The position numbers and the translations under genes are program-made. From Blastococcus aggregatus (lineage in GTDB: Bacteria; Actinomycetota; Actinomycetes; Mycobacteriales; Geodermatophilaceae), in the NCBI RefSeq assembly GCF_900221005.1, contig NZ_OBQI01000003.1, forward strand, positions 310,001-374,000: DNA of 64,000 nt, in the 5' to 3' direction. The notes under the pieces were generated by a model. It had not been told where the DNA came from and searched no databases. It worked only from the letters and a program-made list of their open reading frames with translations. Below, one piece after another: positions 1 to 64,000 of the stretch. The first letter of the stretch is position 1. Each line of letters opens with the position of its first letter.

Positions 1-64
1 GGACGGAGGTCCCGACACCCCCCGCCCGCAGACCCTGGGGGCGGCGCGTCGAGCGACCTAACGT
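1..64 (+). promoter_or_regulatory. Composite DosR-like promoter A
   Basis: GGAC-GGAG-GTCCC at 1-13 is a DosR-type inverted repeat cut by the window edge. It is followed by GACCCTGGG at 31-39, exactly 17 bases, and the -10-like element CCTAACGT at 57-64. The same three elements with the same spacings occur at 33516-33580 and 38774-38838. It should drive the CBS/universal stress/flavodoxin operon. Binding by DevR is inference from box shape and gene content. Confidence 0.6.
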
Positions 65-92
65 CGGCCCCCCGACATCCCGAGGAGTGCCC

Positions 93-770
93 GTGCAGGC
101 CAGAGACGTCATGTCACGCGAGGTGGTCACGGTCGGACCCGACACGTCCGCGAAGTACGCCGCCGAGATCATGGCCGATCGCGGCTTCGCCGCGATCCCG
201 GTCGTGGACGGCGACGACCAGCTGGTGGGCATCGTCGCCGAGGCCGACGTGCTGGCCGAACGGCTGCCCCCCGATCCGCGCCTGCACGTCCGCCGCGACC
301 GGTCGGACCACGACGTGCCGCCTCCGCTGCTCGTCCGGGGGGTGATGACCGTGGGCGTCCGGACGGTGGACGCGACGGCCGACGTGTCCGACATCGCCCG
401 GCTGTTCGTCGACGACCGGCTGCGCAGCGTCCCGGTGCTGGAGCACGGGCGACTGGCCGGCATCGTCAGCCGACGCGACGTCCTGCGCGCCCTCGTGCGC
501 CCCGACGAGGCGCTCCGGGACGACCTGCTGCGGCTCGTCGAGGAGTACACCGGCGATCTCGACTCCTGGGACGTCGCCGTCACCGAGGGAATGGCCACGA
601 TCCGTCGTACCCGCGGCGCCCCCGACGTCTCCGCCGACGTGGAGGACCGCGCCCTGCGGACCCTGGCCCACACCGTGGGCGGCGTGATCGGCGTCCGCAT
701 CCTCCACGGCGCCGACTCGACCGGCGGCGGCCAGGATCCGCGCGGCCTCGACGTCGACGCGCCGGCCTGA
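93..770 (+). CDS. CBS-pair protein with C-terminal BON-like domain
   Basis: The protein has two CBS motifs (about residues 1-60 and 80-140), which normally bind adenine nucleotides, followed by a BON-like segment (about 150-205). It is probably a cytosolic sensor or regulator of unknown partner. I chose GTG 93 because GAGGAG at 82-87 sits five bases upstream; an in-frame GTG at 87 would overlap that ribosome site. It is the first gene of a three-gene operon with a universal stress protein (23 bases downstream) and a flavodoxin-like protein. Two-CBS proteins such as Hrp1 are known members of the mycobacterial DosR regulon, which fits promoter A upstream. The ligand cannot be read from sequence. 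Confidence 0.9.
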   Translation: MQARDVMSREVVTVGPDTSAKYAAEIMADRGFAAIPVVDGDDQLVGIVAEADVLAERLPPDPRLHVRRDRSDHDVPPPLLVRGVMTVGVRTVDATADVSDIARLFVDDRLRSVPVLEHGRLAGIVSRRDVLRALVRPDEALRDDLLRLVEEYTGDLDSWDVAVTEGMATIRRTRGAPDVSADVEDRALRTLAHTVGGVIGVRILHGADSTGGGQDPRGLDVDAPA

Positions 771-793
771 CCCGGGCCCCGGAGAGGACCACC

Positions 794-1672
794 ATGGACG
801 AAGATCCCCGCCTGCCCGTCGTCGTCGGCGTCGACGCGTCGGAGGCGTCGCTGCGCGCCGCCCGCTTCGCCGCCGACGAGGCCCGGCGGCGGCGCGTGCC
901 CCTGCGGATCGTGCACGCCGTGTCCTGGCCCCTCGACAGCCTCGCCATCCCGCCCACCGACCTCGATCCCGCAGGCCGGCTGCGCGCCGGCGCCGAGACC
1001 GTGGCGCAGTGGGCGGCGGACGCCGTGGCCGGTGACGACCTCGAGATCCGCACGGTGGTCGAGAAGGGCGATCCCGTCACCGTCCTCCAGGTGGCGTCCG
1101 CGGACGCCCAGCTGGTGGTCGTCGGCAGCCGCGGCATCGGGGGCGTCACCGGGCTGCTCGTGGGCTCGACGGCGAGCGGGCTCGTCGCGCACAGCCACTG
1201 CCCGGTCGTCGTCCTGCCGGAGGAGACAGCGGCGCGGGTGACCGGCCGGCAGTCGGTGGTCGTCGGGGTGGAGACCAGCCGTGGGGATGCCGACGTGCTG
1301 GAGTTCGCCTTCGCCGCGGCCGCCCAGCGCGGCACCGACCTGGTGGCCGTGCACGCCTGGCAGGACGCGGTGCTGGAGACGGCGTTCCGGTCGATGGGGC
1401 CGCTGGTCGACTGGGCCGGCCTCGCCGCGGAGGAGCAGGTCGCACTGAGCGAGACCCTGGCGGGCTGGCGGGAGAAGGCGCCCGACGTGGCCGTCCGCGA
1501 AGTGGTCGTCCGCGACCGGCCTGCGCGCGCGCTGCTCTCCGCCGGGCTGACCGCCCAGCTCGTCGTCGTGGGGCATCGGCGGCGCCCGGCCCTGGGGTCG
1601 ACGACGCACGCCGTGCTGCACCGGGCGACGTGCCCGGTCGTGATCGTCCCCCTGCCCCGGCCCGGTCGATGA
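794..1672 (+). CDS. Universal stress protein, tandem UspA domains
   Basis: Two UspA domains lie at about residues 8-145 and 155-290. The first keeps the ATP-binding pattern G-x2-G-x9-G-S (VVGSRGIGG then LVGS). The second has lost the glycines (VVGHRRRPALGS), so probably only the N-terminal half binds nucleotide. The start ATG follows GGAGAGGACC. The stop overlaps the next gene's ATG (ATGA), implying translational coupling. Tandem Usp proteins are among the most abundant DosR-regulon products in mycobacteria; a role in non-growing survival is inferred from that family and the local promoter. Confidence 0.93.
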   Translation: MDEDPRLPVVVGVDASEASLRAARFAADEARRRRVPLRIVHAVSWPLDSLAIPPTDLDPAGRLRAGAETVAQWAADAVAGDDLEIRTVVEKGDPVTVLQVASADAQLVVVGSRGIGGVTGLLVGSTASGLVAHSHCPVVVLPEETAARVTGRQSVVVGVETSRGDADVLEFAFAAAAQRGTDLVAVHAWQDAVLETAFRSMGPLVDWAGLAAEEQVALSETLAGWREKAPDVAVREVVVRDRPARALLSAGLTAQLVVVGHRRRPALGSTTHAVLHRATCPVVIVPLPRPGR

Positions 1673-2217
1673 GTGCCGGACGGTTCCGGGTCCTGGTCGT
1701 CACGGCCAGCCGGCACGGAGCCACCGCCGAGATCGGCGCCGCACTGGCCCGGACGCTCGGGAACTGCGACGCCGGCCGCGCCGTGGACCTCGCCGCGGTG
1801 GCCGTGCCCGTGGAGCAGCGTCCGGATCCTGCGCCCTTCGACGCCGTGGTGGTCGGCAGCGCCGTGTACGCCGGACGGTGGCTCGACGGCGCCCGCCAGT
1901 ACGTGGCGATGCATGCCGGTGTGCTCCGCACGCGCCCCACCTGGCTGTTCTCCAGCGGCCCGATCGGCGAGCCGCCGTTCCCCCCGGACGTCCCGCACGA
2001 CGTCGCCCCGCTGATGGGGCTGACCGGCGCCCGCGGGCACGCCCTCTTCCCCGGCCGGCTGGACGAGGAACGGCTCAGCTTCGGGGAGCGGTCGGTGGTC
2101 ACCGCCATGCGGGCCCCGCTGGGCGACTTCCGCGACTGGGCCGCGGTCCGGTCCTGGGGTGAGGAGCTCGCGCGCTCGCTCGCCGCGGACAGCTCCGGCG
2201 TCCCCGCGCAGACCTGA
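1669..2217 (+). CDS. Flavodoxin-domain protein (HemG/flavodoxin_5 type)
   Basis: A 182-residue protein starting at the ATG that overlaps the upstream stop. It shows an FMN phosphate-loop-like segment near the N-terminus (TASRHGATAEI) and the typical second signature VVGSAVYAGRW of the protoporphyrinogen-oxidase-like flavodoxin family. It is probably a small cytosolic electron carrier using FMN. It is third in the CBS-Usp operon and has a paralogue at 4983-5522, so two related flavodoxins flank devS/devR. The redox partner is unknown; nearby nitroreductases or an anaerobic electron sink are plausible. Confidence 0.85.
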   Translation: MSAGRFRVLVVTASRHGATAEIGAALARTLGNCDAGRAVDLAAVAVPVEQRPDPAPFDAVVVGSAVYAGRWLDGARQYVAMHAGVLRTRPTWLFSSGPIGEPPFPPDVPHDVAPLMGLTGARGHALFPGRLDEERLSFGERSVVTAMRAPLGDFRDWAAVRSWGEELARSLAADSSGVPAQT

Positions 2218-2294
2218 GCCGATCGAGTGACCAAGATCCAACGTCCGCGGGCGACGCGCCCCTATGCCCCGGCGCCGAGGAGTGACAGGCTCGT

Positions 2295-2310
2295 AGGTGA
2301 GGCGTCACCT
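2295..2310. repeat. Inverted repeat upstream of devS
   Basis: AGGTGA-GGCG-TCACCT is a perfect 6-bp inverted repeat ten bases before the GAGGAG ribosome site of devS. It could be an operator or a 5' UTR hairpin. No DosR-type box is recognisable in this gap, so devS may be controlled separately from the island genes. Confidence 0.35.
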
Positions 2311-2330
2311 CCGAGTGCCCGAGGAGCTGA

Positions 2331-4055
<1,725 letters not shown>

Positions 4056-4073
4056 ACCGACCCGCGGCTCGGC

Positions 4074-4748
4074 TCAGGCGCGGCGCGAAGCGGGGGCCGG
4101 GCCGCGCAGCTCGGTGGCCAGGACGGCCGCCTGGGTACGCCGCTCCAGTCCCAGCTTGGCCAGCAGGTGGGACACGTAGTTCTTGACGGTCTTCTCCGCC
4201 AGGAACATCCGTTCGCCGATCTGCCGGTTCGTCAGGCCCTCGCCGATCAGCTCCAGCACCGTCCGCTCCTGCTCGCTGAGCTTGGCCAGGGGGCCGGCCG
4301 GCTCGGCCGACCGCCGCATGCGCTCCAGCACCGCCGTGGTCGCGGCCGGGTCCAGCAGCGAGCCACCAGCCGCCACGGTGCGGACGGCAGAGACCAGGTC
4401 CTGACCGAGGATCTGCTTGAGCAGGTAGCCCGAGGCCCCGGCCATGATCGCCTCGAAGAGCGCCTCGTCGTCGCTGTAGCTGGTCAGCATGATGACCTTG
4501 AGCTCCGGCAGGCGGGACCGCAGTTCGCGGCAGACGCTCACGCCGTCACCGTCGGGCAGCCGGACGTCGAGGATCGCGACGTCGGGCTGCAGCGCCGGCA
4601 CCCGGGCCAGTGCCTCCGCCGCGTTCTTCCCCTCGCCGACCACGGTGATCCCGGGGTCGCTCTCCAGGACGTCGGCCACTCCCCGCCGGACCACTTCGTG
4701 GTCGTCGAGGAGGAACACCGTGGTCGGGTTCTGCTGCTCCGAGGTCAC
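4074..4748 (-). CDS. devR: DevR/DosR-like NarL-family response regulator
   Basis: A 224-residue regulator with receiver domain (DDHEVV acidic pocket, phospho-acceptor Asp61 in [15 protein letters not shown] switch, and KQ where the family Lys is expected) and a C-terminal LuxR/NarL helix-turn-helix (about 155-220; [20 protein letters not shown]). The recognition-helix region and the ERRTQAAV tail closely match mycobacterial DevR as I recall it, so a similar DNA site is expected. This supports reading the GGGNC-N4-GNCCC palindromes in this window as its targets. It is convergent with devS. A DosR-like box lies 106 bases upstream in the gap shared with the divergent flavodoxin gene, so autoregulation is plausible. 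Confidence 0.93.
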
Positions 4749-4853
4749 CGAGGAACCGTCCTGCGTCCAGACCGCGCAGGACGCGGCGCCCGTGGAGCCG
4801 CGGGGAAGGGCACCACCCCGTCAGGCTAAGCGGCGCCACCCGCCGGCGGAGCA

Positions 4854-4867
4854 GGGCCCAAGGTCCC
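4854..4867. promoter_or_regulatory. DosR-like box between devR and flavodoxin gene
   Basis: GGGCC-CAAG-GTCCC, inside CAGGGCCCAAGGTCCCG, matches the GGGNC-N4-GNCCC form of the DosR site. It lies in the 234-base gap between divergent devR and the flavodoxin gene at 4983 and could serve both. A weak GACCCTGGG-like element occurs at the expected distance on the plus strand, but no convincing -10. Confidence 0.55.
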
Positions 4868-4982
4868 GTGTCCGGAGTGCGTCGGTCCCGGGCCGCCCCG
4901 GACCCACGCAGCGACGTCCGGCCCGCGCGCGAAGGCACTCGGACCCTCACCGGCCGCCCGGCCCGGCGGCACGCTGACCCCC

Positions 4983-5522
4983 ATGGACGCCAGCACCCAC
5001 GTACTGGTCGGCTACGCCTCCGCGCACGGGTCCACCGCAGGGGTGGCCGACCGGATCGCCGCCCGGATCAACAGCTTCGGGTGCGAGGTGGACTGCCGTC
5101 CGGTCGGGCCGGACCTCGACCCCGCCGCCTACGACGCCATCCTCCTCGGCAGCGCCGTGCACGACATGGCCTGGCTGCCGTCGGCGGTCGACTTCCTGAC
5201 CCGGTTGAGCGGCGCCGAACCGACGTGGTTCTTCAGCGTCGGTGGCCTCGAGCCCCGGGGACCGGTGACCCGGCGCATGACCCGGCTGGAGATCGCCCGG
5301 GTGGAGCAGCAGTTCCCGGCCCGGTTCCGCGGCCGGGACCACCGCATGTTCGCCGGCGTCGTGCAGACGGCCGGCCTCGCCCTCTGGGGCCGGGTCTTCT
5401 GGCGGCTCGTCGGCGGCCGGAACGGGGACCACCGGGACTGGCCGGCCATCGACCGCTGGGCATCGGACGTCGGGGCGGAGCTCGCCCGGCTGCGGGACGC
5501 GGCCGAGCTGCGGCACCCATGA
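4983..5522 (+). CDS. Flavodoxin-domain protein, second copy
   Basis: A 179-residue flavodoxin-like protein paralogous to the one at 1669-2217. The N-terminal FMN loop reads YASAHGSTAGVAD, and LLGSAVHDMAWL is the second conserved segment, as in flavodoxin_5/HemG-like proteins. C-terminal residues HRDWPAIDRWA match the family tail. It is probably an FMN electron carrier. It reads divergently from devR across a gap containing a DosR-like box, and the Acg-type nitroreductase follows 40 bases downstream, so the pair may form an electron-transfer unit. A specific acceptor cannot be assigned. Confidence 0.85.
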   Translation: MDASTHVLVGYASAHGSTAGVADRIAARINSFGCEVDCRPVGPDLDPAAYDAILLGSAVHDMAWLPSAVDFLTRLSGAEPTWFFSVGGLEPRGPVTRRMTRLEIARVEQQFPARFRGRDHRMFAGVVQTAGLALWGRVFWRLVGGRNGDHRDWPAIDRWASDVGAELARLRDAAELRHP

Positions 5523-5562
5523 CCCTGGCCGACCACCCCCCGTTCCGGATCGAGGAGCCATC

Positions 5563-6561
5563 GTGCTGACCGCCCCCCTGGACCGGACCACGGCGCAGAC
5601 CGCGATCAGCCTGGCCAACCGCGCGCCCTCGGTGCACAACTCCCAACCGTGGCGCTGGCGCATCGGGCCGTCGTCGATCCACCTGTTCGCCGACGCGGCT
5701 CGCGGCCTGCCCGCCACCGACCCGGAGGGACGGGATCTCCGGCTCAGCTGCGGCGCCGCCCTGCATCATCTGCGGGTCGCGCTGCTGGCGACCGGCCTGG
5801 CCACGACGGTCCACCGGCTGCCGAATCCGGCCCAGCCCGAGCACCTGGCGACCGTCGAGACCCACGCGGGCATCCCGCTGGCCGAGGACCTGGCCCTCGC
5901 CCGCGCGATCGAGGTCCGGCGCAGCGATCGCCGTGTGTTCTCGTCCTGGCCGGTGCCCGAGCAGATGCTGGACGCGCTGATCACCGTCGCCGACCACCAG
6001 GGCGCCCACCTGACGGTCCTGGATCGGGAATCGCACCGGAACGCTGTCGCCCGGCTCGTGGAACGCGCCGCCGTCCAGCAGGCGCTCACCCCGGACCTGG
6101 CGCGGGAGATCGCCCGGTGGACCGGTCGTACCCGTGGCGCGGAGGACGGGGTGCCCGCCGCCAACGTGCCGAAGGAATCCGAAGGGACCGTGCCCGTCCG
6201 GCACTTCGCCGGTGCCCGGCAGCAGCAGAATCCCCTGGGAACGGACGAGTCCGACGGCACGGTGCTCACCCTGCTGAGCACCACCCACGACGGCCCGGTC
6301 GACCAGCTCCGCGCGGGTGAGGCACTCAGCGCCGTGCTGCTGACCGCCACCCGCTTCGGTCTGGCCACCGACCCGGTCAGCCAGCCGCTGGAGACACCCA
6401 CGACCCTCGCCGAGCTCCGGTCGTCGGTGCTCGGCGGGGCCGCCGCGCCGCAGATCCTGCTGAGGCTGGGCTGGGCTCCCATGAGCGCGACCCCCGTGCC
6501 GCTGACCGGCCGGCGGCCGCTCGCCGACACCGTGGACGACCTCGACGAACCGGTGGGCTAG
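5563..6561 (+). CDS. Acg-family nitroreductase-like FMN protein
   Basis: A 332-residue protein of the Acg/Rv2032-Rv3131 type, two nitroreductase-like halves in one chain. The N-terminal signature RAPSVHNSQPW and later SCGAALHHLRVALLATG are typical; the C-terminal half ends with the conserved QILLRLGWA. GTG 5563 is chosen because GAGGAG at 5552-5557 is ideally spaced. Acg proteins belong to the DosR regulon in M. tuberculosis and are thought to sequester FMN or reduce unknown substrates. Location next to devR and a DosR-like box supports the same role here. It is convergent with the synthetase gene, with nine bases between stops. Confidence 0.9.
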   Translation: MLTAPLDRTTAQTAISLANRAPSVHNSQPWRWRIGPSSIHLFADAARGLPATDPEGRDLRLSCGAALHHLRVALLATGLATTVHRLPNPAQPEHLATVETHAGIPLAEDLALARAIEVRRSDRRVFSSWPVPEQMLDALITVADHQGAHLTVLDRESHRNAVARLVERAAVQQALTPDLAREIARWTGRTRGAEDGVPAANVPKESEGTVPVRHFAGARQQQNPLGTDESDGTVLTLLSTTHDGPVDQLRAGEALSAVLLTATRFGLATDPVSQPLETPTTLAELRSSVLGGAAAPQILLRLGWAPMSATPVPLTGRRPLADTVDDLDEPVG

Positions 6562-6570
6562 CGCGCTCGA

Positions 6571-9231
6571 TCACCCGGCAACGGGCACGAGCCTGGCGCG
6601 CACGTCGAGTGCCGCACTGCTCTGCGGGCCCACGACCAGCGGGTTCACCTCGATCTCCGCGATCTCGGGCAGCGCGTCGGCGAGCCACCCCACCCGCCGG
6701 ATGCAGTCGCGGACCCCCGCCAGGTCCAGGGACCGCCCGTGGCCGGTGGCGAACAGCTCGGTCGCCGCCATCATGTCGTCCACGTCGGCATCCGTCGGCG
6801 GCGCCAGGCGGTGCACCCGGTGCCCGAGGGCGTCGGTGGCCCGCCCACCGGGGCCCAGCGCGACCACCGGCCCGGCCGAGGGGTCACGGACCGCCCCCAC
6901 GAAGAACTCGTCCCCCGGCGTGATCATCGGCTGGAGGACGGCGCCGATCCACCGCGGCCCGGCCCGGTCGGCCCACTCGTCGACCGTCCGGCCGGCCCTG
7001 CGGGCATCGGTCACCGGCAGCCGGAGCAGGCCCGCGTCGCCCTTGTGGACGACGCCGTCGACGACCCCCTTGAGCGCCATCGGTCCCCTGGCCCTGCGGA
7101 CGACGTCGGCCGCCTCCGCGCCGGTGGTGACCCACCGGACCGGCACCGCCGGGATGCCCGCCGCGCGGCAGAGCGCATCGACCTCGAGCGGCCGCATCCA
7201 TCCGCCGGAGGGCATCCGGGCCAGCCCGGCGGTCACCGCCTCGTGCGCGCGGTGGATGTCGATGCCGTCGGGCACCGTGGGAGGCCCGGGATCCCGGGAC
7301 AGCCAGGCTCGTCGCTGCACCGCGACCCCGAGGGCGCGCGCAGCCAGGCCGGGCTCGTTGACCGACACGAGGAACCGGCCCGGGGGCGCACCGGGCAGCT
7401 CGATCCGCTCCACCGTGGTGGGCCGGACGAGTTGCACGTCGATGAGGGCGGTGCCGGTCCCCCGCGCCGCCGCGGCCGCGGCGGCGCCCGGGATGGCGAG
7501 GGCCGGGTCGCTCACCGCGGTCGGGGCGGTGACGGTCAGGACGGCGCCGACGTGCGGGCTGTCCAGCAGCATGCCGAGCGCCGCGGCGAAGGCGTCGGCG
7601 CCGACCGCGGCACCGGCATCGACCGGGTTGCCGACGCTCGCCGGCGGCGGCAGCACGGCCCGCAGCCGCTCCTGCAGCTCGTCGGGGAAGGGGTCGACCA
7701 CCAGGCCGGCCGCCGCGCAGGCATCCGCCGCCAGCACGCCTCCCCCGCCGACGTTGGTCAGGATCGCGACCGACCGGCCCTCGGGCAGCGGCTGGCCCTG
7801 CAGCAGACCGATGGCGGTCGCCATGTCCGGGAGGTCGGGCAGGACCTGGACTCCCCCCGAGGCGTACGCCGCCTCCCGGAGCGCACGCGGGGTCGCCGGG
7901 CAGGCGGTGTGCGACGCCGCCGCGCGCTGGCCCGCCGACGAGGTGCCGGTCTGCAGCACGAGCACCGGCACCCGGGCCGCGAGGTGCGTCGCCGTACGGA
8001 TCAGGCCGCGCAGATCCGGTTCGGACTCGGCGTACAGGACGACGAGGGAGGTGTCCGGATCCTCGTCGAACCAGGCCAGGAGGTCGCGGGCCCCGACGTC
8101 GAGCGCGTCGCCGACGGCCACCATGGCCGACAGGCCCAGCCCGAGGCGCCGCCACTCGCTGACCGTGGCGATCGCGATGCCACCCGACTGGGCCACCAGC
8201 CCGATGTCGCCGGCGGGGGCCGGCTCGTCGGTGAACGTGGTGTCCAACCGGCTGGTCTTCCCCGGTCCGATGACGCCGGCGGTGTTGGGCCCGACCACGC
8301 GCATCGCGTAGCGGTCCGCCAGCTCCCGCACCCGCGCGCTCAGTCCGGGGATCCCACCGAGACCGGACGTCATGAGGACGACCGCCCGGACGCCCTGCTC
8401 GCCGCACTCCTCGAGCGTCGAGGCGACCGCCTCGGCGGGCACCGTCAGGACCGCCAGGTCGACGGTGCAGGGCACGTCGGCGATCGAGGGCCAGCAGGGC
8501 ACGCCCTCCACCTGCCCCCCGTGCGGGTTCACCGCGACCACCGCACCGGAGAACGCGGCGGCGTGCAGGCTGCGCAGCACCGCGCGCCCGAGGGAACCCT
8601 CCCTCCGGCCGGCTCCCACGACGGCGACCGTGCCGGGCCGGAGGATCGGCCGGAGGCCGGCAGCCGCCGCCTTCCGGTGCCGGTCCTCGCTCGCCGCCGC
8701 GTAACGCTCGTCGCCGTGCAGCACGACCTCGATGCGCGTCTCGGGGCCCGTCCGCGAGTACTCCACGGGCAGGCCCAGATCGGCGAGCACGTCGGTCATC
8801 GGCCCGTTCTCGGCGAGCACGTCGGCCACGAGGCGCTGGATGCCCGACCGCACGGCCACGGCGGCCAGCTCCTCCAGCAGGACCGTGCCCACGCCGTGGG
8901 CGTGCCACGCCGGGTCGACCACCGCCGCCACCTCGGCGGTGTCCGCGTCCACGGGCACCATCTGGACCGCGCCCACGAGCCGGTCGCGCACCCGGGCGCC
9001 GAGGCAGACCGCGCCGTGCGCCCCGCCGAGGGTGCGCTCGAGGTAGATCTCCAGATCGGCGGGGTGCAGCGAGCTGAACCGCAGGTAGCGGTCCCGATCC
9101 GTCAGGCGGTCGTGCAGCGCGAGGGCGTCGGGGAGGTCCGTCGGGCCGAGCCGGTACAGCAGCGCCGGCGAGCCGTCGGCCAGGAGTGCGCGCGTCGGCG
9201 TCCCGGCCCTCGCTGGAGCCCCCTCGACCAC
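6571..9231 (-). CDS. GNAT acetyltransferase / NDP-forming acyl-CoA synthetase fusion
   Basis: An 886-residue fusion: GNAT domain (about 1-165), CoA-binding Rossmann domain (about 190-310), ligase-CoA domains (His-containing AASHTACPAT near the middle) and a C-terminal ATP-grasp domain. This is the N-terminal-GNAT layout of actinobacterial Pat-like proteins, relatives of Salmonella Pat, which acetylate acyl-CoA synthetases; whether the synthetase part is active is unknown. I moved the start to GTG 9231 because GGAGGAG lies just upstream. The longer reading to 9462 would translate the DosR-box intergenic region and adds only low-complexity sequence. The divergent neighbour is WS/DGAT. A role in acetyl-CoA or acetate control during dormancy is inferred. 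Confidence 0.9.
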   Translation of the reverse strand: MVEGAPARAGTPTRALLADGSPALLYRLGPTDLPDALALHDRLTDRDRYLRFSSLHPADLEIYLERTLGGAHGAVCLGARVRDRLVGAVQMVPVDADTAEVAAVVDPAWHAHGVGTVLLEELAAVAVRSGIQRLVADVLAENGPMTDVLADLGLPVEYSRTGPETRIEVVLHGDERYAAASEDRHRKAAAAGLRPILRPGTVAVVGAGRREGSLGRAVLRSLHAAAFSGAVVAVNPHGGQVEGVPCWPSIADVPCTVDLAVLTVPAEAVASTLEECGEQGVRAVVLMTSGLGGIPGLSARVRELADRYAMRVVGPNTAGVIGPGKTSRLDTTFTDEPAPAGDIGLVAQSGGIAIATVSEWRRLGLGLSAMVAVGDALDVGARDLLAWFDEDPDTSLVVLYAESEPDLRGLIRTATHLAARVPVLVLQTGTSSAGQRAAASHTACPATPRALREAAYASGGVQVLPDLPDMATAIGLLQGQPLPEGRSVAILTNVGGGGVLAADACAAAGLVVDPFPDELQERLRAVLPPPASVGNPVDAGAAVGADAFAAALGMLLDSPHVGAVLTVTAPTAVSDPALAIPGAAAAAAARGTGTALIDVQLVRPTTVERIELPGAPPGRFLVSVNEPGLAARALGVAVQRRAWLSRDPGPPTVPDGIDIHRAHEAVTAGLARMPSGGWMRPLEVDALCRAAGIPAVPVRWVTTGAEAADVVRRARGPMALKGVVDGVVHKGDAGLLRLPVTDARRAGRTVDEWADRAGPRWIGAVLQPMITPGDEFFVGAVRDPSAGPVVALGPGGRATDALGHRVHRLAPPTDADVDDMMAATELFATGHGRSLDLAGVRDCIRRVGWLADALPEIAEIEVNPLVVGPQSSAALDVRARLVPVAG

Positions 9232-9327
9232 GCGCTCCTCCGTACCGGCCGACGGCGGCCGCACGGTGCGACCGGCACGGGCCGGCCCCGTGCCGCTCAC
9301 CCTCGACGACCAGGAGCCCGGACAGGA

Positions 9328-9392
9328 GGGACCAACGGCCCCGTCGGGGCGGACGTACGTCCGCCCGTGCCCCCGCGGGACGGAAGTCCCGC
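9328..9392. promoter_or_regulatory. Cluster of three DosR-like boxes
   Basis: Three palindromic boxes lie in the gap between the divergent synthetase and WS/DGAT genes: GGGAC-CAAC-GGCCC (9328-9341), GGAC-GTAC-GTCC (9351-9362, centre of a perfect 20-bp palindrome 9347-9366) and GGGAC-GGAA-GTCCC (9377-9390, arms extending to GCGGGAC/GTCCCGC). Centres are 22 and 27 bp apart. Multiple boxes in a divergent spacer are typical of strongly DosR-activated promoters. No clear -10 was found. Confidence 0.65.
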
Positions 9393-9488
9393 GAGGACCT
9401 GTCTTCCGGCCGACGTGCCCGCGCTGCGGGGGTGCGCACAGTGGCGTGATCGCCACCGGCACGACCCTCGAGTGGGAGCTGCAGGCAG

Positions 9489-10898
9489 ATGGACCGCATG
9501 AACCCGCTGGACGCCGCCTTCCTCCAGGCGGAGGACGAGGAGCCCCATGTCTCCCTGGCGATCGCGTCCATCGCCGTCTTCGAGGGCCCGGCGCCGACCG
9601 CCGAAGAGTTCCGGGCCACCCTGGCCGGGCGCATCCCGCTGATCCCCCGGTACCGGCAGAAGGCCCGCGAGGTGCCCTTCGACCTCGGCCCGCCCGTCTG
9701 GGTGGACGACCCCCACTTCGATCTGGACGACCACCTGCGCAGCACGGCGCTGCCGGCCCCGGGCGGCGACCGGGAGCTCGCCGTCCTCATGGGCCGGGTG
9801 ATGTCCGCCCGACTCGACCGCGACCGCCCCCTGTGGGAGTACTGGCTGGTGGAGGGGCTGGCAGAGGACCGCTGGGCGCTCATCTCGAAGGTGCACCACT
9901 GCATGGTCGACGGCATCTCCGGCACCGACCTGTTCCGCATCGCGCTCGACGAGACGCCGGAACCGCGCGCCCCTGCCGCCGACGACTGGCAGCCGTCCGC
10001 CGAGCCGTCGGATCTGCGGCTCGTCACCGCCGCGGCGCTGGATGCCGCACGGCTGCCGCTCACTTCCGCCCGGGCGCTGGCTCGTGCCGTCCGGTCCCCT
10101 GCCGTCCTGGCCCGCCGCACCCGGGACACCGTCGGCGGGCTGGGCGCCCTGGTCACGGCACTCGTCCCTGCCACGCGGTCCTCGCTGTCGGGTGCTCCGT
10201 CGCCGGAGCGCCGGTTCGCCTTCGCCCGCACCTCCGTCGCCGACATCTCCAGGGTCCGCCGGACCCTGGGCGGAACGTTCAACGACGTGGCGCTGGCCGC
10301 CGTGACCGCGGGCCTGCGCCGCCTGCTCCTCGAACGCGGGGAGGTGCCCACGGCGCATGCGGTGCGGACGCTCATCCCCGTCTCGGTGCGGGCACCGGGC
10401 ACCGAGTCGGTCCGGGACAACCAGGTCTCCCTGCTCCTGGCCGAGCTGCCGGTCCACCTCGCGGACCCCGGGGAACGGCTGGCCGCAGTGCGGCAGCAGG
10501 TGGCGACGGTCAAGGCCGAACACGAGGCGGAGGCGGGCGCGGCCGTGGTGGAGCTCGCCCGGTACGGGCCGTTCGCCGCGGTGGCGGCCACCGTGCGGCT
10601 GGCCGCGCACCTCCCCCAGCGCTCCGTCGTCACGGTGACCACCAACGTGCCCGGACCGCGGACGCCGCTCTATGCGCTCGGCCGGCGCCTGGTCGAGATG
10701 GTCCCGTACGTGCCGATCGCCTCGCGGCTCCGCCTGGGCGTGGCGATCTTCAGCTACTGCGGGCAGGTCACCGTCGGCATCACGGGCGACCACGACGGCG
10801 CCGCGGACGTGTGGAGCCTCGCCCGGGGCGTCGAGGAGGGAATGGCCGAGCTGCTCGCCGCGGCGGACGGTCCCGCCTCCCCGGCGCACGGCCCCTGA
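9489..10898 (+). CDS. Wax ester synthase / diacylglycerol acyltransferase (WS/DGAT)
   Basis: A 469-residue acyltransferase with the catalytic HHxxxDG motif (HHCMVDG, residues 136-142), the NPLDAAFL N-terminal signature and the NVPGPRTPLY C-terminal block. It transfers acyl groups from acyl-CoA to fatty alcohols or diacylglycerol, making wax esters or triacylglycerol at the inner membrane or lipid droplets. The tgs1 homologue is a DosR-regulon gene in M. tuberculosis. Three DosR-like boxes lie directly upstream. The start ATG 9489 gives the usual family N-terminus. Storage-lipid synthesis on entry to dormancy is inferred; the acyl-reductase pair at 56.7-59.9 kb could provide alcohols. Confidence 0.93.
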   Translation: MDRMNPLDAAFLQAEDEEPHVSLAIASIAVFEGPAPTAEEFRATLAGRIPLIPRYRQKAREVPFDLGPPVWVDDPHFDLDDHLRSTALPAPGGDRELAVLMGRVMSARLDRDRPLWEYWLVEGLAEDRWALISKVHHCMVDGISGTDLFRIALDETPEPRAPAADDWQPSAEPSDLRLVTAAALDAARLPLTSARALARAVRSPAVLARRTRDTVGGLGALVTALVPATRSSLSGAPSPERRFAFARTSVADISRVRRTLGGTFNDVALAAVTAGLRRLLLERGEVPTAHAVRTLIPVSVRAPGTESVRDNQVSLLLAELPVHLADPGERLAAVRQQVATVKAEHEAEAGAAVVELARYGPFAAVAATVRLAAHLPQRSVVTVTTNVPGPRTPLYALGRRLVEMVPYVPIASRLRLGVAIFSYCGQVTVGITGDHDGAADVWSLARGVEEGMAELLAAADGPASPAHGP

Positions 10899-10956
10899 CC
10901 GTCGCGCGCGCCGCGGACCGGGCGGATCGGCCGAGGTCGCCGGCCCGGCGCGGGCG

Positions 10957-11997
10957 TCATCCACGGAGGACGGCGACCTTGAGCGCACCCGAGCGCACCG
11001 GGTCCTCGAACAGGTCGTAGGCCTGCGGCACCTCGTCGAAGCCGAACCGGTGGGTCACCATCCGGCTCACGTCGACGCGCCCCGCCTGCAGCAGGGACAG
11101 GAGCATCGGGGTCGAGAACGTGTCCACCAGGCCGGTCGTGATGGTGACGTCCCTGCTCCAGAGGTCCTCGAGGTGCAGCGTCGTCGGCCGGCCGTGCACC
11201 CCGACGTTGGCCACCCGCCCGCCCGGGCGGACCACCCCGACGGCGAGGTCGAAGGTGGCCGGGACGCCCACCGCCTCGATGGCGACGTCCGCGCCGAGAC
11301 CTCCGGTCAGCTGCCGGACCGTCCCGGCGACGTCGTCGTCCGGCGACAGCACCCGGTCGGCGCCGACGGCGACGGCCGCATCCCGCCGGCTCTCGACCGG
11401 GTCCACGACGATCGTCCGCAGCGGGCTGTACAGGCCGGCGGACAGCACGGCCGCCAGGCCGATGGGGCCGGCGCCGACGATGACCACGGTGTCGCCCGGC
11501 CGGACGCCACCGTTGAGGGCGCCCACCTCGTAGGAGGTGGGCAGGATGTCGGCGAGCATCAGCGCCGTCTCGTCGGACACGCCCTCGGGCAGCTTGTGCA
11601 CCGAGCCGTCGGCGAAGGGGATGCGCACCGCCTCGGCCTGCACGCCGTCGATGAGGTGCCCGAGCAGCCAGCCTCCTCCGCCCAGGCACTGGCCGTAGCG
11701 GCCCTCCCGGCAGAACCGGCACCGGCCGCAGGCACTGATGCACGACACGAGCACCCGGTCCCCGGCCCGCACGGTCCGCACGTTCTCCCCCACGGCGGTC
11801 ACCGTGCCCACGGCCTCGTGCCCGAGCACCCGGCCGGGCTGCACCTCGGGGACGTCCCCTCGCAGGATGTGCAGGTCGGTGCCGCAGATGGTGAAGGCGT
11901 CCACGGTGACGACGGCGTCCTCCGGATCGATCACCTCGGGGTCCGGGACGTGATCCCATGCTCGCTTGCCCGGGCCGTCGTAGACGAGGGCCAACAT
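10957..11997 (-). CDS. Zinc-dependent alcohol dehydrogenase
   Basis: A 346-residue medium-chain dehydrogenase. Catalytic-zinc motifs FTICGTDLH and GHEAVG and a four-cysteine structural-zinc loop (CGRCRFCREGRYGQC) are intact, as is the Rossmann motif VGAGPIGL. It oxidises or reduces alcohols/aldehydes with NAD(P)(H); the substrate is not identifiable. ATG 11997 has GGAGG five bases upstream; an upstream GTG at 12075 would extend into the DosR-like box region. It diverges from the GH65 gene and lies in the dormancy island, so a redox-balancing role under low oxygen is likely. Confidence 0.9.
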   Translation of the reverse strand: MLALVYDGPGKRAWDHVPDPEVIDPEDAVVTVDAFTICGTDLHILRGDVPEVQPGRVLGHEAVGTVTAVGENVRTVRAGDRVLVSCISACGRCRFCREGRYGQCLGGGGWLLGHLIDGVQAEAVRIPFADGSVHKLPEGVSDETALMLADILPTSYEVGALNGGVRPGDTVVIVGAGPIGLAAVLSAGLYSPLRTIVVDPVESRRDAAVAVGADRVLSPDDDVAGTVRQLTGGLGADVAIEAVGVPATFDLAVGVVRPGGRVANVGVHGRPTTLHLEDLWSRDVTITTGLVDTFSTPMLLSLLQAGRVDVSRMVTHRFGFDEVPQAYDLFEDPVRSGALKVAVLRG

Positions 11998-12078
11998 GTC
12001 CGCCTCCAGGGGTCGTGGGACGTCCACTCCACGCCAGGGGCACGGTCCGGTGGCACCGCCGGTCGTCCGCACCACCCG

Positions 12079-12132
12079 GGGTCGAAGGTCCGTGCCGCGC
12101 CCGCCGTCCGCATGCAGGGCCCTAGGTCCCTG
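12079..12132. promoter_or_regulatory. Two DosR-like boxes between adh and GH65 genes
   Basis: GGGTC-GAAG-GTCCG (12079-12092, one arm weaker) and GGGCC-CTAG-GTCCC (12117-12130, extended CAGGG/CCCTG arms 12115-12132) lie 38 bp apart, centre to centre, in the divergent spacer. The second is nearly identical to the box at 33516-33529. Confidence 0.55.
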
Positions 12133-12209
12133 CCCCGGAGGACGGGCTACCCGACCGCGGCGTCCCGCAGCCGGGGACGCTGATCCGGTTCGACGGAGAC
12201 AGGAGCAGC

Positions 12210-12269
12210 ATGCGCGTCGGGGCGAGCGGGGATGCGGCGGACTCCGAGCGGGACGGCGGGATCCGATGA
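12210..12269 (+). CDS. Possible 19-residue leader peptide ORF
   Basis: ATG 12210 follows AGGAG with suitable spacing and encodes 19 residues (begins MRVGASGDA). Its TGA at 12267-12269 overlaps the GH65 ATG (ATGA). The GH65 start has no strong ribosome site of its own, so this mini-ORF may load ribosomes by termination-reinitiation. No attenuator-type codon run is present. It may be a coupling device rather than a functional peptide. Confidence 0.4.
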   Translation: MRVGASGDAADSERDGGIR

Positions 12270-14674
12270 CCGGCTGGCTGCTCCGCTACGACGGGTGGGA
12301 CCCCGCCGCGGAGCCGCTCCGCGAGACGCTCTGCGCCCTGGGGAACGGCCGGTTCGTCACCCGCGCGGCGGCCCCCGAACGGCGGGCCGGACACGGTTCC
12401 TACCCCGGCACGTACGCCGCCGGTGTCTTCGACCGCTTGGCCGACGAGATCGACGGGCACCGGGTGGAGAACGAGAGCATCGTCAACCTGCCCGACTGGC
12501 AGTCGTTCACCTTCCGCGTCGCCGACGGGCCGTGGCTCGACCTCTCCGCCGTGGCGGTGACCGACTACGTCCAGGAGCTCGATCTGCGGCGTGGGGTCCT
12601 GACCCGGCGGTTCGGCATCCAGGACGGGGAGGGACGCCGGACCCGTGTCGCCCAACGGCGGCTGGTGTCCATGGCCGACCCCCACATGGCGGCGCTGGAC
12701 TGCACGCTCCTCGCCGAGAACTGGACCGGCCCGCTGACGGTCCGTTCCGCCCTGGACGGCCGGGTGACCAACGACGGGGTGGCGCGGTACCGGGGGCTGG
12801 ACGGCAGGCACCTGACGGCGGTCGATCCCGGCGCCGGCGCGGAGGTCCTCACCCTCACGGCGGAGACCAGGCAGTCGAAGGTCCGGATCGGCATGGCGGC
12901 ACGGCACCGCGTGCTCTCCGGGGGAACGGAGCTGCCGGTGGTCGCCGCCGCGGTCGCGGAGCCCGGTCTCGCCGCCGTCGACCTGGAACTCGCGATGGAG
13001 GCCGGCCGGCCCGTCACCGTGGAGAAGCTGGCCGCCCTCTGCACCTCGCGTGATCCCGGCATCGGCGAGCCCGGTGAGGCCGCGCTCGACGAGATCGGCC
13101 GCGCCGGCACCTTCGCGGACGTGGTGGCGCGGCACGAGCTCGCCTGGGACCACCTGTGGTTCCGCTGCGACGTGGAGATCGAGGGGTCGGTGCGGGCGAC
13201 GCTCGTGCTCCGGCTGCACGTGTTCCACCTGCTGCAGACCGTGTCCCCGCACAGCCTGGATCTCGACGTGGGCATCCCGGCTCGCGGCCTGCACGGCGAG
13301 GCCTACCGGGGGCACGTCTTCTGGGACGAGCTGTTCGTGCTGCCCTTCCTGAACCTGCGCCTGCCCGAGGTGGCACGGTCCATGCTCCTGTACCGGTGGC
13401 GGCGCCTTCCGCAGGCGCGCGCCGCGGCGCGGGCCACGGGGCACCGGGGCGCGATGTTCCCGTGGCAGAGCGGGTCCACGGGCCGTGAGGAGACCCAGGT
13501 CCTCCACCTGAACCTGCGGTCGGGCCGCTGGCTGCCGGACAACTCCCACCTGCAGCGGCACATCGGCCTCGCGATCGCCTACAACACGTGGCGCTACTAC
13601 GAGGCGACCGGCGACACCGACTTCCTCACCGAGCACGGTGCCGAGCTGCTGCTGTCGATCGCCGCGTTCTGGGCGGACGTGGCCACCTACGACGCGGTCG
13701 GCGACCGGTTCGACATCTGCGGGGTGATGGGGCCCGACGAGTACCACGACGCCCTGCCCGACCGAGACGAACCGGGTCTGGACGACAACGCGTACACGAA
13801 CGTGCTGGCGGCCTGGACGCTGGCCCGAGCGCTCGAGTGCCTCGAGGTGCTCCCCCCCGGACGACGCCACGAGCTCCTCGACACCCTGGACATCCGCCGG
13901 GCAGACCTCGAGAGGTGGCAGCACGTGAGCCGCAAGCTGCGGCTGCCCTGGACCGAGGACGGCGTCCTGCTGCAGTTCCGGGGCTACGAGACGCTGGAGG
14001 AGTTCGACTGGGCCGGGTACCGCGAGAAGTACGGCGACATCAGCCGGCTCGACCGCATCCTGGAGGCCGAGGGCGACTCGACCAACCGGTACAAGCTCTC
14101 CAAGCAGGCCGACGTCCTCATGCTGTTCCACCTCTTCACCGCCGACGAGCTGTACGCCGTCCTCGACCGGCTCGGCTATCCGCACGACCGGCGGACCATC
14201 CCCCGCACGGTCGCGTACTACCTCGACCGCACCTCCCACGGGTCGACGCTGTCGAAGGTCGTGCACTCGTGGGTGCTGGCCCGATCGGACCGGCGGCGGG
14301 CGTGGGAGTACTTCCTCGAGGCCCTGGAGAGCGACATCGCGGACGTCCAGGGCGGAACGACCGGGGAGGGCATCCACCTGGGCGCGATGGCGGGCACCGT
14401 CGACCTGCTGGAGCGCGGCTTCACCGGCCTGGAGACGCGCGAGGACGTCCTCGGGTTCGACCCCTACCTGCCCGACGCGCTCCGCCGCATGCGGTTCCGG
14501 CTGCGCTACCGCCGGCACACCGAGATCGAGGTGGCCATCGACCACCAGACGCTGACCGTCGGCGGAACCGCGAGCAGGGCGACCGTGCTGCCCCTCCGGG
14601 TCCGCGACAAGGCGTTCCGGCTGGACCCCCGGGGCAGCCTGGAGATCCCGCTGCGGCGTCGTCGCCCGGACTAG
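12266..14674 (+). CDS. GH65 glycoside phosphorylase (kojibiose/trehalose phosphorylase family)
   Basis: An 802-residue inverting GH65 enzyme: N-terminal super-beta-sandwich, (alpha/alpha)6 barrel and C-terminal beta domain. The general acid is Glu492 in GVMGPDEYHD; FWDELFVLPF and the phosphate-site region KLSKQADVL are present. The family phosphorolyses or synthesises alpha-linked disaccharides such as trehalose, maltose or kojibiose; substrate is not resolvable here. A GH65 domain is also found in DosR-regulon protein Rv2006, where it is fused to a trehalose phosphatase domain; that domain is absent here. The start ATG overlaps a 19-codon leader. Compatible-solute or reserve-sugar turnover in dormancy is inferred. 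Confidence 0.9.
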   Translation: MTGWLLRYDGWDPAAEPLRETLCALGNGRFVTRAAAPERRAGHGSYPGTYAAGVFDRLADEIDGHRVENESIVNLPDWQSFTFRVADGPWLDLSAVAVTDYVQELDLRRGVLTRRFGIQDGEGRRTRVAQRRLVSMADPHMAALDCTLLAENWTGPLTVRSALDGRVTNDGVARYRGLDGRHLTAVDPGAGAEVLTLTAETRQSKVRIGMAARHRVLSGGTELPVVAAAVAEPGLAAVDLELAMEAGRPVTVEKLAALCTSRDPGIGEPGEAALDEIGRAGTFADVVARHELAWDHLWFRCDVEIEGSVRATLVLRLHVFHLLQTVSPHSLDLDVGIPARGLHGEAYRGHVFWDELFVLPFLNLRLPEVARSMLLYRWRRLPQARAAARATGHRGAMFPWQSGSTGREETQVLHLNLRSGRWLPDNSHLQRHIGLAIAYNTWRYYEATGDTDFLTEHGAELLLSIAAFWADVATYDAVGDRFDICGVMGPDEYHDALPDRDEPGLDDNAYTNVLAAWTLARALECLEVLPPGRRHELLDTLDIRRADLERWQHVSRKLRLPWTEDGVLLQFRGYETLEEFDWAGYREKYGDISRLDRILEAEGDSTNRYKLSKQADVLMLFHLFTADELYAVLDRLGYPHDRRTIPRTVAYYLDRTSHGSTLSKVVHSWVLARSDRRRAWEYFLEALESDIADVQGGTTGEGIHLGAMAGTVDLLERGFTGLETREDVLGFDPYLPDALRRMRFRLRYRRHTEIEVAIDHQTLTVGGTASRATVLPLRVRDKAFRLDPRGSLEIPLRRRRPD

Positions 14675-14832
14675 CCGGGCAGCTGTCCGGGCGCCGGCAG
14701 CGCCGCCGAGGGTCGCGCGCCGACGGCCATCCGACCCCGGAAGTGGGGACCAACTCCTCCCCCGCGAGGGTCCGCCGCCCCGCGACGCTCGTCCTGACCG
14801 GATTGCCGATCGCCGAGCGCCGAGGACCCCCG

Positions 14833-17259
14833 ATGACGGACACGACCACTTCCTCTTCGCAGCCGCCGAGCCCGCGGCCGCCGACGCACGACGCCCCGAC
14901 GACGACAGCCTCCGAACTCGTGGCGCGGCTGGACGCCCTCCGATCGGCCGACGTCGACCGGGCCGGAGGCAAGGGCGCCAACCTCGGCGAGATGGTGGGG
15001 GCCGGGTTCCCGGTACCGGGCGGCTTCGTCGTGCTCGCCGCATCGTTCCGGCGCGCGCTCGTCGCCACGCGCGCCGCCGTCGTCGACCTGAACGACGCGG
15101 CCCTGGAGGCGGCTCGGGAGCGCGCGTCGGGCGCCACGGAGGACCTCCTGGCCGCGGCCTGCTCCCGGCTGCAGGCGAGCATCCGGGAGGCGGGCATGCC
15201 GGAGGAGGTGGCCCGCGGGATCCGCGACGAGTACGCCCGGCTGGGGCCGGACGCCTCGGTCGCGGTGCGTTCCTCTGCCGTCGGCGAGGACAGCGCCGAC
15301 ACCTCCTACGCCGGCATGAATGCCACGTTCACCAACGTCCGGGGCGCCGAGGCACTCCTCGACGCGGTCATGGAGTGCTGGGCGTCCGCCTTCACACCAC
15401 GGGTCGTGGCCTACCGGGCGGAGCACGGCTCGTCGGACCTGCCCGACATCGCGGTGGTGGTCCAGCTGATGGCGCCGGCCGACAAGGCCGGCGTCGCGTT
15501 CACCGCCGATCCGGTGACCGGCCGTCGCGACCGGCTGATGGTGGAGGCGGCCTGGGGGCAGGGCGAGGTGGTCGTGAGCGGCCGGACCGAACCTGACACC
15601 TACGTCCTCGATGCCGACGGGCCCCGGCTGCTGGAGGTGCACCGCGGTGCCCAGAGCGCGAAGATCGTCGCCGCCCCCGGAGGGGGCGATCGGGTGCTGC
15701 CCGTCGGCGAGGGCGAGGCCGGGCCCGTCCTGAGCCGGGAGGAGGCCGAGCGGATCGCCGCCCTGGTGCTGCGGGTCCAGGAGCACTACGGCTGCCCGCA
15801 GGACGTCGAGTGGGTCCTCACCGAGGGCGTCCTGTCCCTGGTCCAGACGCGACCGATCACCACGCTGGCTCCCGCCGAGAGCTCCGCACCGGCCGGGAGC
15901 GGCCTCGCCGGGGAGCAGTCGGAGCCGCTGCTGCACGGGCTGGCCGCCTCGCCCGGCCAGGCCACCGGGCGGGTGCGGATCCTGCTCTCCCCCGCCGACG
16001 GCGTCCAGCTCGTCGACGGCGAGGTGCTGGTGGCTCCGCTGACCAACCCCGACTGGATGCCGGCGGTCCGCCGGGCCGCGGCACTGATCACCGACACCGG
16101 AGGGGTCACCTGTCACGCGGCGATCGTGGCCCGCGAGCTGGGCGTCCCGGCCGTCGTCGGCACGCGCAGCGGCACCCGCACCCTGACCGACGGCGACGTC
16201 GTGACCGTGGACGGGAACACCGGCCGGATCTGGGCCGGGCAGCACGGTGGGACCGCACCCGCCCCCCGTGCGAGCGCCACGACCGCGCCGGCCGCTGCGT
16301 CGCCGGCAGTGGTGGAGCTGACCGGGACCGGCGTCCACGTCAACCTGGCCGACGCCGCCCAGGCCACCGCGGTCGCCGAGCTGCCCGTCGACGGTGTCGG
16401 CCTGCTCCGCGCCGAGCTGCTCCTGACCCGGGCGCTGAGGGGGCAGCACCCCTCGGCGCTGATCGCGGCCGGGGAGTCCGAGCGGGTCGTCGCCGACCTG
16501 GCCGCCTCGATCGGCGCGATCGCGGGGGCCTTCGCGCCCCGGCCGGTGACCTACCGCACCGCCGACCTGCGCAGCAACGAGTTCCGCGGCCTCACCGGCG
16601 GCCAGGAGTACGAGCCGGTGGAGGACAACCCGATGATCGGCTACCGGGGCTGCTACCGGTACGTCCACGACCCGTCGTTCTTCAACCTCGAGCTCGCGGC
16701 GCTCGCCCGGGTGCGGGAGGAGTTCCCCGGTGTGGCGCTCATGATCCCGTTCGTGCGGACGAAGTGGGAGCTCGAGGCGTGCCTGACCCTCGTCGACGCC
16801 TCACCGCTCGGCCGGCAGCGCGGGCTGCGTCGCTGGGTGATGGCGGAGGTCCCGTCGGTGGCCTACTGGCTGCCGGAGTACATCGGGCTGGGAGTGGACG
16901 GCGTCTCGATCGGTAGCAACGACCTCACCCAGCTGGTGCTCGGGGTGGACCGCGACTCCGCCGACCTGGCCGAGTTGTTCGACGAGGCCGACCCCGCGGT
17001 GCTCGCCGTCATCGACTCCGTCATCGCCACGGCCCGGCGGATGGGCATCCCGTCGTCCCTGTGCGGGCAGGCCCCCTCCCGTCGCCCCGCGTTCGTGGAA
17101 CACCTCGTGCGCGCAGGGATCACCTCGGTCTCCGTGGAGCCGGCTGCCGTACCCGCGACCCGGCACGCGCTCGCCGCCGCGGAGCGACGGGTCCTGCTGG
17201 AGGCGGCTCACGGCGCCGCGTCCGGCTCCGGCGACGGGCGGCCGGCGTGGAGTCGCTAG
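14833..17259 (+). CDS. ppsA: Phosphoenolpyruvate synthase (PpsA-type)
   Basis: An 808-residue enzyme with N-terminal ATP-grasp (about 40-345), swivelling phospho-histidine domain (His428 in GVTCHAAIVARELG) and C-terminal PEP/pyruvate barrel (GSNDLTQ, active-site Cys744 in SSLCGQAPS). It converts pyruvate, ATP and water to PEP, AMP and phosphate. Length is close to E. coli PpsA. ATG 14833 is preceded by GAGGA. A half-conserved DosR-like box (GGGAC-CAAC-TCCTC) lies at 14746-14759. With the acyl-CoA synthetase fusion nearby it suggests rerouting of pyruvate/acetyl-CoA to gluconeogenesis in the dormant state. The stop overlaps the following gene by 13 bases. Confidence 0.93.
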   Translation: MTDTTTSSSQPPSPRPPTHDAPTTTASELVARLDALRSADVDRAGGKGANLGEMVGAGFPVPGGFVVLAASFRRALVATRAAVVDLNDAALEAARERASGATEDLLAAACSRLQASIREAGMPEEVARGIRDEYARLGPDASVAVRSSAVGEDSADTSYAGMNATFTNVRGAEALLDAVMECWASAFTPRVVAYRAEHGSSDLPDIAVVVQLMAPADKAGVAFTADPVTGRRDRLMVEAAWGQGEVVVSGRTEPDTYVLDADGPRLLEVHRGAQSAKIVAAPGGGDRVLPVGEGEAGPVLSREEAERIAALVLRVQEHYGCPQDVEWVLTEGVLSLVQTRPITTLAPAESSAPAGSGLAGEQSEPLLHGLAASPGQATGRVRILLSPADGVQLVDGEVLVAPLTNPDWMPAVRRAAALITDTGGVTCHAAIVARELGVPAVVGTRSGTRTLTDGDVVTVDGNTGRIWAGQHGGTAPAPRASATTAPAAASPAVVELTGTGVHVNLADAAQATAVAELPVDGVGLLRAELLLTRALRGQHPSALIAAGESERVVADLAASIGAIAGAFAPRPVTYRTADLRSNEFRGLTGGQEYEPVEDNPMIGYRGCYRYVHDPSFFNLELAALARVREEFPGVALMIPFVRTKWELEACLTLVDASPLGRQRGLRRWVMAEVPSVAYWLPEYIGLGVDGVSIGSNDLTQLVLGVDRDSADLAELFDEADPAVLAVIDSVIATARRMGIPSSLCGQAPSRRPAFVEHLVRAGITSVSVEPAAVPATRHALAAAERRVLLEAAHGAASGSGDGRPAWSR

Positions 17260-18101
17260 CGCACGGAGCGGCGCGCGGCCAGGTACCGGTCGCGGATCCG
17301 CCGGACGACGGACCCGTGCCGGCGCTGGACGAGCGGATGCAGGCCCTGGAGGCCGCCGCCACCGAGGCGACCCTGACGTCGGCGTTCTGCGACGTCCCGG
17401 GCTGTGCGCTCGTGCTGCACCCGGACCGTCTCGACGTGCGCGCGGTGGGCTCCCGGCACGTGCCCGAGCCGGATCGCCCCTGGCGGCGCGTCGTGCAGGG
17501 CGCCGGCGCCGTGGTGCTCGGCGTCCGGGTCGCCTTCGCCGCCCGGGCCTGGGCCGTCCAGGTCGAACGGCTCCCTCGTCCCGACGACCCCGGGCTGCTC
17601 GCCGTCCTCCGACCCGTGCCGGGAGCGCCGGAGCCGGGCCTCGCGCAGCTCGCCGGGACAGCGGCGCAGGGTCCGGTGCGTCGGCGCCCCCTCGCGCTCC
17701 GGCGGCTGCCGCCGACCCTGCTGGAGCAATTGGGGCGGGCAGCGGCAGCCGAGGGCGCGGTCCTCGTGCCGGTCCCGCCCGAGCAGGACGGCACGGTCGC
17801 GCAGCTCGAGCGCGAAGCCCTGGCCATCCGCGGGCAGGATCCCGGCCCTGCACGCGACTCCCTGACGGAAGCCGACGACGACGCCCCGGGCAGCTTCCTG
17901 CTCCTGGTCACGGACGCCGACGACGAGCTCGCCTGGCTCCGGTCGGGGGAAGCGTCCGAGCGCGTCCTCCTCGAACTGGCACGCGCCGGGTGGCGGGCCA
18001 CGGTGGTCCCGCACGTGCTCGACGCACCCCTTACCAGGGCCGACGTGCGGTCGGCCCTGAGCTGGGACGACCACCCGCAGTCCCTGATCCGGGTCGCGTG
18101 A
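17247..18101 (+). CDS. Degenerate Acg-family nitroreductase-like protein
   Basis: A 284-residue protein I recognise only by alignment of blocks with the Acg family: the segment after VVQGAGAVVLGVRVAF resembles SCGAALHHLRVAL, and the C-terminus (AWLRSGEASERVLLELA, then PQSLIRVA) resembles the family end. The FMN signature APSVHNSQPW is missing, replaced by SAFCDVPGCALVLH, so it may be non-catalytic or FMN-free. GTG 17247 overlaps the ppsA stop, suggesting coupling; GTG 17316 is an alternative. Its own stop overlaps the next gene (GTGA). It could be a partner or regulator of the true Acg at 5563. Confidence 0.65.
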   Translation: MESLAHGAARGQVPVADPPDDGPVPALDERMQALEAAATEATLTSAFCDVPGCALVLHPDRLDVRAVGSRHVPEPDRPWRRVVQGAGAVVLGVRVAFAARAWAVQVERLPRPDDPGLLAVLRPVPGAPEPGLAQLAGTAAQGPVRRRPLALRRLPPTLLEQLGRAAAAEGAVLVPVPPEQDGTVAQLEREALAIRGQDPGPARDSLTEADDDAPGSFLLLVTDADDELAWLRSGEASERVLLELARAGWRATVVPHVLDAPLTRADVRSALSWDDHPQSLIRVA

Positions 18102-18523
18102 CTCCGCCGTCCCCCTGGGCCCGAGGGCCCGGCCGCACCGCGCCGGAGCTGGCGGCCACGGGCGTGGGGCTCTTCTTCGCCGCCTGTGCCGTCGGGAACG
18201 CGGTCGGCACGCTGCCGCGGTCCACGCAATTGATGGAGTGGTTCCGGGACACCACCTGGCTCCCGCCGTACCGGGTGGTGCTTGCTCGGCTCGTGCCCGT
18301 GGCGGCGCCCGTCGTCGGGGCCACCGCAGTGGCCGAGGCAGCGGTGGCCGTGCTGCTCCTCGGTCGCCGGCACCAGGAGGCCGGGCTGTGGCTGGCGACC
18401 GGCTGGGTCATCGGCATCAGTCCGGCCGTCGGCTCCCCGTACTGGCTGGTCAACGTCCCGCAGGCGATGCTCTACGCGGGGCTGGCGCGGCGACTGCGCG
18501 CCGCACGCGAACGGAGGCACTGA
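18098..18523 (+). CDS. Small membrane protein of unknown function
   Basis: 141 residues with about three hydrophobic helices (near 14-38, 60-88 and 96-115) and a basic C-terminus (RRLRAARERRH). No family recognised. GTG 18098 overlaps the preceding stop (GTGA), so it is translationally coupled to the Acg-like protein and probably belongs to the ppsA transcript. Its position at the end of the dormancy island is the only functional hint. Confidence 0.7.
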   Translation: MTPPSPWARGPGRTAPELAATGVGLFFAACAVGNAVGTLPRSTQLMEWFRDTTWLPPYRVVLARLVPVAAPVVGATAVAEAAVAVLLLGRRHQEAGLWLATGWVIGISPAVGSPYWLVNVPQAMLYAGLARRLRAARERRH

Positions 18524-18524
18524 C

Positions 18525-18752
18525 ATGGCACGACGACGCTGGCGGGAGCTGACCCCGGCCCAGCAGACCGCGGTCCTGACGCTGGGAGCGGTGCAGCTGT
18601 CCCTCGCGGCCACGGCGTGGACCGACCTGGCCCGACGGCCGGCAGCTGCGGTCAACGGCCCCAAGGCCGGATGGGCCGCCGTCGTCGCCGTGAACTTCTT
18701 CGGCCCGCTGGCCTACTTCCGGTGGGGCCGGCGGTCCGCTCCGGCGGACTGA
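18525..18752 (+). CDS. PLD-nuclease N-terminal-like (PLDc_N) small membrane protein
   Basis: 75 residues: basic N-terminus, one helix (about 16-35), a polar loop ending NGPKAGW, and a second helix ([18 protein letters not shown]). This two-helix pattern with the closing FGPLAYFxxGR is the PLDc_N domain, common as a free-standing protein in actinobacteria; biochemical role unknown. ATG 18525 lies two bases after the upstream stop with GGAGG overlapping it, so it ends the ppsA operon. Confidence 0.75.
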
Positions 18753-18873
18753 CCGCGCCGGATCCGGTCGACCGCCCCGTGGCAGCTCGGGGGTCTGGCC
18801 GCAGGAACGACTCGGGGCTTACATGGACACCGGCAGGGAGCAGCACCGCCGACCGGCAGGGAATGGACACCAG

Positions 18874-20535
18874 ATGCAGACCAGCGTCCCCACGCAGCCG
18901 TCGTACAGCAGCGGCACCTCGACCGTCCCGCTGCTGGGCGACACCATCGGCGCCAACCTCGACCGGACAGCCGCCCGGGTGGGTGAGCACGAGGCGCTGG
19001 TGGAGTGCGCCACCGGGCGTCGCTGGACCTATCCGCAACTGGTCGCCGACGTCGATGCCTGCGCGCTCGGCCTGGACGGGCTCGGGGTGCGGAAGGGCGA
19101 CCGGGTAGGGATCTGGGCGCCCAACTGCGCCGAGTGGGTCTTCGTCCAGTACGCGACGGCGAAGCTCGGCGCGATCCTGGTCAACATCAACCCGGCGTAC
19201 CGCACGCACGAGCTGTCCTACGTGCTGGAGCAGGCCGGCATCTCGGTGCTCGTGTCGGCGCCTGCGTTCAAGGGCAGCGACTACCGGGCGATGGTGGCCG
19301 AGGTCCGCGGCGACTGCCCGGACCTGCGCGAGGTCGTCTTCCTCGGCGACCCGGAGTGGGAGCGGCTCCTGGCGACCGGCCGGGGCGCCGACCGCGAGCT
19401 GCTGACCGAGCGGGAGACCCAGCTGTCGGCCGACGACCCGATCAACATCCAGTACACGTCCGGGACGACGGGCTTTCCCAAGGGCGCGACCCTCACCCAC
19501 CACAACCTGCTCAACAACGGGTTCTTCGTCGGCGAGGGGTGCGGGTACACCGAGGCCGACCGCGTCTGCATCCCGGTGCCGTACTACCACTGCTTCGGCA
19601 TGGGCATGGGCAACCTCGGGGCGACCTCCCACGGGGCGACGATGGTCATCCCGGCGCCCGGCTTCGACCCCGCCCTCACGCTGAAGGCCGTGCAGGAGGA
19701 GCGCTGCACCTCGCTGTACGGCGTCCCCACCATGTTCATCGCCGAGCTGGGCCTGCCCGACTTCGCCGACTACGACCTGTCCAGCCTGCGCACCGGCATC
19801 ATGGCCGGCTCCCCCTGCCCGGTGGAGGTGATGAAACGGGTGGTCAGCGAGATGGGCATGACCGAGGTGACCATCTGCTACGGCATGACCGAGACCTCCC
19901 CGGTGTCCACCCAGACCGGTGCCGACGACGACCTCGAGCGGCGGACGGCGACCGTCGGCCGGGTGCACCCGCACCTCGAGGTGAAGGTCGTCGACCCGGC
20001 GACCGGGCTGACCGTGCCGCGTGGGGAGACCGGCGAGTTCTGCACCCGTGGCTACTCGGTGATGCTCGGGTACTGGCACGAGCCGGAGAAGACCGCGGAG
20101 GTCATCGACGCCGCACGCTGGATGCACACCGGCGACCTCGCCGTCATGGACGACGCCGGCTACCTCAACATCGTCGGGCGCATCAAGGACATGGTGATCC
20201 GGGGCGGCGAGAACGTGTACCCGCGCGAGATCGAGGAGTTCCTCTACACCCACCCCGACGTCGTCGACGCCCAGGTGATCGGCGTCCCGGACGAGCGCTA
20301 CGGGGAGGAGCTCATGGCCTGGGTGCGGCTGCGGGAGGGCGCGGAGCCCCTGACGGTGGCCGCGCTGCGCGAGTTCTGCGCCGGCCGGCTCGCCCACTAC
20401 AAGGTGCCCCGGTACGTGAAGGTCGTCGACGAGTTCCCCATGACGGTGACGGGCAAGATCCGCAAGGTCGAGATGCGGGAGGTCTCGGTCGAGGAACTCG
20501 GCCTGCAGGACGCGGCGGCCGTGCGGAACGCCTGA
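18874..20535 (+). CDS. AMP-forming acyl-CoA synthetase (FadD-like)
   Basis: A 553-residue ANL-superfamily ligase. P-loop [12 protein letters not shown]5 motif YGMTETSP, A7/A8 block [19 protein letters not shown] with [13 protein letters not shown], and catalytic lysine in TGKIRK near the C-terminus are all present. It activates a carboxylic acid to acyl-CoA via an acyl-AMP. The hydrophobic-pocket sequence resembles medium/long-chain fatty acyl-CoA synthetases. ATG 18874 is preferred because upstream codons from 18823 encode a poor His/Arg-rich lead, though the ribosome site is weak. It is convergent with the monooxygenase-esterase gene, whose product acid it could activate (inference). Confidence 0.9.
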
Positions 20536-20561
20536 CCCGATGCCGGCCCCCTGACGCCGGA

Positions 20562-20598
20562 GGGGGCGCCGCGTGCCGACCCGGCCCGCGGCGCCCCC
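20562..20598. terminator. Bidirectional hairpin between convergent genes
   Basis: GGGGGCGCCGCG (20562-20573) pairs perfectly with CGCGGCGCCCCC (20587-20598) over a 13-base loop. It lies between the convergent stops at 20535 and 20603. There is no U-tract, as usual in high-GC actinobacteria. Confidence 0.75.
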
Positions 20599-20602
20599 GT
20601 CG

Positions 20603-23200
20603 TCACACGGTCGCGGGTTCCGGCAGGAGGGCGCGCAGCCGCGCGCCGATCTCCGCCCGTACCGGAGCGCCGGAGAGCACGACGTCGACCATCGTCAGCG
20701 AGGTGTGCGTGTGCCCGCGGGCCGCCACGTGCTCGACCGGGACCCCGGCTGCGCGCAGCGCCTCGGCGTAGGCGATGCCCTCGTCGCGCAGCGGGTCGAA
20801 CTCGGCGGTCACCACGATCGCCGGCGGCAGGTCGTGGAGCCGGCCACGCAGCGGCGAGGCGGCCGGCTCGGTCCGCGCGGCCGGGTCGCAGTAGTGGTCC
20901 CAGAAGTACTGCATGACGCCGGCGGTCAGCACGTAGCCCTCGGCGTTCTCCCGGAACGAGTCCGTGGCCATGGCGGAGTCGGTGACCGGCGTCAGCAGCA
21001 GCTGCCCGCGCAGAGCGGGGCCGCCCTCCTCCCGGGCCCGCTGCGCCACGACCGCCGCGAGGTTGGCGCCGGCGCTCCACCCGGCCACGACCAGCTGGTC
21101 CGGGATGCCACCCAGCTCGATCGCGTGGTCGGCGACCCACCGGAGCGCGGCCCACGCGTCCTCGGCGGCCGCCGGGTAGCGGGCCTCGGGCCCGTGGCGG
21201 TAGTCCACCGACACCACGACGACGTCGCTGCGCGCGCAGAGGTCCCGGCACAACGGCTCGTCGGACCCGTGATCGCCGATGACCCATCCACCCCCGTGGA
21301 AGTACAGGACGACCGGGTGCGGCCCCGGGGAGGCCGGGCGGAACAGCCGGTAGGCCAGGTCGCCGGCCGGGCCCGGCAGGACCCCGTCGCGGACCTCGCC
21401 GACCTCGGGGCCGAGCGGGCGGTCGGCGTTCAGCGTGTCCATGAACTCCCGCAACTGCGCGGGCGGCAGGGACTCCAGCGCGGGGAGACCCAGCTGCGCC
21501 ATCATCTCCAGCACCACGGCCACGTCGGGCTGCAGCCGGCGGACGACGCCGTCGGTGCACTGCTCGCCGTCCGGACCGGTCAGCCGGAAGCCCAGGTAGT
21601 TCCGCTCGCGCACCTCGTCGGCCGCTGCCCGGTAGCCGTCGACGCCGCCGATGTAGGGGTAGAAGACGCGGGGCTTGCCGGGCACGTTGGCACCCATGTA
21701 CCAGGAGTTCGCGGTGGGGTGCAGCGTGATCGCCGCGCAGTCCGCGACGTGCCGGTTCCACCCCTCCTCGGCCAGCGCGGTCGGCTCGATCGTCGTCATC
21801 CCGCGGGCGCGCAGATCGGCCAGGCAGCCGGCCACCCAGTCGACGTGCTGCTCGATCGAGACGGCCATGTTCGACAGGACCGACGGGCTGCCGGGGCCGG
21901 TGATCGCGAAGAAGTTCGGGAAGCCCGCCGTCATCAGGCCCAGGTAGGTCGACGGGCCGTCGGCCCACTTCTCCTGGAGGGAAACGCCCTCGCGGCCCGC
22001 GACGTCGACCCCGACCAGCGCGCCGGTCATGGCGTCGAACCCGGTGGCGTAGACGATCGCGTCGACCTCGAACGACTCCCCCGCGGTGTCGATGCCGCTC
22101 TCGGTGATCGTGGTGATCGGCGTCTTCCGCAGATCGACCAGCCGGACGTGCGGGAGGTTGAACGTCGCGAAGTACCCGGTGTCCAGGCAGGGCCGCTTGG
22201 TGCCGAAGTAGTGGTCCCGCGGGGACAGCGCCTCGGCCGTCTCCGGATCGGTCACGACCGCGCGGATCTTCTCGCGGATGAACTCGGCGACGATCTCGTT
22301 CGACGCCGGATCGGTGCCCTGGTCGGCGAAGACGCTCGTGATCACCTGCAGCTCTCCCGCCTCCCACGCGCTCTCGAGCCGCTGCCGCCGCACGTCCTCC
22401 GGCGTCGTGACCCCCTTCAGCTCGGTGGCCTCGCCGGGGACGCCCATCCGGGACCACCGCGCCGATTCCCGGTAGGCGTCGCGGTCCGCGCGCAGCTGGT
22501 CGACCCGCGCCGCCGGTGCCGGTCCGTTGTGCGCCGGGATCGAGAAGTTCGGCGTCCGCTGGAAGACGGTCAGCTCCGCCGCCTGCTGGGCGATCAGCGG
22601 GATCGACTGGATCCCCGAGGAGCCGGTGCCGATGACGGCGACCCGCTTGCCGGTGAAGTCCACGCCCTCGTGCGGCCAGCGGCTGGTCAGGTGGACGTCT
22701 CCCCGGAAGCGGCCGGCCCCCTCGATCTCCGGCTCCTTCGGCACGGACAGGCAGCCCGTCGCCATCACGTAGGAGCGGCAGGTCACGGTCTCCCCGCCCG
22801 AGGTGTGCACCCGCCAGAGCTGCGCGGCGTCGTCCCACTCGGCCCGGTCGACCCGCGTGTCGAAGGTGATGTCGCGGCGGAGGTCGTAGCGGTCGGCCAC
22901 GAACTGCAGGTAGCGGAGGATCTCCGGCTGGGTGGCGTACTTCTCCGACCAGGTCCACTCCCGCTCGAGCTCGGGGTCGAAACCGAAGGTGTAGTCGGTC
23001 GTGGGGATGTCGCACCGGGCGCCCGGATAGCGGTTCCAGTACCAGGTCCCGCCGACGTCGCTCGCCTGCTCGAACCCGCGCGCGGAGAAGCCCGCCTCGC
23101 GCAGCCGGTGCAGCAGCATCAGCCCCGCGAAGCCGGCCCCCACGACGACGACGTCCACCTGCGGCTCCTGGCGCGCGTTCCGCCCTGCTTCCTCGGCCAT
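20603..23200 (-). CDS. Baeyer-Villiger monooxygenase fused to alpha/beta-hydrolase
   Basis: 865 residues in two enzymes. The N-terminal 540 are a flavin monooxygenase with FAD motif VVVGAGFAG, NADPH motif VIGTGSSG and a Baeyer-Villiger-like fingerprint (FRGDVHLTSRW, with Leu in place of Thr after the His). The C-terminal part (about 575-865) is an HSL-type esterase with oxyanion HGGG (His635), nucleophile Ser709 in GWSAG, Asp in EFDPLRDEG and His in RGHTH. The chain could insert oxygen next to a ketone and hydrolyse the ester to alcohol plus acid. ATG 23200 has GAGGG upstream. Ketone substrate is unknown; cyclic ketones or steroids are typical of the family. Confidence 0.9.
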   Translation of the reverse strand: MAEEAGRNARQEPQVDVVVVGAGFAGLMLLHRLREAGFSARGFEQASDVGGTWYWNRYPGARCDIPTTDYTFGFDPELEREWTWSEKYATQPEILRYLQFVADRYDLRRDITFDTRVDRAEWDDAAQLWRVHTSGGETVTCRSYVMATGCLSVPKEPEIEGAGRFRGDVHLTSRWPHEGVDFTGKRVAVIGTGSSGIQSIPLIAQQAAELTVFQRTPNFSIPAHNGPAPAARVDQLRADRDAYRESARWSRMGVPGEATELKGVTTPEDVRRQRLESAWEAGELQVITSVFADQGTDPASNEIVAEFIREKIRAVVTDPETAEALSPRDHYFGTKRPCLDTGYFATFNLPHVRLVDLRKTPITTITESGIDTAGESFEVDAIVYATGFDAMTGALVGVDVAGREGVSLQEKWADGPSTYLGLMTAGFPNFFAITGPGSPSVLSNMAVSIEQHVDWVAGCLADLRARGMTTIEPTALAEEGWNRHVADCAAITLHPTANSWYMGANVPGKPRVFYPYIGGVDGYRAAADEVRERNYLGFRLTGPDGEQCTDGVVRRLQPDVAVVLEMMAQLGLPALESLPPAQLREFMDTLNADRPLGPEVGEVRDGVLPGPAGDLAYRLFRPASPGPHPVVLYFHGGGWVIGDHGSDEPLCRDLCARSDVVVVSVDYRHGPEARYPAAAEDAWAALRWVADHAIELGGIPDQLVVAGWSAGANLAAVVAQRAREEGGPALRGQLLLTPVTDSAMATDSFRENAEGYVLTAGVMQYFWDHYCDPAARTEPAASPLRGRLHDLPPAIVVTAEFDPLRDEGIAYAEALRAAGVPVEHVAARGHTHTSLTMVDVVLSGAPVRAEIGARLRALLPEPATV

Positions 23201-23327
23201 GCGGTCCCCCTCGGACTATGACGACGGTCACACCTGCACGGCTCTTTGTACCGGTCCGCGCGGCCGGTGGGGGCGGTTCGGGCCGATCAGTTCTCCGCCG
23301 CGCTCCGGTCGATCCCGGCCCGGCAGG

Positions 23328-23735
23328 TCAGCCGCCCGCGGCCAGGCTGCGGCCCATCTGCTCGTGGACGGCGTTGATCGCCTGCAGCGGCCGCAGCATC
23401 ACGCGGAACTCGACGATCCGGCCGGTGTCGTCGCACCGGATGATGTCGACGCCGTTGACGTACTTGCCGTCCACGCTGGTCTCGAACTCGAGCACCGCGG
23501 TGTCGCCGGCGCGCACCTCCTTCGTGTAGCGGAAGGTGCCGCCGTCCCCGCCGGCCAGCGTCCCGGCCGCCGCCTGCAGGTACTGCGTCGTGACGGCCTT
23601 CCCGCGCTGGGGCGTGTAGACCACCGGCGAGTAGAAGACGACGTCGTCGGCGAGCAGCCCGTCCAGGCCGCCGGGGAGCTCGCCGGTCATGTACCGGTGC
23701 CAGCGGGCGATCACGTCGTCGATCACCTGAGCCAT
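23328..23735 (-). CDS. NTF2-like/SnoaL-like protein
   Basis: A 135-residue alpha+beta cone-fold protein: N-terminal helices (AQVIDDVIARWHRYMTGE), central DDVVFYSPV and DIIRCDDTGRIVEFRVMLRP, as in SnoaL-like polyketide cyclases and ketosteroid isomerase relatives. It could be an isomerase, hydratase or binding protein; catalytic residues cannot be fixed. ATG 23735 has GGAGGAGGG upstream. It lies between the monooxygenase-esterase and the DHA2 exporter, all on the minus strand, and is closed off from the exporter by a terminator. Confidence 0.85.
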   Translation of the reverse strand: MAQVIDDVIARWHRYMTGELPGGLDGLLADDVVFYSPVVYTPQRGKAVTTQYLQAAAGTLAGGDGGTFRYTKEVRAGDTAVLEFETSVDGKYVNGVDIIRCDDTGRIVEFRVMLRPLQAINAVHEQMGRSLAAGG

Positions 23736-23810
23736 CGCGGACCCTCCTCCGTCGTGGGGCGCGGTCGCGCCCCGCGACGGATCCTGCCCTGACCGGGGGT
23801 CCCGGACGCG

Positions 23811-23847
23811 GCGACGGCCCTCCCGAGAGTTCCGGGAGGGCCGTCGC
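23811..23847. terminator. Intrinsic-type hairpin after the DHA2 exporter
   Basis: GCGACGGCCCTCCCG (23811-23825) pairs perfectly with CGGGAGGGCCGTCGC (23833-23847) across a seven-base loop, 20 bases past the exporter stop codon. A strong stem without a U-tract. Confidence 0.8.
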
Positions 23848-23867
23848 CGTGGGTCGAGCGGGAGGGC

Positions 23868-25358
23868 TCAGTGCATGAGCACCGGGGCCGGCACCGCGCC
23901 GTCCTCGTCGTCGAGGAGATGCGAGGTCTCCTTCTTCCGCGGCAGGAACGAGACCGGGACCAGGGCCAGCAGGATGAGGACGAACGCGACGGTGAACGTC
24001 GTCCCGAAGCCGTCGGCCATGAACTCCAGCGGCGCGACGCCCTCGGGCATCGCCGCGGTGAGCTGGTTGGTCAGGACGACCGACAGCACGGCGGTGCCGA
24101 TGGAGCCACCGATCTGCTGGACGATGTTGACCAGCGTCGAGCCGCGGGCGACCTCGGAGTTGGTCAGCGACTTCAGCGCCGAGGTCATGATCGGCATCAT
24201 CGTGCCGCCCATGCCGAGGCCCATCACGAACAGCGCCCCGCACAGCACCCAGTAGGAGGTGTCGGCGCCGACCTGCGTGAAGACGAAGAACCCGCTCGCC
24301 ATCACCAGCAGGGCGACCGGCACGGTGCGCCCGATCGGCACCTTGTCGGCGAGGACGCCGGCGATCGGCATCGTGACCATGGCACCCAGGCCCTGCGGGG
24401 CGATCAGCAGACCGGCCATCAGCGTCGTCTCACCGCGCACCTGCAGGAAGTAGGACGGGAACAGCAGGCCCGCCCCCATGAACGCGATGACGAAGACGAA
24501 CATCGCCACGGTGGCGATCGTCAGCCGGCGGTTGCGGAACAGCCGCAGGTCGATCAGCGGCTTCTCCGTCCGCAGCGCGTGCAGCACGAAGCTCAGGATC
24601 AGCAGCACGCCGATGGTGGCCGACACCCACACCCGCGGGCCGAAGGAGGCACCCTCGCCGCCCTCGGCGATCGAGGAGACGCCGAACAGGAACAGCGCGA
24701 GGCCCGGCGAGAGCAGCAGCATGCCGAGGAAGTCGAACCGCTCGGTCGGGCTCGGCTCGTCCTTGGGCAGCACCCGGGACGAGTACGCCAGCGCGACGAG
24801 GCCGATCGGCAGGTTGATCAGGAAGATCCAGTGCCAGGAGGCGATGTCGATCAGCCAGCCACCGAGGATCGGGCCCGAGATCGGTCCGAGCAGCATCGGG
24901 ATGCCGAGCACGGCCATGAGCCGGCCGATGCGGTCCGGGCCCGCGGCGCGGGTCAGGATCGTCATGCCCAGCGGCATCAGCATGCCGCCGCCGAGGCCCT
25001 GCAGGACCCGGAAGGCGATCAGCATCTCGATGGAGGTCGCCATCGCGCAGAGCACGGAGCCGGCGGTGAAGAGGAACAGCGCCGCGAGGTAGAGCCGCTT
25101 GGTCCCGAAGCGGTCGGCGGCCCAGCCGGTGAGCGGGATGACGGTGGCCAGGGCCAGCGTGTACGCCGTCATCGTCCAGGCGACCGTCGCGTAGGTCGCG
25201 CCGAAGACCTCCTGGAAGGTCGGCAGCGCGACGCTGACGACGGTGATGTCGAGGATCGACATGATCGCCCCGAGGACGACGACGCCGGCGATCCTGAGCA
25301 CGGCCCCGTCGATCTTCTCGGGATAGGCCTGCGCGATCGGCGGGGCGGGGGTGGTCAC
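23868..25358 (-). CDS. MFS multidrug exporter, DHA2 (14-TM) family
   Basis: A 496-residue drug:proton antiporter. Motif A WAADRFGTKRLY, motif C-like segment GPISGPILGGW and the early DITVVSVALP segment mark the DHA2/EmrB-QacA family; hydrophobicity supports about 14 helices. It exports lipophilic compounds from the cytoplasm. GTG 25358 has AGGAG upstream. It is ended by the hairpin at 23811-23847. The substrate may be a toxic intermediate of the neighbouring ketone/aldehyde pathway or an unrelated drug. No regulator is adjacent on the same strand, but the TetR gene at 26266 is less than 1 kb upstream. Confidence 0.92.
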   Translation of the reverse strand: MTTPAPPIAQAYPEKIDGAVLRIAGVVVLGAIMSILDITVVSVALPTFQEVFGATYATVAWTMTAYTLALATVIPLTGWAADRFGTKRLYLAALFLFTAGSVLCAMATSIEMLIAFRVLQGLGGGMLMPLGMTILTRAAGPDRIGRLMAVLGIPMLLGPISGPILGGWLIDIASWHWIFLINLPIGLVALAYSSRVLPKDEPSPTERFDFLGMLLLSPGLALFLFGVSSIAEGGEGASFGPRVWVSATIGVLLILSFVLHALRTEKPLIDLRLFRNRRLTIATVAMFVFVIAFMGAGLLFPSYFLQVRGETTLMAGLLIAPQGLGAMVTMPIAGVLADKVPIGRTVPVALLVMASGFFVFTQVGADTSYWVLCGALFVMGLGMGGTMMPIMTSALKSLTNSEVARGSTLVNIVQQIGGSIGTAVLSVVLTNQLTAAMPEGVAPLEFMADGFGTTFTVAFVLILLALVPVSFLPRKKETSHLLDDEDGAVPAPVLMH

Positions 25359-25546
25359 AGGCGGTTCTCCTGGTTCGGCGGAGTCGGTGGAGCGTCAACG
25401 GGGCGCACGGCGTCGGGGCCCGGCCGGCTCGTCCGCGTGGTGGAGGGCGACGGCTCCCGGGAGCCGGGGGCCCGCCGGACAGTAGCGAGCGCAGGCGCCC
25501 GACCCCAGGAGATTTCGGTGAACTGACCGTGACATCCCCGGAGATC

Positions 25547-25571
25547 GTGCGGTGCGAGTGGCGCACCTCAC
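25547..25571. repeat. Inverted repeat in the 25359-25833 gap
   Basis: GTGCGGTGCG (25547-25556) and CGCACCTCAC (25562-25571) form 10-bp arms with one mismatch around a five-base centre. It lies in the 475-base gap between the exporter and the VOC gene and could be an operator for the exporter, whose start is about 190 bases away. Apart from this and a 29-codon ORF at 25638, I see nothing in the gap. Confidence 0.4.
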
Positions 25572-25637
25572 GGCGGAGGTGACCGGCGCGTCTGGGCTGC
25601 CGGGGCCAGGCACCCGCCACCCGCACCCGGAGGTCCC

Positions 25638-25727
25638 GTGAGCACGACCCTCGACGCCTCGTCCGGTGGCTCCGTGCCGTCGGACGGCCGGCACGCCCGG
25701 GTGCGGATCGTGCCGGAAAGCTGGTGA
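25638..25727 (+). CDS. Possible 29-residue ORF or gene remnant
   Basis: GTG 25638 is preceded by GGAGG with perfect spacing and encodes 29 residues (VSTTLDASSGGS..., ending IVPESW). It looks like the N-terminus of a normal actinobacterial protein that stops early. No continuation in another frame is recognisable before the VOC gene. It may be a remnant of a deleted gene or a short translated leader. Confidence 0.3.
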   Translation: MSTTLDASSGGSVPSDGRHARVRIVPESW

Positions 25728-25833
25728 GCTGGGACTTCCGCAAGGCCGTATGCCCCTTGCCGCGCCCGCGGTGCAGGGCCACGCTCGACGGCGTCTCATC
25801 CGCACGGGGGCAGATCCCGATGGGGAGCCAGCC

Positions 25834-26226
25834 ATGCTGAGCACGAGCAGGGTCGAAGCCAACATCCCGGCCTCGGACCTCGGCCGGGCGAGGGCCTTCT
25901 ACCCCGACAAGCTCGGCCTGACGCCGAGCAACGAGATGGGCGGCGTCGCCCTCACCTACGAGACGGAGGGCGGGACCGCCTTCAACGTCTACGAGACGGC
26001 CTTCGCCGGGCAGGCGGGGCACACCATCGCCCAGTGGCACGTGGACGACATAGAGGCCGAGGTGCGCGACCTCAAGGCCAAGGGCGTGACGTTCGAGGTC
26101 TACGACATGCCCGGCGTCCGGTGGGACGGCGACATCGCCTCCCTCGAGGGCCTGGGCCGTGCCGCCTGGTTCAAGGACAGCGAAGGCAACATCGTGTGCA
26201 TCGACCAGGAGGTTCCCGCCGGCTGA
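25834..26226 (+). CDS. VOC-family (glyoxalase/bleomycin-resistance fold) protein
   Basis: 130 residues with the paired beta-alpha-beta-beta-beta modules of vicinal-oxygen-chelate proteins: NIPASDLGRARAFYPDKLGL at the start and GRAAWFKDSEGNIVCIDQ at the end. Metal-ligand positions are not clearly conserved, so an enzyme, binding or resistance role cannot be separated. ATG 25834 follows GGGGAG. It precedes the TetR gene by 39 bases in the same direction and may be cotranscribed with it. Confidence 0.85.
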   Translation: MLSTSRVEANIPASDLGRARAFYPDKLGLTPSNEMGGVALTYETEGGTAFNVYETAFAGQAGHTIAQWHVDDIEAEVRDLKAKGVTFEVYDMPGVRWDGDIASLEGLGRAAWFKDSEGNIVCIDQEVPAG

Positions 26227-26265
26227 GCCGGGCAGCCTGGGCCGTCCGGCCGTAGCCTTCCGCGG

Positions 26266-26886
26266 ATGTCCGCTGCGTCCGTTCCCGGAAGTGCCGCCTG
26301 GTGGCGCGGGCACGAGGAACGCCTCGCCCGCCGCCGGCCGCACACCGACGGCCTGACGCTGGAGGTCGTGCTGACCGAGGCGCTGGCGCTGGTCGACGCC
26401 GAGGGGATGGACGCGCTCACCGTGCGGGCGCTGGCCACCCGGCTGGGCACGGGCAGCTCCACGCTCTACCGGCACGTCGCCAGCCGGGACGAGCTGCTGG
26501 TGCTGCTCGTGGACGCGGTGCTCGGCGAGGTCCGGCTGCCCGATCCGGAGCTGCCGGGCCGGGAGCGGGTCGAGCAGCTCTCCACCGAGCTCCGCCGGGT
26601 GCTGCGCAGCCATCCGCACGTCGTGCCCGCGCTCAGCGGCTCGCCGATCCTCGGCCCCAACGCCATGCGGGCCTCGGCCTGCGGGCTGGACAACCTGCTC
26701 GCCGCCGGGCATCCCCCGGAGCGGGCGCGCGCCGCCTACCTCGCGCTGCTCGACTACGTGCTGGGGTCCGTCGCCTTCGATGCCGCCGCCGAATCCCCGG
26801 GCGCCACGCACGACCGGAGACCCCGCAGCGACGACGTCTTCGCCTTCGGGCTGACCACGTTCCTGGACGGCCTCGAGAGGGGCTGA
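26266..26886 (+). CDS. TetR-family repressor
   Basis: 206 residues. The helix-turn-helix is at about 38-65 (LTVRALATRLGTGSSTLYRHV) and the C-terminal ligand-binding domain follows (TetR_C-like). A proline/glycine-rich N-terminal arm of about 25 residues precedes it. It probably represses the operon starting at 26940: a perfect palindrome fills the -35/-10 spacer of that promoter, which begins inside this gene's stop codon. The ligand may be a substrate of the downstream AttH-like/kinase/aldehyde dehydrogenase operon. The start ATG 26266 has no strong ribosome site; later in-frame starts are possible. Confidence 0.9.
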   Translation: MSAASVPGSAAWWRGHEERLARRRPHTDGLTLEVVLTEALALVDAEGMDALTVRALATRLGTGSSTLYRHVASRDELLVLLVDAVLGEVRLPDPELPGRERVEQLSTELRRVLRSHPHVVPALSGSPILGPNAMRASACGLDNLLAAGHPPERARAAYLALLDYVLGSVAFDAAAESPGATHDRRPRSDDVFAFGLTTFLDGLERG

Positions 26887-26912
26887 CGGTTGCGAGCATT
26901 GCTCGCTAGTGT
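26884..26912 (+). promoter_or_regulatory. TetR operator inside a promoter
   Basis: -35-like TGACGG (26884-26889), a 17-base spacer and -10 TAGTGT (26907-26912). The spacer contains the palindrome GCGAGCA-T-TGCTCGC (26892-26906). Binding there would block RNA polymerase. The GTG start at 26940 with GGAGG at 26931 follows about 20 bases after the expected transcription start. Confidence 0.7.
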
Positions 26913-26939
26913 TCCGGGTCACACCCCCTTGGAGGCACC

Positions 26940-27941
26940 GTGGCCCGACCCACCCCCGCCGACGAGCAGCTGGTCCACCAGCTGCCCGAGCTCCTGCCGG
27001 CGGTGGCGACCCCGCATCCGCACTGGCGGGAGAGCCACTTCTTCGACATCCACCACCCCTCCGGGGCCGGCGACGCCGTCTTCTTCACCATGGCCGTGCG
27101 GCCCGCGCAGGACAAGATGGACAGCCTGCAGATGGGCCGGATCGGCGGTCAGCAGGTGCTGCACGGCAGCGCGCGGCCGCTGGGCGACGACCCGCAGACC
27201 CCCGAGGTGCCCGGCGCGCGCGTCGAGATCGTGAAGCCGTGGCGGGAGGTCCGGATCTGGGCCGACCCCGAGGTGAGCCCGATCGGGGTCGACGCCGTCT
27301 TCACCGCCCGCACCCAGGCCTACGGCCTGCGCCGCGGCACGATGCGCGCTCCCGACGGCATCGTCTGGGACCAGAGCCACATCCTGCAGTCCGGCACCTG
27401 GTCGGGCACCTACACCGTCGACGGCGTCGAGCGCAGCATCGACGGGTGGGTCGGCCAGCGGGACCACTCCTGGGGCGTCCGCGACCACGGCCGCTGCCCG
27501 CTGTGGATCTGGTTCCAGATCCAGCTCGAGGACGGGATGCTCGGCGTCTGGCACTGGGAGCTGGCCAACGGCGCGACGATCTACACCGACGGCTGCTGGG
27601 CCGCCGCCGACGGCAGCGACCCGGTCCCGGTGGTCGGCTTCAGCTACGACGTCGACTGGCGGGGCGCCGACGGCGCCGTCGTGGCCTACGGGAAGAACGG
27701 CGAGCAGGTGGCCGGGATCGCGGGCGGCTGCCGGTTCGTGCTCGCCGACGGCCGGACGATCGACGTCGAGGCCGAGGGGGACTTCGTCCGGCCCTACGAG
27801 CCGTTCCACCGCGGCGGGCTCAACGTCGTCCGGGTGCGCACCGGGGACGGCCGGAGCGGCACCGCCGTCTACGAGGTGACCGGCGCCCGCCACCACCGCT
27901 TCTTCCCCGACACCGAGGTCGACGGGATCCTGCCGTGCTGA
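26940..27941 (+). CDS. AttH/CrtC-like (lipocalin-fold) protein of unknown function
   Basis: 333 residues rich in Trp and beta-strand, with WSGTYTVDGVERSIDGW, GQRDHSWGVRDHGR and LWIWFQIQLEDG. These resemble AttH-like/DUF7064-7065 proteins, related to hydroxyneurosporene synthase. The RDHSWGxRDxG segment is the usual conserved core and may form the active or ligand site. No signal peptide. GTG 26940 has GGAGG four bases before it. First gene of the TetR-controlled operon; the next gene overlaps its end. Such proteins often accompany terpenoid or steroid metabolism, but the reaction is unknown. Confidence 0.7.
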   Translation: MARPTPADEQLVHQLPELLPAVATPHPHWRESHFFDIHHPSGAGDAVFFTMAVRPAQDKMDSLQMGRIGGQQVLHGSARPLGDDPQTPEVPGARVEIVKPWREVRIWADPEVSPIGVDAVFTARTQAYGLRRGTMRAPDGIVWDQSHILQSGTWSGTYTVDGVERSIDGWVGQRDHSWGVRDHGRCPLWIWFQIQLEDGMLGVWHWELANGATIYTDGCWAAADGSDPVPVVGFSYDVDWRGADGAVVAYGKNGEQVAGIAGGCRFVLADGRTIDVEAEGDFVRPYEPFHRGGLNVVRVRTGDGRSGTAVYEVTGARHHRFFPDTEVDGILPC

Positions 27942-28999
27942 CCATCGCCGACACGGCCGAAGCCCTGACGCCGGAGTGGCTCACCGGCGCCCTGACCGCG
28001 TCCGGTTCCCTCGCCGGGGCGCGCGTGGTCGCCGCGGAGGTGCGGCCGCTCGGCACGGGTCAGATGTGCGACAGCGTGCGCATCCGGCTGACCTACGACG
28101 CGCCGGACGCCGGGCCGGCGTCCCTGGTCGCCAAGCTGCCCGCCGCCGACGAGGGCAGCCGGGCCACCGCGATCGCGTTCCGCTCCTACGAGAAGGAGGT
28201 CCGCTTCTACCAGGAACTGGCGCAGCGGCTTCCGGTCCGGACGCCGCGCGTGCACCACGCCGCCATCGACGTGCCGACGGCGTCCTTCGTGCTGCTCCTG
28301 GAGGATCTCGCGCCCGCGCAGCCCGGCGACCAGCTGCTCGGCTGCAGCACCGAGGTCGCCGCCGCGGCCGTCGCGGAGCTGGTCAAGCTGCACGCTCCCC
28401 TGTGGGGCGACCCGTCGCTCGCGGAGCTCGACTGGCTGCACGGCGACCCGGACGGGCGGGGCGCGCTGCTCAAGGAGGTCCTGCCGCTGCTCTGGTCGGG
28501 CTTCCAGGAGCGGTACGCCGCCTCGCTCCAGCCGCACGTGAAGCAGGCGGGCGACGTCTACTTCGGCCGGCTGGACGTCCGGCCCGCCGGCTCCACCCCG
28601 CAGACGATCACGCACGTCGACTTCCGGCTGGACAACCTGTTGATCGGCCCCGCCGGCGAGGTCACCGTCGTCGACTGGCAGACCTGCGGCACCGGGGTCG
28701 GGCCCAGCGACCTCGCCTACTTCCTCGGGGCGGGCCTGGCGCCCGAGCTCCGGCGGGAGGCCGAGGACCTGCTCGTCCGCGGCTACCACGACGGCCTGGT
28801 CGCGGCCGGCGTGACCGGCTACGACCGGGACGACTGCTGGCTGGACTACCGGCGCGGCACCTGGGCCGGCCTCTCGATGGCGGTGCTGGCGTCCATGAGC
28901 GTGAAGCGCACCGACCGCGGCGACGAGATGTTCCTGGCGATGGCCGACCGGCACGCCCGGCACGCGCTCGACCTCGACGCCGCCGACGTCCTGTCCTGA
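27935..28999 (+). CDS. Aminoglycoside/ecdysteroid-kinase-like phosphotransferase
   Basis: 354 residues with the APH/EcKinase fold. The catalytic loop reads THVDFRLDNLLI (Brenner-type HxDxxxxN) and the metal-binding Asp is in VVDWQTCG. The N-lobe has AKLPAADEGSR and an acidic helix. It should transfer phosphate from ATP to a hydroxyl group of a small molecule. GTG 27935 overlaps the upstream stop by seven bases, so it is translationally coupled to the AttH-like protein. Relatives often occur in steroid or terpenoid operons of actinobacteria; the substrate is unknown. Confidence 0.85.
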   Translation: MLTIADTAEALTPEWLTGALTASGSLAGARVVAAEVRPLGTGQMCDSVRIRLTYDAPDAGPASLVAKLPAADEGSRATAIAFRSYEKEVRFYQELAQRLPVRTPRVHHAAIDVPTASFVLLLEDLAPAQPGDQLLGCSTEVAAAAVAELVKLHAPLWGDPSLAELDWLHGDPDGRGALLKEVLPLLWSGFQERYAASLQPHVKQAGDVYFGRLDVRPAGSTPQTITHVDFRLDNLLIGPAGEVTVVDWQTCGTGVGPSDLAYFLGAGLAPELRREAEDLLVRGYHDGLVAAGVTGYDRDDCWLDYRRGTWAGLSMAVLASMSVKRTDRGDEMFLAMADRHARHALDLDAADVLS

Positions 29000-29037
29000 T
29001 CCCCTCCCCCACCCCCGCTCCCGAGGAGAACCCCCAC

Positions 29038-30444
29038 GTGACCGAGCACCTGATGACCATCAACGGGGAGCAGCAGTCCTCCCCCGACTCCTTCGCCGTG
29101 ATCAACCCGTCGACCGGCGAGCCGTTCGCGCGCGCACCGGAGGCCACCGCCGCGCAGTTGGACGACGCCATGGCCGGGGCCGCGCAGGCGTTCCGCTCCT
29201 GGAAGCGCGACGACGACGCCCGCCGCGAGGCCCTGCGGCTGGCCGCGAAGGCGGTCAACGAGTCCGTGCCGCAGATCGCCACCCTGCTCACCCAGGAGCA
29301 GGGCAAGCCGCTGAACGAGGCCATGTTCGAGGTGATGGGCGTCGGCATGTGGCTGCAGTACTACGCCGACCTCGAGGTGGAGCGCGAGATCCTCCAGGAC
29401 GACGACGCCGCCTTCGTCGAGGTGGTGCGCCGGCCGATCGGCGTCGTCGCCGCGATCGCGCCCTGGAACTTCCCGCTGCTGCTGTCGTCCTGGAAGATCG
29501 CCCCGGCGCTGCGCGCCGGCAACACCGTCGTCCTCAAGCCCTCGCCCTACACGCCGCTGTCGTCGCTGGCGATGGTCGAGGTGCTCAACCAGGCGCTTCC
29601 GCCGGGCGTGCTCAACATCGTCACCGGCGGGGACGCCCTGGGCGCGGCGATGACCGCCCACCCCACGCCGCGCAAGGTCAGCTTCACCGGCTCGATCAGC
29701 GCCGGCAAGAAGGTCGCGATCGCGTCGGCGGCGGACCTGAAGCGGGTCACCCTCGAGCTCGGCGGCAACGACCCGGCGATCGTGCTGGACGACGCCGATC
29801 CCGCCGTCGTCGGCAAGCAGCTGTTCGACGCGGCGTTCACCAACAACGGCCAGACCTGCGTCGCGGTCAAGCGCGTGTACGTGCCGGAGAGCCTGCACGA
29901 CGCCGTCGTCGAGGCGCTCGTCGCGGAGGCGAACAGCGTCGTCGTCGGCGACGGGATGGACGAGGCGACGAAGCTCGGCCCCATCCAGAACCGGCCCCAG
30001 TTCGACCGGGTCACCCGCCTGGTCGACGGCGCGCTCTCCTCCGGAGCTCGGGCCGCGGCCGGCGGCGCGGCCCTCGACCGGCCGGGCTACTTCTTCGCCC
30101 CGACGATCCTCACCGACGCCTCCGACGGCACCGAGATCGTCGACGAGGAGCAGTTCGGCCCGGCGCTGCCGGTCATCGCCTACCGCGACCTGGACGACGC
30201 CATCGAGCGCGCCAACGCCACCACCTTCGGCCTCGGCGCCTCGGTGTGGGCCACCGACACCGAGCGCGGCGAGGCCGTCGCCCGCCAGCTCGACGCCGGC
30301 TCGGCGTGGGTGAACACGCACGCGGCGCTGGCGCCGAACCTGCCGTTCGGCGGGCTGAAGTGGAGCGGCGTCGGGGTGGAGAACGGCCCGTGGGGCTACA
30401 AGGGCTTCACGGACATGCAGCTGCTCAACCGCCGCAAGAAGTAG
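29038..30444 (+). CDS. Aldehyde dehydrogenase (NAD(P)+-dependent)
   Basis: 468 residues. Catalytic Cys274 (NNGQTCVAV), general base Glu240 (LELGGNDP) and oxyanion/cofactor motif APWNFPLLL are present. It oxidises an aldehyde to the acid. GTG 29038 follows GAGGAG at nine bases; an in-frame ATG four codons later is possible. It is third in the TetR-controlled operon, 38 bases after the kinase. The product acid could be activated by the acyl-CoA synthetase at 18874. Substrate class (aliphatic, terpenoid) is undetermined. Confidence 0.93.
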   Translation: MTEHLMTINGEQQSSPDSFAVINPSTGEPFARAPEATAAQLDDAMAGAAQAFRSWKRDDDARREALRLAAKAVNESVPQIATLLTQEQGKPLNEAMFEVMGVGMWLQYYADLEVEREILQDDDAAFVEVVRRPIGVVAAIAPWNFPLLLSSWKIAPALRAGNTVVLKPSPYTPLSSLAMVEVLNQALPPGVLNIVTGGDALGAAMTAHPTPRKVSFTGSISAGKKVAIASAADLKRVTLELGGNDPAIVLDDADPAVVGKQLFDAAFTNNGQTCVAVKRVYVPESLHDAVVEALVAEANSVVVGDGMDEATKLGPIQNRPQFDRVTRLVDGALSSGARAAAGGAALDRPGYFFAPTILTDASDGTEIVDEEQFGPALPVIAYRDLDDAIERANATTFGLGASVWATDTERGEAVARQLDAGSAWVNTHAALAPNLPFGGLKWSGVGVENGPWGYKGFTDMQLLNRRKK

Positions 30445-30455
30445 CGGCCGCCGCC

Positions 30456-30935
30456 GTGCGCCCCGACCCGCGACTGCTGCTGCCCCGGCACGTCGAGGAG
30501 TACCGGGGCGCGCGGTGGGCGCTCGTCGTCCTCGTGGTCTACGCCGTCGTGGCCACCGGGCGCAGCCTGGTGCACGTGCTCGCCCCCGACAGCGGCGCCG
30601 GATCGATCGCGACCCTCGACGTCGACGTCGAGGGCGGGCGCAACGTCGTCGCGCTGCTCGGCCAGTGGGGCGGCGCCCAGCTGCTGATGGCGCTGCTGGT
30701 CTGGGTGGTGCTCGCCCGCTACCGCGGACTGATACCGCTGATGCTGGCCGGCGTGGTCGGCGAGGCACTGCTCCGGGTGCTCGTCGGGCAGCTCAAGCCG
30801 CTGGAGACCACCGGCCCCCCGCCCGGAGGGCCGGGGACCTACGTGGCGCTGGTGGTGTGCGGCGCGGCGCTGCTCGCCTCGCTCACGCCGCGGAGTGCCG
30901 GTCGCGGATCAGCAGGGCGAAGGGAACGGCGATGA
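30456..30935 (+). CDS. Small integral membrane protein
   Basis: 159 residues with about four hydrophobic helices (near 22-44, 74-92, 95-113 and 128-146). No family recognised. It follows the aldehyde dehydrogenase by 11 bases and may share its transcript. Its last 53 bases overlap the 3' end of the convergent MFS gene at 30883, so both stop codons lie inside the other gene. The Arg-rich tail encoded in the overlap may be dispensable. Confidence 0.7.
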   Translation: MRPDPRLLLPRHVEEYRGARWALVVLVVYAVVATGRSLVHVLAPDSGAGSIATLDVDVEGGRNVVALLGQWGGAQLLMALLVWVVLARYRGLIPLMLAGVVGEALLRVLVGQLKPLETTGPPPGGPGTYVALVVCGAALLASLTPRSAGRGSAGRRERR

Positions 30936-32265
30936 AGGCGCACGTGGCGGTCAGCAGGTAGACCACGGCGAACGGTCCCGCGGTCGTGGCGTCGCCGGCG
31001 AGGGCGGTGAACAGGCCGATGCCGACGACGGCGCCGATCTGGTTCGAGGTCTGCTGCAGCGACGTCGCCAGTCCGAAGTCCTGCTCGTCGACGGCGTGCC
31101 CCATGGCGGAGACCAGCCCGGGCTGCGCGTGCCCGAACGCCCAGCCGGACAGGGGCAGCGCGATCGCGATGGCGACCACCGAGGTGGTGAGCGCCCCGAT
31201 CGTCATCGACGCCATCACCAGGCCCAGCGCGGCGGCGGCGACCACGACCATCCGCCGCTCCCCGAAACGCTGACCCCAGCGCGAGGCGGTCGGCGCGGCA
31301 CCCACGATGAAGACCGCCCGAGGCACGCTCAACAGCGAGGTCAGGCCCGCCGACAGGCCCATCACCGACTGCATGAGCAGCGGGGTGAGCACGAAGTTGC
31401 CCATCCAGCCGGCTCCGAGGAAGAAGCTCGCGGCGGTCACGACGCGGGTGTTGCGGGTCGAGAGCACCCGGAGCGGCAGCAGCGGGTGGGTGGCCCGGCG
31501 CTCGATGCGCACCAGCGCCCACACGGCGAACGGCACGACGGCGAGGCAGCCGATCGGCACCGGAGACAACCCCCACACGCCGAGCCGGTTGACCCCGAAC
31601 GTCAGCGCCAGGGTGGCCAGCGCCAGCGCGAGGGCGCCGGGTAGGTCCAGCGGCACCCGGGCCTGCCCGCGCGGATCGGCCGGGAGCACCGGCACGGCCG
31701 CCGCCAGCGCCGCGAGGCAGACGGCCGCCTGGACGGCGAAGATGATCCGCCAGCCGACCAGGTCCACCAGCGGGCCGCCGATGACGACGCCCACGACGGC
31801 CGCCCCGGCCAGCACGGCCGAGGCGAGCGAGGAGACGCGCACCCGCTGCTGGGGCGGGTGCGCGCGGAAGAGCATGGCGAACGAGCTCGGGATCGTCGCG
31901 GCCGAGCCGAGCTGGGAGATGGTGCGCGCGGTGATCAGGCTGCCGGCGTTCCAGGCCAGTGCGGTCGCGATCGCGAACAGCGCGGCGACGACCATGCCGA
32001 TGAGGAACAGCTTGCGGTGCCCGCGCAGGTCGCCGAGGCGGCCCAGCACCGGCGTGCTGACGGCAGCGGCCAGGAGCGGCGCCGTCGTCACCCACAGGAC
32101 GGTCGAGGGCGTCGAGTCCAGGTCCAGCGCGATCGGCTGGACGGCGATGGTGAGGATCGTCGCCGGGAAGGTGGTGGCGAACATCCCGGCCAGGCAGGCC
32201 ACCAGGATCCACCGACGTCTCCGCGGGTCCGGCTGTTCACCCGCCGGGCTGCCGCCGTCGCTCAC
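30883..32265 (-). CDS. MFS transporter
   Basis: 460 residues, about 12-14 helices. Motif A GRLGDLRGHRKLFL follows TM2; SQLGSAATIPSS and GVVIGGPLVDLVGWR match motif B/C areas of drug-type exporters. Substrate unknown. GTG 32265 has GAGGG upstream. It is convergent with and overlaps the small membrane protein gene by 53 bases, and is separated from the Old Yellow Enzyme gene behind it by a 9-bp-stem hairpin, so it is probably transcribed alone. Confidence 0.88.
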   Translation of the reverse strand: MSDGGSPAGEQPDPRRRRWILVACLAGMFATTFPATILTIAVQPIALDLDSTPSTVLWVTTAPLLAAAVSTPVLGRLGDLRGHRKLFLIGMVVAALFAIATALAWNAGSLITARTISQLGSAATIPSSFAMLFRAHPPQQRVRVSSLASAVLAGAAVVGVVIGGPLVDLVGWRIIFAVQAAVCLAALAAAVPVLPADPRGQARVPLDLPGALALALATLALTFGVNRLGVWGLSPVPIGCLAVVPFAVWALVRIERRATHPLLPLRVLSTRNTRVVTAASFFLGAGWMGNFVLTPLLMQSVMGLSAGLTSLLSVPRAVFIVGAAPTASRWGQRFGERRMVVVAAAALGLVMASMTIGALTTSVVAIAIALPLSGWAFGHAQPGLVSAMGHAVDEQDFGLATSLQQTSNQIGAVVGIGLFTALAGDATTAGPFAVVYLLTATCAFIAVPFALLIRDRHSAA

Positions 32266-32316
32266 CGCACCCTCACGTCTCTCTCCGTCGTCGCAGCAGG
32301 GTGCACCAGCACCGAC

Positions 32317-32338
32317 CCGGGGCTGCGCTCAGCCCCGG
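32317..32338. terminator. Hairpin after the Old Yellow Enzyme gene
   Basis: CCGGGGCTG (32317-32325) and CAGCCCCGG (32330-32338) form a perfect 9-bp stem with a CGCT loop, four bases past the stop at 32343 on the minus strand. Confidence 0.7.
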
Positions 32339-32342
32339 CAGA

Positions 32343-33422
32343 TCACGAGGCGTCGGCCACGAAACCGCGCCAGTTGCGCATGTACTCGACGAACACCGGG
32401 GACAGGCCCTCGGCGGTGAGGTGGTCGGGGCTGACCGGGGTCGGCACCGGCTCGAAGGCGCTGTCGCGGCGGACGTTCTCCGGGAAGTCGTGGTGCAGGA
32501 TCGACGCCCGCCCGACCATCACGAAGTCGGCGCCCCGCTCGAGGGTCTCGGCCGCCTGCCGGCCGGTACGCACCTTGCCCGCGACGCCGAGCCGGGTGGT
32601 GCCGCGGTCGAGGTCGGTGAACCAGTCCATCAGCGGCCGGGCCTGGAACTCCTCCTCGACGGGCTGCTTGGCGACGTCCCACAGCGAGAGGTCCAGGTAG
32701 TCGACGGCGTCGGAGAGCAGCAGGTCGGCCGCGACCTCGCGCACCTCACCCAGCCGCAGCCCGAAGCGCTCCGGGGAGATGCGGACGCCGACCTGGAACT
32801 CCGCACCGCAGCGGTCCCGCACGGCGGCGACGACGTCGAACAGCAGGCGGGCGCGGTTCTCCAGCGAGCCGCCGTAGCCGTCGGTGCGCCGGTTCACCTC
32901 CGGGGAGAGGAACTGGGCGAGCACGTAACCGTGCGCGCCGTGCACCTCGATGCCGTCGAAGCCGGCGCGCTGGGCACGGAGGGCTCCGGCCGCGAAGTCC
33001 TCGACCAGCTGCCCGATCTCGTCGGCGGTCATGGCCCGGGCGCCGGTCTCGTCGTCGTCCGAGGGCCCGACCGGCTGACCGACCAGCTCGCGCGGAGACC
33101 GGTTGCCGGCGTGGTGCAGCTGCAGGGAGGCCAGCGATCCGTGGTCCTTGAGGGCGGCGGCGAGCCGGGTGAGGCCGGGCAGGTGGTCGTCGGAGAAGAC
33201 GCCGAGCTGGCCGGGGAAGCCCTGGCCGCCAACCTGCACGTGCGCGGCCGCGGTCATGGTCAGGCCGTGCCCGCCGCGGGCCCGCAGCGCCAGCCAGGTG
33301 AGCTCCTCGTCGGAGAGCCGGCCGTCGGGGTGGCTCTGGGTGTTGGTCAACGGGGCCAGCCACACGCGGTTGGGGGCGGCGGGGCCGTGGGCCAGCGTCA
33401 GGGGCGTGAAGAGGTCGGGCAC
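32343..33422 (-). CDS. Old Yellow Enzyme-family NADH:flavin oxidoreductase
   Basis: A 359-residue TIM-barrel FMN enzyme. The N-terminal block PLTNTQSHPDGRLSDEEL, the substrate-site region LQLHHAGNRSP and FDGIEVHGAHGYVLAQFLSP are family signatures. It reduces activated C=C bonds, for example enones, with NAD(P)H. There is no ribosome site before GTG 33422. Instead a -10-like TACCGT (33435-33430) ends seven bases before the GTG, so the mRNA is probably leaderless. It diverges from the DosR-type promoter at 33516 and is closed by a hairpin. Confidence 0.9.
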   Translation of the reverse strand: MPDLFTPLTLAHGPAAPNRVWLAPLTNTQSHPDGRLSDEELTWLALRARGGHGLTMTAAAHVQVGGQGFPGQLGVFSDDHLPGLTRLAAALKDHGSLASLQLHHAGNRSPRELVGQPVGPSDDDETGARAMTADEIGQLVEDFAAGALRAQRAGFDGIEVHGAHGYVLAQFLSPEVNRRTDGYGGSLENRARLLFDVVAAVRDRCGAEFQVGVRISPERFGLRLGEVREVAADLLLSDAVDYLDLSLWDVAKQPVEEEFQARPLMDWFTDLDRGTTRLGVAGKVRTGRQAAETLERGADFVMVGRASILHHDFPENVRRDSAFEPVPTPVSPDHLTAEGLSPVFVEYMRNWRGFVADAS

Positions 33423-33515
33423 GCGCCCGACGGTACGTGCGCGGTCCCTCTCCGTATCCGGAGGCCCGCCGACCGGCGGTGCCGCGACCTCGGCGACGAG
33501 CTGAGCCGGCGGTCA

Positions 33516-33580
33516 GGGCCCGAGGTCCCTGTCCGCGGCATCCCCCGACCCTGGGACGCGGCCGATGATCCCCCTAGCGT
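33516..33580 (+). promoter_or_regulatory. Composite DosR-like promoter B
   Basis: GGGCC-CGAG-GTCCC (33516-33529) sits within CAGGG/CCCTG arms. GACCCTGGG follows at 33547-33555, then 17 bases, then CCTAGCGT (33573-33580). Spacings are identical to promoters A (1-64) and C (38774-38838). It should drive the nitroreductase at 33630. Confidence 0.65.
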
Positions 33581-33629
33581 CGGAGCAGGCCCGGGAGCCC
33601 GGGTGACCCCGTGCCGCGAGGAGGCAGCC

Positions 33630-34106
33630 GTGCAGGTCCGCGACATCAGCGCCCGACCGCCGGCCGGCGCCACCGGCGGCGGCCGACCGACGCCACGGAC
33701 GCTCCCCGCGACGCTCCGTGCCCGCCTCGTGAACCCGGTCGTCCGGGGCCTCCTCCGGACGCCGGCGCACCGGATGCTCTCCGGGTCGGTGCTCCTGCTG
33801 GCGTACACCGGACGCCGGACGGGCGTGCGCCGGGAACTGCCGGTGATGTTCGCCCGGCTGGGCGACCGCTACGTCGTCATCGCCGGGCACGCGGGGACGA
33901 AGACGTGGTGGCGCAACTTCGCGGGCGCCGCCCGGCCGGTGACCGTGACCGTGGCCGGCCGGCGCCGCAGCTGCCGGGCCCGGCTCCTCGAACCGGGCAG
34001 CGCCGAGCGCAGGGCTGCTCTCGACGCCTACCGGCAGCGGTACCCGCGCGTCCCCGCCGACGAGGCGGCGCCGGTGCTGGTCCTCACTCCGGACCAGCGG
34101 TTCTGA
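33630..34106 (+). CDS. Deazaflavin (F420)-dependent nitroreductase-family protein
   Basis: 158 residues. LLAYTGRRTGVRRELPVMF, DRYVVIAGHAG, TKTWWRNF and the following beta-strand VTVTVAGRRR match the DDN/Rv1558-Rv3547 split-barrel family, which uses F420H2 to reduce quinones or nitro compounds at the membrane. The start GTG 33630 follows GAGGAGG. The unusual N-terminal 25 residues are proline/glycine-rich. It is controlled by composite promoter B, and the E2-like acyltransferase follows at once, so it is part of the predicted DevR regulon. F420 dependence is inferred from family, since FMN-binding relatives exist. Confidence 0.85.
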   Translation: MQVRDISARPPAGATGGGRPTPRTLPATLRARLVNPVVRGLLRTPAHRMLSGSVLLLAYTGRRTGVRRELPVMFARLGDRYVVIAGHAGTKTWWRNFAGAARPVTVTVAGRRRSCRARLLEPGSAERRAALDAYRQRYPRVPADEAAPVLVLTPDQRF

Positions 34107-34186
34107 CGCGGGAGCGCGGCGTCACGTCGCGGCCGTTCCCGTCGAGTCGGCGGCTGGTCACCGCGGCCGTCCGAGCGGGGCGGCGG

Positions 34187-34912
34187 ATGGTTCCCATGGT
34201 CGGGCTGTTCCAGGTCGACCTCACCGCGGCCCGCCGGACGCTCACCTCGACCGAGCCGCCCCTGTCGTTGACCGCCTACGTGGTCGCCTGCGTCGGCCGC
34301 GCCGCCGCCGCCCATCCGGAGGTGCACGCCTACCGGGACTGGCGAGGGCGCCTCGTCGAGCACCGGCACGTGGACGTCCAGGTGCTGGTCGAGATCCAGA
34401 CCGAGCAGGGGCCGTTCGGGCTCGTCCACGTCATCCGGGACGCCGACGTCCGGGGCGTCGCGGAGATCAGCGCCGAGATCCGGGCGGTCCAGGCCGGCGG
34501 CTCCGGCACCGGTACCGGGCGACTGCTCGACACGCTGGCGCCCGCTCTGGGACGGATCCCGGGGCTGTACCGACTCATGTACGCCGTGATGAGCCGGTCC
34601 CACCGGGTGCACGCCGCGATCGGCACCGTGCAGGTGACCGCGCTCGGGATGTACGCCGGCGGAGGCGGTTTCGCCATCGCCCCGCCCACCCTGGCCTCCC
34701 TCACGATCGTCGTGGGCGGGATCAGCAGCCGCCCCGTCGACGTCGACGGCCGCATCGAGGAGGCCGAGCTGCTCGACCTCACCGTCAGCATCGACCACAA
34801 CGTCGTCGACGGAGCGCCCGCCACCCGCTTCGCGGCCGACCTCCGTCGCGTGTTCCAGCTCGACGGCGGCCCCGATCACACCACCGCGGCGCGGGGCGCG
34901 GTGCCGGGCTGA
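34187..34912 (+). CDS. 2-oxoacid dehydrogenase E2-like acyltransferase catalytic domain, no lipoyl domain
   Basis: About 241 residues with only the CAT-like catalytic fold. The active-site motif is SIDHNVVDGAPATRF (HxxxDG), and VQVLVEIQTEQG and GMYAGGGGFAI occur earlier. There are no lipoyl or peripheral-subunit domains, so it cannot be a normal pyruvate dehydrogenase E2; it may acylate another CoA-dependent substrate. The start is uncertain: in-frame sequence from about 34110 (RPFPSSRRLVTAAVRAGRR) looks genuine but has no ATG, GTG or TTG; CTG 34103 overlapping the previous stop would include it. ATG 34187 is the first standard codon. Coexpressed with the nitroreductase. Confidence 0.75.
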   Translation: MVPMVGLFQVDLTAARRTLTSTEPPLSLTAYVVACVGRAAAAHPEVHAYRDWRGRLVEHRHVDVQVLVEIQTEQGPFGLVHVIRDADVRGVAEISAEIRAVQAGGSGTGTGRLLDTLAPALGRIPGLYRLMYAVMSRSHRVHAAIGTVQVTALGMYAGGGGFAIAPPTLASLTIVVGGISSRPVDVDGRIEEAELLDLTVSIDHNVVDGAPATRFAADLRRVFQLDGGPDHTTAARGAVPG

Positions 34913-34940
34913 GGCCGGACCACGATGGCCGGTACCTCCG

Positions 34941-35891
34941 TCAGGACCGCGCGCCCGGCGTGAGCGGGTCGCGTCCGCCGGCACCGGGGAGAACGGTGGT
35001 GCCCGCCGCACCGCTGAGGACCGCTGCCGCGTCCCGGAGGGCCCCGATGGACGACGGATGACCGGTCGCCCCGGTGTAGCGGGCACACGCCTCCACCTTC
35101 GGCCCCATCGAGCCGGCCGGCAGGTGCAGGTCGGCGGCCTCGGTGAGATCGAGGAACTCGATGGCGGTGGCGTCCGCCGTCCCGAAGTCCCGCATCACCG
35201 CCGGGACGTCGGTCAGCAGCAGCAGCCGATCGGCGTGCATCGAGACGGCGATCGCCGCCGCGGTGAGGTCCTTGTCCACGACCGCCTCCACCCCGGTCAG
35301 CCGGCCGGCGCTGTCCTCCACGACCGGGACCCCGCCACCACCACCGCAGATGACCAGCGCCCCGGCGTCGTCGAGCAGCCGCCGGATCGCGGCCTCCTCG
35401 AGGATCCGCCGCGGCTCCGGCGAGGCGACGACCCGCCGCCACCCGGCGCCGTCGGCAGCGATCTGCCATCCCCGCTCGGCGGCGAGACGGTCGGCGTCCG
35501 CGCGGCCGTAGACCGCCCCGATGAACTTGACCGGGACGTCGAAGGCCGGATCGTCGGCGTCCACGACGGTCTGGGTGATGACGGTGACCACCGGCTGCAC
35601 GACGCCGGCGTTGCGCAACTCCTGGGCCAGCCAGTACCCGATCATGCCCTGGGTCTGCGCGCCGAGAGCATCGAGCGGATAGGGCACCGACAGCGACTGG
35701 TCGGCGTCGGACTCCAGCGCGAGCAGGCCGATCTGAGGCCCGTTGCCGTGGCAGAGGATGAGCTGGTGCTCCGCCGCCAGCGGGGCGAGGGCAACGGCTG
35801 CGGCCCGGATGTGGTGCTGCTGGATGACCGCGTCCGGCCGCTCCCGCCGCTGCAGCAGGGCGTTGCCGCCCAGCGCGACCATGATCCGCAC
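34941..35891 (-). CDS. arcC: Carbamate kinase
   Basis: 316 residues. ALGGNALLQR at the start, CHGNGPQIG, the polar loop around ADDPAFDVPVKFIG and the ATP-site VDKDLTAAA with GSMGPKVEA near the end mark ArcC. It makes ATP and carbamate from carbamoyl phosphate and ADP in arginine or citrulline fermentation. GTG 35891 starts three bases after the stop of a truncated ornithine carbamoyltransferase remnant. No arginine deiminase or intact carbamoyltransferase lies in the window, so any pathway must be completed elsewhere. It is the last gene of the DUF4389-Usp-arcC minus-strand run, consistent with anaerobic energy supply. Confidence 0.92.
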   Translation of the reverse strand: MRIMVALGGNALLQRRERPDAVIQQHHIRAAAVALAPLAAEHQLILCHGNGPQIGLLALESDADQSLSVPYPLDALGAQTQGMIGYWLAQELRNAGVVQPVVTVITQTVVDADDPAFDVPVKFIGAVYGRADADRLAAERGWQIAADGAGWRRVVASPEPRRILEEAAIRRLLDDAGALVICGGGGGVPVVEDSAGRLTGVEAVVDKDLTAAAIAVSMHADRLLLLTDVPAVMRDFGTADATAIEFLDLTEAADLHLPAGSMGPKVEACARYTGATGHPSSIGALRDAAAVLSGAAGTTVLPGAGGRDPLTPGARS

Positions 35892-35893
35892 GC

Positions 35894-36010
35894 TCAGCCC
35901 AGCCCGCGCACGAGAGCGGCCGTGACGGTGTGCAGCCGGTTCTCCGCCTGGTCGAACCGGATCGAGGCAGCGGACTCGACCACCTCGGCACCCGTCGGGC
36001 AGTGCTCGAA
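35894..36010 (-). pseudogene. Ornithine carbamoyltransferase C-terminal remnant
   Basis: The 38 C-terminal codons before the stop at 35894 read FEHCPTGAEVV, then ESAASIRFDQAENRLHT and VTAALVRGLG. These match the end of ornithine carbamoyltransferases (HCLP motif, then EVF..SEASIVFDQAENRMHT), with an internal deletion right after HCP. Upstream codons to 36106 do not match the family. The domains binding carbamoyl phosphate and ornithine are gone. It sits exactly where arcB/argF stands in arc operons, directly before arcC, so it is a deletion scar of an arcB-arcC pair. Confidence 0.8.
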
Positions 36011-36106
36011 CCTGCGCCCCGGCCCCATGTCACCCACCGTTCTCGTCGTCGACCGAGCGCCCCGCAGGGCGTCCCGCGTCGACGCGGAGCCCGTGGCGTC
36101 GACCAC

Positions 36107-36994
36107 CTAGGAGTGGACGACCATCACCGGGCACCGGCCGTGCACCACGCAGTGCAGCGCCACCGAGCCCAGCAGCATGCCTGGCAGCCGGCTGCGACTG
36201 CGGCTGCCGACCACGAGGAGGGCCGCGCCCTCGCTCCGCTCGGTCAGGACGGCCACCGCCGGGCCCTCGGCGGCCAGCACGGACACCCGGCTCCCGGCGG
36301 GCAGCCCCGCGACCATGTCCCGCGCTCGGGCCAGCGCCCGCTCCTGCGCCGCCGGGAGCGGGGCGACGACGTCCACCTCGCTCCAGCGGACCGGCGGCTG
36401 GACCGCGAGCACCGCCTCGACCTCCGCGCCGAGTTCGTCGCCGAATGCCACCGCGTGCGCGAGGGCGGCCCGGGTGGTATCCGAGTCGTCGACGCCGACC
36501 ACCACCCGGGGCGGGGAGCTCCGCTCGCCGGAGGGCGGCGAGAGCACGGCCGCACCGGGGTGGACCACCACGACCGGACAGCGCGCGGACGTCGCGCAGT
36601 GCAGGGCGACCGAGCCGAGCAGCGTGCTCCGGACCCCGCCACGTCCACGACTGCCGACCACCAGCAGTCCGGCATCCTCGCTCAGCCCGACGAGGTGCTC
36701 GGCCGGCGCACCCGCCACCACCCGCTCCTCCACCTGCACCTCGGGATCACCGGCCGCGGCGCGGACCTCCGCGACCAGGGCCGTCAGCCGCGCGGCCGTG
36801 GCCGACCGGAGCGCCTCCACCCGCCCCTCGTCCAGCAGCAGGACATCCGACCAGTAGTCGTCGACGGGGAACGCCGAGACGACCCGCAGCGGTGCCCCGC
36901 GCCTGGCAGCCGCCGCCCACGCCCACTCCAGGGCCGTGCGGCCGCCCGGTGAGCCGTCGACCCCGACCACCACCGGCCTCGGGACGGCGCTCAC
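36107..36994 (-). CDS. Universal stress protein, tandem UspA domains
   Basis: 295 residues in two Usp domains (about 5-150 and 158-295). Both keep the nucleotide-binding pattern: VVGSRGRGG...LLGS in the first and VVGSRSRSR...LLGS in the second. This contrasts with the protein at 794, where only the first is intact. GTG 36994 lies seven bases after the DUF4389 stop, indicating one operon. The stop is immediately followed by the carbamoyltransferase remnant and arcC. A dormancy or stress role is inferred from family and company. Confidence 0.92.
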   Translation of the reverse strand: MSAVPRPVVVGVDGSPGGRTALEWAWAAAARRGAPLRVVSAFPVDDYWSDVLLLDEGRVEALRSATAARLTALVAEVRAAAGDPEVQVEERVVAGAPAEHLVGLSEDAGLLVVGSRGRGGVRSTLLGSVALHCATSARCPVVVVHPGAAVLSPPSGERSSPPRVVVGVDDSDTTRAALAHAVAFGDELGAEVEAVLAVQPPVRWSEVDVVAPLPAAQERALARARDMVAGLPAGSRVSVLAAEGPAVAVLTERSEGAALLVVGSRSRSRLPGMLLGSVALHCVVHGRCPVMVVHS

Positions 36995-37000
36995 GGGTGC

Positions 37001-38572
37001 TCACCGGGTGCTGATCGAGCGCTCATCGGGTGTCGCCGGGGCTGCCGTCGAGCCCGGACCGCCGTCGACCGGCGCCGGGGGCGTCCAGGTCGTCGCCGGC
37101 GGCGGGCCGGGCGAGCGTGCCTGGCGCAGGGCCAACGCGATGATCAGTCCACCGACGGCCAGCAGCAGCGCACCGGCGCCGAGCAGGCCCCAGGCCACCG
37201 CCGCCAGACCCGGCACGGTGGCCGCGACCGCCAGCGAGGTGTCCACCCCGGCCGAGCCGTCGGCCCGCATGACCACGACGGTCCAGTCACCGGCGGTCGG
37301 CGTCCACTGCAGGGTCTGCGTTCCGCTCCCGGCGGCCTGCGCGACCCAGAAGTCCTGCTCGGTCGGCGGCTGGGCGGGCGGCCCGCCGGCCACGTCGGTG
37401 AGTCCGTCCGGGCCCACGACGCCGTACCCGGGTCCGACGGTGCCGAGCCGGCTGCGCTCCACGCCCGCCAGGTAGTCGCGCACCGCACGGGTGGGTGCGA
37501 TACCTGCGAACAGCTCGACGTCGGGGTCGGCGGCCGTCATCTCGAGCCGTACCTCGCCGATCAGGTTGTCGACGATCCACTCCGCTCCCGCGGCGTCCAG
37601 GCTGATGTCGTCGGTGACCAGGGCGTAGCCGGCGGTGGACACCGACTCGTCGTCACTGGTGAGCCACTCGCCCTCCCGCTGGGTCTGGTCGGCCCAGTGC
37701 AGTCCGACACCGGCGGTCAGCAGGCCGGTCGACGGCAGCACCACGAGCGCACCCAGCACCAGGGCGACGACCCGGCCCCCGGTCCACCGGTGTGCGGGAG
37801 CTCCGGTGTGCGGCGCTGCGGACGTGTCGGCTCCGGCCGGCACCGCAGCTGCCGGGCCACCGGGTGTTCCGGGCAGGGGCCCGGGTCGCACGGGGCCGGG
37901 GTCGGTGCCGCCCATGTCCAGGCGGAAGGGCGGATAGCTGTCGGTCATCAGGCCGGCGTACGCCGCCACCCGGAGAACCCATCGGTCCATGCCGAGGACG
38001 AAGTCGTACAACGACCGGGGATAGCGTCCGCGGACGAGCAGGACTATCCCGGCGATGAGCACGAGCAGTCCGATGAGGCCGCCCGCGGCCCACCCGTCGT
38101 TGCCGCTGCCGTCCCCCCCGGAGCGGCCGGTGAACCACAGCCCGCCGCCGGCGAAGATCCCGACGACCAGGTAGTGCGGCAGCGCGAGCAGCCACCACTT
38201 GACGAGCACGAGCCCCCGGGAGAGCCGGCCGGGGTACGGCACGTCCAGGTGCGCCGGGTAGTCCGGGACGTCGGCGAGGCTGAACGGCGGATAGCGGTCG
38301 GTCCCCAGGGCGCCGTAGCCGTAGTAGTGCACCCGCCAGCTCCAGCGCAGCACCCCGACGTTGAAGTCGAACAGGGCCCGCGGGTAGCGCCCGCTGACCA
38401 GGATCGCGACGAACGCGATGACGCTCACCACGAAGAAGGCCAGCCACAGGAAGACCAGCACGACGTAGTGCGGGATCAGCAGCAGCCACTTGACGAGCCA
38501 GAGACCGCGGGACAGGCCGGGGTCCAGGCTGGCATCGACCCGCACGGGGTAGGGAGTGCGTTCCTCGGTCAC
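37001..38572 (-). CDS. Membrane protein with two DUF4389 modules
   Basis: 523 residues. Two related modules (about 8-105 and 108-235) each contain hydrophobic helices and the signature RYPRxLxDF followed by W...RV..Y.....TDxYPPF, typical of DUF4389. After a proline-rich linker comes another helix (about 263-285), an extracellular-looking domain (about 290-440) and a final helix (about 445-475) with a Pro-rich cytosolic tail. Function unknown. GTG 38572 has AGAGG six bases upstream. It heads the minus-strand operon with Usp, the carbamoyltransferase remnant and arcC. A DUF4389 protein in such company suggests a membrane role in stress or anaerobiosis. Confidence 0.8.
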   Translation of the reverse strand: MTEERTPYPVRVDASLDPGLSRGLWLVKWLLLIPHYVVLVFLWLAFFVVSVIAFVAILVSGRYPRALFDFNVGVLRWSWRVHYYGYGALGTDRYPPFSLADVPDYPAHLDVPYPGRLSRGLVLVKWWLLALPHYLVVGIFAGGGLWFTGRSGGDGSGNDGWAAGGLIGLLVLIAGIVLLVRGRYPRSLYDFVLGMDRWVLRVAAYAGLMTDSYPPFRLDMGGTDPGPVRPGPLPGTPGGPAAAVPAGADTSAAPHTGAPAHRWTGGRVVALVLGALVVLPSTGLLTAGVGLHWADQTQREGEWLTSDDESVSTAGYALVTDDISLDAAGAEWIVDNLIGEVRLEMTAADPDVELFAGIAPTRAVRDYLAGVERSRLGTVGPGYGVVGPDGLTDVAGGPPAQPPTEQDFWVAQAAGSGTQTLQWTPTAGDWTVVVMRADGSAGVDTSLAVAATVPGLAAVAWGLLGAGALLLAVGGLIIALALRQARSPGPPPATTWTPPAPVDGGPGSTAAPATPDERSISTR

Positions 38573-38632
38573 CAGGCGCCTCTTCACCGCTCGCCGGCCG
38601 ACGCAGGGGGCGGCGGCCTCCGACGAGACCTG

Positions 38633-38698
38633 TCGAACCTCGCACCGCGGGCGAGGTTCGACCACGGACCTTGGTCGCCCGCGGGCGGACGGACGTCC
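38633..38698. promoter_or_regulatory. Perfect hairpin and DosR-like box upstream of the DUF4389 operon
   Basis: TCGAACCTCGC (38633-38643) and GCGAGGTTCGA (38651-38661) are perfect 11-bp arms around a seven-base centre. No gene reads into this divergent gap, so an operator is more likely than a terminator. GGAC-GGAC-GTCC at 38687-38698 is a DosR-like core and could activate the minus-strand operon. The rest of the 345-base gap (38573-38917) holds composite promoter C. Confidence 0.5.
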
Positions 38699-38773
38699 TG
38701 GCCGGCCCGGGTCCGGCGGCAGGTACCCGCCGCCGCCCCGTGCCAGGCCGGATCCCCGGGCCGGGCCCGGCCA

Positions 38774-38838
38774 GGGAACGAGGTCCTGCCGGGCAGCGCC
38801 CGGCGACCCTGGGTCCGGTCCGACCCCGTTCCTAGGCT
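38774..38838 (+). promoter_or_regulatory. Composite DosR-like promoter C
   Basis: GGGAA-CGAG-GTCCT (38774-38787; two mismatches to the consensus), GACCCTGGG (38805-38813), 17 bases, CCTAGGCT (38831-38838). Element spacing is identical to promoters A and B. It should drive the PNPOx-fold gene at 38918. A possible 11-codon ORF (38886-38921) overlaps that gene's start. Confidence 0.6.
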
Positions 38839-38917
38839 GACCTGCGCTCGACCCAGCCATCGACCGAGGGAGACGACCCGCCGGCATGGACCGCTCCGAC
38901 GCCCGCAGGCGGGGACC

Positions 38918-39400
38918 GTGACGCCGGCCGAGGGTGAGCGCCGGGTGGACGTGCTCGACGAGGCCGAGTGCCGAGCACTGCTCGCGGCCTCCTCCCTGGC
39001 CCGGGTGGCCTTCACCGAGGGAGCGATGCCCGCGATCCAGCCGGCCTCCTTCGGGATGAGCGGGAACGACCTGGTGATCTCCTCCGGACTCGACAGCGGC
39101 ATGGTCGCGGGGAGCCGCGGTGCGGTGCTGGCCTTCGAGGTCGACGACTACGACGTGGGCGCGCGGACCGGATGGAGCGTCACCGTCATCGGGCCGTCCC
39201 GGCTGATCAGCGACCCCTCCCGGGTCACGGCGCTGGACGCCCTGGGGATAGCGCCGTGGGTGCCCGCCACGACCCGCTGCTACATCGCCCTGCACATGAC
39301 CGTGGTGCGCGGCCGGCGGATCTCCTCCCTCGAGGCGATCGACAGCGGCCGCCCGCCGCCGTACACCGACCCGGCGCAGGACCCGCGGATGCCGCACTGA
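38918..39400 (+). CDS. Pyridoxamine 5'-phosphate oxidase-fold (split-barrel) protein
   Basis: 160 residues. VLDEAECRALLAASSLARVAFTEG (abridged: helix then strand), PAIQPASFGMSGNDLVI and GWSVTVIGPSRLI are typical of the PNPOx-like flavin/F420 split barrel. A PNPOx-like protein, Rv3129, belongs to the mycobacterial DosR regulon as I recall. Substrate and cofactor (FMN, F420, heme) are not clear. GTG 38918 is preceded by a G-rich stretch; an 11-codon ORF beginning at ATG 38886 ends in the overlapping GTGA and may couple translation. Controlled by promoter C; the GGDEF gene follows 77 bases later. Confidence 0.83.
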   Translation: MTPAEGERRVDVLDEAECRALLAASSLARVAFTEGAMPAIQPASFGMSGNDLVISSGLDSGMVAGSRGAVLAFEVDDYDVGARTGWSVTVIGPSRLISDPSRVTALDALGIAPWVPATTRCYIALHMTVVRGRRISSLEAIDSGRPPPYTDPAQDPRMPH

Positions 39401-39477
39401 CCGGCGAGAAGCCCCCCTTGGGGGGAGGGCCGCCCGGCCCGCTCAGGTTTTCCGTCCGACCGGCCGAAGGAGGAACC

Positions 39478-41103
39478 ATGTCCTCGCTCTCCGTTGTCGA
39501 CGCGGAGCTGCCGGGTCCGGGCCGGAACGACCTGGTCCGGCGGCTGACCGCCCAGGTCGCGGAGCTGGAGGCGCTCTCCCGGTTCACCGTCGAGGGCATC
39601 GCCGAGCGGGCGGAGCGGGTGGCCGCGGAGGCCGAGGGCCCGGACCTGACCGAGGTGCGCCTGCGCGCGCAACTGGTCGGTGCGGACATGGTGCGGTGCC
39701 AGGGCGACCACGCCGAGGCGGGCCGGATCGCCCAGGAGATCCGCCGCTGGGCGACCGAGCAGCAACGGCCCTTCCTCCGGGCACGCAGCGCCTACGTCCT
39801 CGCCGCGATCTTCCAGGAGCTCGGCGACTCCGCCACGGCGCTGGAGCACGCGGTCGAGGCGGTGGACCTGATGGACGACGGCGCGCCCCCCGAGCTGCGC
39901 ATCGACCACTCCCTCCGGCTGGCCGACTGCCTCGGGCAGCACGGGGACACCTCGGCGTCCCTGCGCTACGCCGACGTCCTGGCACTGACCCACGAGCTCG
40001 GCGACGTCCACCGCGAGCTCGTCGTGCTCAACAACTGGGCCTACATCGAGAGCCTGCTGGGCCGTTTCGACGAGGCATTGCCCATCGCCCAGAAGCTCGA
40101 GGTCCGGTCGACCGAGCTCGGCGAGGCGCTGGGAGTCGGCCGGCTGGACACCCTCGGCCGAGTGCTCATCGGCCTGGGCCGGCTGGCGGATGCCGAGGCG
40201 GTGCTGCTGCCCGGGCTGTCGCCCGAGCGGCTGGAGTCCTCCACGGATGGCGACGCCGGCGCGGACTTCCTGCTGACCCTGGCCGAGGTGCGCCGCCGGC
40301 TGGGGCGGCTCCCCGAGGCGCGCCAGGCACTGGACGACTGCGTGGTGCGCTGCGACCGGCACGGCCTGACCGCCATCCGGGTGCGCGCGCGACAGGAGCA
40401 GGCCGAACTGCACGCCGCCCTGGGTGACCACCGGACGGCCTTCACCGAGCACAAGCTCTTCCACGAGCAGCTGATGCAGCTGCAGTCGACCCAGCGGGAC
40501 GCCCGCGCCCGGGCGATCCAGGCCATGTACGAGACCGGGGAGGCGCGGCGCCAGTCCCGGCGCTACCGGGAGCTGTCGCTGCGGGATCCCCTGACCGGGC
40601 TGTACAACCGCCGGCACATCGACGAGCAGCTGGCCCGGCTGCTGGGTCCCGGGAGCCTGCCCGCGGCCTCGGTGAGCGTCGCGCTGGTCGACCTCGACCA
40701 CTTCAAGCGGATCAACGACACCTTCGGCCACGACGTCGGCGACACCGTGCTCCGCCGGGTCGCCGTGCTGCTCCAGTCGGCGGTGCCCGCGGACGGTGCC
40801 CGGGCCCTGGGCGGGTCGTTCGCCGCCCGCATGGGCGGCGAGGAGTTCCTCCTCGTCCTGGTCGACACCCCTGCCGAGCGCGCCGTGGCTCTGGCCGAGG
40901 AGCTCCGCTCCACGATCTCCGGCCACCCCTGGGCCGCCGTCACCGGCGACCTGCCCGTCACCGCCAGCATCGGCGTCACCGGTGTCACCGGTGTCACCGC
41001 TTCGACGGATCAGACGCCGGCCGCCCTGCTCGGCCGCGCCGATGCGCTCCTGTACCGCGCCAAGGCGTCGGGACGCGATCGGGTCCTCACCGACAACGGG
41101 TAG
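39478..41103 (+). CDS. Diguanylate cyclase with N-terminal TPR-like domain
   Basis: 541 residues. A helical TPR-type region (about 55-340; repeated AR...LGR..EA patterns) is followed by a coiled-coil linker and a GGDEF domain (about 360-540). The active-site sequence is GGEEF, which supports catalysis of c-di-GMP from two GTP; RDPLTGLYNRR and DLDHFKRIND precede it. There are no transmembrane helices, so it is a soluble enzyme, probably controlled by protein binding to the TPRs. ATG 39478 has AGGAGG upstream. It follows the PNPOx-fold gene and could be its transcript partner, linking dormancy signals to c-di-GMP. Confidence 0.92.
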   Translation: MSSLSVVDAELPGPGRNDLVRRLTAQVAELEALSRFTVEGIAERAERVAAEAEGPDLTEVRLRAQLVGADMVRCQGDHAEAGRIAQEIRRWATEQQRPFLRARSAYVLAAIFQELGDSATALEHAVEAVDLMDDGAPPELRIDHSLRLADCLGQHGDTSASLRYADVLALTHELGDVHRELVVLNNWAYIESLLGRFDEALPIAQKLEVRSTELGEALGVGRLDTLGRVLIGLGRLADAEAVLLPGLSPERLESSTDGDAGADFLLTLAEVRRRLGRLPEARQALDDCVVRCDRHGLTAIRVRARQEQAELHAALGDHRTAFTEHKLFHEQLMQLQSTQRDARARAIQAMYETGEARRQSRRYRELSLRDPLTGLYNRRHIDEQLARLLGPGSLPAASVSVALVDLDHFKRINDTFGHDVGDTVLRRVAVLLQSAVPADGARALGGSFAARMGGEEFLLVLVDTPAERAVALAEELRSTISGHPWAAVTGDLPVTASIGVTGVTGVTASTDQTPAALLGRADALLYRAKASGRDRVLTDNG

Positions 41104-41148
41104 CCGGCGGGCGTAGCCGCGGGAACGCCCGGCTGCCAGGATCGCGCG

Positions 41149-41541
41149 ATGCCCTCCCTCTCCGGCGCCTCGCATCTCGCCCTCACCGTCCGCGACATGG
41201 ACGCCAGCGCCGCCTGGTACCAGCGCGTACTCGGCCTGCAGGAACTCCGCCGGTACGGCGCGGACGACGCCGGCTCCCCGCGGATCCTGCTGCTCGAGCC
41301 GTCGACCTTCTTCGTCCTCGGGCTGTGCCAGCCGGACGACCGCTCGTCCGAGCCGTTCGACCACCGCCGCACCGGGCTGGACCACCTCGCGTTCAAGGTG
41401 GCCGATCCCGACGAGCTCGACCGGTGGATCGCCCACCTCGACGAGCTCGGCGTGCCGCACTCCCCCGTGCGCGTGCTGGACCTGGGTCGGTTCGTCTCGT
41501 TCGAGGATCCCGACGGCATCCAGTTCGAGCTCTGGGTCTGA
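41149..41541 (+). CDS. VOC-family glyoxalase-like protein
   Basis: 130 residues: HLALTVRDMDASAAWYQRVLGL, then TGLDHLAFKVADPDELDRW and a closing FEDPDGIQFELWV. The His in the first strand, the His in LDHLAF and the Glu in QFELW form the usual metal triad, so a metal-dependent lyase or dioxygenase is possible. Compared with the VOC at 25834 the metal residues are better kept. It is a lone gene with no evident ribosome site before ATG 41149; substrate unknown. Confidence 0.87.
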   Translation: MPSLSGASHLALTVRDMDASAAWYQRVLGLQELRRYGADDAGSPRILLLEPSTFFVLGLCQPDDRSSEPFDHRRTGLDHLAFKVADPDELDRWIAHLDELGVPHSPVRVLDLGRFVSFEDPDGIQFELWV

Positions 41542-41623
41542 GCACGCCTCCGGTCGCCGAAGTCCTGCCGGCGGAGCAGGGTGGGGCGAGGTCGTCACCC
41601 CGCCGGGGGCCGGAGGAGGTCGC

Positions 41624-42592
41624 GTGGGCCGGGTCCATCTGCTCGCCACGGGCGGCACCATCGCCAGCCGGCACGGGCCGGACGGCCTCGCCGCGCTCAC
41701 TCCCGCCGCCGAGCTGCTGGCCGCAGCCGGAGCTCCCGCCGGCCTGACGGTCACGACCAGCGATCTGGGTGCCGTCGGCAGCTTCGCGCTCACGACGTCG
41801 GACCTCCGCGGGCTGGTCGCCGAGGCCCGCCGGTGCCTCGGCGACGACGTGGACGGCGTCGTCGTCACCCACGGGACCGACACCATGGAGGAGTCCGCCT
41901 ACCTCGCCGACCTGGTCCACGACGATCCGCGGCCGATCGTCTTCACCGGCTCCCAGCGCCCGTTCGACAGCTCCGCACCCGACGGCCCGGCCAACCTCGC
42001 CGACGCGCTGCGGGTCGCCTCCTCCCCCGCCGCCCGGGACCTCGGCGCGCTGCTCTGCTTCGACGGCGTGGTCTTCGCCGCCGCCGGCGTGCGCAAGGTG
42101 GACACCCTGCGCAGCGGGGCCTTCGCCGCGCCGGGACGGGGGCCGGTGCTCCGGCTGGCCGGCGGGTCGGTCCTCCCCCTCGGCCGGCCGGCCCGCCGCG
42201 CACCCCTGCCGCTCGACTTGGAGGAGCCGCTGCCCCGGGCCGACGTCATCGCCTGCTACCTCGGCGCGGACGCCGCACTGCTGCACGCGGCCGTGGCCGC
42301 CGGCGCGGCCGGCATCGTGCTGGAGGCGTTCGGCGCCGGCAACGTCCCTCCCCCGATCGCCGAGGCCGCCGAGGAGTACGCCGCGCGCGGTCTCCCCGTC
42401 CTGGTCTGCTCGCGCGTGCCGGCCGGCCCGGTCGTGCCCCTCTACGCGGCCGGCGGCGCCCGGCTGGCCCGCGGCGGAGCCGTCTTCGGCGGTGACCTGA
42501 GCCCGTGGCAGGGCCGGCTGCTCGTGGCCGCAGCCCTGGCCGTCGCACCCGGGGATCCGCATCGGGTCCTGACCGCCCACCTCGTCGGCTGA
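41624..42592 (+). CDS. L-asparaginase, type I/II family
   Basis: 322 residues. The nucleophile motif ATGGTIAS at the N-terminus and the second signature [12 protein letters not shown] carry the catalytic Thr, Thr-Asp and later Lys region. It hydrolyses asparagine to aspartate and ammonia. There is no signal peptide, so it is cytosolic. GTG 41624 has GGAGG seven bases ahead. It is followed after 43 bases by a polysaccharide deacetylase gene, possibly cotranscribed although functionally unrelated. Confidence 0.92.
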
Positions 42593-42635
42593 CCCCGTCG
42601 CCCGTGCCGGGGCGAGCCACCGGAAGGAGCGCACC

Positions 42636-43529
42636 ATGAGCAAGGAGATCTTCGTGGCCTTCGGCGTCGACATCGACGCCGTCGGAGGCTGGCTGGGCTC
42701 GTACGGCGGGGAGAACTCCCCGGACGACATCTCCCGCGGCGTCTTCGCCGGCGAGGTCGGCGTCCCGCGGCTGCTCGAGCTGTTCCGGAGGAACGGTCTG
42801 ACGCAGACCTTCTTCTGGCCGGGGCACTCGATCGAGACGTTTCCGGAGGAGTTCGACGCCTGCGTCGCGGCCGGGCACGAGATCGGCGTCCACGGCTACA
42901 GCCACGAGAACCCGATCGCGATGAGCCGCGAGCAGGAGCGGGACGTCCTGGACCGCTGCATCGAGCTCATCGAGACGCGGACCGGCCGGCGTCCCACCGG
43001 CTACGTGGCGCCGTGGTGGGAGTTCAGCGGGGTCACCAACGAGTTGCTGCTCGAGCGCGGCATCGCCTACGACCACTCGCTCATGCACCGGGACTTCGAG
43101 CCCTACTACGTCCGGGTCGGGGATTCCTGGACGAAGATCGACTACGACGCGTCGGCCGAGAGCTGGATGAAGCCGCTGGTCCGCGGCGAGGAGACCGACC
43201 TGGTCGAGATCCCGGCGAACTGGTACCTCGACGACCTGCCGCCGATGATGTTCATCAAGTCCAGCCCGAACAGCCACGGTTTCGTGAACCCGCGGGACAT
43301 CGAGCAGCTGTGGCGCGACCAGTTCGACTGGGTGTACCGCGAGATGGACTACGCGGTCTTCACGATGACGATCCACCCGGACGTCTCCGGCCGGCCGCAG
43401 GTGCTGCTCATGCTCGAGCGCCTCATCGAGCACATCAACGGTCACGACGGCGTCCGCTGGGCCACCTTCGACCAGATCGCCACCGACTTCCTCGCCCGCT
43501 CGCCGCGCGGCGGCGGGGAGACCTCGTGA
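42636..43529 (+). CDS. Polysaccharide deacetylase-family (CE4-like) protein
   Basis: 297 residues of NodB-fold type. The first motif has Asp in [11 protein letters not shown]; the metal His pair is in [21 protein letters not shown] and [12 protein letters not shown] are later motifs. This version, cytosolic and without signal peptide, resembles PuuE/allantoinase-like or imidase-type deacetylases rather than peptidoglycan deacetylases. ATG 42636 has AAGGAG upstream. Its stop overlaps the next gene's GTG (GTGA), so it is coupled to the DUF1348 protein. An amidohydrolase on a small cyclic amide is plausible. Confidence 0.88.
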
Positions 43530-43990
43530 CCCGCCCCCCGCTGCCCCCGTTCACGCGGGAGACCGCGGTGCAGAAGGTGCGGCTGGCCGAGGACGCGTGG
43601 AACACCCGCGACCCCGCGAAGGTCGCCGGCGCCTACACGGCGGACTCGAGGTGGCGGAACCGTGCGGAGTTCGTGCGCGGCCGGGACGAGATCGTGGCGT
43701 TCCTGACCCGCAAGTGGGCGCGCGAGCTGGAGTACCGGCTGATCAAGGAGCTGTGGGCGGTCGACGGCGACTCCCTCGCCGTTCGGTTCGCCTACGAGTG
43801 GCACGACGAGGCCGGGCAGTGGTTCCGCTCCTACGGCAACGAGAACTGGGCGTTCGACGAGCACGGGCTGATGCGGCAGCGGCACGCCAGCATCAACGAC
43901 CTCCCCCTCGCCGAGGGCGACCGGCTCTTCTCCTGGCCCCAGGGCCGGCGCCCGGACGACCATCCGGGCCTCACCGAGCTGGGGCTGTGA
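43526..43990 (+). CDS. DUF1348 (SnoaL/NTF2-like) protein
   Basis: 154 residues. [51 protein letters not shown] and [24 protein letters not shown] match DUF1348 closely along the full length. It is a small cone-fold cytosolic protein of unknown activity. GTG 43526 overlaps the preceding stop. It ends the short region-3 operon. Confidence 0.9.
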
Positions 43991-44002
43991 CCGGCCGCGG
44001 CC

Positions 44003-44296
44003 TCAGCGCGGCCGGTTGGGCACGTAGTAGGTGAGGCCGGCGGCCCCGCCGAACGCCACCATCGCCGAGATCACGGCGGTGAGCCACTGGCCCGCGGTGA
44101 CGGAATCGAAGCCGGTGTCCGCGCCCCCGAGGGCGGTGAGCAGCGAGGAGAGGAACGCGAGGGTGGCGCTGTAGACGGCCGCCGCCCACGCCTTCGCCGC
44201 CGACGAATGCCCGACCCGAGCGGTGTCGGTCCCGGCACCCGTGCCGGCCTCCGTGTGCATCCCGGTGCCCGGCGACACCTCGTTCGGCGTTGTCAT
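44003..44296 (-). CDS. Holin-like two-helix membrane protein
   Basis: 97 residues. After a polar N-terminus come two hydrophobic segments (about 36-58 and 70-90), with GQWLTAVISAMVAFGGAAGLTY and a C-terminal YVPNRPR. This layout resembles small holins of actinobacteriophages, which end with TYxxPN. There are no phage genes nearby. ATG 44296 has GGGGGGAG upstream, and three GTGAC-type direct repeats with 11-bp period lie at 44353-44379. It could permeabilise the membrane or export the leaderless proteases of this cluster. Holin identity rests on pattern recognition. Confidence 0.6.
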   Translation of the reverse strand: MTTPNEVSPGTGMHTEAGTGAGTDTARVGHSSAAKAWAAAVYSATLAFLSSLLTALGGADTGFDSVTAGQWLTAVISAMVAFGGAAGLTYYVPNRPR

Positions 44297-44352
44297 GGCG
44301 TCTCCCCCCAGAGGTTCCCGCGTCCTCGCAGCCTCGACGGTCGCCTGAGCGC

Positions 44353-44379
44353 GTCACCCCGGCGTCACCGTCGCGTCGC
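44353..44379 (-). promoter_or_regulatory. SARP-type direct repeats, site 1
   Basis: On the plus strand GTCAC begins at 44353 and 44364 and GTCGC at 44375, an exact 11-bp period; read on the coding strand these are GTGAC repeats. It lies about 57-83 bases upstream of the holin-like start. Confidence 0.6.
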
Positions 44380-44396
44380 CACGGAACCGGTGGACC

Positions 44397-44786
44397 TCAG
44401 CCGGGGGCGGCCCGGCGGTCGATGGCACCGCGGGCGGCCAGTTCGAGGAGCCGGTCCGGCACCGCGCCGGTGACGTCGGTGCCGGTCAGCGTGGCGCCGT
44501 CGAACCGGGCACCCCGCAGGTCGGCTCCGGTGAGATCGGCCGCGGTCAGGTTCGCGCCCCGCAGGTCGGCGTCCTTCAGCCGGACCCCGGGTGCCCGGGC
44601 GGCGAACAGGATCGCGCCCCGCAGATCCGCCCCCTCGAGGTCGGTGTCCGCCAGCTGGGCGTAGGCCAGGTCGACCCCGGCCAGGGGCAGCCCCGACAGG
44701 TCGGCGCCCTGCAGATCCGCACCGTTGAGGGACCGGGACGGCCCGGCGAGCACGGCCTCGACGTCCGACCTGCCCCACCGCGCCAT
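44397..44786 (-). CDS. Pentapeptide-repeat protein
   Basis: 129 residues, about 16 A(D/N)LxG-type pentapeptides between residues 20 and 105 (for example GADLQGADLSG, DANLRGANL-like DADLRGANLTAADL). They should form a right-handed quadrilateral beta-helix. The short N-terminal helix (MARWGRSDVEAVLAG) and helical end (PDRLLELAARGAI) cap it. Some pentapeptide proteins mimic DNA and bind gyrase; others are scaffolds. It lies 32 bases behind the caspase-like gene and is probably expressed with it. Confidence 0.88.
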   Translation of the reverse strand: MARWGRSDVEAVLAGPSRSLNGADLQGADLSGLPLAGVDLAYAQLADTDLEGADLRGAILFAARAPGVRLKDADLRGANLTAADLTGADLRGARFDGATLTGTDVTGAVPDRLLELAARGAIDRRAAPG

Positions 44787-44796
44787 CCCGGTCCCG

Positions 44797-44830
44797 CCCG
44801 ATCAGCCGAAGAGCCCGATCAGCCGAAGAG
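44797..44830. repeat. Perfect 17-bp tandem duplication
   Basis: CCCGATCAGCCGAAGAG occurs at 44797-44813 and again at 44814-44830. The second copy contains the stop codon and last codons of the caspase-like gene; the first repeats them into the spacer. It looks like a recent slippage duplication without coding consequence. Confidence 0.85.
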
Positions 44831-46486
44831 CGTGGCCGTCACCCAGTAGCGCTTGCGGTAGCCGCCCTCGAACTCCAGCTCCATCGCCCGGCGGGCCACC
44901 ACGGTGGCCTCGGAGCCGTCGATCTCGTAGCCGACCTCCGTCGTCCCCGGGACGACGGCATACCCCGTCGGCGCGCCACCGCGCGCCACGAGGTCGCGCA
45001 GCCGCCGGCTGAACGCACGACCCAGCGCGATCTCGGGGTCCAGCGGCCCGTCGTCCGCGGTGGCGCGGGTGCCAGGGGGGACCGGGGCCGCGGCCATCGA
45101 GCGCGGCCGGTCGGAGAGCTGCTCGACCGCCCGCGTGCCGGCCTGCAGGTGGGTGACGGTCCCGCTGTTGTCCACGGTGACGCGGACGGCGCCGGCGCCC
45201 GGTGTGAGGACGGGCAGCCCGTTGATGAGCTGGCGGAACTGGATCATGGTCGCGGTCGTGACGGGCTCGTCGACGTGCCCGTCACCGGTGTCGGTCCCGC
45301 CCGCCTCCATCACGGGGACCACCCGGTCCAGGACGAGCGTGCCGTCGGCGTCGAGGCCGTAGGAACGCACGGCGCCCTCGGCCATCGCCGTGGCCTCGGC
45401 GCGGGCGAGCGGGGTGCGGTTCTCCCGGTCGGCCTCGGCCAGGGTGGCACTGAGGACGCCGTCGTCACCGATGTGCAGCCGGCGTTCGTCCGCACCGATG
45501 GACAGCAGGCCCGGGCCCTGCTGCACCTGGGCGCGGTCCACGCGGAACCGGTCGGCCAGGTCGCCCAGCGAGCGGGCGCCCACCGGCGCCAGGACCGCCC
45601 GACGCGGATCGCCCGGAAGCGCGTGCACGCCCTCCCGGACCGCACTGGCCCGGGTGTTGTACCAGCGCCACTGCCACCACGCGGTGCTGGCGCGGGCACG
45701 GTCGAAGAACCGCTCGTTGTCCAGCCGGTTCTGCGCCTCCTGCTGGGTGGCGCCGTTGGCCGAGACGCTGGGCGCCTGGTCGTGCGCGATGTCCCAGCTG
45801 GAGTTCAGCCAGGCCGACGTCAGGCTCTCCCCACGCCGCCAGTGGTTCCAGAAGCCGGATCCGTACCGGGCGTCGTCCCAGCTGACGGTCTCGAACCCGA
45901 AGATCATCCGGAGGCCCTGGTTGGCCGCCGCCCAGGTGCGGATGGGGCTGTGGCCCCCGAGCACCCGGAGGGACTCGCAGGTGGACCAGAACACGTACCG
46001 GGCGCGCTCGTTGCCCAGCCGCATGTTGGTCGAGGTGGCCGTGCAGTCGTTGCCGGCCCAGGCCGAGCCCATCGGCACGTAGAACACCCCGTTGGCGTCC
46101 ATGCCGCCGTGCCCGCAGTGGTAGACGGTGGTCACGGCGTCCGTGCCGTAGGTGTCCTGCCAGTTGTCGTAGTCCTCGTAGTAGGCCCAGGCCTGCACCC
46201 CGGCGTCCTGGTACCAGTAGTTCCGGGGGGTGAACTGCTCGGTGTACTGGAGGAACCCCGCCGTGTCGTCGTGGGTCAGGCTCAGCGGGCCGACGCTGCA
46301 GAAGGTCTCGATGCTGAAGGCGCCGTAGAGGTTGGCGACAGCGCGTGCGCCGGCCCCGGCGTCGGCGGCCGGGTTCTCGCCCTGGACCTGCATCGGTGCG
46401 AGGGGCGCGGAAGTCTGGCGTCCACCGGTGCGTGGCGGGGCGGCGGTGCGTCCGCCGGTGCGCGGCTGGGTCACGGTCACGGTCAT
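44819..46486 (-). CDS. Caspase-like (DUF6345-type) His/Cys protein
   Basis: 555 residues. The N-terminal part (about 50-270) has a His in CGHGG (His126) and a Cys in FWSTCESL (Cys170), spaced like the His/Cys dyad of clan CD peptidases and matching the DUF6345 pattern. WYQDAGVQAWAYYEDYDNW and GHSPIRTWAAANQGLRMIFG are strongly conserved-looking. The C-terminal half (about 300-555) is beta-rich and unassigned, perhaps regulatory. No signal peptide or membrane segment. ATG 46486 has GAGGAG three bases upstream; an earlier ATG at 46516 is possible. It is preceded by GTGAC direct repeats. Peptidase activity is untested inference. Confidence 0.75.
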   Translation of the reverse strand: MTVTVTQPRTGGRTAAPPRTGGRQTSAPLAPMQVQGENPAADAGAGARAVANLYGAFSIETFCSVGPLSLTHDDTAGFLQYTEQFTPRNYWYQDAGVQAWAYYEDYDNWQDTYGTDAVTTVYHCGHGGMDANGVFYVPMGSAWAGNDCTATSTNMRLGNERARYVFWSTCESLRVLGGHSPIRTWAAANQGLRMIFGFETVSWDDARYGSGFWNHWRRGESLTSAWLNSSWDIAHDQAPSVSANGATQQEAQNRLDNERFFDRARASTAWWQWRWYNTRASAVREGVHALPGDPRRAVLAPVGARSLGDLADRFRVDRAQVQQGPGLLSIGADERRLHIGDDGVLSATLAEADRENRTPLARAEATAMAEGAVRSYGLDADGTLVLDRVVPVMEAGGTDTGDGHVDEPVTTATMIQFRQLINGLPVLTPGAGAVRVTVDNSGTVTHLQAGTRAVEQLSDRPRSMAAAPVPPGTRATADDGPLDPEIALGRAFSRRLRDLVARGGAPTGYAVVPGTTEVGYEIDGSEATVVARRAMELEFEGGYRKRYWVTATLFG

Positions 46487-46530
46487 CCACTCCTCGAGGG
46501 CTGGCGGGTACCCCACGCTCCTCGGACGGC

Positions 46531-46546
46531 GTCAACGACCCGTCAC
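46531..46546 (-). promoter_or_regulatory. SARP-type direct repeats, site 2
   Basis: Plus-strand GTCAA at 46531 and GTCAC at 46542 (11-bp period); coding strand GTGAC-N6-TTGAC, where TTGAC can also serve as -35. It is about 45-60 bases upstream of the caspase-like start. Confidence 0.6.
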
Positions 46547-46555
46547 CACCGGCGG

Positions 46556-46798
46556 CTACCAGGTCGTCGGTGAGTCCGGCGGCCCGACGTCGACGGCCGG
46601 GGCCTCCTCCTCCACGGCGGCCACGCCGGGGACGGCGCGCAGCCTGTCCCCGGCGTCGGCGGCCGCCGCCCCGACGATGACGCCGATCCCGTCCAGCACC
46701 TGCTCGGTGTCCAGCCCCTGCCCCGCCAGCTCGGCGGCGACCTCCGCGAGATCCCGCTGCCCGTCGGTGGTGACCACCCAGCGCACGGTGCCGTCCAC
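46556..46798 (-). CDS. Free-standing inhibitor-I9/propeptide-like protein
   Basis: 80 residues. VRWVVTTDGQRDLAEVAAEL, then a second strand IGVIVGAAAA and the ending RLRAVPGVAAVEEE resemble the beta-alpha-beta I9 fold of subtilisin propeptides, which fold and inhibit the protease. Here it is a separate gene directly behind a subtilase gene (20 bases). GTG 46798 has GAGGAGG five bases ahead. It may inhibit the intracellular subtilases in trans. Assignment is from pattern and context. Confidence 0.65.
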   Translation of the reverse strand: MDGTVRWVVTTDGQRDLAEVAAELAGQGLDTEQVLDGIGVIVGAAAADAGDRLRAVPGVAAVEEEAPAVDVGPPDSPTTW

Positions 46799-46818
46799 GG
46801 CGTCCTCCTCGACGGGCC

Positions 46819-48155
46819 TCAGGGAGCCTGGACCATCCCGGCCCCCACCCGGCCGGCCGGCAGCGGGAGCTGCCGGGCCGAGGAGAGGAGCTTGCGCCAC
46901 AGCTGCGGACCGCGCAGGGACGCCGAGGACTGCGCCCAGAGGGCGGCGCAGCCGGCGACGTGCGGGGTGGCCATGCTCGTCCCGCTCTTCGTGCCGTACC
47001 GGGTCGGCCGCGGCACCGAGGAGAAGACGTCCCGCCCCGGGGCGGCGATCTCCACCTTGCCGGAGTTGGAGAACGACGACGGCGTGAGCGTCTGGTCCAG
47101 GGAGGCGACCGACAGGATCGTCGGCGAGTTCGCCGGGGCGCCGGTCGCCGCGGCGGCGTTGCCCGCGGCGGCCACGATCAGGCAGCCGTTGGCCAGGGCG
47201 GCCCGCCCCGCCGCGGTGTACGCGGCCTGGACCGGTGCCTGCGAGCCCAGCGACATCGAGATGACCTCGCAGCGGTTGGCGATCGCCCAGTTCATCCCGG
47301 CCAGCACGCCGGCGGTGGCGCCCGAACCGCTGTTGGACAGCACCTTGCCCGCGTAGATCGAGGACCGGGAGCCGATGCCGTACCGCGGCGCCGTGCCGGC
47401 CGGCGACTTCGGGCCGCAGGCGGTGCCGATGCAGTGCGTGCCGTGACTGTGCCGGTCCTGCACGGGCTCGCCGGTGAAGCTCTGCCCGGCGATCTGCCGC
47501 CCGGCGAAGTCGGGGTGCCCCAGGTCCAGGCCGGTGTCGAGCACGGCGACCCGGATGCCGGCCCCGGTGCGCCGGCTCGCGGGCACCCGGCACGCCACCA
47601 GCCCCAGGTGGCGTCCACGGCGAGGATCTCCTCCTCCGCGTCGGCCCCGTCGGTGTGCGCCAGGCCGGTGCCGAGGTCGCGGGCGATGACCTCGGCCGCC
47701 TGGACGAAGCCGCGCAGGTAGTCGATGACCCGGTCGTTGTCCTGGGCCGCGGTACGGGTGCGCAGCGTCTCGACGAGGTCCTGCTCGGCGAAGACGAAGT
47801 ACTCGGGCTCGATCGTCTGGATGGGGCTGTCGGACGCGATCGCGGCCGCTGCGGTCATGCCCCGCTCCGTCGCCGCCGGGCCGCTGAGCACGGCCGCCCC
47901 GATCTCCGGGAAGACCAGCACCTCGGCGTCCCCGACGTCGCCCAGGGCGACGGCCTGGGCGTCGAAGTCACGGGCGTCGGCCATCCGCAGGCCGCTGGCA
48001 CCCAGGCCCTGGATGCCGGCCTCCAGGGCGTCCTCGTGGAAGGTCGCGATGTAGCGGCCGGTCTCGAGGCCGTCGGCGCCGCTCTCCTGTGCGGCCGCCA
48101 GGAGTTCGTCGACCGTCGTCGACAGGGTCGGACCGGACGATCCGGAACTGGTCAT
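46819..48155 (-). pseudogene. S8 subtilisin-family protease, frameshifted
   Basis: The N-terminal part (ATG 48155) reads through a prodomain to VDATWG and then leaves frame. The catalytic part continues in another frame from about 47600: VACRVPASRRTGAG, then Asp in AVLDTGLD, His in SHGTHCIG, Asn in AAAGNAAA and Ser in GTSMATPHVAG, ending at 46819. Alignment with the intact paralogue at 50205 (TWGVTAVRADRSSRTGAG) shows one missing base in the CCCC run at 47602-47605. All catalytic residues survive, so this is a recent mutation, phase variation or a sequencing error. No signal peptide. Direct repeats of SARP type lie upstream. Confidence 0.8.
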
Positions 48156-48214
48156 GGCGGGACACCACCGTCTCTGGGCGCGGGCTGGGATCCCGCCGAG
48201 CCTCCGCCTCCTGC

Positions 48215-48241
48215 GTCACCGGACCGTCAACGCGCCGTCAC
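48215..48241 (-). promoter_or_regulatory. SARP-type direct repeats, site 3
   Basis: Plus-strand GTCAC at 48215, GTCAA at 48226 and GTCAC at 48237, exact 11-bp period. It lies 60-86 bases upstream of the frameshifted protease and overlaps the 3' end of the first SARP gene. Confidence 0.65.
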
Positions 48242-49021
48242 CCCCGCCGCCCGGCGCCCGCCGGTCGCCGTCCGCGCCCGCGGCACTGCGGCCCGGTCCC
48301 GGGCCGGAGGCGCCGGTCGCCCGCACCACGGGGCGACGAGCGCCTGCATCTGCGCGGTGGGCGCGACCGCGAGCTCGCGCCCGAGCGCATCCCGGAAGGC
48401 GACGTAGGCACCGATCGCCTCGGCGAGGTTCCCCTCCGCCAGGTGGGCCCGGACGAGCACCCGGTGCGCGCTCTCCCGGAGCGGCTCATCGCGGACCGCC
48501 GCGTAGGCCGCCTGCACCGCCTCGCCGTGCCGCCCCGCGCGGATCAGCCGATCGGCCAGCGCCTCGAGCGCGTGCATCCGCAGCTGGCACAGCCGCTCCC
48601 GCTCGAGCAGCACCCAGTCGTCGTACCAGCCGGGCAGGAGATCGCCCGCGACCGCGGTCACCGGCCGGTCGATGCGCGCCAGCGGCACCGCCGGGTCCAG
48701 GACGGCGTGCACCCAGCCGACCAGCTCGCGGACGTCGACCCGGACCCCGCGCGCGAGCGCGAGCCCGTCGCCGGTCACCTCCACCAGGCCGGGCACCGCC
48801 TTCTGCACCCGCCACAGCGCCGACCGCAGGCTGCCGTGAGCGCGCGCCTCGGGGACGTCGGGCCACAGCTGCCCGGCGATCGCCTCGCGCCCCGGTCGCC
48901 GGCACAGGCCCAGGTGCGCGATCACCCGCTGGACGCCGTGCGGAAGGCCGCCCACCGCCGGCCCGCCGTCCGGCGAGACGCGGAAGCCGTCGAGCAGCCA
49001 GACGCTCGGCCCGGTGGTCAC
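48227..49021 (-). CDS. SARP-family regulator (winged helix + BTAD), second of a pair
   Basis: 264 residues: OmpR-type winged helix (about 5-95; LWPDVPEARAHGSLRSALWRVQK) and bacterial transcriptional activation domain (about 100-245; LLPGWYDDWVLLERERLCQLR). It is a small SARP activator without ATPase or sensor domains. GTG 49021 overlaps the stop of the upstream SARP gene (GTGA), so both are made together and may heterodimerise. SARPs bind direct repeats with 11-bp period; five such sites lie in this cluster. The C-terminal 25 residues are Arg/Pro-rich. Confidence 0.9.
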   Translation of the reverse strand: MTTGPSVWLLDGFRVSPDGGPAVGGLPHGVQRVIAHLGLCRRPGREAIAGQLWPDVPEARAHGSLRSALWRVQKAVPGLVEVTGDGLALARGVRVDVRELVGWVHAVLDPAVPLARIDRPVTAVAGDLLPGWYDDWVLLERERLCQLRMHALEALADRLIRAGRHGEAVQAAYAAVRDEPLRESAHRVLVRAHLAEGNLAEAIGAYVAFRDALGRELAVAPTAQMQALVAPWCGRPAPPARDRAAVPRARTATGGRRAAGVTAR

Positions 49022-49755
49022 GTCGGCCCGCCCCTGCTGCCCGACGACGCACCGGCCAGCAGCCCGGTCATGGACGGGCTCGGGGCGGCACCCAGCGAGA
49101 CGGCCAGCAGCTGCCGGAACCGCTCGTAGACCCGGCGCGCGCCCTCCTCGTCCCCGGCGGCCAGGCGGGCGCGGACGAGCGACCGGTGCGCGCTCTCCCG
49201 GAGCGGCTCCTCCCGGACGGCGGCTCCCGCCGCCCGCACGGCCTCGCCGGGGCGCCCGGCGGCCGTCAGCCGGTCGGCCAGCAGCTCCAGCGCGTGCAGC
49301 CGCAACTGGCGCAGCCGCTCCCGCTCCAGCACCACCCACTCCTCCGGCCAGCCGGGCAGCAACCGACCGAGCAGCTCGGGGCCGGGGACCGTCAGCCCGC
49401 CGTCGCCCGTGCGCGGGTCGGTCACCCGCGCCGCCCAGGCCTCGAGGTCGTGCGCGTCGACGCGCACGCCACCGGCCAGCACCAGCGCCGTACCGGTCCC
49501 CTCCACCAGGCCGGGGGCCAGCTGCCGGAGCCGCCACAGGGTCGAGCGCAGGTTCGCGTGCGCTCGATCCTCCGGCACCTCGGGCCAGAGGCGGCCGGCG
49601 AGGACGTCGCGGTCGGGGCAGCGGGACAGGGCGAGCCGCGCCAGCAGGCGCTGGACCGCCCGCGGCGGATCGGGACCGGGCAGGGAGCTGCCATCGGCGG
49701 TCCGCAGCGCGAAGCCGCCGAGCAGCCTCACCGAGGGAGTCGTCGCGAGCGCCAT
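49018..49755 (-). CDS. SARP-family regulator (winged helix + BTAD), first of a pair
   Basis: 245 residues: winged helix (about 8-98; LWPEVPEDRAHANLRSTLWRLRQ) and BTAD (about 105-235; LLPGWPEEWVVLERERLRQLR). Its sequence is clearly paralogous to the following gene. ATG 49755. No direct repeat lies immediately before it, so it is probably transcribed from the promoter of the protease at 51389 with the small gene between. The pair would then be activated by its own regulon promoter (inference). Confidence 0.92.
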   Translation of the reverse strand: MALATTPSVRLLGGFALRTADGSSLPGPDPPRAVQRLLARLALSRCPDRDVLAGRLWPEVPEDRAHANLRSTLWRLRQLAPGLVEGTGTALVLAGGVRVDAHDLEAWAARVTDPRTGDGGLTVPGPELLGRLLPGWPEEWVVLERERLRQLRLHALELLADRLTAAGRPGEAVRAAGAAVREEPLRESAHRSLVRARLAAGDEEGARRVYERFRQLLAVSLGAAPSPSMTGLLAGASSGSRGGPT

Positions 49756-49829
49756 GGGGCCACCCCAGGGGGCACCATCGGTCCGGGACCCAGGTGTTCA
49801 GGTGCCGCCGACTGCGAATCGTCGAGCGC

Positions 49830-50135
49830 TCAGCCGCCGCTGTCAATCGTCCCGGGCGCGTCCCCGAGGAACTCGGCCAGCCAGGCCCGCACGGCGTCCA
49901 CCACGCCGTCCGGGGACGACGCCAGCACGACCGCGGGCTCCTCGGGCGCCGCACTCCCGGGGGACGTCGGCGTGCCCGTGAGGCGGGCGCGGAAGTCCCC
50001 CGAACCGCGCTCGACCCAGACGCGGACGACCAGCGCGGCGCTGCGGTCGCTGTCCACGGTCACCGTCCGTCGGGCTCGTCGCCGGCGCGGGAGGCGGGCC
50101 GGCGTCCACGCCCCGGGACGGTCGTGGACGCCCAT
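49830..50135 (-). CDS. Small protein of unknown function
   Basis: 101 residues, no recognised family. A basic N-terminal third (LPRRRRARRTVTV) is followed by beta-strand-like ALVVRVWVERGSGDF and an acidic helical end (DAVRAWLAEFL). ATG 50135 has a GGCGGGGGT stretch upstream; a second in-frame ATG does not change the core. It lies between a subtilase and the SARP pair, on the same strand, so it may be a protease partner or co-regulator. Confidence 0.6.
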   Translation of the reverse strand: MGVHDRPGAWTPARLPRRRRARRTVTVDSDRSAALVVRVWVERGSGDFRARLTGTPTSPGSAAPEEPAVVLASSPDGVVDAVRAWLAEFLGDAPGTIDSGG

Positions 50136-50204
50136 GGTCACCCCCGCCTGCCGGCCGGGCACTCCCCCGTCGGTGCGACACCCGCCCGGGCGACGGCCCC
50201 GGAC

Positions 50205-51389
50205 TCAGGGCGCCTGCACGATCCCCAGCCCGCGGTCGGCCGGGTCGACGCCCGCTGCCAGGCCGGTGGTCGTGGCGGTGGCCAGCAGCTTGGCGAGGGC
50301 AGCCCGCGCCGAAAGCGGGAGGTTCGCCGCGACGAGCTCCTCCCACCACAGCGCGGCCACCCCGGCGACGTGCGGCGTCGCCATGCTCGTGCCGATGAGG
50401 CTCTGCAGGCCACCGCCCACCTTTGCCGACAGCACCTTCACGCCCGGGCCGCTGACCTGCGGGAACGTGTTGGAGAAGGGGGCCACCTGCAGCCCCCCGG
50501 CTCCCTCCCCCAGCGCGCCGACCGACACCACGCCGTCGGCGGCCGCCGGGATGGACACGGCGATCTCGTAGTCCGGGTTCACCGAGCGCCGGCTCTCGTT
50601 GCCCGCCGCCGCCACGAACACGCACCCGCCCCCGAACGGCTCCCGACCGCGGGCCAGCGCCATCAGCGCGTCAAACATCCGCAGGTTGGCGCGGTAGGCC
50701 TCCAGCGCCGCGGAGGTGGCGAGGTCGGCGGGCCAGTCCCTGCCCACGAGGTCCTGGACCATGCCGGGGAAGTCGAACCCGAGGGACATCGACACGACCT
50801 GCGCGTGGTTGTCCAGCGCCCACTGGATGCCGCGGAAGATCATGTCGGAGTCGCCGCTGCCGTTGTCGCCGAGCACCTTGCCGATCAGGGCCTGGCCGAC
50901 GCCCGGGGCCACACCGATGCGGGTGCCGCCCACGTCCCGGCCGAAGACCGTGCCGGCGCAGTGCGTCCCGTGCCCCTGCTTGTCGCCGTCGCCCGAGCCG
51001 GAGAAGTCCATCTGGGTCAGCTGCACGCCCGCGAAAGCGGGGTGCGCCGCGTCGATGCCGGTGTCGAGGACGGCCACGACCACCCCGGCCCCGGTGCGCG
51101 ACGAGCGGTCCGCCCGGACGGCGGTGACGCCCCACGTCGGGCCCGCCGCGGTCGCCGGGCCGTCCTCCGCCTCTCCGACCGGGTGCACGAGCCGCGTCGG
51201 CATCACCGGGGCGATGGCCCGGACCTCGGGGTCCCGGCCGATCGCACGGACGTCTGCCTTGTCCAGGCTCTCGACGTCCACCCGGAGGCCCACCGAGCCC
51301 AGATCCGGCGCACCCGCCGCGGCCGCTCCTCCGTAGGGCTCGTCGGTCCTGGCCGACGCCATGTCCCGCAGAACGGTGTACGTGCGCAT
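50205..51389 (-). CDS. Intracellular S8 subtilisin-family protease
   Basis: 394 residues with a short pro-region and a complete triad: Asp109 (AVLDTGID), His140 (GHGTHCAG), oxyanion Asn in AAAGNES and Ser in GTSMATPHVAG. There is no signal peptide, so it stays in the cytoplasm unless released by lysis. ATG 51389 has GAGGAG upstream. Three GTGAC/GTGAT repeats with 11-bp period lie 79-105 bases upstream. It heads the unit that includes the small protein and both SARP genes. The short extra segment around residues 225-245 is unusual for the family. Confidence 0.92.
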   Translation of the reverse strand: MRTYTVLRDMASARTDEPYGGAAAAGAPDLGSVGLRVDVESLDKADVRAIGRDPEVRAIAPVMPTRLVHPVGEAEDGPATAAGPTWGVTAVRADRSSRTGAGVVVAVLDTGIDAAHPAFAGVQLTQMDFSGSGDGDKQGHGTHCAGTVFGRDVGGTRIGVAPGVGQALIGKVLGDNGSGDSDMIFRGIQWALDNHAQVVSMSLGFDFPGMVQDLVGRDWPADLATSAALEAYRANLRMFDALMALARGREPFGGGCVFVAAAGNESRRSVNPDYEIAVSIPAAADGVVSVGALGEGAGGLQVAPFSNTFPQVSGPGVKVLSAKVGGGLQSLIGTSMATPHVAGVAALWWEELVAANLPLSARAALAKLLATATTTGLAAGVDPADRGLGIVQAP

Positions 51390-51467
51390 GCTGGTCTCCT
51401 CGGATCGGCGCGGTTCCGGTGGTCCGCCGCCGCGCGGAGGACCGCGTTCCCAGCGTCGGGACCGCGC

Positions 51468-51494
51468 ATCACCGCGGCGTCACCCGCGCGTCAC
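51468..51494 (-). promoter_or_regulatory. SARP-type direct repeats, site 4
   Basis: Plus-strand ATCAC at 51468, GTCAC at 51479 and GTCAC at 51490, exact 11-bp period, upstream of the protease/SARP unit. Confidence 0.65.
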
Positions 51495-51518
51495 GCCGGG
51501 CGGGCTGCACCCGGCCGG

Positions 51519-52988
51519 CTACACGGACTGGATCGCGCGCATGAGGTCGACCAGCCCGTTGCCCTGGAAGTAGGGCTCGCGGTCCAGCGACGTCGCCGAT
51601 CGGCAGAAGATCCGCTTCACCTCCTCGGGCTGACCGATGAACTCCCGCCGGATGGAGAGGAACGCGGCGATGGCCCCCGACACGTGCGGGGCCGCCATGC
51701 TGGTCCCGCTGTCCTCGATGTAGAGCGCGCACTCCTCGGCGTCGTCGCCGAGCAGCTCGAGCAGCGGCGCGCGGTTGCGTCCCGCCGCGCAGGACGTGAT
51801 GCGCTCGCCCGGTGCGACGAGGTCGGGCTTGGACCGGCCGTCCCCCGTGGGGCCCTTGGAGGAGAAGTAGGAGACGCCGTAGGTGTGCGGCATGTGCCGG
51901 TGGGTCGCCCCGACGGTGATCGCCAGCCGCGCGTTCCCGGGGTCGTTGATCGTCATCGGGACGCCGACCTTCGTCTGGCGCTGGCTGGAGCTCAGCACCG
52001 CGTAGCCGGTGTTGCCCGCGGCCACCACCACGACCACCCCGGACCGGACCAGCCGGTCGACCTCCACGCACAGCGGGCTCTGGCCGCAGGCGAACCACGC
52101 GGCGTCGAACTCGTACCCGACGCTGAGGTTCACCCCCTGGACGCGCATCAGCTTGCTCTGCCCGTTGAGCTCCTTCCGGACGTACTCGAGCGCCCGGACG
52201 ATGTTCATCGAGCTGCCCGCGCCGTCGTCGTCGAGCACCTTCAGGCTCACCAGCTCGGTGAGCGGGGCGACGCCGTGCAACTGCGCCGGCGAGTCGACCG
52301 TCCGGCGCTGCAGCCGCCCGGTGCGCGGGTGGGCCGGATCGAACTGGTACTCCCCGGCGAGGTAGGGCGCGGTCGCGGCCAGCCCGCCGGAGATGATCCC
52401 GGCCACGTGCGTCCCGTGCCCGAACCCGTCCACCAGGGCGCCGTCGATGTCCGGCTCGTCCTTGGTGAAGTCGCGGTGCAGGCCGCGGACGTCGCCGTCC
52501 AGGACGGACGCGAGGTGCGGATGCCGCCCGTCGACGCCGGAGTCGATGACCGCCCAGGTGATCCCGCGGCCCATCGCGTCGTACGCGCGGCCGGCCGCAT
52601 CCGCCTTGACCGTCGTCACCGACCGGTCGACCAGCGGCTCCACCGGGAAGTCCGGCCAGATCCGGTAGATCGCGCGCTCCCGGCGGTCCTCGTGGGCGAG
52701 GTCGATCCGGCACAGCTCGCGCACCTGCTCGACCGACATCAGGCCGCGGTAGTAGGTGTCGGCGATGCGCACCGCCCGCGCGTCGGTGACCTCCCGCCAC
52801 TCGGCCTCGAAGGCGGTGACGGCGGCGGTCAGCCCCCCGGCGTGCTCGAGGTTGAGCTCGACGACGACCGGCACCGGATCCGCATCGTCCCGGGACAGCC
52901 CGATCCGCGCACGCTCGTCGGGGTCGATGAGCGCGTCGGCGACCATGCTGTTCCGGATGAACGGCCGGTTCCGCGGTTCCCCGGGCAT
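51519..52988 (-). CDS. Larger intracellular S8 subtilisin-family protease
   Basis: 489 residues. Asp149 (AVIDSGVD), His in GHGTHVAG, Asn in AAAGNTGY and Ser in DSGTSMAAPHVSG form the full triad. An approximately 130-residue N-terminal domain precedes it and a long insert (about 195-235) follows the His. No signal peptide. I start at ATG 52988 because GGAGGAGGAGG lies directly upstream; GTG 53054 would start inside the regulatory repeat. It is 129 bases upstream of the next protease and has its own repeats. The acidic calcium-type loops suggest structural stability. Confidence 0.9.
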   Translation of the reverse strand: MPGEPRNRPFIRNSMVADALIDPDERARIGLSRDDADPVPVVVELNLEHAGGLTAAVTAFEAEWREVTDARAVRIADTYYRGLMSVEQVRELCRIDLAHEDRRERAIYRIWPDFPVEPLVDRSVTTVKADAAGRAYDAMGRGITWAVIDSGVDGRHPHLASVLDGDVRGLHRDFTKDEPDIDGALVDGFGHGTHVAGIISGGLAATAPYLAGEYQFDPAHPRTGRLQRRTVDSPAQLHGVAPLTELVSLKVLDDDGAGSSMNIVRALEYVRKELNGQSKLMRVQGVNLSVGYEFDAAWFACGQSPLCVEVDRLVRSGVVVVVAAGNTGYAVLSSSQRQTKVGVPMTINDPGNARLAITVGATHRHMPHTYGVSYFSSKGPTGDGRSKPDLVAPGERITSCAAGRNRAPLLELLGDDAEECALYIEDSGTSMAAPHVSGAIAAFLSIRREFIGQPEEVKRIFCRSATSLDREPYFQGNGLVDLMRAIQSV

Positions 52989-53049
52989 CCGCCTCCTCCT
53001 CCGGGACGCGTGCTCCTGCCCGCCCGTCGCCGAAGGCTCCCGCGGACCC

Positions 53050-53065
53050 GTCACCGTGCCGTCAC
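53050..53065 (-). promoter_or_regulatory. SARP-type direct repeats, site 5
   Basis: Plus-strand GTCAC at 53050 and 53061 (11-bp period). It lies 62-77 bases before the ATG of the larger protease, in the gap shared with the divergent ABC transporter. Confidence 0.6.
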
Positions 53066-53215
53066 GGGGGCCGCAGCTGCGTACCCGACCGTCGAGCAGC
53101 GCGGCGGACGAAGGGCCCCCACCGACCGGAACCGAAAAGCCCTACCGGTCTGTCGGAGGTCCCCTCTACCGTCCTGGCCGCAGGCCGCCGACGTCCCCTC
53201 TCTCCAGGAGCTCCC

Positions 53216-54019
53216 GTGTCCCTCCCCGGATCGCCCGCCACTCCCCCGGCGGCCCGCGGTCGTTCCCTGACGAAGATCTTCGGCGAGGGCGACACCCGCG
53301 TGGTCGCGCTGGACGGGGTCGACGTCGACTTCCCGCGCGGCCGGTTCACCGCGATCATGGGCCCGTCCGGATCGGGCAAGTCGACGCTCATGCACTGCAT
53401 GGCGGGGCTGGACTCGGTGACCTCCGGCCAGGCGTACATCGGCGACGTCGACCTGAGCACGCTGGACGACAAGGCACTGACCGTGCTCCGCCGCGACCGG
53501 GTCGGCTTCGTCTTCCAGGCCTTCAACCTGCTCCCGACGCTCACCGCGCAGGAGAACATCACGCTGCCGATGGACATCGCCGGCCGCAAGCCCGACCGCG
53601 CCTGGCTGGACACCGTCATCGACACCATCGGCCTGCGGGACCGGCTGGCGCACCGCCCCAGCGAGCTCTCCGGCGGTCAGCAGCAGCGGGTCGCCTGCGC
53701 GCGGGCGCTGGCCGGCCGCCCGGACATCGTCTTCGCCGACGAGCCGACCGGGAACCTGGACTCGCGCAGCGGCGCCGACGTGCTGGACTTCCTGCGTCGC
53801 TCGGTGCGCGAGATGGGGCAGACCGTCGTCATGGTCACGCACGACCCGAAGGCCGCCGGCTACGCGGACCGGGTGCTGTTCCTCGCCGACGGCCGGATCG
53901 TCGACGAGATGCTGGAGCCCACGGCCGAGCGCGTGCTGGAGCGGCTGAAGGCGCTGGACTCCGACGACGGCGCACGGCCGGCCGCCACCGACGCCGCCTC
54001 GCGGGCAGGGGTCCGCTGA
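53216..54019 (+). CDS. ABC transporter ATP-binding protein (MacB/LolD type)
   Basis: 267 residues. Walker A GPSGSGKST, Q-loop FQAFNLLP, signature LSGGQQQR, Walker B DIVFADEPTGNLD and H-loop MVTHDP are complete. ALDGVDVDFPRG and the NLLPTLTAQENI segment are typical of MacB/FtsE-like transporters. It pairs with the FtsX-type permease that starts one base after its stop. Substrates of such pairs include peptides, lipoproteins and lipids. GTG 53216 follows AGGAG. A -10-like TACCGT is at about 53167. Confidence 0.95.
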   Translation: MSLPGSPATPPAARGRSLTKIFGEGDTRVVALDGVDVDFPRGRFTAIMGPSGSGKSTLMHCMAGLDSVTSGQAYIGDVDLSTLDDKALTVLRRDRVGFVFQAFNLLPTLTAQENITLPMDIAGRKPDRAWLDTVIDTIGLRDRLAHRPSELSGGQQQRVACARALAGRPDIVFADEPTGNLDSRSGADVLDFLRRSVREMGQTVVMVTHDPKAAGYADRVLFLADGRIVDEMLEPTAERVLERLKALDSDDGARPAATDAASRAGVR

Positions 54020-54020
54020 C

Positions 54021-56564
54021 GTGTGGCGCACCACCTGGCGCAACCTGCTCGCGCACAAGGTCCGGCTGGCGCTGTCCGGGCTGGCCATCGTGCTCGGCGT
54101 CGCCTTCGTCGTCGGGACGCTGATCTTCACCGACACCCTGAGCAAGACGTTCAACGACCTGTTCAGGAGCACCGCGGCCGACGTCAACGTCACCCGCGCG
54201 GCCGCGTTCGACCAGGGCCTCGAGGGCACCGGCACCGGTGGGACGGCCACCTACGTGCCGGCCGAGCTCGTCGACGAGATCGCGGAGGTCGACGGCGTCG
54301 CGGCCGTCGAGGGGAACGTCCAGGCCGAGGGCGTCTACATCCTCGACGCCGACGGCGAGGTGCTCGACACCGGCGGAGCGCCGGGCATCGGCATCAGCTG
54401 GGACACCGAGGAGTCCCTCTCCCCCACGACGCTCGTCGACGGCCGGGCGGCCGCCGGCCCCGGCGAGGTCATGATCGACACGAACTCGGCGGAGGAGACC
54501 GGCTTCCGGGTGGGCGACACCATCACGCTGCTCACCCCCGGGCCCCGCGTCGAGGCCGAGCTCGTCGGCACCTTCCGCTTCGGCGACTCCGGCGGGCTGG
54601 CCGGCGCCTCGCTGACCGCCTTCGACACGGCGACCGCGCAGGAACTGCTCAGCGAGCCCGGGCAGTTCACCGGCATCGGGGTCGGCGCCGAGGACGGCGT
54701 CGACCCCGACGTGCTGGCCGACCGGGTGGCCGCCGTCGTCGGCTCCGACTACGACGTGAAGACCGCCTCCGAGCAGGCCGAGAGCCTCTCGGCGGACTTC
54801 TCCGAGGCGCTGCAGTTCATCAACATCTTCCTGCTGGTCTTCGCCGGGATCGCGCTGTTCGTCGGCACCTTCATCATCCTCAACACGTTCTCGATGCTGG
54901 TCGCGCAGCGCACCCGCGAGCTGGCGCTGCTGCGCGCTCTGGGCGCCAGCCGTGGCCAGGTGACCCGCTCGGTGCTGGGTGAGGCGCTCGTGGTGGGGGT
55001 CGTCGGCGCCACCGTCGGCCTGGCCGCCGGCTACGGGATCGCCGCGGGGCTGCGCGCGTTGTTCGGCTCGTTCGGCCTGACGCTCGACGGCACCCTGGTC
55101 CTGGCGACCGACACCGTGCTGTGGGGCTACGCCGTGGGCGTCCTGGTGACGCTGGTGTCCGCGTACGTGCCGGCGCGGCGCGCGGCGCGGATGCCCCCCG
55201 TCGCCGCCATGCGCGACGACGTCGTCCACGTGCAGCGCGGGCTGCGCCGGCGCACCGCGCTCGGGGTCGTGCTCTCCCTCGCCGGGCTCGCGGCGCTGGT
55301 GGGCGGCACGCTCTCCGACGACGGCGGGACGGGGGCCTCGCTGGTGGGCCTGGGTGCCCTGGCGCTCATCCTGGGCGTGACCGCGCTCAGCCCGGTGCTC
55401 GCCCAGCCGTTCCTGCGCAGCGTGGGTGCGGTGCTGCCGCGGATCTGGGGCACCACCGGCCGGCTGGCGCAGGAGAATGCGGTCCGCAACCCGCGGCGCA
55501 CCGCCGCCACCGCGTCGGCCCTCATGATCGGGCTGGCTCTGGTCAGCGCGTTCAGCGTCATCGGCGCCTCCACCAACGCCAGCATCGACTCGCTGATCGC
55601 CGGCTCGGTGCGTGCCGAGTACATCGTCTCCAGCGCCGTCGGCCAGCCGTTCAGCCCGGATGTCGCCGAGGAGGTCGGCGACGTCGACGGCGTCGCCGCC
55701 GTCATGCCGCTGCGCTGGGGCCAGGCCCAGCTCGACGGGCAGACCAGCCTGCTCACCGGCGTCGACCCGGACGCGCTCCCCAGGACCGTCGAGCTGAGCT
55801 GGGTCGACGGCTCGGCCGAGGGCCTGGGCGGTGACGGAGTTCTCGTCGACCAGCCCACCGCCGAGGGCCGGGGCTGGGCCGTCGGGGACACCGTGGAGGT
55901 GCTGACCCTCGACAACCGGCAGGAGCAGCTGACGGTCTCCGGCATCTTCGAGACCAACCAGGTCCTCGGCTCCACGGTGGTCTCGATCGACACGCTCGCG
56001 GGCGCCGGCGGGGTCGAGCAGGACCGGTTCCTCTTCGTGGACCTCGCCGACGGGACGTCGCCGGCCGACGTCCGCCCGCAGCTGGACGAGGTGCTCGACG
56101 CCTATCCGATCGTGAACCTCAAGGACCAGACCGAGTTCCAGGACGAGCAGAAGGGCCAGGTCGACCAGCTGCTGCTGCTCATCAACGCGATGCTCGTGCT
56201 GTCGGTGCTCATCGCCGCGCTCGGCATCGTGAACACGCTGGCGATGTCGGTGATCGAGCGGACGCGGGAGATCGGGCTGCTGCGCGCCGTCGGGCTCGGC
56301 CAGGCCCAGCTGCGCCGGATGGTCCGCCTGGAGGCGGTGATCATCTCCGTCTACGGCGCGGTGCTCGGGCTGGTGCTGGGCACGCTGTTCGGCGTGGCGC
56401 TCAGCCGGTCGCTCGCCGACCAGGGCATCACCGAGCTGGCCGTGCCCTATCCGCGGATGGCCGTCTTCCTGCTCGTCGCGGCGCTCATCGGGGTGCTGGC
56501 CGCGGTCTTCCCGGCCCGGCGCGCCGCCAAGCTCCAGGTGCTGGACGCGATCGCCCGGGCGTGA
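54021..56564 (+). CDS. FtsX/MacB-type ABC permease
   Basis: 847 residues. Two FtsX modules: TM1 near 15-40, large periplasmic domain (about 45-255), three helices around 265-400; then a second set with TM near 480-505, periplasmic part (about 515-710) and three helices at the end. NTFSMLVAQRTRELALLRALGASRGQV and NTLAMSVIERTREIGLLRAVG are the conserved coupling segments. It starts one base after the ATPase stop, so it is strictly coupled. It probably exports or extracts a hydrophobic or peptidic substrate; adjacency to the proteases is suggestive only. Confidence 0.93.
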   Translation: MWRTTWRNLLAHKVRLALSGLAIVLGVAFVVGTLIFTDTLSKTFNDLFRSTAADVNVTRAAAFDQGLEGTGTGGTATYVPAELVDEIAEVDGVAAVEGNVQAEGVYILDADGEVLDTGGAPGIGISWDTEESLSPTTLVDGRAAAGPGEVMIDTNSAEETGFRVGDTITLLTPGPRVEAELVGTFRFGDSGGLAGASLTAFDTATAQELLSEPGQFTGIGVGAEDGVDPDVLADRVAAVVGSDYDVKTASEQAESLSADFSEALQFINIFLLVFAGIALFVGTFIILNTFSMLVAQRTRELALLRALGASRGQVTRSVLGEALVVGVVGATVGLAAGYGIAAGLRALFGSFGLTLDGTLVLATDTVLWGYAVGVLVTLVSAYVPARRAARMPPVAAMRDDVVHVQRGLRRRTALGVVLSLAGLAALVGGTLSDDGGTGASLVGLGALALILGVTALSPVLAQPFLRSVGAVLPRIWGTTGRLAQENAVRNPRRTAATASALMIGLALVSAFSVIGASTNASIDSLIAGSVRAEYIVSSAVGQPFSPDVAEEVGDVDGVAAVMPLRWGQAQLDGQTSLLTGVDPDALPRTVELSWVDGSAEGLGGDGVLVDQPTAEGRGWAVGDTVEVLTLDNRQEQLTVSGIFETNQVLGSTVVSIDTLAGAGGVEQDRFLFVDLADGTSPADVRPQLDEVLDAYPIVNLKDQTEFQDEQKGQVDQLLLLINAMLVLSVLIAALGIVNTLAMSVIERTREIGLLRAVGLGQAQLRRMVRLEAVIISVYGAVLGLVLGTLFGVALSRSLADQGITELAVPYPRMAVFLLVAALIGVLAAVFPARRAAKLQVLDAIARA

Positions 56565-56567
56565 CGG

Positions 56568-56606
56568 GGGCCAACGTTCCCCTCCTGGGGTGCGTTGGAC
56601 CCTGCC
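56568..56606 (+). promoter_or_regulatory. Weak DosR-like composite element upstream of the SDR gene
   Basis: GGGCC-AACG-TTCCC (56568-56581) followed at 56598-56606 by GACCCTGCC, one base off the spacing seen in promoters A-C. No TAnnnT -10 lies 17 bases further, so this is a tentative fourth member. Confidence 0.35.
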
Positions 56607-56681
56607 CCGGCCCCGGCCGGGTGGGAGACGGTGCACACGAGGACACGGCGCACCTGCGCCATGTCCCGAGGAGGCCCGCTC

Positions 56682-57773
56682 GTGACCGCTCTTCTGATGA
56701 CCGGCTTTCCCGGACTGCTGGGCTCTGCCCTGCTCCCGCGGCTGCTCACCCGCCGCACGGACGTCCGGGCCGTCTGCCTGGTCCAGGCGCGCCACCGGGC
56801 GACGGCGGAGCACCGGGTCAGCACGATGGAGTCCGACCACCCCGGCCTGCGAGGCCGGATCGAGCTCAGGACCGGTGACATCACCGCACGGGACCTGGGC
56901 CTCGGCCGGAGCGATCTCGACACGCTGCGGGACGTGACGGAGGTCTGGCACCTGGCGGCCGTCTACGACCTGGGCGTCGATGCCCGGACCGCACACCGGG
57001 TCAACGTCGACGGGACGGAACGGGTTCTCGACTTCTGCCGGTCACTGCCCGACCTCCACCGGCTGCAGTACGTGAGCACGTGCTACGTCAGCGGACGGTA
57101 CGAGGGCACCTTCACCGAGGAGTCCCTGGCCGAGGGCCAGTCGTTCCGCAACCACTACGAGGCCAGCAAGTTCGAGGCCGAACTGCGGGTGCGCGCGGCG
57201 ATGGCCGACGGCCTGCCGGCAACCGTGTACCGGCCCGGCATCGTCGTCGGGGACTCCCGCACCGGGGAGACCCAGAAGTACGACGGCCCCTACTTCTTCG
57301 CGTCCTACCTCCAGCGGCTGCCGTTCGTGGCGATCGTCCCCCGGCTGGCCGATCCGGACGAGGTGCGGTTCTGCGTGGTCCCGAAGGACTTCGTCATCGC
57401 GGCGATGGACGAGCTCTCCGTGCTGGACCGCTCGCTCGGGCGGACCTACGCGCTGACCGACCCCCATCCGCCGACGGTGCGGCAGCTCGTCGACACCTTC
57501 GCGGAGCACCTGGGCCGGCGGGTGGTGTGGGTGCCCCTCCCGCTGGGGCCCGTCCGGTTCGTCGTCGGCTCCGTGCCCGGGATCGAGCGCCTCTCCGGCC
57601 TGCCCGCCGAGGCCCTGGAGTACGCCGCGTCCCCGACGACGTACTCCACGGCGAACACGGTCGCCGACCTGGCGGGGACGGGCGTGGAGTGCCCGGCCTT
57701 CGCGAGCTACGCGGACCGCCTCCTGGACTTCATGCACGCCCATCCGGAGATCGATTCCACACCGATGGTCTGA
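56682..57773 (+). CDS. Extended SDR / NAD-binding_4 family oxidoreductase
   Basis: 363 residues. Rossmann start LLMTGFPGLLGSALL, then LAAVYDLGVDARTAHRVNVDGTERVL and the catalytic Tyr159-x3-Lys163 pair (YEASK) mark an extended SDR related to the NAD-binding domain of fatty acyl reductases. It should reduce or oxidise an alcohol/aldehyde or acyl thioester with NAD(P)(H). GTG 56682 has GAGGAGG seven bases ahead; upstream ATG 56661 lacks one. The acyl-ACP-reductase-like gene follows 32 bases later. Joint aldehyde to alcohol conversion is inferred. Confidence 0.85.
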   Translation: MTALLMTGFPGLLGSALLPRLLTRRTDVRAVCLVQARHRATAEHRVSTMESDHPGLRGRIELRTGDITARDLGLGRSDLDTLRDVTEVWHLAAVYDLGVDARTAHRVNVDGTERVLDFCRSLPDLHRLQYVSTCYVSGRYEGTFTEESLAEGQSFRNHYEASKFEAELRVRAAMADGLPATVYRPGIVVGDSRTGETQKYDGPYFFASYLQRLPFVAIVPRLADPDEVRFCVVPKDFVIAAMDELSVLDRSLGRTYALTDPHPPTVRQLVDTFAEHLGRRVVWVPLPLGPVRFVVGSVPGIERLSGLPAEALEYAASPTTYSTANTVADLAGTGVECPAFASYADRLLDFMHAHPEIDSTPMV

Positions 57774-57805
57774 GGACGCCTCAGCCTCACACCTCAGGAG
57801 GTGCC

Positions 57806-59893
57806 ATGCCCGAGTCCGACCCGACACTGGTGGTCGACGTGAGCCTGACCGGCGCGGACCGCGACCACGACGAGCTCGTCACCTTCCTCGACCGCAGCGT
57901 GCGGATCGTCCGCGTGGGAACGGGAGGCGACGTCGCCGCGGCGGAGGAGCTCGTCCGCACGTGGGCCGCCGAGGCGTCCGCGATCGCGGTCACCGGCACC
58001 CGCGAGGGCGGTGCCGACGCGAAGGCTGTCGGCCGGATCCAGCGCGCCACCGCCGCCGTGCCGGTGACCGACGGCCACGCGCTCGGCGACGTGCTCACCG
58101 AGTGGGCGATCCGGCACGTGCAGACCGAGCTGCCGGGCTACTTCACCAACGCGCGGACCGTGGTCCTCGGCGGGACCCACCACGAGCGGGCCACGCGGGT
58201 CCTCCGGGAGTTCACCGCGAACTTCGAGTTCGCCGACCCCCTCCTGCGGCTCGACCTGGCGGCCCGGTTGCACGCCAACCGCCTGCTCGGACTCGCCGTC
58301 GACCTGGGCTCCTGGCCGTTCCGGATGCTGCCGAACCGCGTCCGCGACGTACCCGCCCGGCTGGCCGGACCGGTCGCGGGGCCGGGCACCCGGATCAGCC
58401 ACGCGATGACCCGCAGGGCCGCACGCGACTGCGACGTCGTCGTCGCCACGTTCGACGAGCTGACCGCGTTCGGGCTGGACGACCTCACCGGGAAGACCGT
58501 CGTCACCTCGGCGGTGTCGGAGGCCCGGCTCGCCGACCTGGGCGGCCGCGGGGTCGACATGGTCCTGGACACCACCCCGCAGCCGTTCCCGGGCGTCACG
58601 GTCTCGGCCGCCCTGCTCGAGGCGATGATGCTGGCCCTGGTCTCCGGCCACGACCGCCTGACGGATGACGACCTGCTCGACATGATCGACTCCGCCGGGC
58701 TGCAGCCGCGGATGCTCTACCCGAACGGACCGCGACGGAAGAGCAGGTTCGCCTTCGTCATCCATCCGCTGTCCCAGCAGTTCTTCCGCAACGTGGAGCC
58801 GCTCGGGACGATCGCCCGGTTCTCGCCTCCCCTGTTCATGGACGCGGTGGAGAAGGGGCTGGCCTACCTGCCGCCGATGACCTACAGCCACGTCACGGGC
58901 ATCACCTCGCCCACCGGGGCCCAGGCCGAGGGCTGGCTGATCACCGTGGGCGGCACGCCGAAGGAGCTCATGGCCCACCGGCCGGAGTTCACCTACGCGC
59001 TGCTGCTCCAGGCGGCCGAGATGGCGAAGAAGCTCGGCGCCCAGGTGATGGGGCTCGGCGCGTTCACCAAGGTCGTCGGCGACGCGGGCGTGACGGTGGC
59101 CAAACGAGCTCCCCTGCCCGTCACGACCGGCAACAGCTACAGCGCCTCGGGAGCCCTCTGGGCGGCGCACGAGGCGGTGAACCGGCTCGGCCTCGCCGAG
59201 GTCGACGAGCGGGGACGGATCCACGGCAAGACGATGGTCGTCGGTGCCACCGGATCCATCGGATCGGCCTGTGCGCGCCTGCTGGCGCTGTCCAGCGACG
59301 AGCTCTGGCTGATCTCGCCCGAGACGGCAAAGCTGCTGGCCCTCAAGCACGAGATCGAGCGGGACCACCCACGGGCCCGGCTGCACATCGCCGCCACGCC
59401 GAACGACCACCTCGGCGACATGGACGTGATCGTCACCGCGACCTCCGGGGCCGGCAAGCGGGTGCTCGACATCATGCGGGTGAAGCCCGGCTGCGTGATC
59501 ACCGACATCGCGCTGCCCTCGGACCTCTCGGCGGACGACGTCGCCCGGCGCCCGGACGTGCTGGTCATCCAGTCGGGCGAGATCGAACTGCCCGGGGACG
59601 TGCACATGCGGGACATCGGTCTGCCGCACGGCGTGGCCTACGCGTGCATGGCCGAGACGATCGCGCTGGCCCTCGAGGGGCGGTACGAGACGTTCACGGT
59701 CGGGCGGGCCATCGACTGGGTGAAGGTCAAGGAGATCTACCGGCTCGGCCTCAAGCACGGCATGAAGCTGGCCGCGATCTCCGGCGTCCACGGCGTCCTC
59801 ACCGAGGAGGACTTCGCCCGGGTCCGCGCTCTCGCGCGGGCGAGCCGGCCGGCAGCCGTGGGTGCGTCCGGTTCACCGGACGCACCCGGCTGA
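57806..59893 (+). CDS. Acyl-ACP reductase-like protein with long N-terminal extension
   Basis: 695 residues. The C-terminal half (about 330-680) matches cyanobacterial acyl-ACP reductase by several blocks I remember: TTGNSYSA, nucleotide-binding GATGSIGS (480-487) and AYACMAETIALALEGRYETF with the equivalent of active-site Cys (Cys614). Such enzymes reduce fatty acyl-ACP or -CoA to aldehyde through a thioester. The N-terminal 320 residues are additional, with no family recognised. ATG 57806 has AGGAGG upstream. With the SDR upstream it could provide fatty aldehydes/alcohols, for instance for wax esters made by the WS/DGAT at 9489. Confidence 0.75.
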   Translation: MPESDPTLVVDVSLTGADRDHDELVTFLDRSVRIVRVGTGGDVAAAEELVRTWAAEASAIAVTGTREGGADAKAVGRIQRATAAVPVTDGHALGDVLTEWAIRHVQTELPGYFTNARTVVLGGTHHERATRVLREFTANFEFADPLLRLDLAARLHANRLLGLAVDLGSWPFRMLPNRVRDVPARLAGPVAGPGTRISHAMTRRAARDCDVVVATFDELTAFGLDDLTGKTVVTSAVSEARLADLGGRGVDMVLDTTPQPFPGVTVSAALLEAMMLALVSGHDRLTDDDLLDMIDSAGLQPRMLYPNGPRRKSRFAFVIHPLSQQFFRNVEPLGTIARFSPPLFMDAVEKGLAYLPPMTYSHVTGITSPTGAQAEGWLITVGGTPKELMAHRPEFTYALLLQAAEMAKKLGAQVMGLGAFTKVVGDAGVTVAKRAPLPVTTGNSYSASGALWAAHEAVNRLGLAEVDERGRIHGKTMVVGATGSIGSACARLLALSSDELWLISPETAKLLALKHEIERDHPRARLHIAATPNDHLGDMDVIVTATSGAGKRVLDIMRVKPGCVITDIALPSDLSADDVARRPDVLVIQSGEIELPGDVHMRDIGLPHGVAYACMAETIALALEGRYETFTVGRAIDWVKVKEIYRLGLKHGMKLAAISGVHGVLTEEDFARVRALARASRPAAVGASGSPDAPG

Positions 59894-59995
59894 TCCGGGG
59901 CGCCGGACGCAGCTTCCCGCCCGCTCGTGGCCAGGAGCCTGGACCGGCGGTGCCGGGAGTCCCAGACTGGTCGCCCGCAGGTCAGGAGTTCGCGC

Positions 59996-60979
59996 ATGGA
60001 TCTCGGCATCGATCTGGGTACCGCCACGACGGTGGTGAGCGACGTCCGCCGCGGCATCGTGTACGACGAACCGAGCGTGCTCATCCTGCGGCCGGGCGGG
60101 GGCCGCAGACAGCGCATCCTGGCGGTCGGTCGGGAGGCCGCCGAGCTGGTGGGCCGGGGCCCTGCCCGCTTCGCCGCGGTGCGGCCGCTGCACGACGGGG
60201 TGGTCACCGACCTGGAGACCGCCCGGCTCTACCTGCGCGCCGTCCTGGCCCGGGCGGGGCGGCGGGCCTGGACCCCGACCCGCGCCGTGATCGGGGTGCC
60301 GGCGGACGCCACCTCGCTCGAGGTCCGCGTCCTCCTCGAGGCGGCCGAGGAGGCGGGCATCCGGCCGGTGACGGCGCTGGACGACGCCGTCGCGGGCGCG
60401 GTGGGCTGCGGGCTCGACCCGCTCGAGCGGCGGGTGCACCTGGTCATCGACGTCGGCGGCGGATCGGCCGCGGCGGTGGCCTTCTGCTACGGCGGTGTCC
60501 TGGCCCAGCGGACCAGCAAGGTGGGCGGGGTCGACATGACCGGCGCCGTGGCCCGGTACCTCCGGGAGGAGCACCAGCTCCAGGTGGGCGAGCTGGAGGC
60601 CGAGCGGGTCAAGACCTCCCCCACGGCCGAGGGCGGCCCGCTGGTCGTGCACGGCAGGGACGGCGCGACCGGCCATCCCCGGCTGGTCACCGTGCAGCCG
60701 GCGGAGGTGGCCACCGCGGTGCGGCCGGTCGTGGACGAGATCGTGCGGGCGCTGGGCGGCTGCCTCGACGACCTTCCGCCGCAGGCGCTGGCCGACGTGC
60801 TCGCCGAGGGGGTGCTGGTCTTCGGTGGGGGCGCGCTGATCCAGGGGTTGCCGCAACAGCTGGAGAGCGCGCTCGGCCTGCCGGTCAAGCTCGCCGAGCA
60901 GCCCCTGACCTGCGTGGCCGAAGGCGCCGCCCGGGCGCTGCGCAACCGCCCGCTGCTGGCCGCCTACGGCCGGAACTGA
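59996..60979 (+). CDS. mreB: MreB-like actin-family protein
   Basis: 327 residues. Phosphate 1 loop GIDLGTATTVV, phosphate 2 VIDVGGGSAAAVAF and the adenosine motif VFGGGALIQGLP define an actin-fold ATPase of MreB type. It is slightly shorter than classical MreB; the usual membrane-binding amphipathic N-terminus is minimal (MD). MreB organises cell-wall synthesis along the membrane. Most actinobacteria lack MreB because of polar growth. AGGAG is eight bases before ATG 59996. It is convergent with the RodA/FtsW-PBP fusion gene, which suggests a common role in cell shape or spore-type wall. Confidence 0.82.
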   Translation: MDLGIDLGTATTVVSDVRRGIVYDEPSVLILRPGGGRRQRILAVGREAAELVGRGPARFAAVRPLHDGVVTDLETARLYLRAVLARAGRRAWTPTRAVIGVPADATSLEVRVLLEAAEEAGIRPVTALDDAVAGAVGCGLDPLERRVHLVIDVGGGSAAAVAFCYGGVLAQRTSKVGGVDMTGAVARYLREEHQLQVGELEAERVKTSPTAEGGPLVVHGRDGATGHPRLVTVQPAEVATAVRPVVDEIVRALGGCLDDLPPQALADVLAEGVLVFGGGALIQGLPQQLESALGLPVKLAEQPLTCVAEGAARALRNRPLLAAYGRN

Positions 60980-60996
60980 GCGCGGCCGCGGAGGCG

Positions 60997-63939
60997 TCAG
61001 GGCGCCGGCGGGCCGACGGCCAGGACTTCGGCGCGGTGCGCGTAGAACCAGTGCAGGCCGTCGTCCACGACGGCGGAGGCGCTGTTCGCCCCCGTGCCCG
61101 GTCCCTGCACCAGCGCCGTCATCACGATCTCCGGTGCCCCGATGGGGGCGACCGCCGACATCCAGTTGTCGTACTCGTCGTCGCGGAGACCGCCGTCCTG
61201 GGCCGTTCCGGTCTTCGCACCGGCCGGCACCGGCAGGTCGTTCAGCCGGCTGCCCGTGCCGCCCGCCACGACCGCCCGCATCCCGTCGCGCACCGGGCCC
61301 AGGTCGGCGTCGAAGGGCAGCGGGCGCGGCGGCGGGGCGGGCAGCGACAGGTGCGTCCCCGGCCCCGTGCCGAGGGCCATCCCCAGCCGCGGCGTGACCA
61401 GCTGGCCGGTCGAGACGGCGGCGGTCCAGCCGGCGTTCTGCAGCGGCGTGACCGTCAGATCGCCCTGCCCGATGCCGAGGATGACGGTGGAGCCGCCGTA
61501 CCAGGTCCGGCCCTCGGCCTCGGCGGTCTGCGGCGAACCCAGGTGGCCCGCGGACTCGCCGGGCAGGTCGATCCCGGTCCGCGCGCCGACGCCCAGGTCG
61601 CGCGCGGTGCCGATCAGCCGGTCGGCGCCGAGGGCGACGGCGAGCTTGTAGAAGTAGACGTCGTTGGAGACCGCGATCGACTGGACCAGGTCCATCGGCC
61701 CCATCGGCCGCCAGTTGCCGAAGGTGTGCCCGCCGTAGGTGAAGCTGGCACCGGTCGGGATCACCTGTCGCGGCGCGTAGATCCGGTGCACCTGGTTGGC
61801 CGCGGCCGTGACCAGCTTGAACGTCGAGCCGGGCGGCGCCACCGCCTGCGTCACGTGCTCGAGCATCGGGGAACCGGGCGCGTCCGCGAGCGCCTGCAAC
61901 GCGGCGCCGTCGACGGGCGGGCCGTAGACGCTGTTGTCGAACGACGGAGCGCTGGCCATCGCCAGCACCGCACCCGTGCGCGGATCCATCGCGACGGCCG
62001 CGCCGATCTTGCCCACCGGCCGGGGCTGCGCGGCCAGGGCTGCGGCGAGACCGGCGTCCAGCCGTCGCTGGAGACCCAGGTCGATCGACAGCCGCAGGTC
62101 GGCACCGCGCACCGGCGGCCGCAGCTCCCCCAGGGTCACCGGCACGCCCCGGGGATCGACGTAGAGGCACTGCCGCCCGCCGATCCCGCGCAGCACCGCG
62201 TCGTACTGCCGCTCCAGCCCGGCCCGCCCGACCGCCTCCCCCGCCGCCAGCCCCGGCCAGCGCGCCACGTCCTCGGGCGTGGCGACCCCCACGAAGCCGA
62301 GCACCGGTCCGAGCAGCGTGCCGTGCGGGTACGCCCGCCGGGGCTGGGGGACGACGAACACCCCGGGGATGCCGGCCGCGGCGACGGCGTCGGCCACCGG
62401 GCGTGGCACGTCGGCCATCGGCAGCGACAGCGTGGTGTCCTCCGTGAAGGCCAGCAGCGCGTGCAGGTCCGGGGCGTGGGCACCGGTCAGCAGGGCCAGC
62501 CGGTCGACGTCGGCCGGCCGGCTGCGCAGGAGCGCGGGCACGCCGAGCACCCGGTCCATGCCGACTCCGGCGTCCCCGGCGTCGAGGGCCAGCGGCACGT
62601 CGTGCCGGTCGGTGATGGTGCCCCGGGGGGCGGGCAGCCGGAAGCAGCGGGTCATCTGCTCGTCGCCCGCGACCTGGAGGGCCTCGCCGCGGGTCTCCTG
62701 GAGCCGCCAGCCGTAGACGCCGAAGGAGACGAGCATCGCCGTGAGCGCGACGGCGGCCAGCCGCACCAGTCGCGGCCGCGGGTTGAGCCGGCCCGGTGCG
62801 GCCCACAGCCGGCGGCGCGCGCCGTCGCGCCGCACGGCGAGGACGACGCCGATCGCGGCCAGGTGCACGACCAGCGCGGTGCCGCCGTAGCTGACCAGCG
62901 GGAAGGGCACGCCGGCCAGCGGCAGCAGGCCGAGGTTCGCCCCGACCGAGACCACGGTCTCTATGCCCAGCAGGATCGCCAGCCCGCCGGCGACGAGCGC
63001 GCCGTGCGGCGTCCGCGACGCGCGGCTGGCCAGCGCGAGCCGCCACACGAGCAGCAGCGCGGCGAGCACCACCCCGGCGCCCGCGACCAGGCCCCACTGT
63101 CCGACCAGGCTGGCCAGCGCCAGGTCGGTGTCCCGTTCGGGCAGGTACTGGGAGCGGAGCAGGCGCAGCGGGTCGTCGCTGCGCCCGAACCACCCGCCGG
63201 ACCCCACCGAGATGTGCGCCTGGCGGATCGCCCAGCCCGAGCCGGTCGGCGACTCGTGCGCCCCGACGAGGAAGCTGCCCAGCCGGGACACCTGGTAGGG
63301 CCGCAGGAAGCTGATCAGCAGCGGCGCCGAGACCGCCGCGGCGGCGCCCAGCGGCAGCAGGAACCGGGCCGGGACGCGCCCCAGGAGCAGCAGGCCGGCG
63401 GTGAGGACGGTCAGCAGCATCGCGGTGCTGAGGTCCGGCTGCAGGAGGGTCAGCCCGATGGGCAGCGCGGCCAGCAGCACGGCGAGCGCGAACCGCTGCC
63501 AGGCCGGCCGGCCCGAGCCCAGCACCCCGGCGAGCACCAGCAGCAGGCCGAGCTTCGCCAGCTCGGAGGGCTGGAAGGTCACCGGGCCGATCGCGAACCA
63601 GCGGGTCGCCCCGTTGGCCGACAGCCCGACCGCCAGGACGCCGACGAGCAGCAGCACCGCCGCTCCGTACGCGGCCCACGCCAGGACGCCCAGGTAGCGG
63701 ACCCGCACGCGCCAGAACACGGCCAGCGCGAGCACGCCGCCGACGGCGATCAGGCTCTGCCGCACCGCGAGGTCGCGGTCGCCGATCAGGTACAGGTTGG
63801 CGATCCCCAGGAACACGAGGCCGCCGGCGGCGAGCACCGCCAGCAGGTCGAAGGCCGCACCCCGGCGGTTCTGCCGGCGCTCGCGGGTGGTCCGGCGACG
63901 GCGCGTCGTCGTCCGCGGTGGGGGCCCGGTCCTCGGCAC
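60997..63939 (-). CDS. Fused SEDS glycosyltransferase and class B penicillin-binding protein
   Basis: 980 residues. The N-terminal 390 form a SEDS (RodA/FtsW/SpoVE) polymerase: helices, VTFQPSELAKLGLLL, catalytic-type Asp169 in LQPDLSTA and PFPLVSYGGTALV. After one further transmembrane helix (about 402-422) comes a PBP2-type part: pedestal, then transpeptidase with Ser705-x2-Lys708 (STFK), SND (VSNDVY) and KTGTAQ. Normally these are two interacting proteins; here one chain joins them. It should polymerise and cross-link peptidoglycan outside the membrane. GTG 63939 has GGGGGGAG upstream. It is convergent with the MreB-like gene. Confidence 0.93.
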   Translation of the reverse strand: MPRTGPPPRTTTRRRRTTRERRQNRRGAAFDLLAVLAAGGLVFLGIANLYLIGDRDLAVRQSLIAVGGVLALAVFWRVRVRYLGVLAWAAYGAAVLLLVGVLAVGLSANGATRWFAIGPVTFQPSELAKLGLLLVLAGVLGSGRPAWQRFALAVLLAALPIGLTLLQPDLSTAMLLTVLTAGLLLLGRVPARFLLPLGAAAAVSAPLLISFLRPYQVSRLGSFLVGAHESPTGSGWAIRQAHISVGSGGWFGRSDDPLRLLRSQYLPERDTDLALASLVGQWGLVAGAGVVLAALLLVWRLALASRASRTPHGALVAGGLAILLGIETVVSVGANLGLLPLAGVPFPLVSYGGTALVVHLAAIGVVLAVRRDGARRRLWAAPGRLNPRPRLVRLAAVALTAMLVSFGVYGWRLQETRGEALQVAGDEQMTRCFRLPAPRGTITDRHDVPLALDAGDAGVGMDRVLGVPALLRSRPADVDRLALLTGAHAPDLHALLAFTEDTTLSLPMADVPRPVADAVAAAGIPGVFVVPQPRRAYPHGTLLGPVLGFVGVATPEDVARWPGLAAGEAVGRAGLERQYDAVLRGIGGRQCLYVDPRGVPVTLGELRPPVRGADLRLSIDLGLQRRLDAGLAAALAAQPRPVGKIGAAVAMDPRTGAVLAMASAPSFDNSVYGPPVDGAALQALADAPGSPMLEHVTQAVAPPGSTFKLVTAAANQVHRIYAPRQVIPTGASFTYGGHTFGNWRPMGPMDLVQSIAVSNDVYFYKLAVALGADRLIGTARDLGVGARTGIDLPGESAGHLGSPQTAEAEGRTWYGGSTVILGIGQGDLTVTPLQNAGWTAAVSTGQLVTPRLGMALGTGPGTHLSLPAPPPRPLPFDADLGPVRDGMRAVVAGGTGSRLNDLPVPAGAKTGTAQDGGLRDDEYDNWMSAVAPIGAPEIVMTALVQGPGTGANSASAVVDDGLHWFYAHRAEVLAVGPPAP

Positions 63940-64000
63940 GGCGCGTCTCCCCCCGCCCGTCTCACGCGCCCGGCCCGGCGGGCAGGCACGAGCCCGTGCT

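What the first reader, a model, noticed from the sequence alone, without database searches (positions are those of the whole stretch)
44003..53065. SARP-controlled cluster of leaderless subtilases, a caspase-like protein, a free propeptide and a holin-like protein
One strand carries three S8 proteases with complete triads but no signal peptide, a DUF6345-type His/Cys protein, an I9-like protein, a pentapeptide protein, a two-helix holin-like protein and two coupled SARP regulators. Cytosolic proteases plus an inhibitor, a caspase-like fold and a membrane-permeabilising candidate suggest a regulated self-digestion, lysis or protease-release module. I know of no described system with this composition.
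Basis: partly seen in the sequence, partly recalled or inferred. Interest (0 to 1): 0.9.

Follow-up and report, generated by a model that had tools for sequence, protein, structure and literature searches.

The report
SARP-linked protease island with holin-like protein
A soil actinobacterium carries a run of genes for three proteases that seem to lack export signals, a protein of unknown function, a possible inhibitor and a phage-type membrane protein next to two regulators; parts of this set recur in related bacteria and resemble bacterial cell-death and conflict systems, but what it does is untested.

Summary
The gene set is real, with corrections. The third subtilase is split between two frames; the window has one nucleotide fewer there than two intact relatives. 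The I9 and caspase-like assignments could not be confirmed.

protC marks a recurring island in 32 of 112 family genomes, with a SARP within 3 kb at 35 of 41 sites examined. The holin-like gene occurs in 6 of 112 genomes, always 2-38 kb from protC. The 80-aa gene follows S8c in 3 of 3 genomes. DUF6345 does not co-occur (1 of 112). The five S8b contexts read outside the family hold NACHT, CHAT, caspase, TIR, trypsin-like or nuclease genes; S8a contexts do not.

Best reading: an island that works like peptidase-based conflict or cell-death systems, put under SARP control and given a phage-derived holin, partly built by lateral transfer. It is not a member of Kaur et al. System 3. Function is inferred, not shown.

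The parts
51519..53054 (-). S8a: subtilase (511 aa, or 489 aa from 52988), no signal peptide seen; relatives are followed by an alpha/beta-hydrolase-like gene, absent here
   Evidence: PADLOC subtilase PDLC03014 E 2e-49; triad motifs; hydrolase follows in 6 of 6 S8a relatives whose downstream side was read
50205..51389 (-). S8b: subtilase (394 aa) with its own N-terminal prodomain
   Evidence: PF00082 E 1.5e-37; 85% and 74% in G063 and G004; 62% Nonomuraea, 57% Sphingomonas, 50% Agrobacterium
49830..50063 (-). protC: 77-aa protein of no known family, SARP-linked (a longer start at 50162 is possible)
   Evidence: nothing above noise in Pfam, NCBIfam, PHROGs, PADLOC; 32 of 112 family genomes; SARP within 3 kb at 35 of 41 sites
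49018..49755 (-). SARP1 (245 aa)
   Evidence: BTAD PF03704 E 6e-18
48227..49021 (-). SARP2 (264 aa), overlaps SARP1 by 4 bp
   Evidence: BTAD PF03704 E 3e-19; overlap
47595..48155 (-). Prodomain of the third subtilase (S8n); its frame runs on to 47292
   Evidence: matches the residues before the catalytic domain in G042 and G039
46819..47598 (-). Catalytic domain of the third subtilase (S8c), in another frame
   Evidence: PF00082 E 1.8e-40; frames; DNA comparison with two relatives
46556..46798 (-). 80-aa protein after S8c; candidate free propeptide or inhibitor
   Evidence: follows S8c in 3 of 3 genomes; I9 assignment not confirmed
44819..46516 (-). DUF6345 protein, 565 aa, with conserved HxGH motif and a Cys that is not conserved
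   Evidence: PF19872 E 1.1e-14; alignment of 6
44397..44786 (-). Pentapeptide-repeat protein
   Evidence: PF00805 E 1.1e-26; a pentapeptide gene also follows DUF6345 on 2 of 3 Paracoccus plasmids read
44003..44296 (-). Holin-like protein (97 aa), two hydrophobic segments
   Evidence: 6 of 112 genomes, all near protC; viral relative 37%

Best explanation
The locus is one of a recurring class of actinobacterial islands marked by the small protC gene and one or more stand-alone SARP activators. SHOWN: protC-SARP linkage and recurrence, linkage of the holin-like gene to protC, and the conflict-type neighbours of S8b relatives in the contexts read. INFERRED: the SARPs switch the island on under stress or attack; S8a and S8b, which show no export signal, act inside the cell as executioner or activating proteases; the 80-aa protein restrains S8c-type enzyme; DUF6345 with the pentapeptide protein is a separately acquired pair; the phage-derived holin-like protein opens the membrane, ending in cell death with release of the hydrolases. 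In this genome the third subtilase is probably inactive, unless the sequence has an error there. It works like a peptidase-based conflict system; it is not filed as a member of a described one.
For: protC in 32 of 112 family genomes, SARP within 3 kb at 35 of 41 sites; SARP match in 10 of 11 remote protC loci tested. Holin-like gene in 6 of 112 genomes, 6 of 6 among the 32 protC genomes (Fisher p 3.8e-4), on the same contig 2-38 kb away (my subtraction of positions). G020 has holin-like, SARP, S8 and protC within about 7 kb. The crude signal-peptide rule fires on 0 of 14 island S8 proteins (at least 3 of these lack their true N terminus: two cut by a stretch end, and the window's S8c) and on 61 of 352 control proteins. 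S8b contexts outside the family, 5 of 5 read: caspase and TIR (Sphingomonas); CHAT, TIR, caspase, nuclease (Agrobacterium); trypsin-like, caspase (Bradyrhizobium); CHAT, trypsin-like, nuclease (S. meliloti); NACHT, trypsin-like (Nonomuraea). Names are the records' own. G063 S8b is beside a TIR gene.
Against: No expression, lysis or protease data. The full set was found only here. DUF6345 is in 1 of 112 family genomes and on one annotated Paracoccus plasmid lies between a regulator and purM. S8 is in 7 of 33 island stretches and 1 of 20 controls, not a convincing difference; the other cargo families in that control were defined from the islands, so their comparison is circular. Many islands carry DyP, P450, peroxidase or other genes with no obvious death role. 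S8a relatives on three plasmids read sit with a hydrolase and no death-type genes. No peptidoglycan hydrolase was recognised in the run. Only 5 contexts were read of 221 plasmid records with an S8b match, 10 of which cover at least 80%.
Confidence: 0.36

Rival explanations
1. Holin-mediated release of signal-less hydrolases as extracellular weapons or public goods, in the manner of TcdE or type 10 secretion: the holin-like protein lets folded enzymes out of some cells.
For: Holin-like gene near protC in 6 of 6 genomes; in relatives it is flanked by enzymes of usually exported kinds with no signal peptide by the crude rule: LGFP/galactose-oxidase-like, an M43 peptidase, an M14 peptidase, animal-type haem peroxidase. 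Holin-dependent secretion of signal-less proteins is described (PMC9527704, passages).
Against: No peptidoglycan hydrolase recognised in the run; another M14 family in the islands has a signal-like N terminus in 1 of 2 copies; DyP, P450 and IDO cargo is plausibly cytosolic; no holin was annotated in the S8b contexts.
Confidence: 0.22
2. Cargo or accessory enzymes of contractile injection systems: protC-SARP serves contractile tail loci and their effectors, and the window is an orphan set without the tail.
For: 13 of 20 sheath-positive genomes have protC, against 32 of 112 overall (Fisher p 1.9e-4). G004 has protC-S8b-S8a-hydrolase-Endonuclease_NS followed by a sheath gene. In distant G203 sheath- and tube-like genes, named by eye with no profile run, lie beside the SARP at its protC.
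Against: No sheath in the window's genome; 19 of 32 protC genomes have none; PF04984 also matches ordinary phage tails, and genome-level co-occurrence does not correct for relatedness.
Confidence: 0.12
3. Proteolytic processing cluster: SARP-controlled proteases mature a peptide or proprotein, with no role in death.
For: SARPs usually control biosynthetic clusters (established knowledge); NCBIfam finds similarity to mycosin and PatA-type maturation proteases.
Against: Those matches are below the curated cut-offs; no precursor or modifying enzyme recognised in the run; unrelated hydrolases in sister islands.
Confidence: 0.12
4. Accidental neighbourhood: several lateral acquisitions (DUF6345-pentapeptide, holin-like, S8 genes) landed beside a SARP pair and share no function.
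For: DUF6345 in 1 of 112 genomes with best relatives at 42-46% outside the family; third subtilase split; variable cargo.
Against: Repeated protC-SARP, S8c-80-aa and holin-protC linkage.
Confidence: 0.18

Closest known systems
System 3 of Kaur et al. 2020: NucA-type nuclease plus trypsin-like peptidase, sometimes with S8 (PMC7159879; section 32 read whole; passages)
   Same: S8b relatives on Agrobacterium and S. meliloti plasmids lie in loci with a DNA/RNA non-specific endonuclease; G004 has S8b, S8a and Endonuclease_NS in one run.
   Different: No nuclease or trypsin-like gene was recognised in the window's run; it has SARP, protC, DUF6345 and a holin-like protein. The paper's main text has 0 hits for SARP, BTAD or holin.
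Nuclease-protease pairs in antiviral immunity (PMC12799240; search listing with start of abstract only)
   Same: A protease as the activating part of a defence module.
   Different: That protease is trypsin-like and activates a nuclease; neither is in this run.
Holin-dependent release: TcdE and type 10 secretion (PMC9527704 passages; PMC3369941 and PMC10847048 search listing only)
   Same: Small membrane protein linked to enzymes without signal peptides.
   Different: No endolysin recognised in the run; SARP-linked; cargo are proteases rather than the known toxins or chitinases.
Bacterial gasdermin operons (PMC9079055 and PMC9612521; search listing only)
   Same: Protease plus membrane-permeabilising candidate.
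   Different: The membrane protein is holin-like, not gasdermin; activation by cleavage is untested.
IetAS anti-phage system (PADLOC models)
   Same: S8a, S8b and S8c match IetS models weakly (S8a best, E 4e-13).
   Different: Another PADLOC subtilase model scores much better (S8a E 2e-49), and no AAA ATPase was recognised in the run.
Cytoplasmic contractile injection systems that cause cell death in Streptomyces (PMC12237407; search listing only)
   Same: Sheath genes and protC co-occur in this family.
   Different: No sheath in the window's genome.

Membership tests
Peptidase S8 (subtilases) | S8 domain with Asp, His, Ser motifs | tested here: met
   for S8a, S8b and the S8c ORF; the S8c gene is frame-split
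SARP regulators | BTAD domain after an N-terminal DNA-binding domain | tested here: inconclusive
   BTAD met in both; the DNA-binding part had no Pfam hit of its own and rests on position and recall
DUF6345 (PF19872) | Score above the gathering cut-off | tested here: met
   54.9 bits against 26.9
Caspase-like (clan CD) peptidases | Caspase-like fold with His-Cys dyad | tested here: inconclusive
   model failed; no usable PDB sequence relative; Cys absent in 2 of 6 relatives
Inhibitor I9 propeptides | Match to an I9 profile or fold | tested here: not met
   no Pfam I9 hit at E<=1; no profile match to the S8b prodomain; poor single-sequence model
Phage holins | Small protein with membrane segments, homologous to a lysis-cassette gene | tested here: inconclusive
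   two hydrophobic stretches; PHROG holin only E 0.2; viral relative 37% near a peptidoglycan-binding protein; no match in phage records nor with the single sequence in viral contigs
Kaur System 3 conflict systems | NucA nuclease plus trypsin-like peptidase | tested here: not met
   neither recognised in the run
Contractile injection system locus | Tail sheath gene in or near the locus | tested here: not met
   no PF04984 match in the window's genome

The most novel reading that the evidence does not exclude
protC-SARP islands are an undescribed actinobacterial death-and-release system: a SARP switch deploys an interchangeable set of signal-less proteases, phospholipases, nucleases and peroxidases, with a captured phage holin in some members, to digest and open the cell, and the same switch serves contractile injection systems in relatives.
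Probability: 0.2. Interest if true: 0.85.

Novelty: new variant of a known kind. Interest (0 to 1): 0.6.

Why it matters
Stand-alone SARPs are known as switches of antibiotic clusters. SARP-linked islands whose cargo is degradative enzymes, a phage-type holin and, in some genomes, contractile tails would extend SARP control to conflict or cell-death biology, and protC offers a simple marker for finding them. In the open-licence PMC library searched, no paper held DUF6345, three of S8 family/SARP/caspase/pentapeptide repeat, four of the six peroxidase-patatin-SARP-DyP-subtilase-Actinobacteria terms, 'SARP family' with holin, or Geodermatophil with contractile injection; subscription papers are mostly not in it.

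Tried and rejected
Structure of DUF6345: a two-sequence alignment gave pLDDT 37.6, so no fold search was made. Structure of the 80-aa protein: one sequence, pLDDT 69, not used. Profile comparison of the 80-aa protein with the S8b prodomain: nothing. PDB profile searches with protC, the 80-aa protein and DUF6345 gave nothing usable; the one protC hit, a 'circular tendon repeat protein', was reported with 0 qualifying stretches and was dropped. Viral relatives of DUF6345: none. The Paracoccus 521-aa gene beside DUF6345-pentapeptide looked SARP-like by eye, but BLASTP with SARP1 gave E 0.78 and Pfam only a weak TPR: not claimed. Cargo comparison with 20 control stretches is circular for every family but S8. 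Alignment A7 had two rows in the wrong orientation and was replaced by A8. Promoter/terminator scan found nothing.
Full report
WHAT IS THERE. Between 44003 and 53054 on the minus strand are, in order of transcription, S8a, S8b, protC, SARP1, SARP2, a split subtilase (prodomain S8n, catalytic S8c), an 80-aa protein, DUF6345, a pentapeptide-repeat protein and a holin-like protein; gaps are -4 to 141 bp. The genes called on both flanks are on the plus strand. Domain calls: Peptidase_S8 in S8b and S8c, BTAD in both SARPs, DUF6345, pentapeptide repeats; S8a, not given to Pfam, by NCBIfam, PHROGs and PADLOC models. All three S8 sequences hold the Asp, His and Ser motifs, and none of the window proteins given to a crude hydropathy rule has a signal-peptide-like N terminus.

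THE THIRD SUBTILASE IS SPLIT. S8n and S8c lie in different frames. Searching 112 family genomes with S8n gave 15 with a hit at E<=0.001: the window's own, two close relatives, G042 (73%) and G039 (60%), and 12 weak ones (best E 8e-7 to 3.4e-4). In the two close relatives prodomain and catalytic domain (83% and 79%) are one open frame. The window has one nucleotide fewer there. Whether this is a real mutation or a sequence error cannot be told from the data.

A MISSED GENE MARKS THE ISLANDS. protC (77 aa) had no family above noise. A profile of four copies found it in 32 of 112 family genomes at 42 places, one of them weak. Stretches around these places were fetched. In 34 stretches (window, L071, L132-L162, L164; L163, which holds the weak place, was left out) tblastn gave 41 protC sites, 35 with a SARP within 3 kb and 17 with one directly downstream on the same strand. 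In 396 genomes drawn from the phylum, 13 including this one have protC at E<=0.001; of 11 remote loci tested, 10 have a SARP match within the roughly 3-kb locus. So protC is SARP-linked beyond this family.

CARGO. Neighbours in the islands include S8, DyP-type and animal-type haem peroxidases, patatin and Tle1-like phospholipases, Endonuclease_NS, M14 and M43 peptidases, P450, DUF2278 and LGFP/galactose-oxidase-like proteins; families were named from one or a few representatives each. S8 occurred in 7 of 33 island stretches and 1 of 20 control stretches, not a convincing difference; the other families were defined from the islands, so their comparison is circular. The crude signal rule fired on 0 of 14 island S8 proteins, of which at least three lack a true N terminus (two cut by the end of a stretch, and the window's S8c), and on 61 of 352 control proteins; it also fired on 1 of 2 copies of one M14 family and 2 of 5 patatins.

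HOLIN-LIKE GENE. It occurs in 6 of 112 genomes, all among the 32 with protC (p 3.8e-4), always on the same contig, about 2 to 38 kb away (positions). In G020 it lies within about 7 kb of an animal-peroxidase-like gene, SARP, S8, hydrolase and protC. With the window sequence alone no relative was found in phage records or viral contigs; with a four-row alignment one viral contig gave a relative (37% over 68 residues), two genes downstream of a peptidoglycan-binding protein, which fits a lysis-cassette origin. The best PHROG holin match is only E 0.2.

S8b AND S8a ELSEWHERE. S8b has relatives at 85% (G063) and 74% (G004) in the family, and on plasmid records at 62% (Nonomuraea), 57% (Sphingomonas), 50% (Agrobacterium), 44% (Bradyrhizobium) and 37% (S. 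meliloti). I read these five contexts (of 221 matching records, 10 covering at least 80% of the query); all five have conflict-type neighbours: caspase and TIR; CHAT, TIR, caspase and nuclease; trypsin-like and caspase; CHAT, trypsin-like and nuclease; NACHT and trypsin-like. No island protein called, protC and SARPs included, other than S8, nuclease, trypsin-like, peroxidase and some common families (ABC ATPases among them) matched these stretches, so protC-SARP was not seen there. G063 S8b is beside a TIR gene. Kaur et al. 2020 describe NucA plus trypsin-like systems, sometimes with S8, mostly in alphaproteobacteria (PMC7159879, section 32 read whole). S8a tells a different story: its relatives are followed by an alpha/beta-hydrolase-like gene in G020, G109, G004, Rhodococcus, Rhizobium and Sinorhizobium (6 of 6 whose downstream side was read), and the three plasmid contexts hold transporter, thiamine, LanC-like, transposase, P450 and hypothetical genes, none of the death type. 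The window lacks that hydrolase; one hydrolase copy (G104, L163) has no S8 match in its stretch.

DUF6345. Present in 1 of 112 family genomes and 11 of 396 from the phylum including this one, 9 above the cut-off. Relatives over most of the length at 32-46% occur in a Methanotrichaceae MAG, two other actinobacterial genomes and Paracoccus plasmids. A pentapeptide gene follows it on two of three Paracoccus plasmids read. In G311 it lies near an animal-peroxidase-like fragment at the contig end, an alpha/beta hydrolase (profile-scanned) and a gene that by eye resembles an M4 peptidase. Two His are invariant in the six aligned; the Cys is not. This looks like a laterally moved unit; the caspase-like idea stays open.

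CONTRACTILE TAILS. Sheath genes (PF04984) are in 20 of 112 genomes, 19 over the cut-off, none in the window's genome. 13 of the 20 also have protC (p 1.9e-4, not corrected for relatedness). In G004 protC, S8b, S8a, hydrolase and Endonuclease_NS run up to a sheath gene. In G203, elsewhere in the phylum, genes that by eye are sheath and tube lie beside the SARP at its protC.

VERDICT. A conflict or cell-death role is the best-supported function, by analogy of neighbourhoods only.

Noticed in passing
L222 (G203:C59:32000-51900), 5145-11150: A distant actinobacterial genome has a SARP beside sheath- and tube-like contractile tail genes at a protC place; gene names by eye.
   Followed up: partly
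L170 (Nonomuraea record), 1573-13206: Catalase-like/animal-peroxidase fusion, trypsin-like protein, NACHT protein and S8b relative within 12 kb.
   Followed up: partly
L073 (G063:C9:16500-36400), 11235-16992: TIR gene beside S8b, followed by genes that by eye are VWA, PP2C-like and kinase; of these only the TIR gene was profile-scanned.
   Followed up: no
L225 7699-9006, L226 7183-8511, L227 7204-8532, L165 2890-4251, L156 8365-9756, L161 17568-18869: S8a-type subtilases and an alpha/beta-hydrolase-like protein form a two-gene pair shared by actinobacteria and rhizobia.
   Followed up: partly
L016 11366-12931: A 521-aa Paracoccus gene next to DUF6345-pentapeptide looks like a SARP-type regulator by eye but matches SARP1 only at E 0.78.
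   Followed up: partly
window 21321-21409: ARAGORN reports a tRNA with an undetermined anticodon.
   Followed up: no
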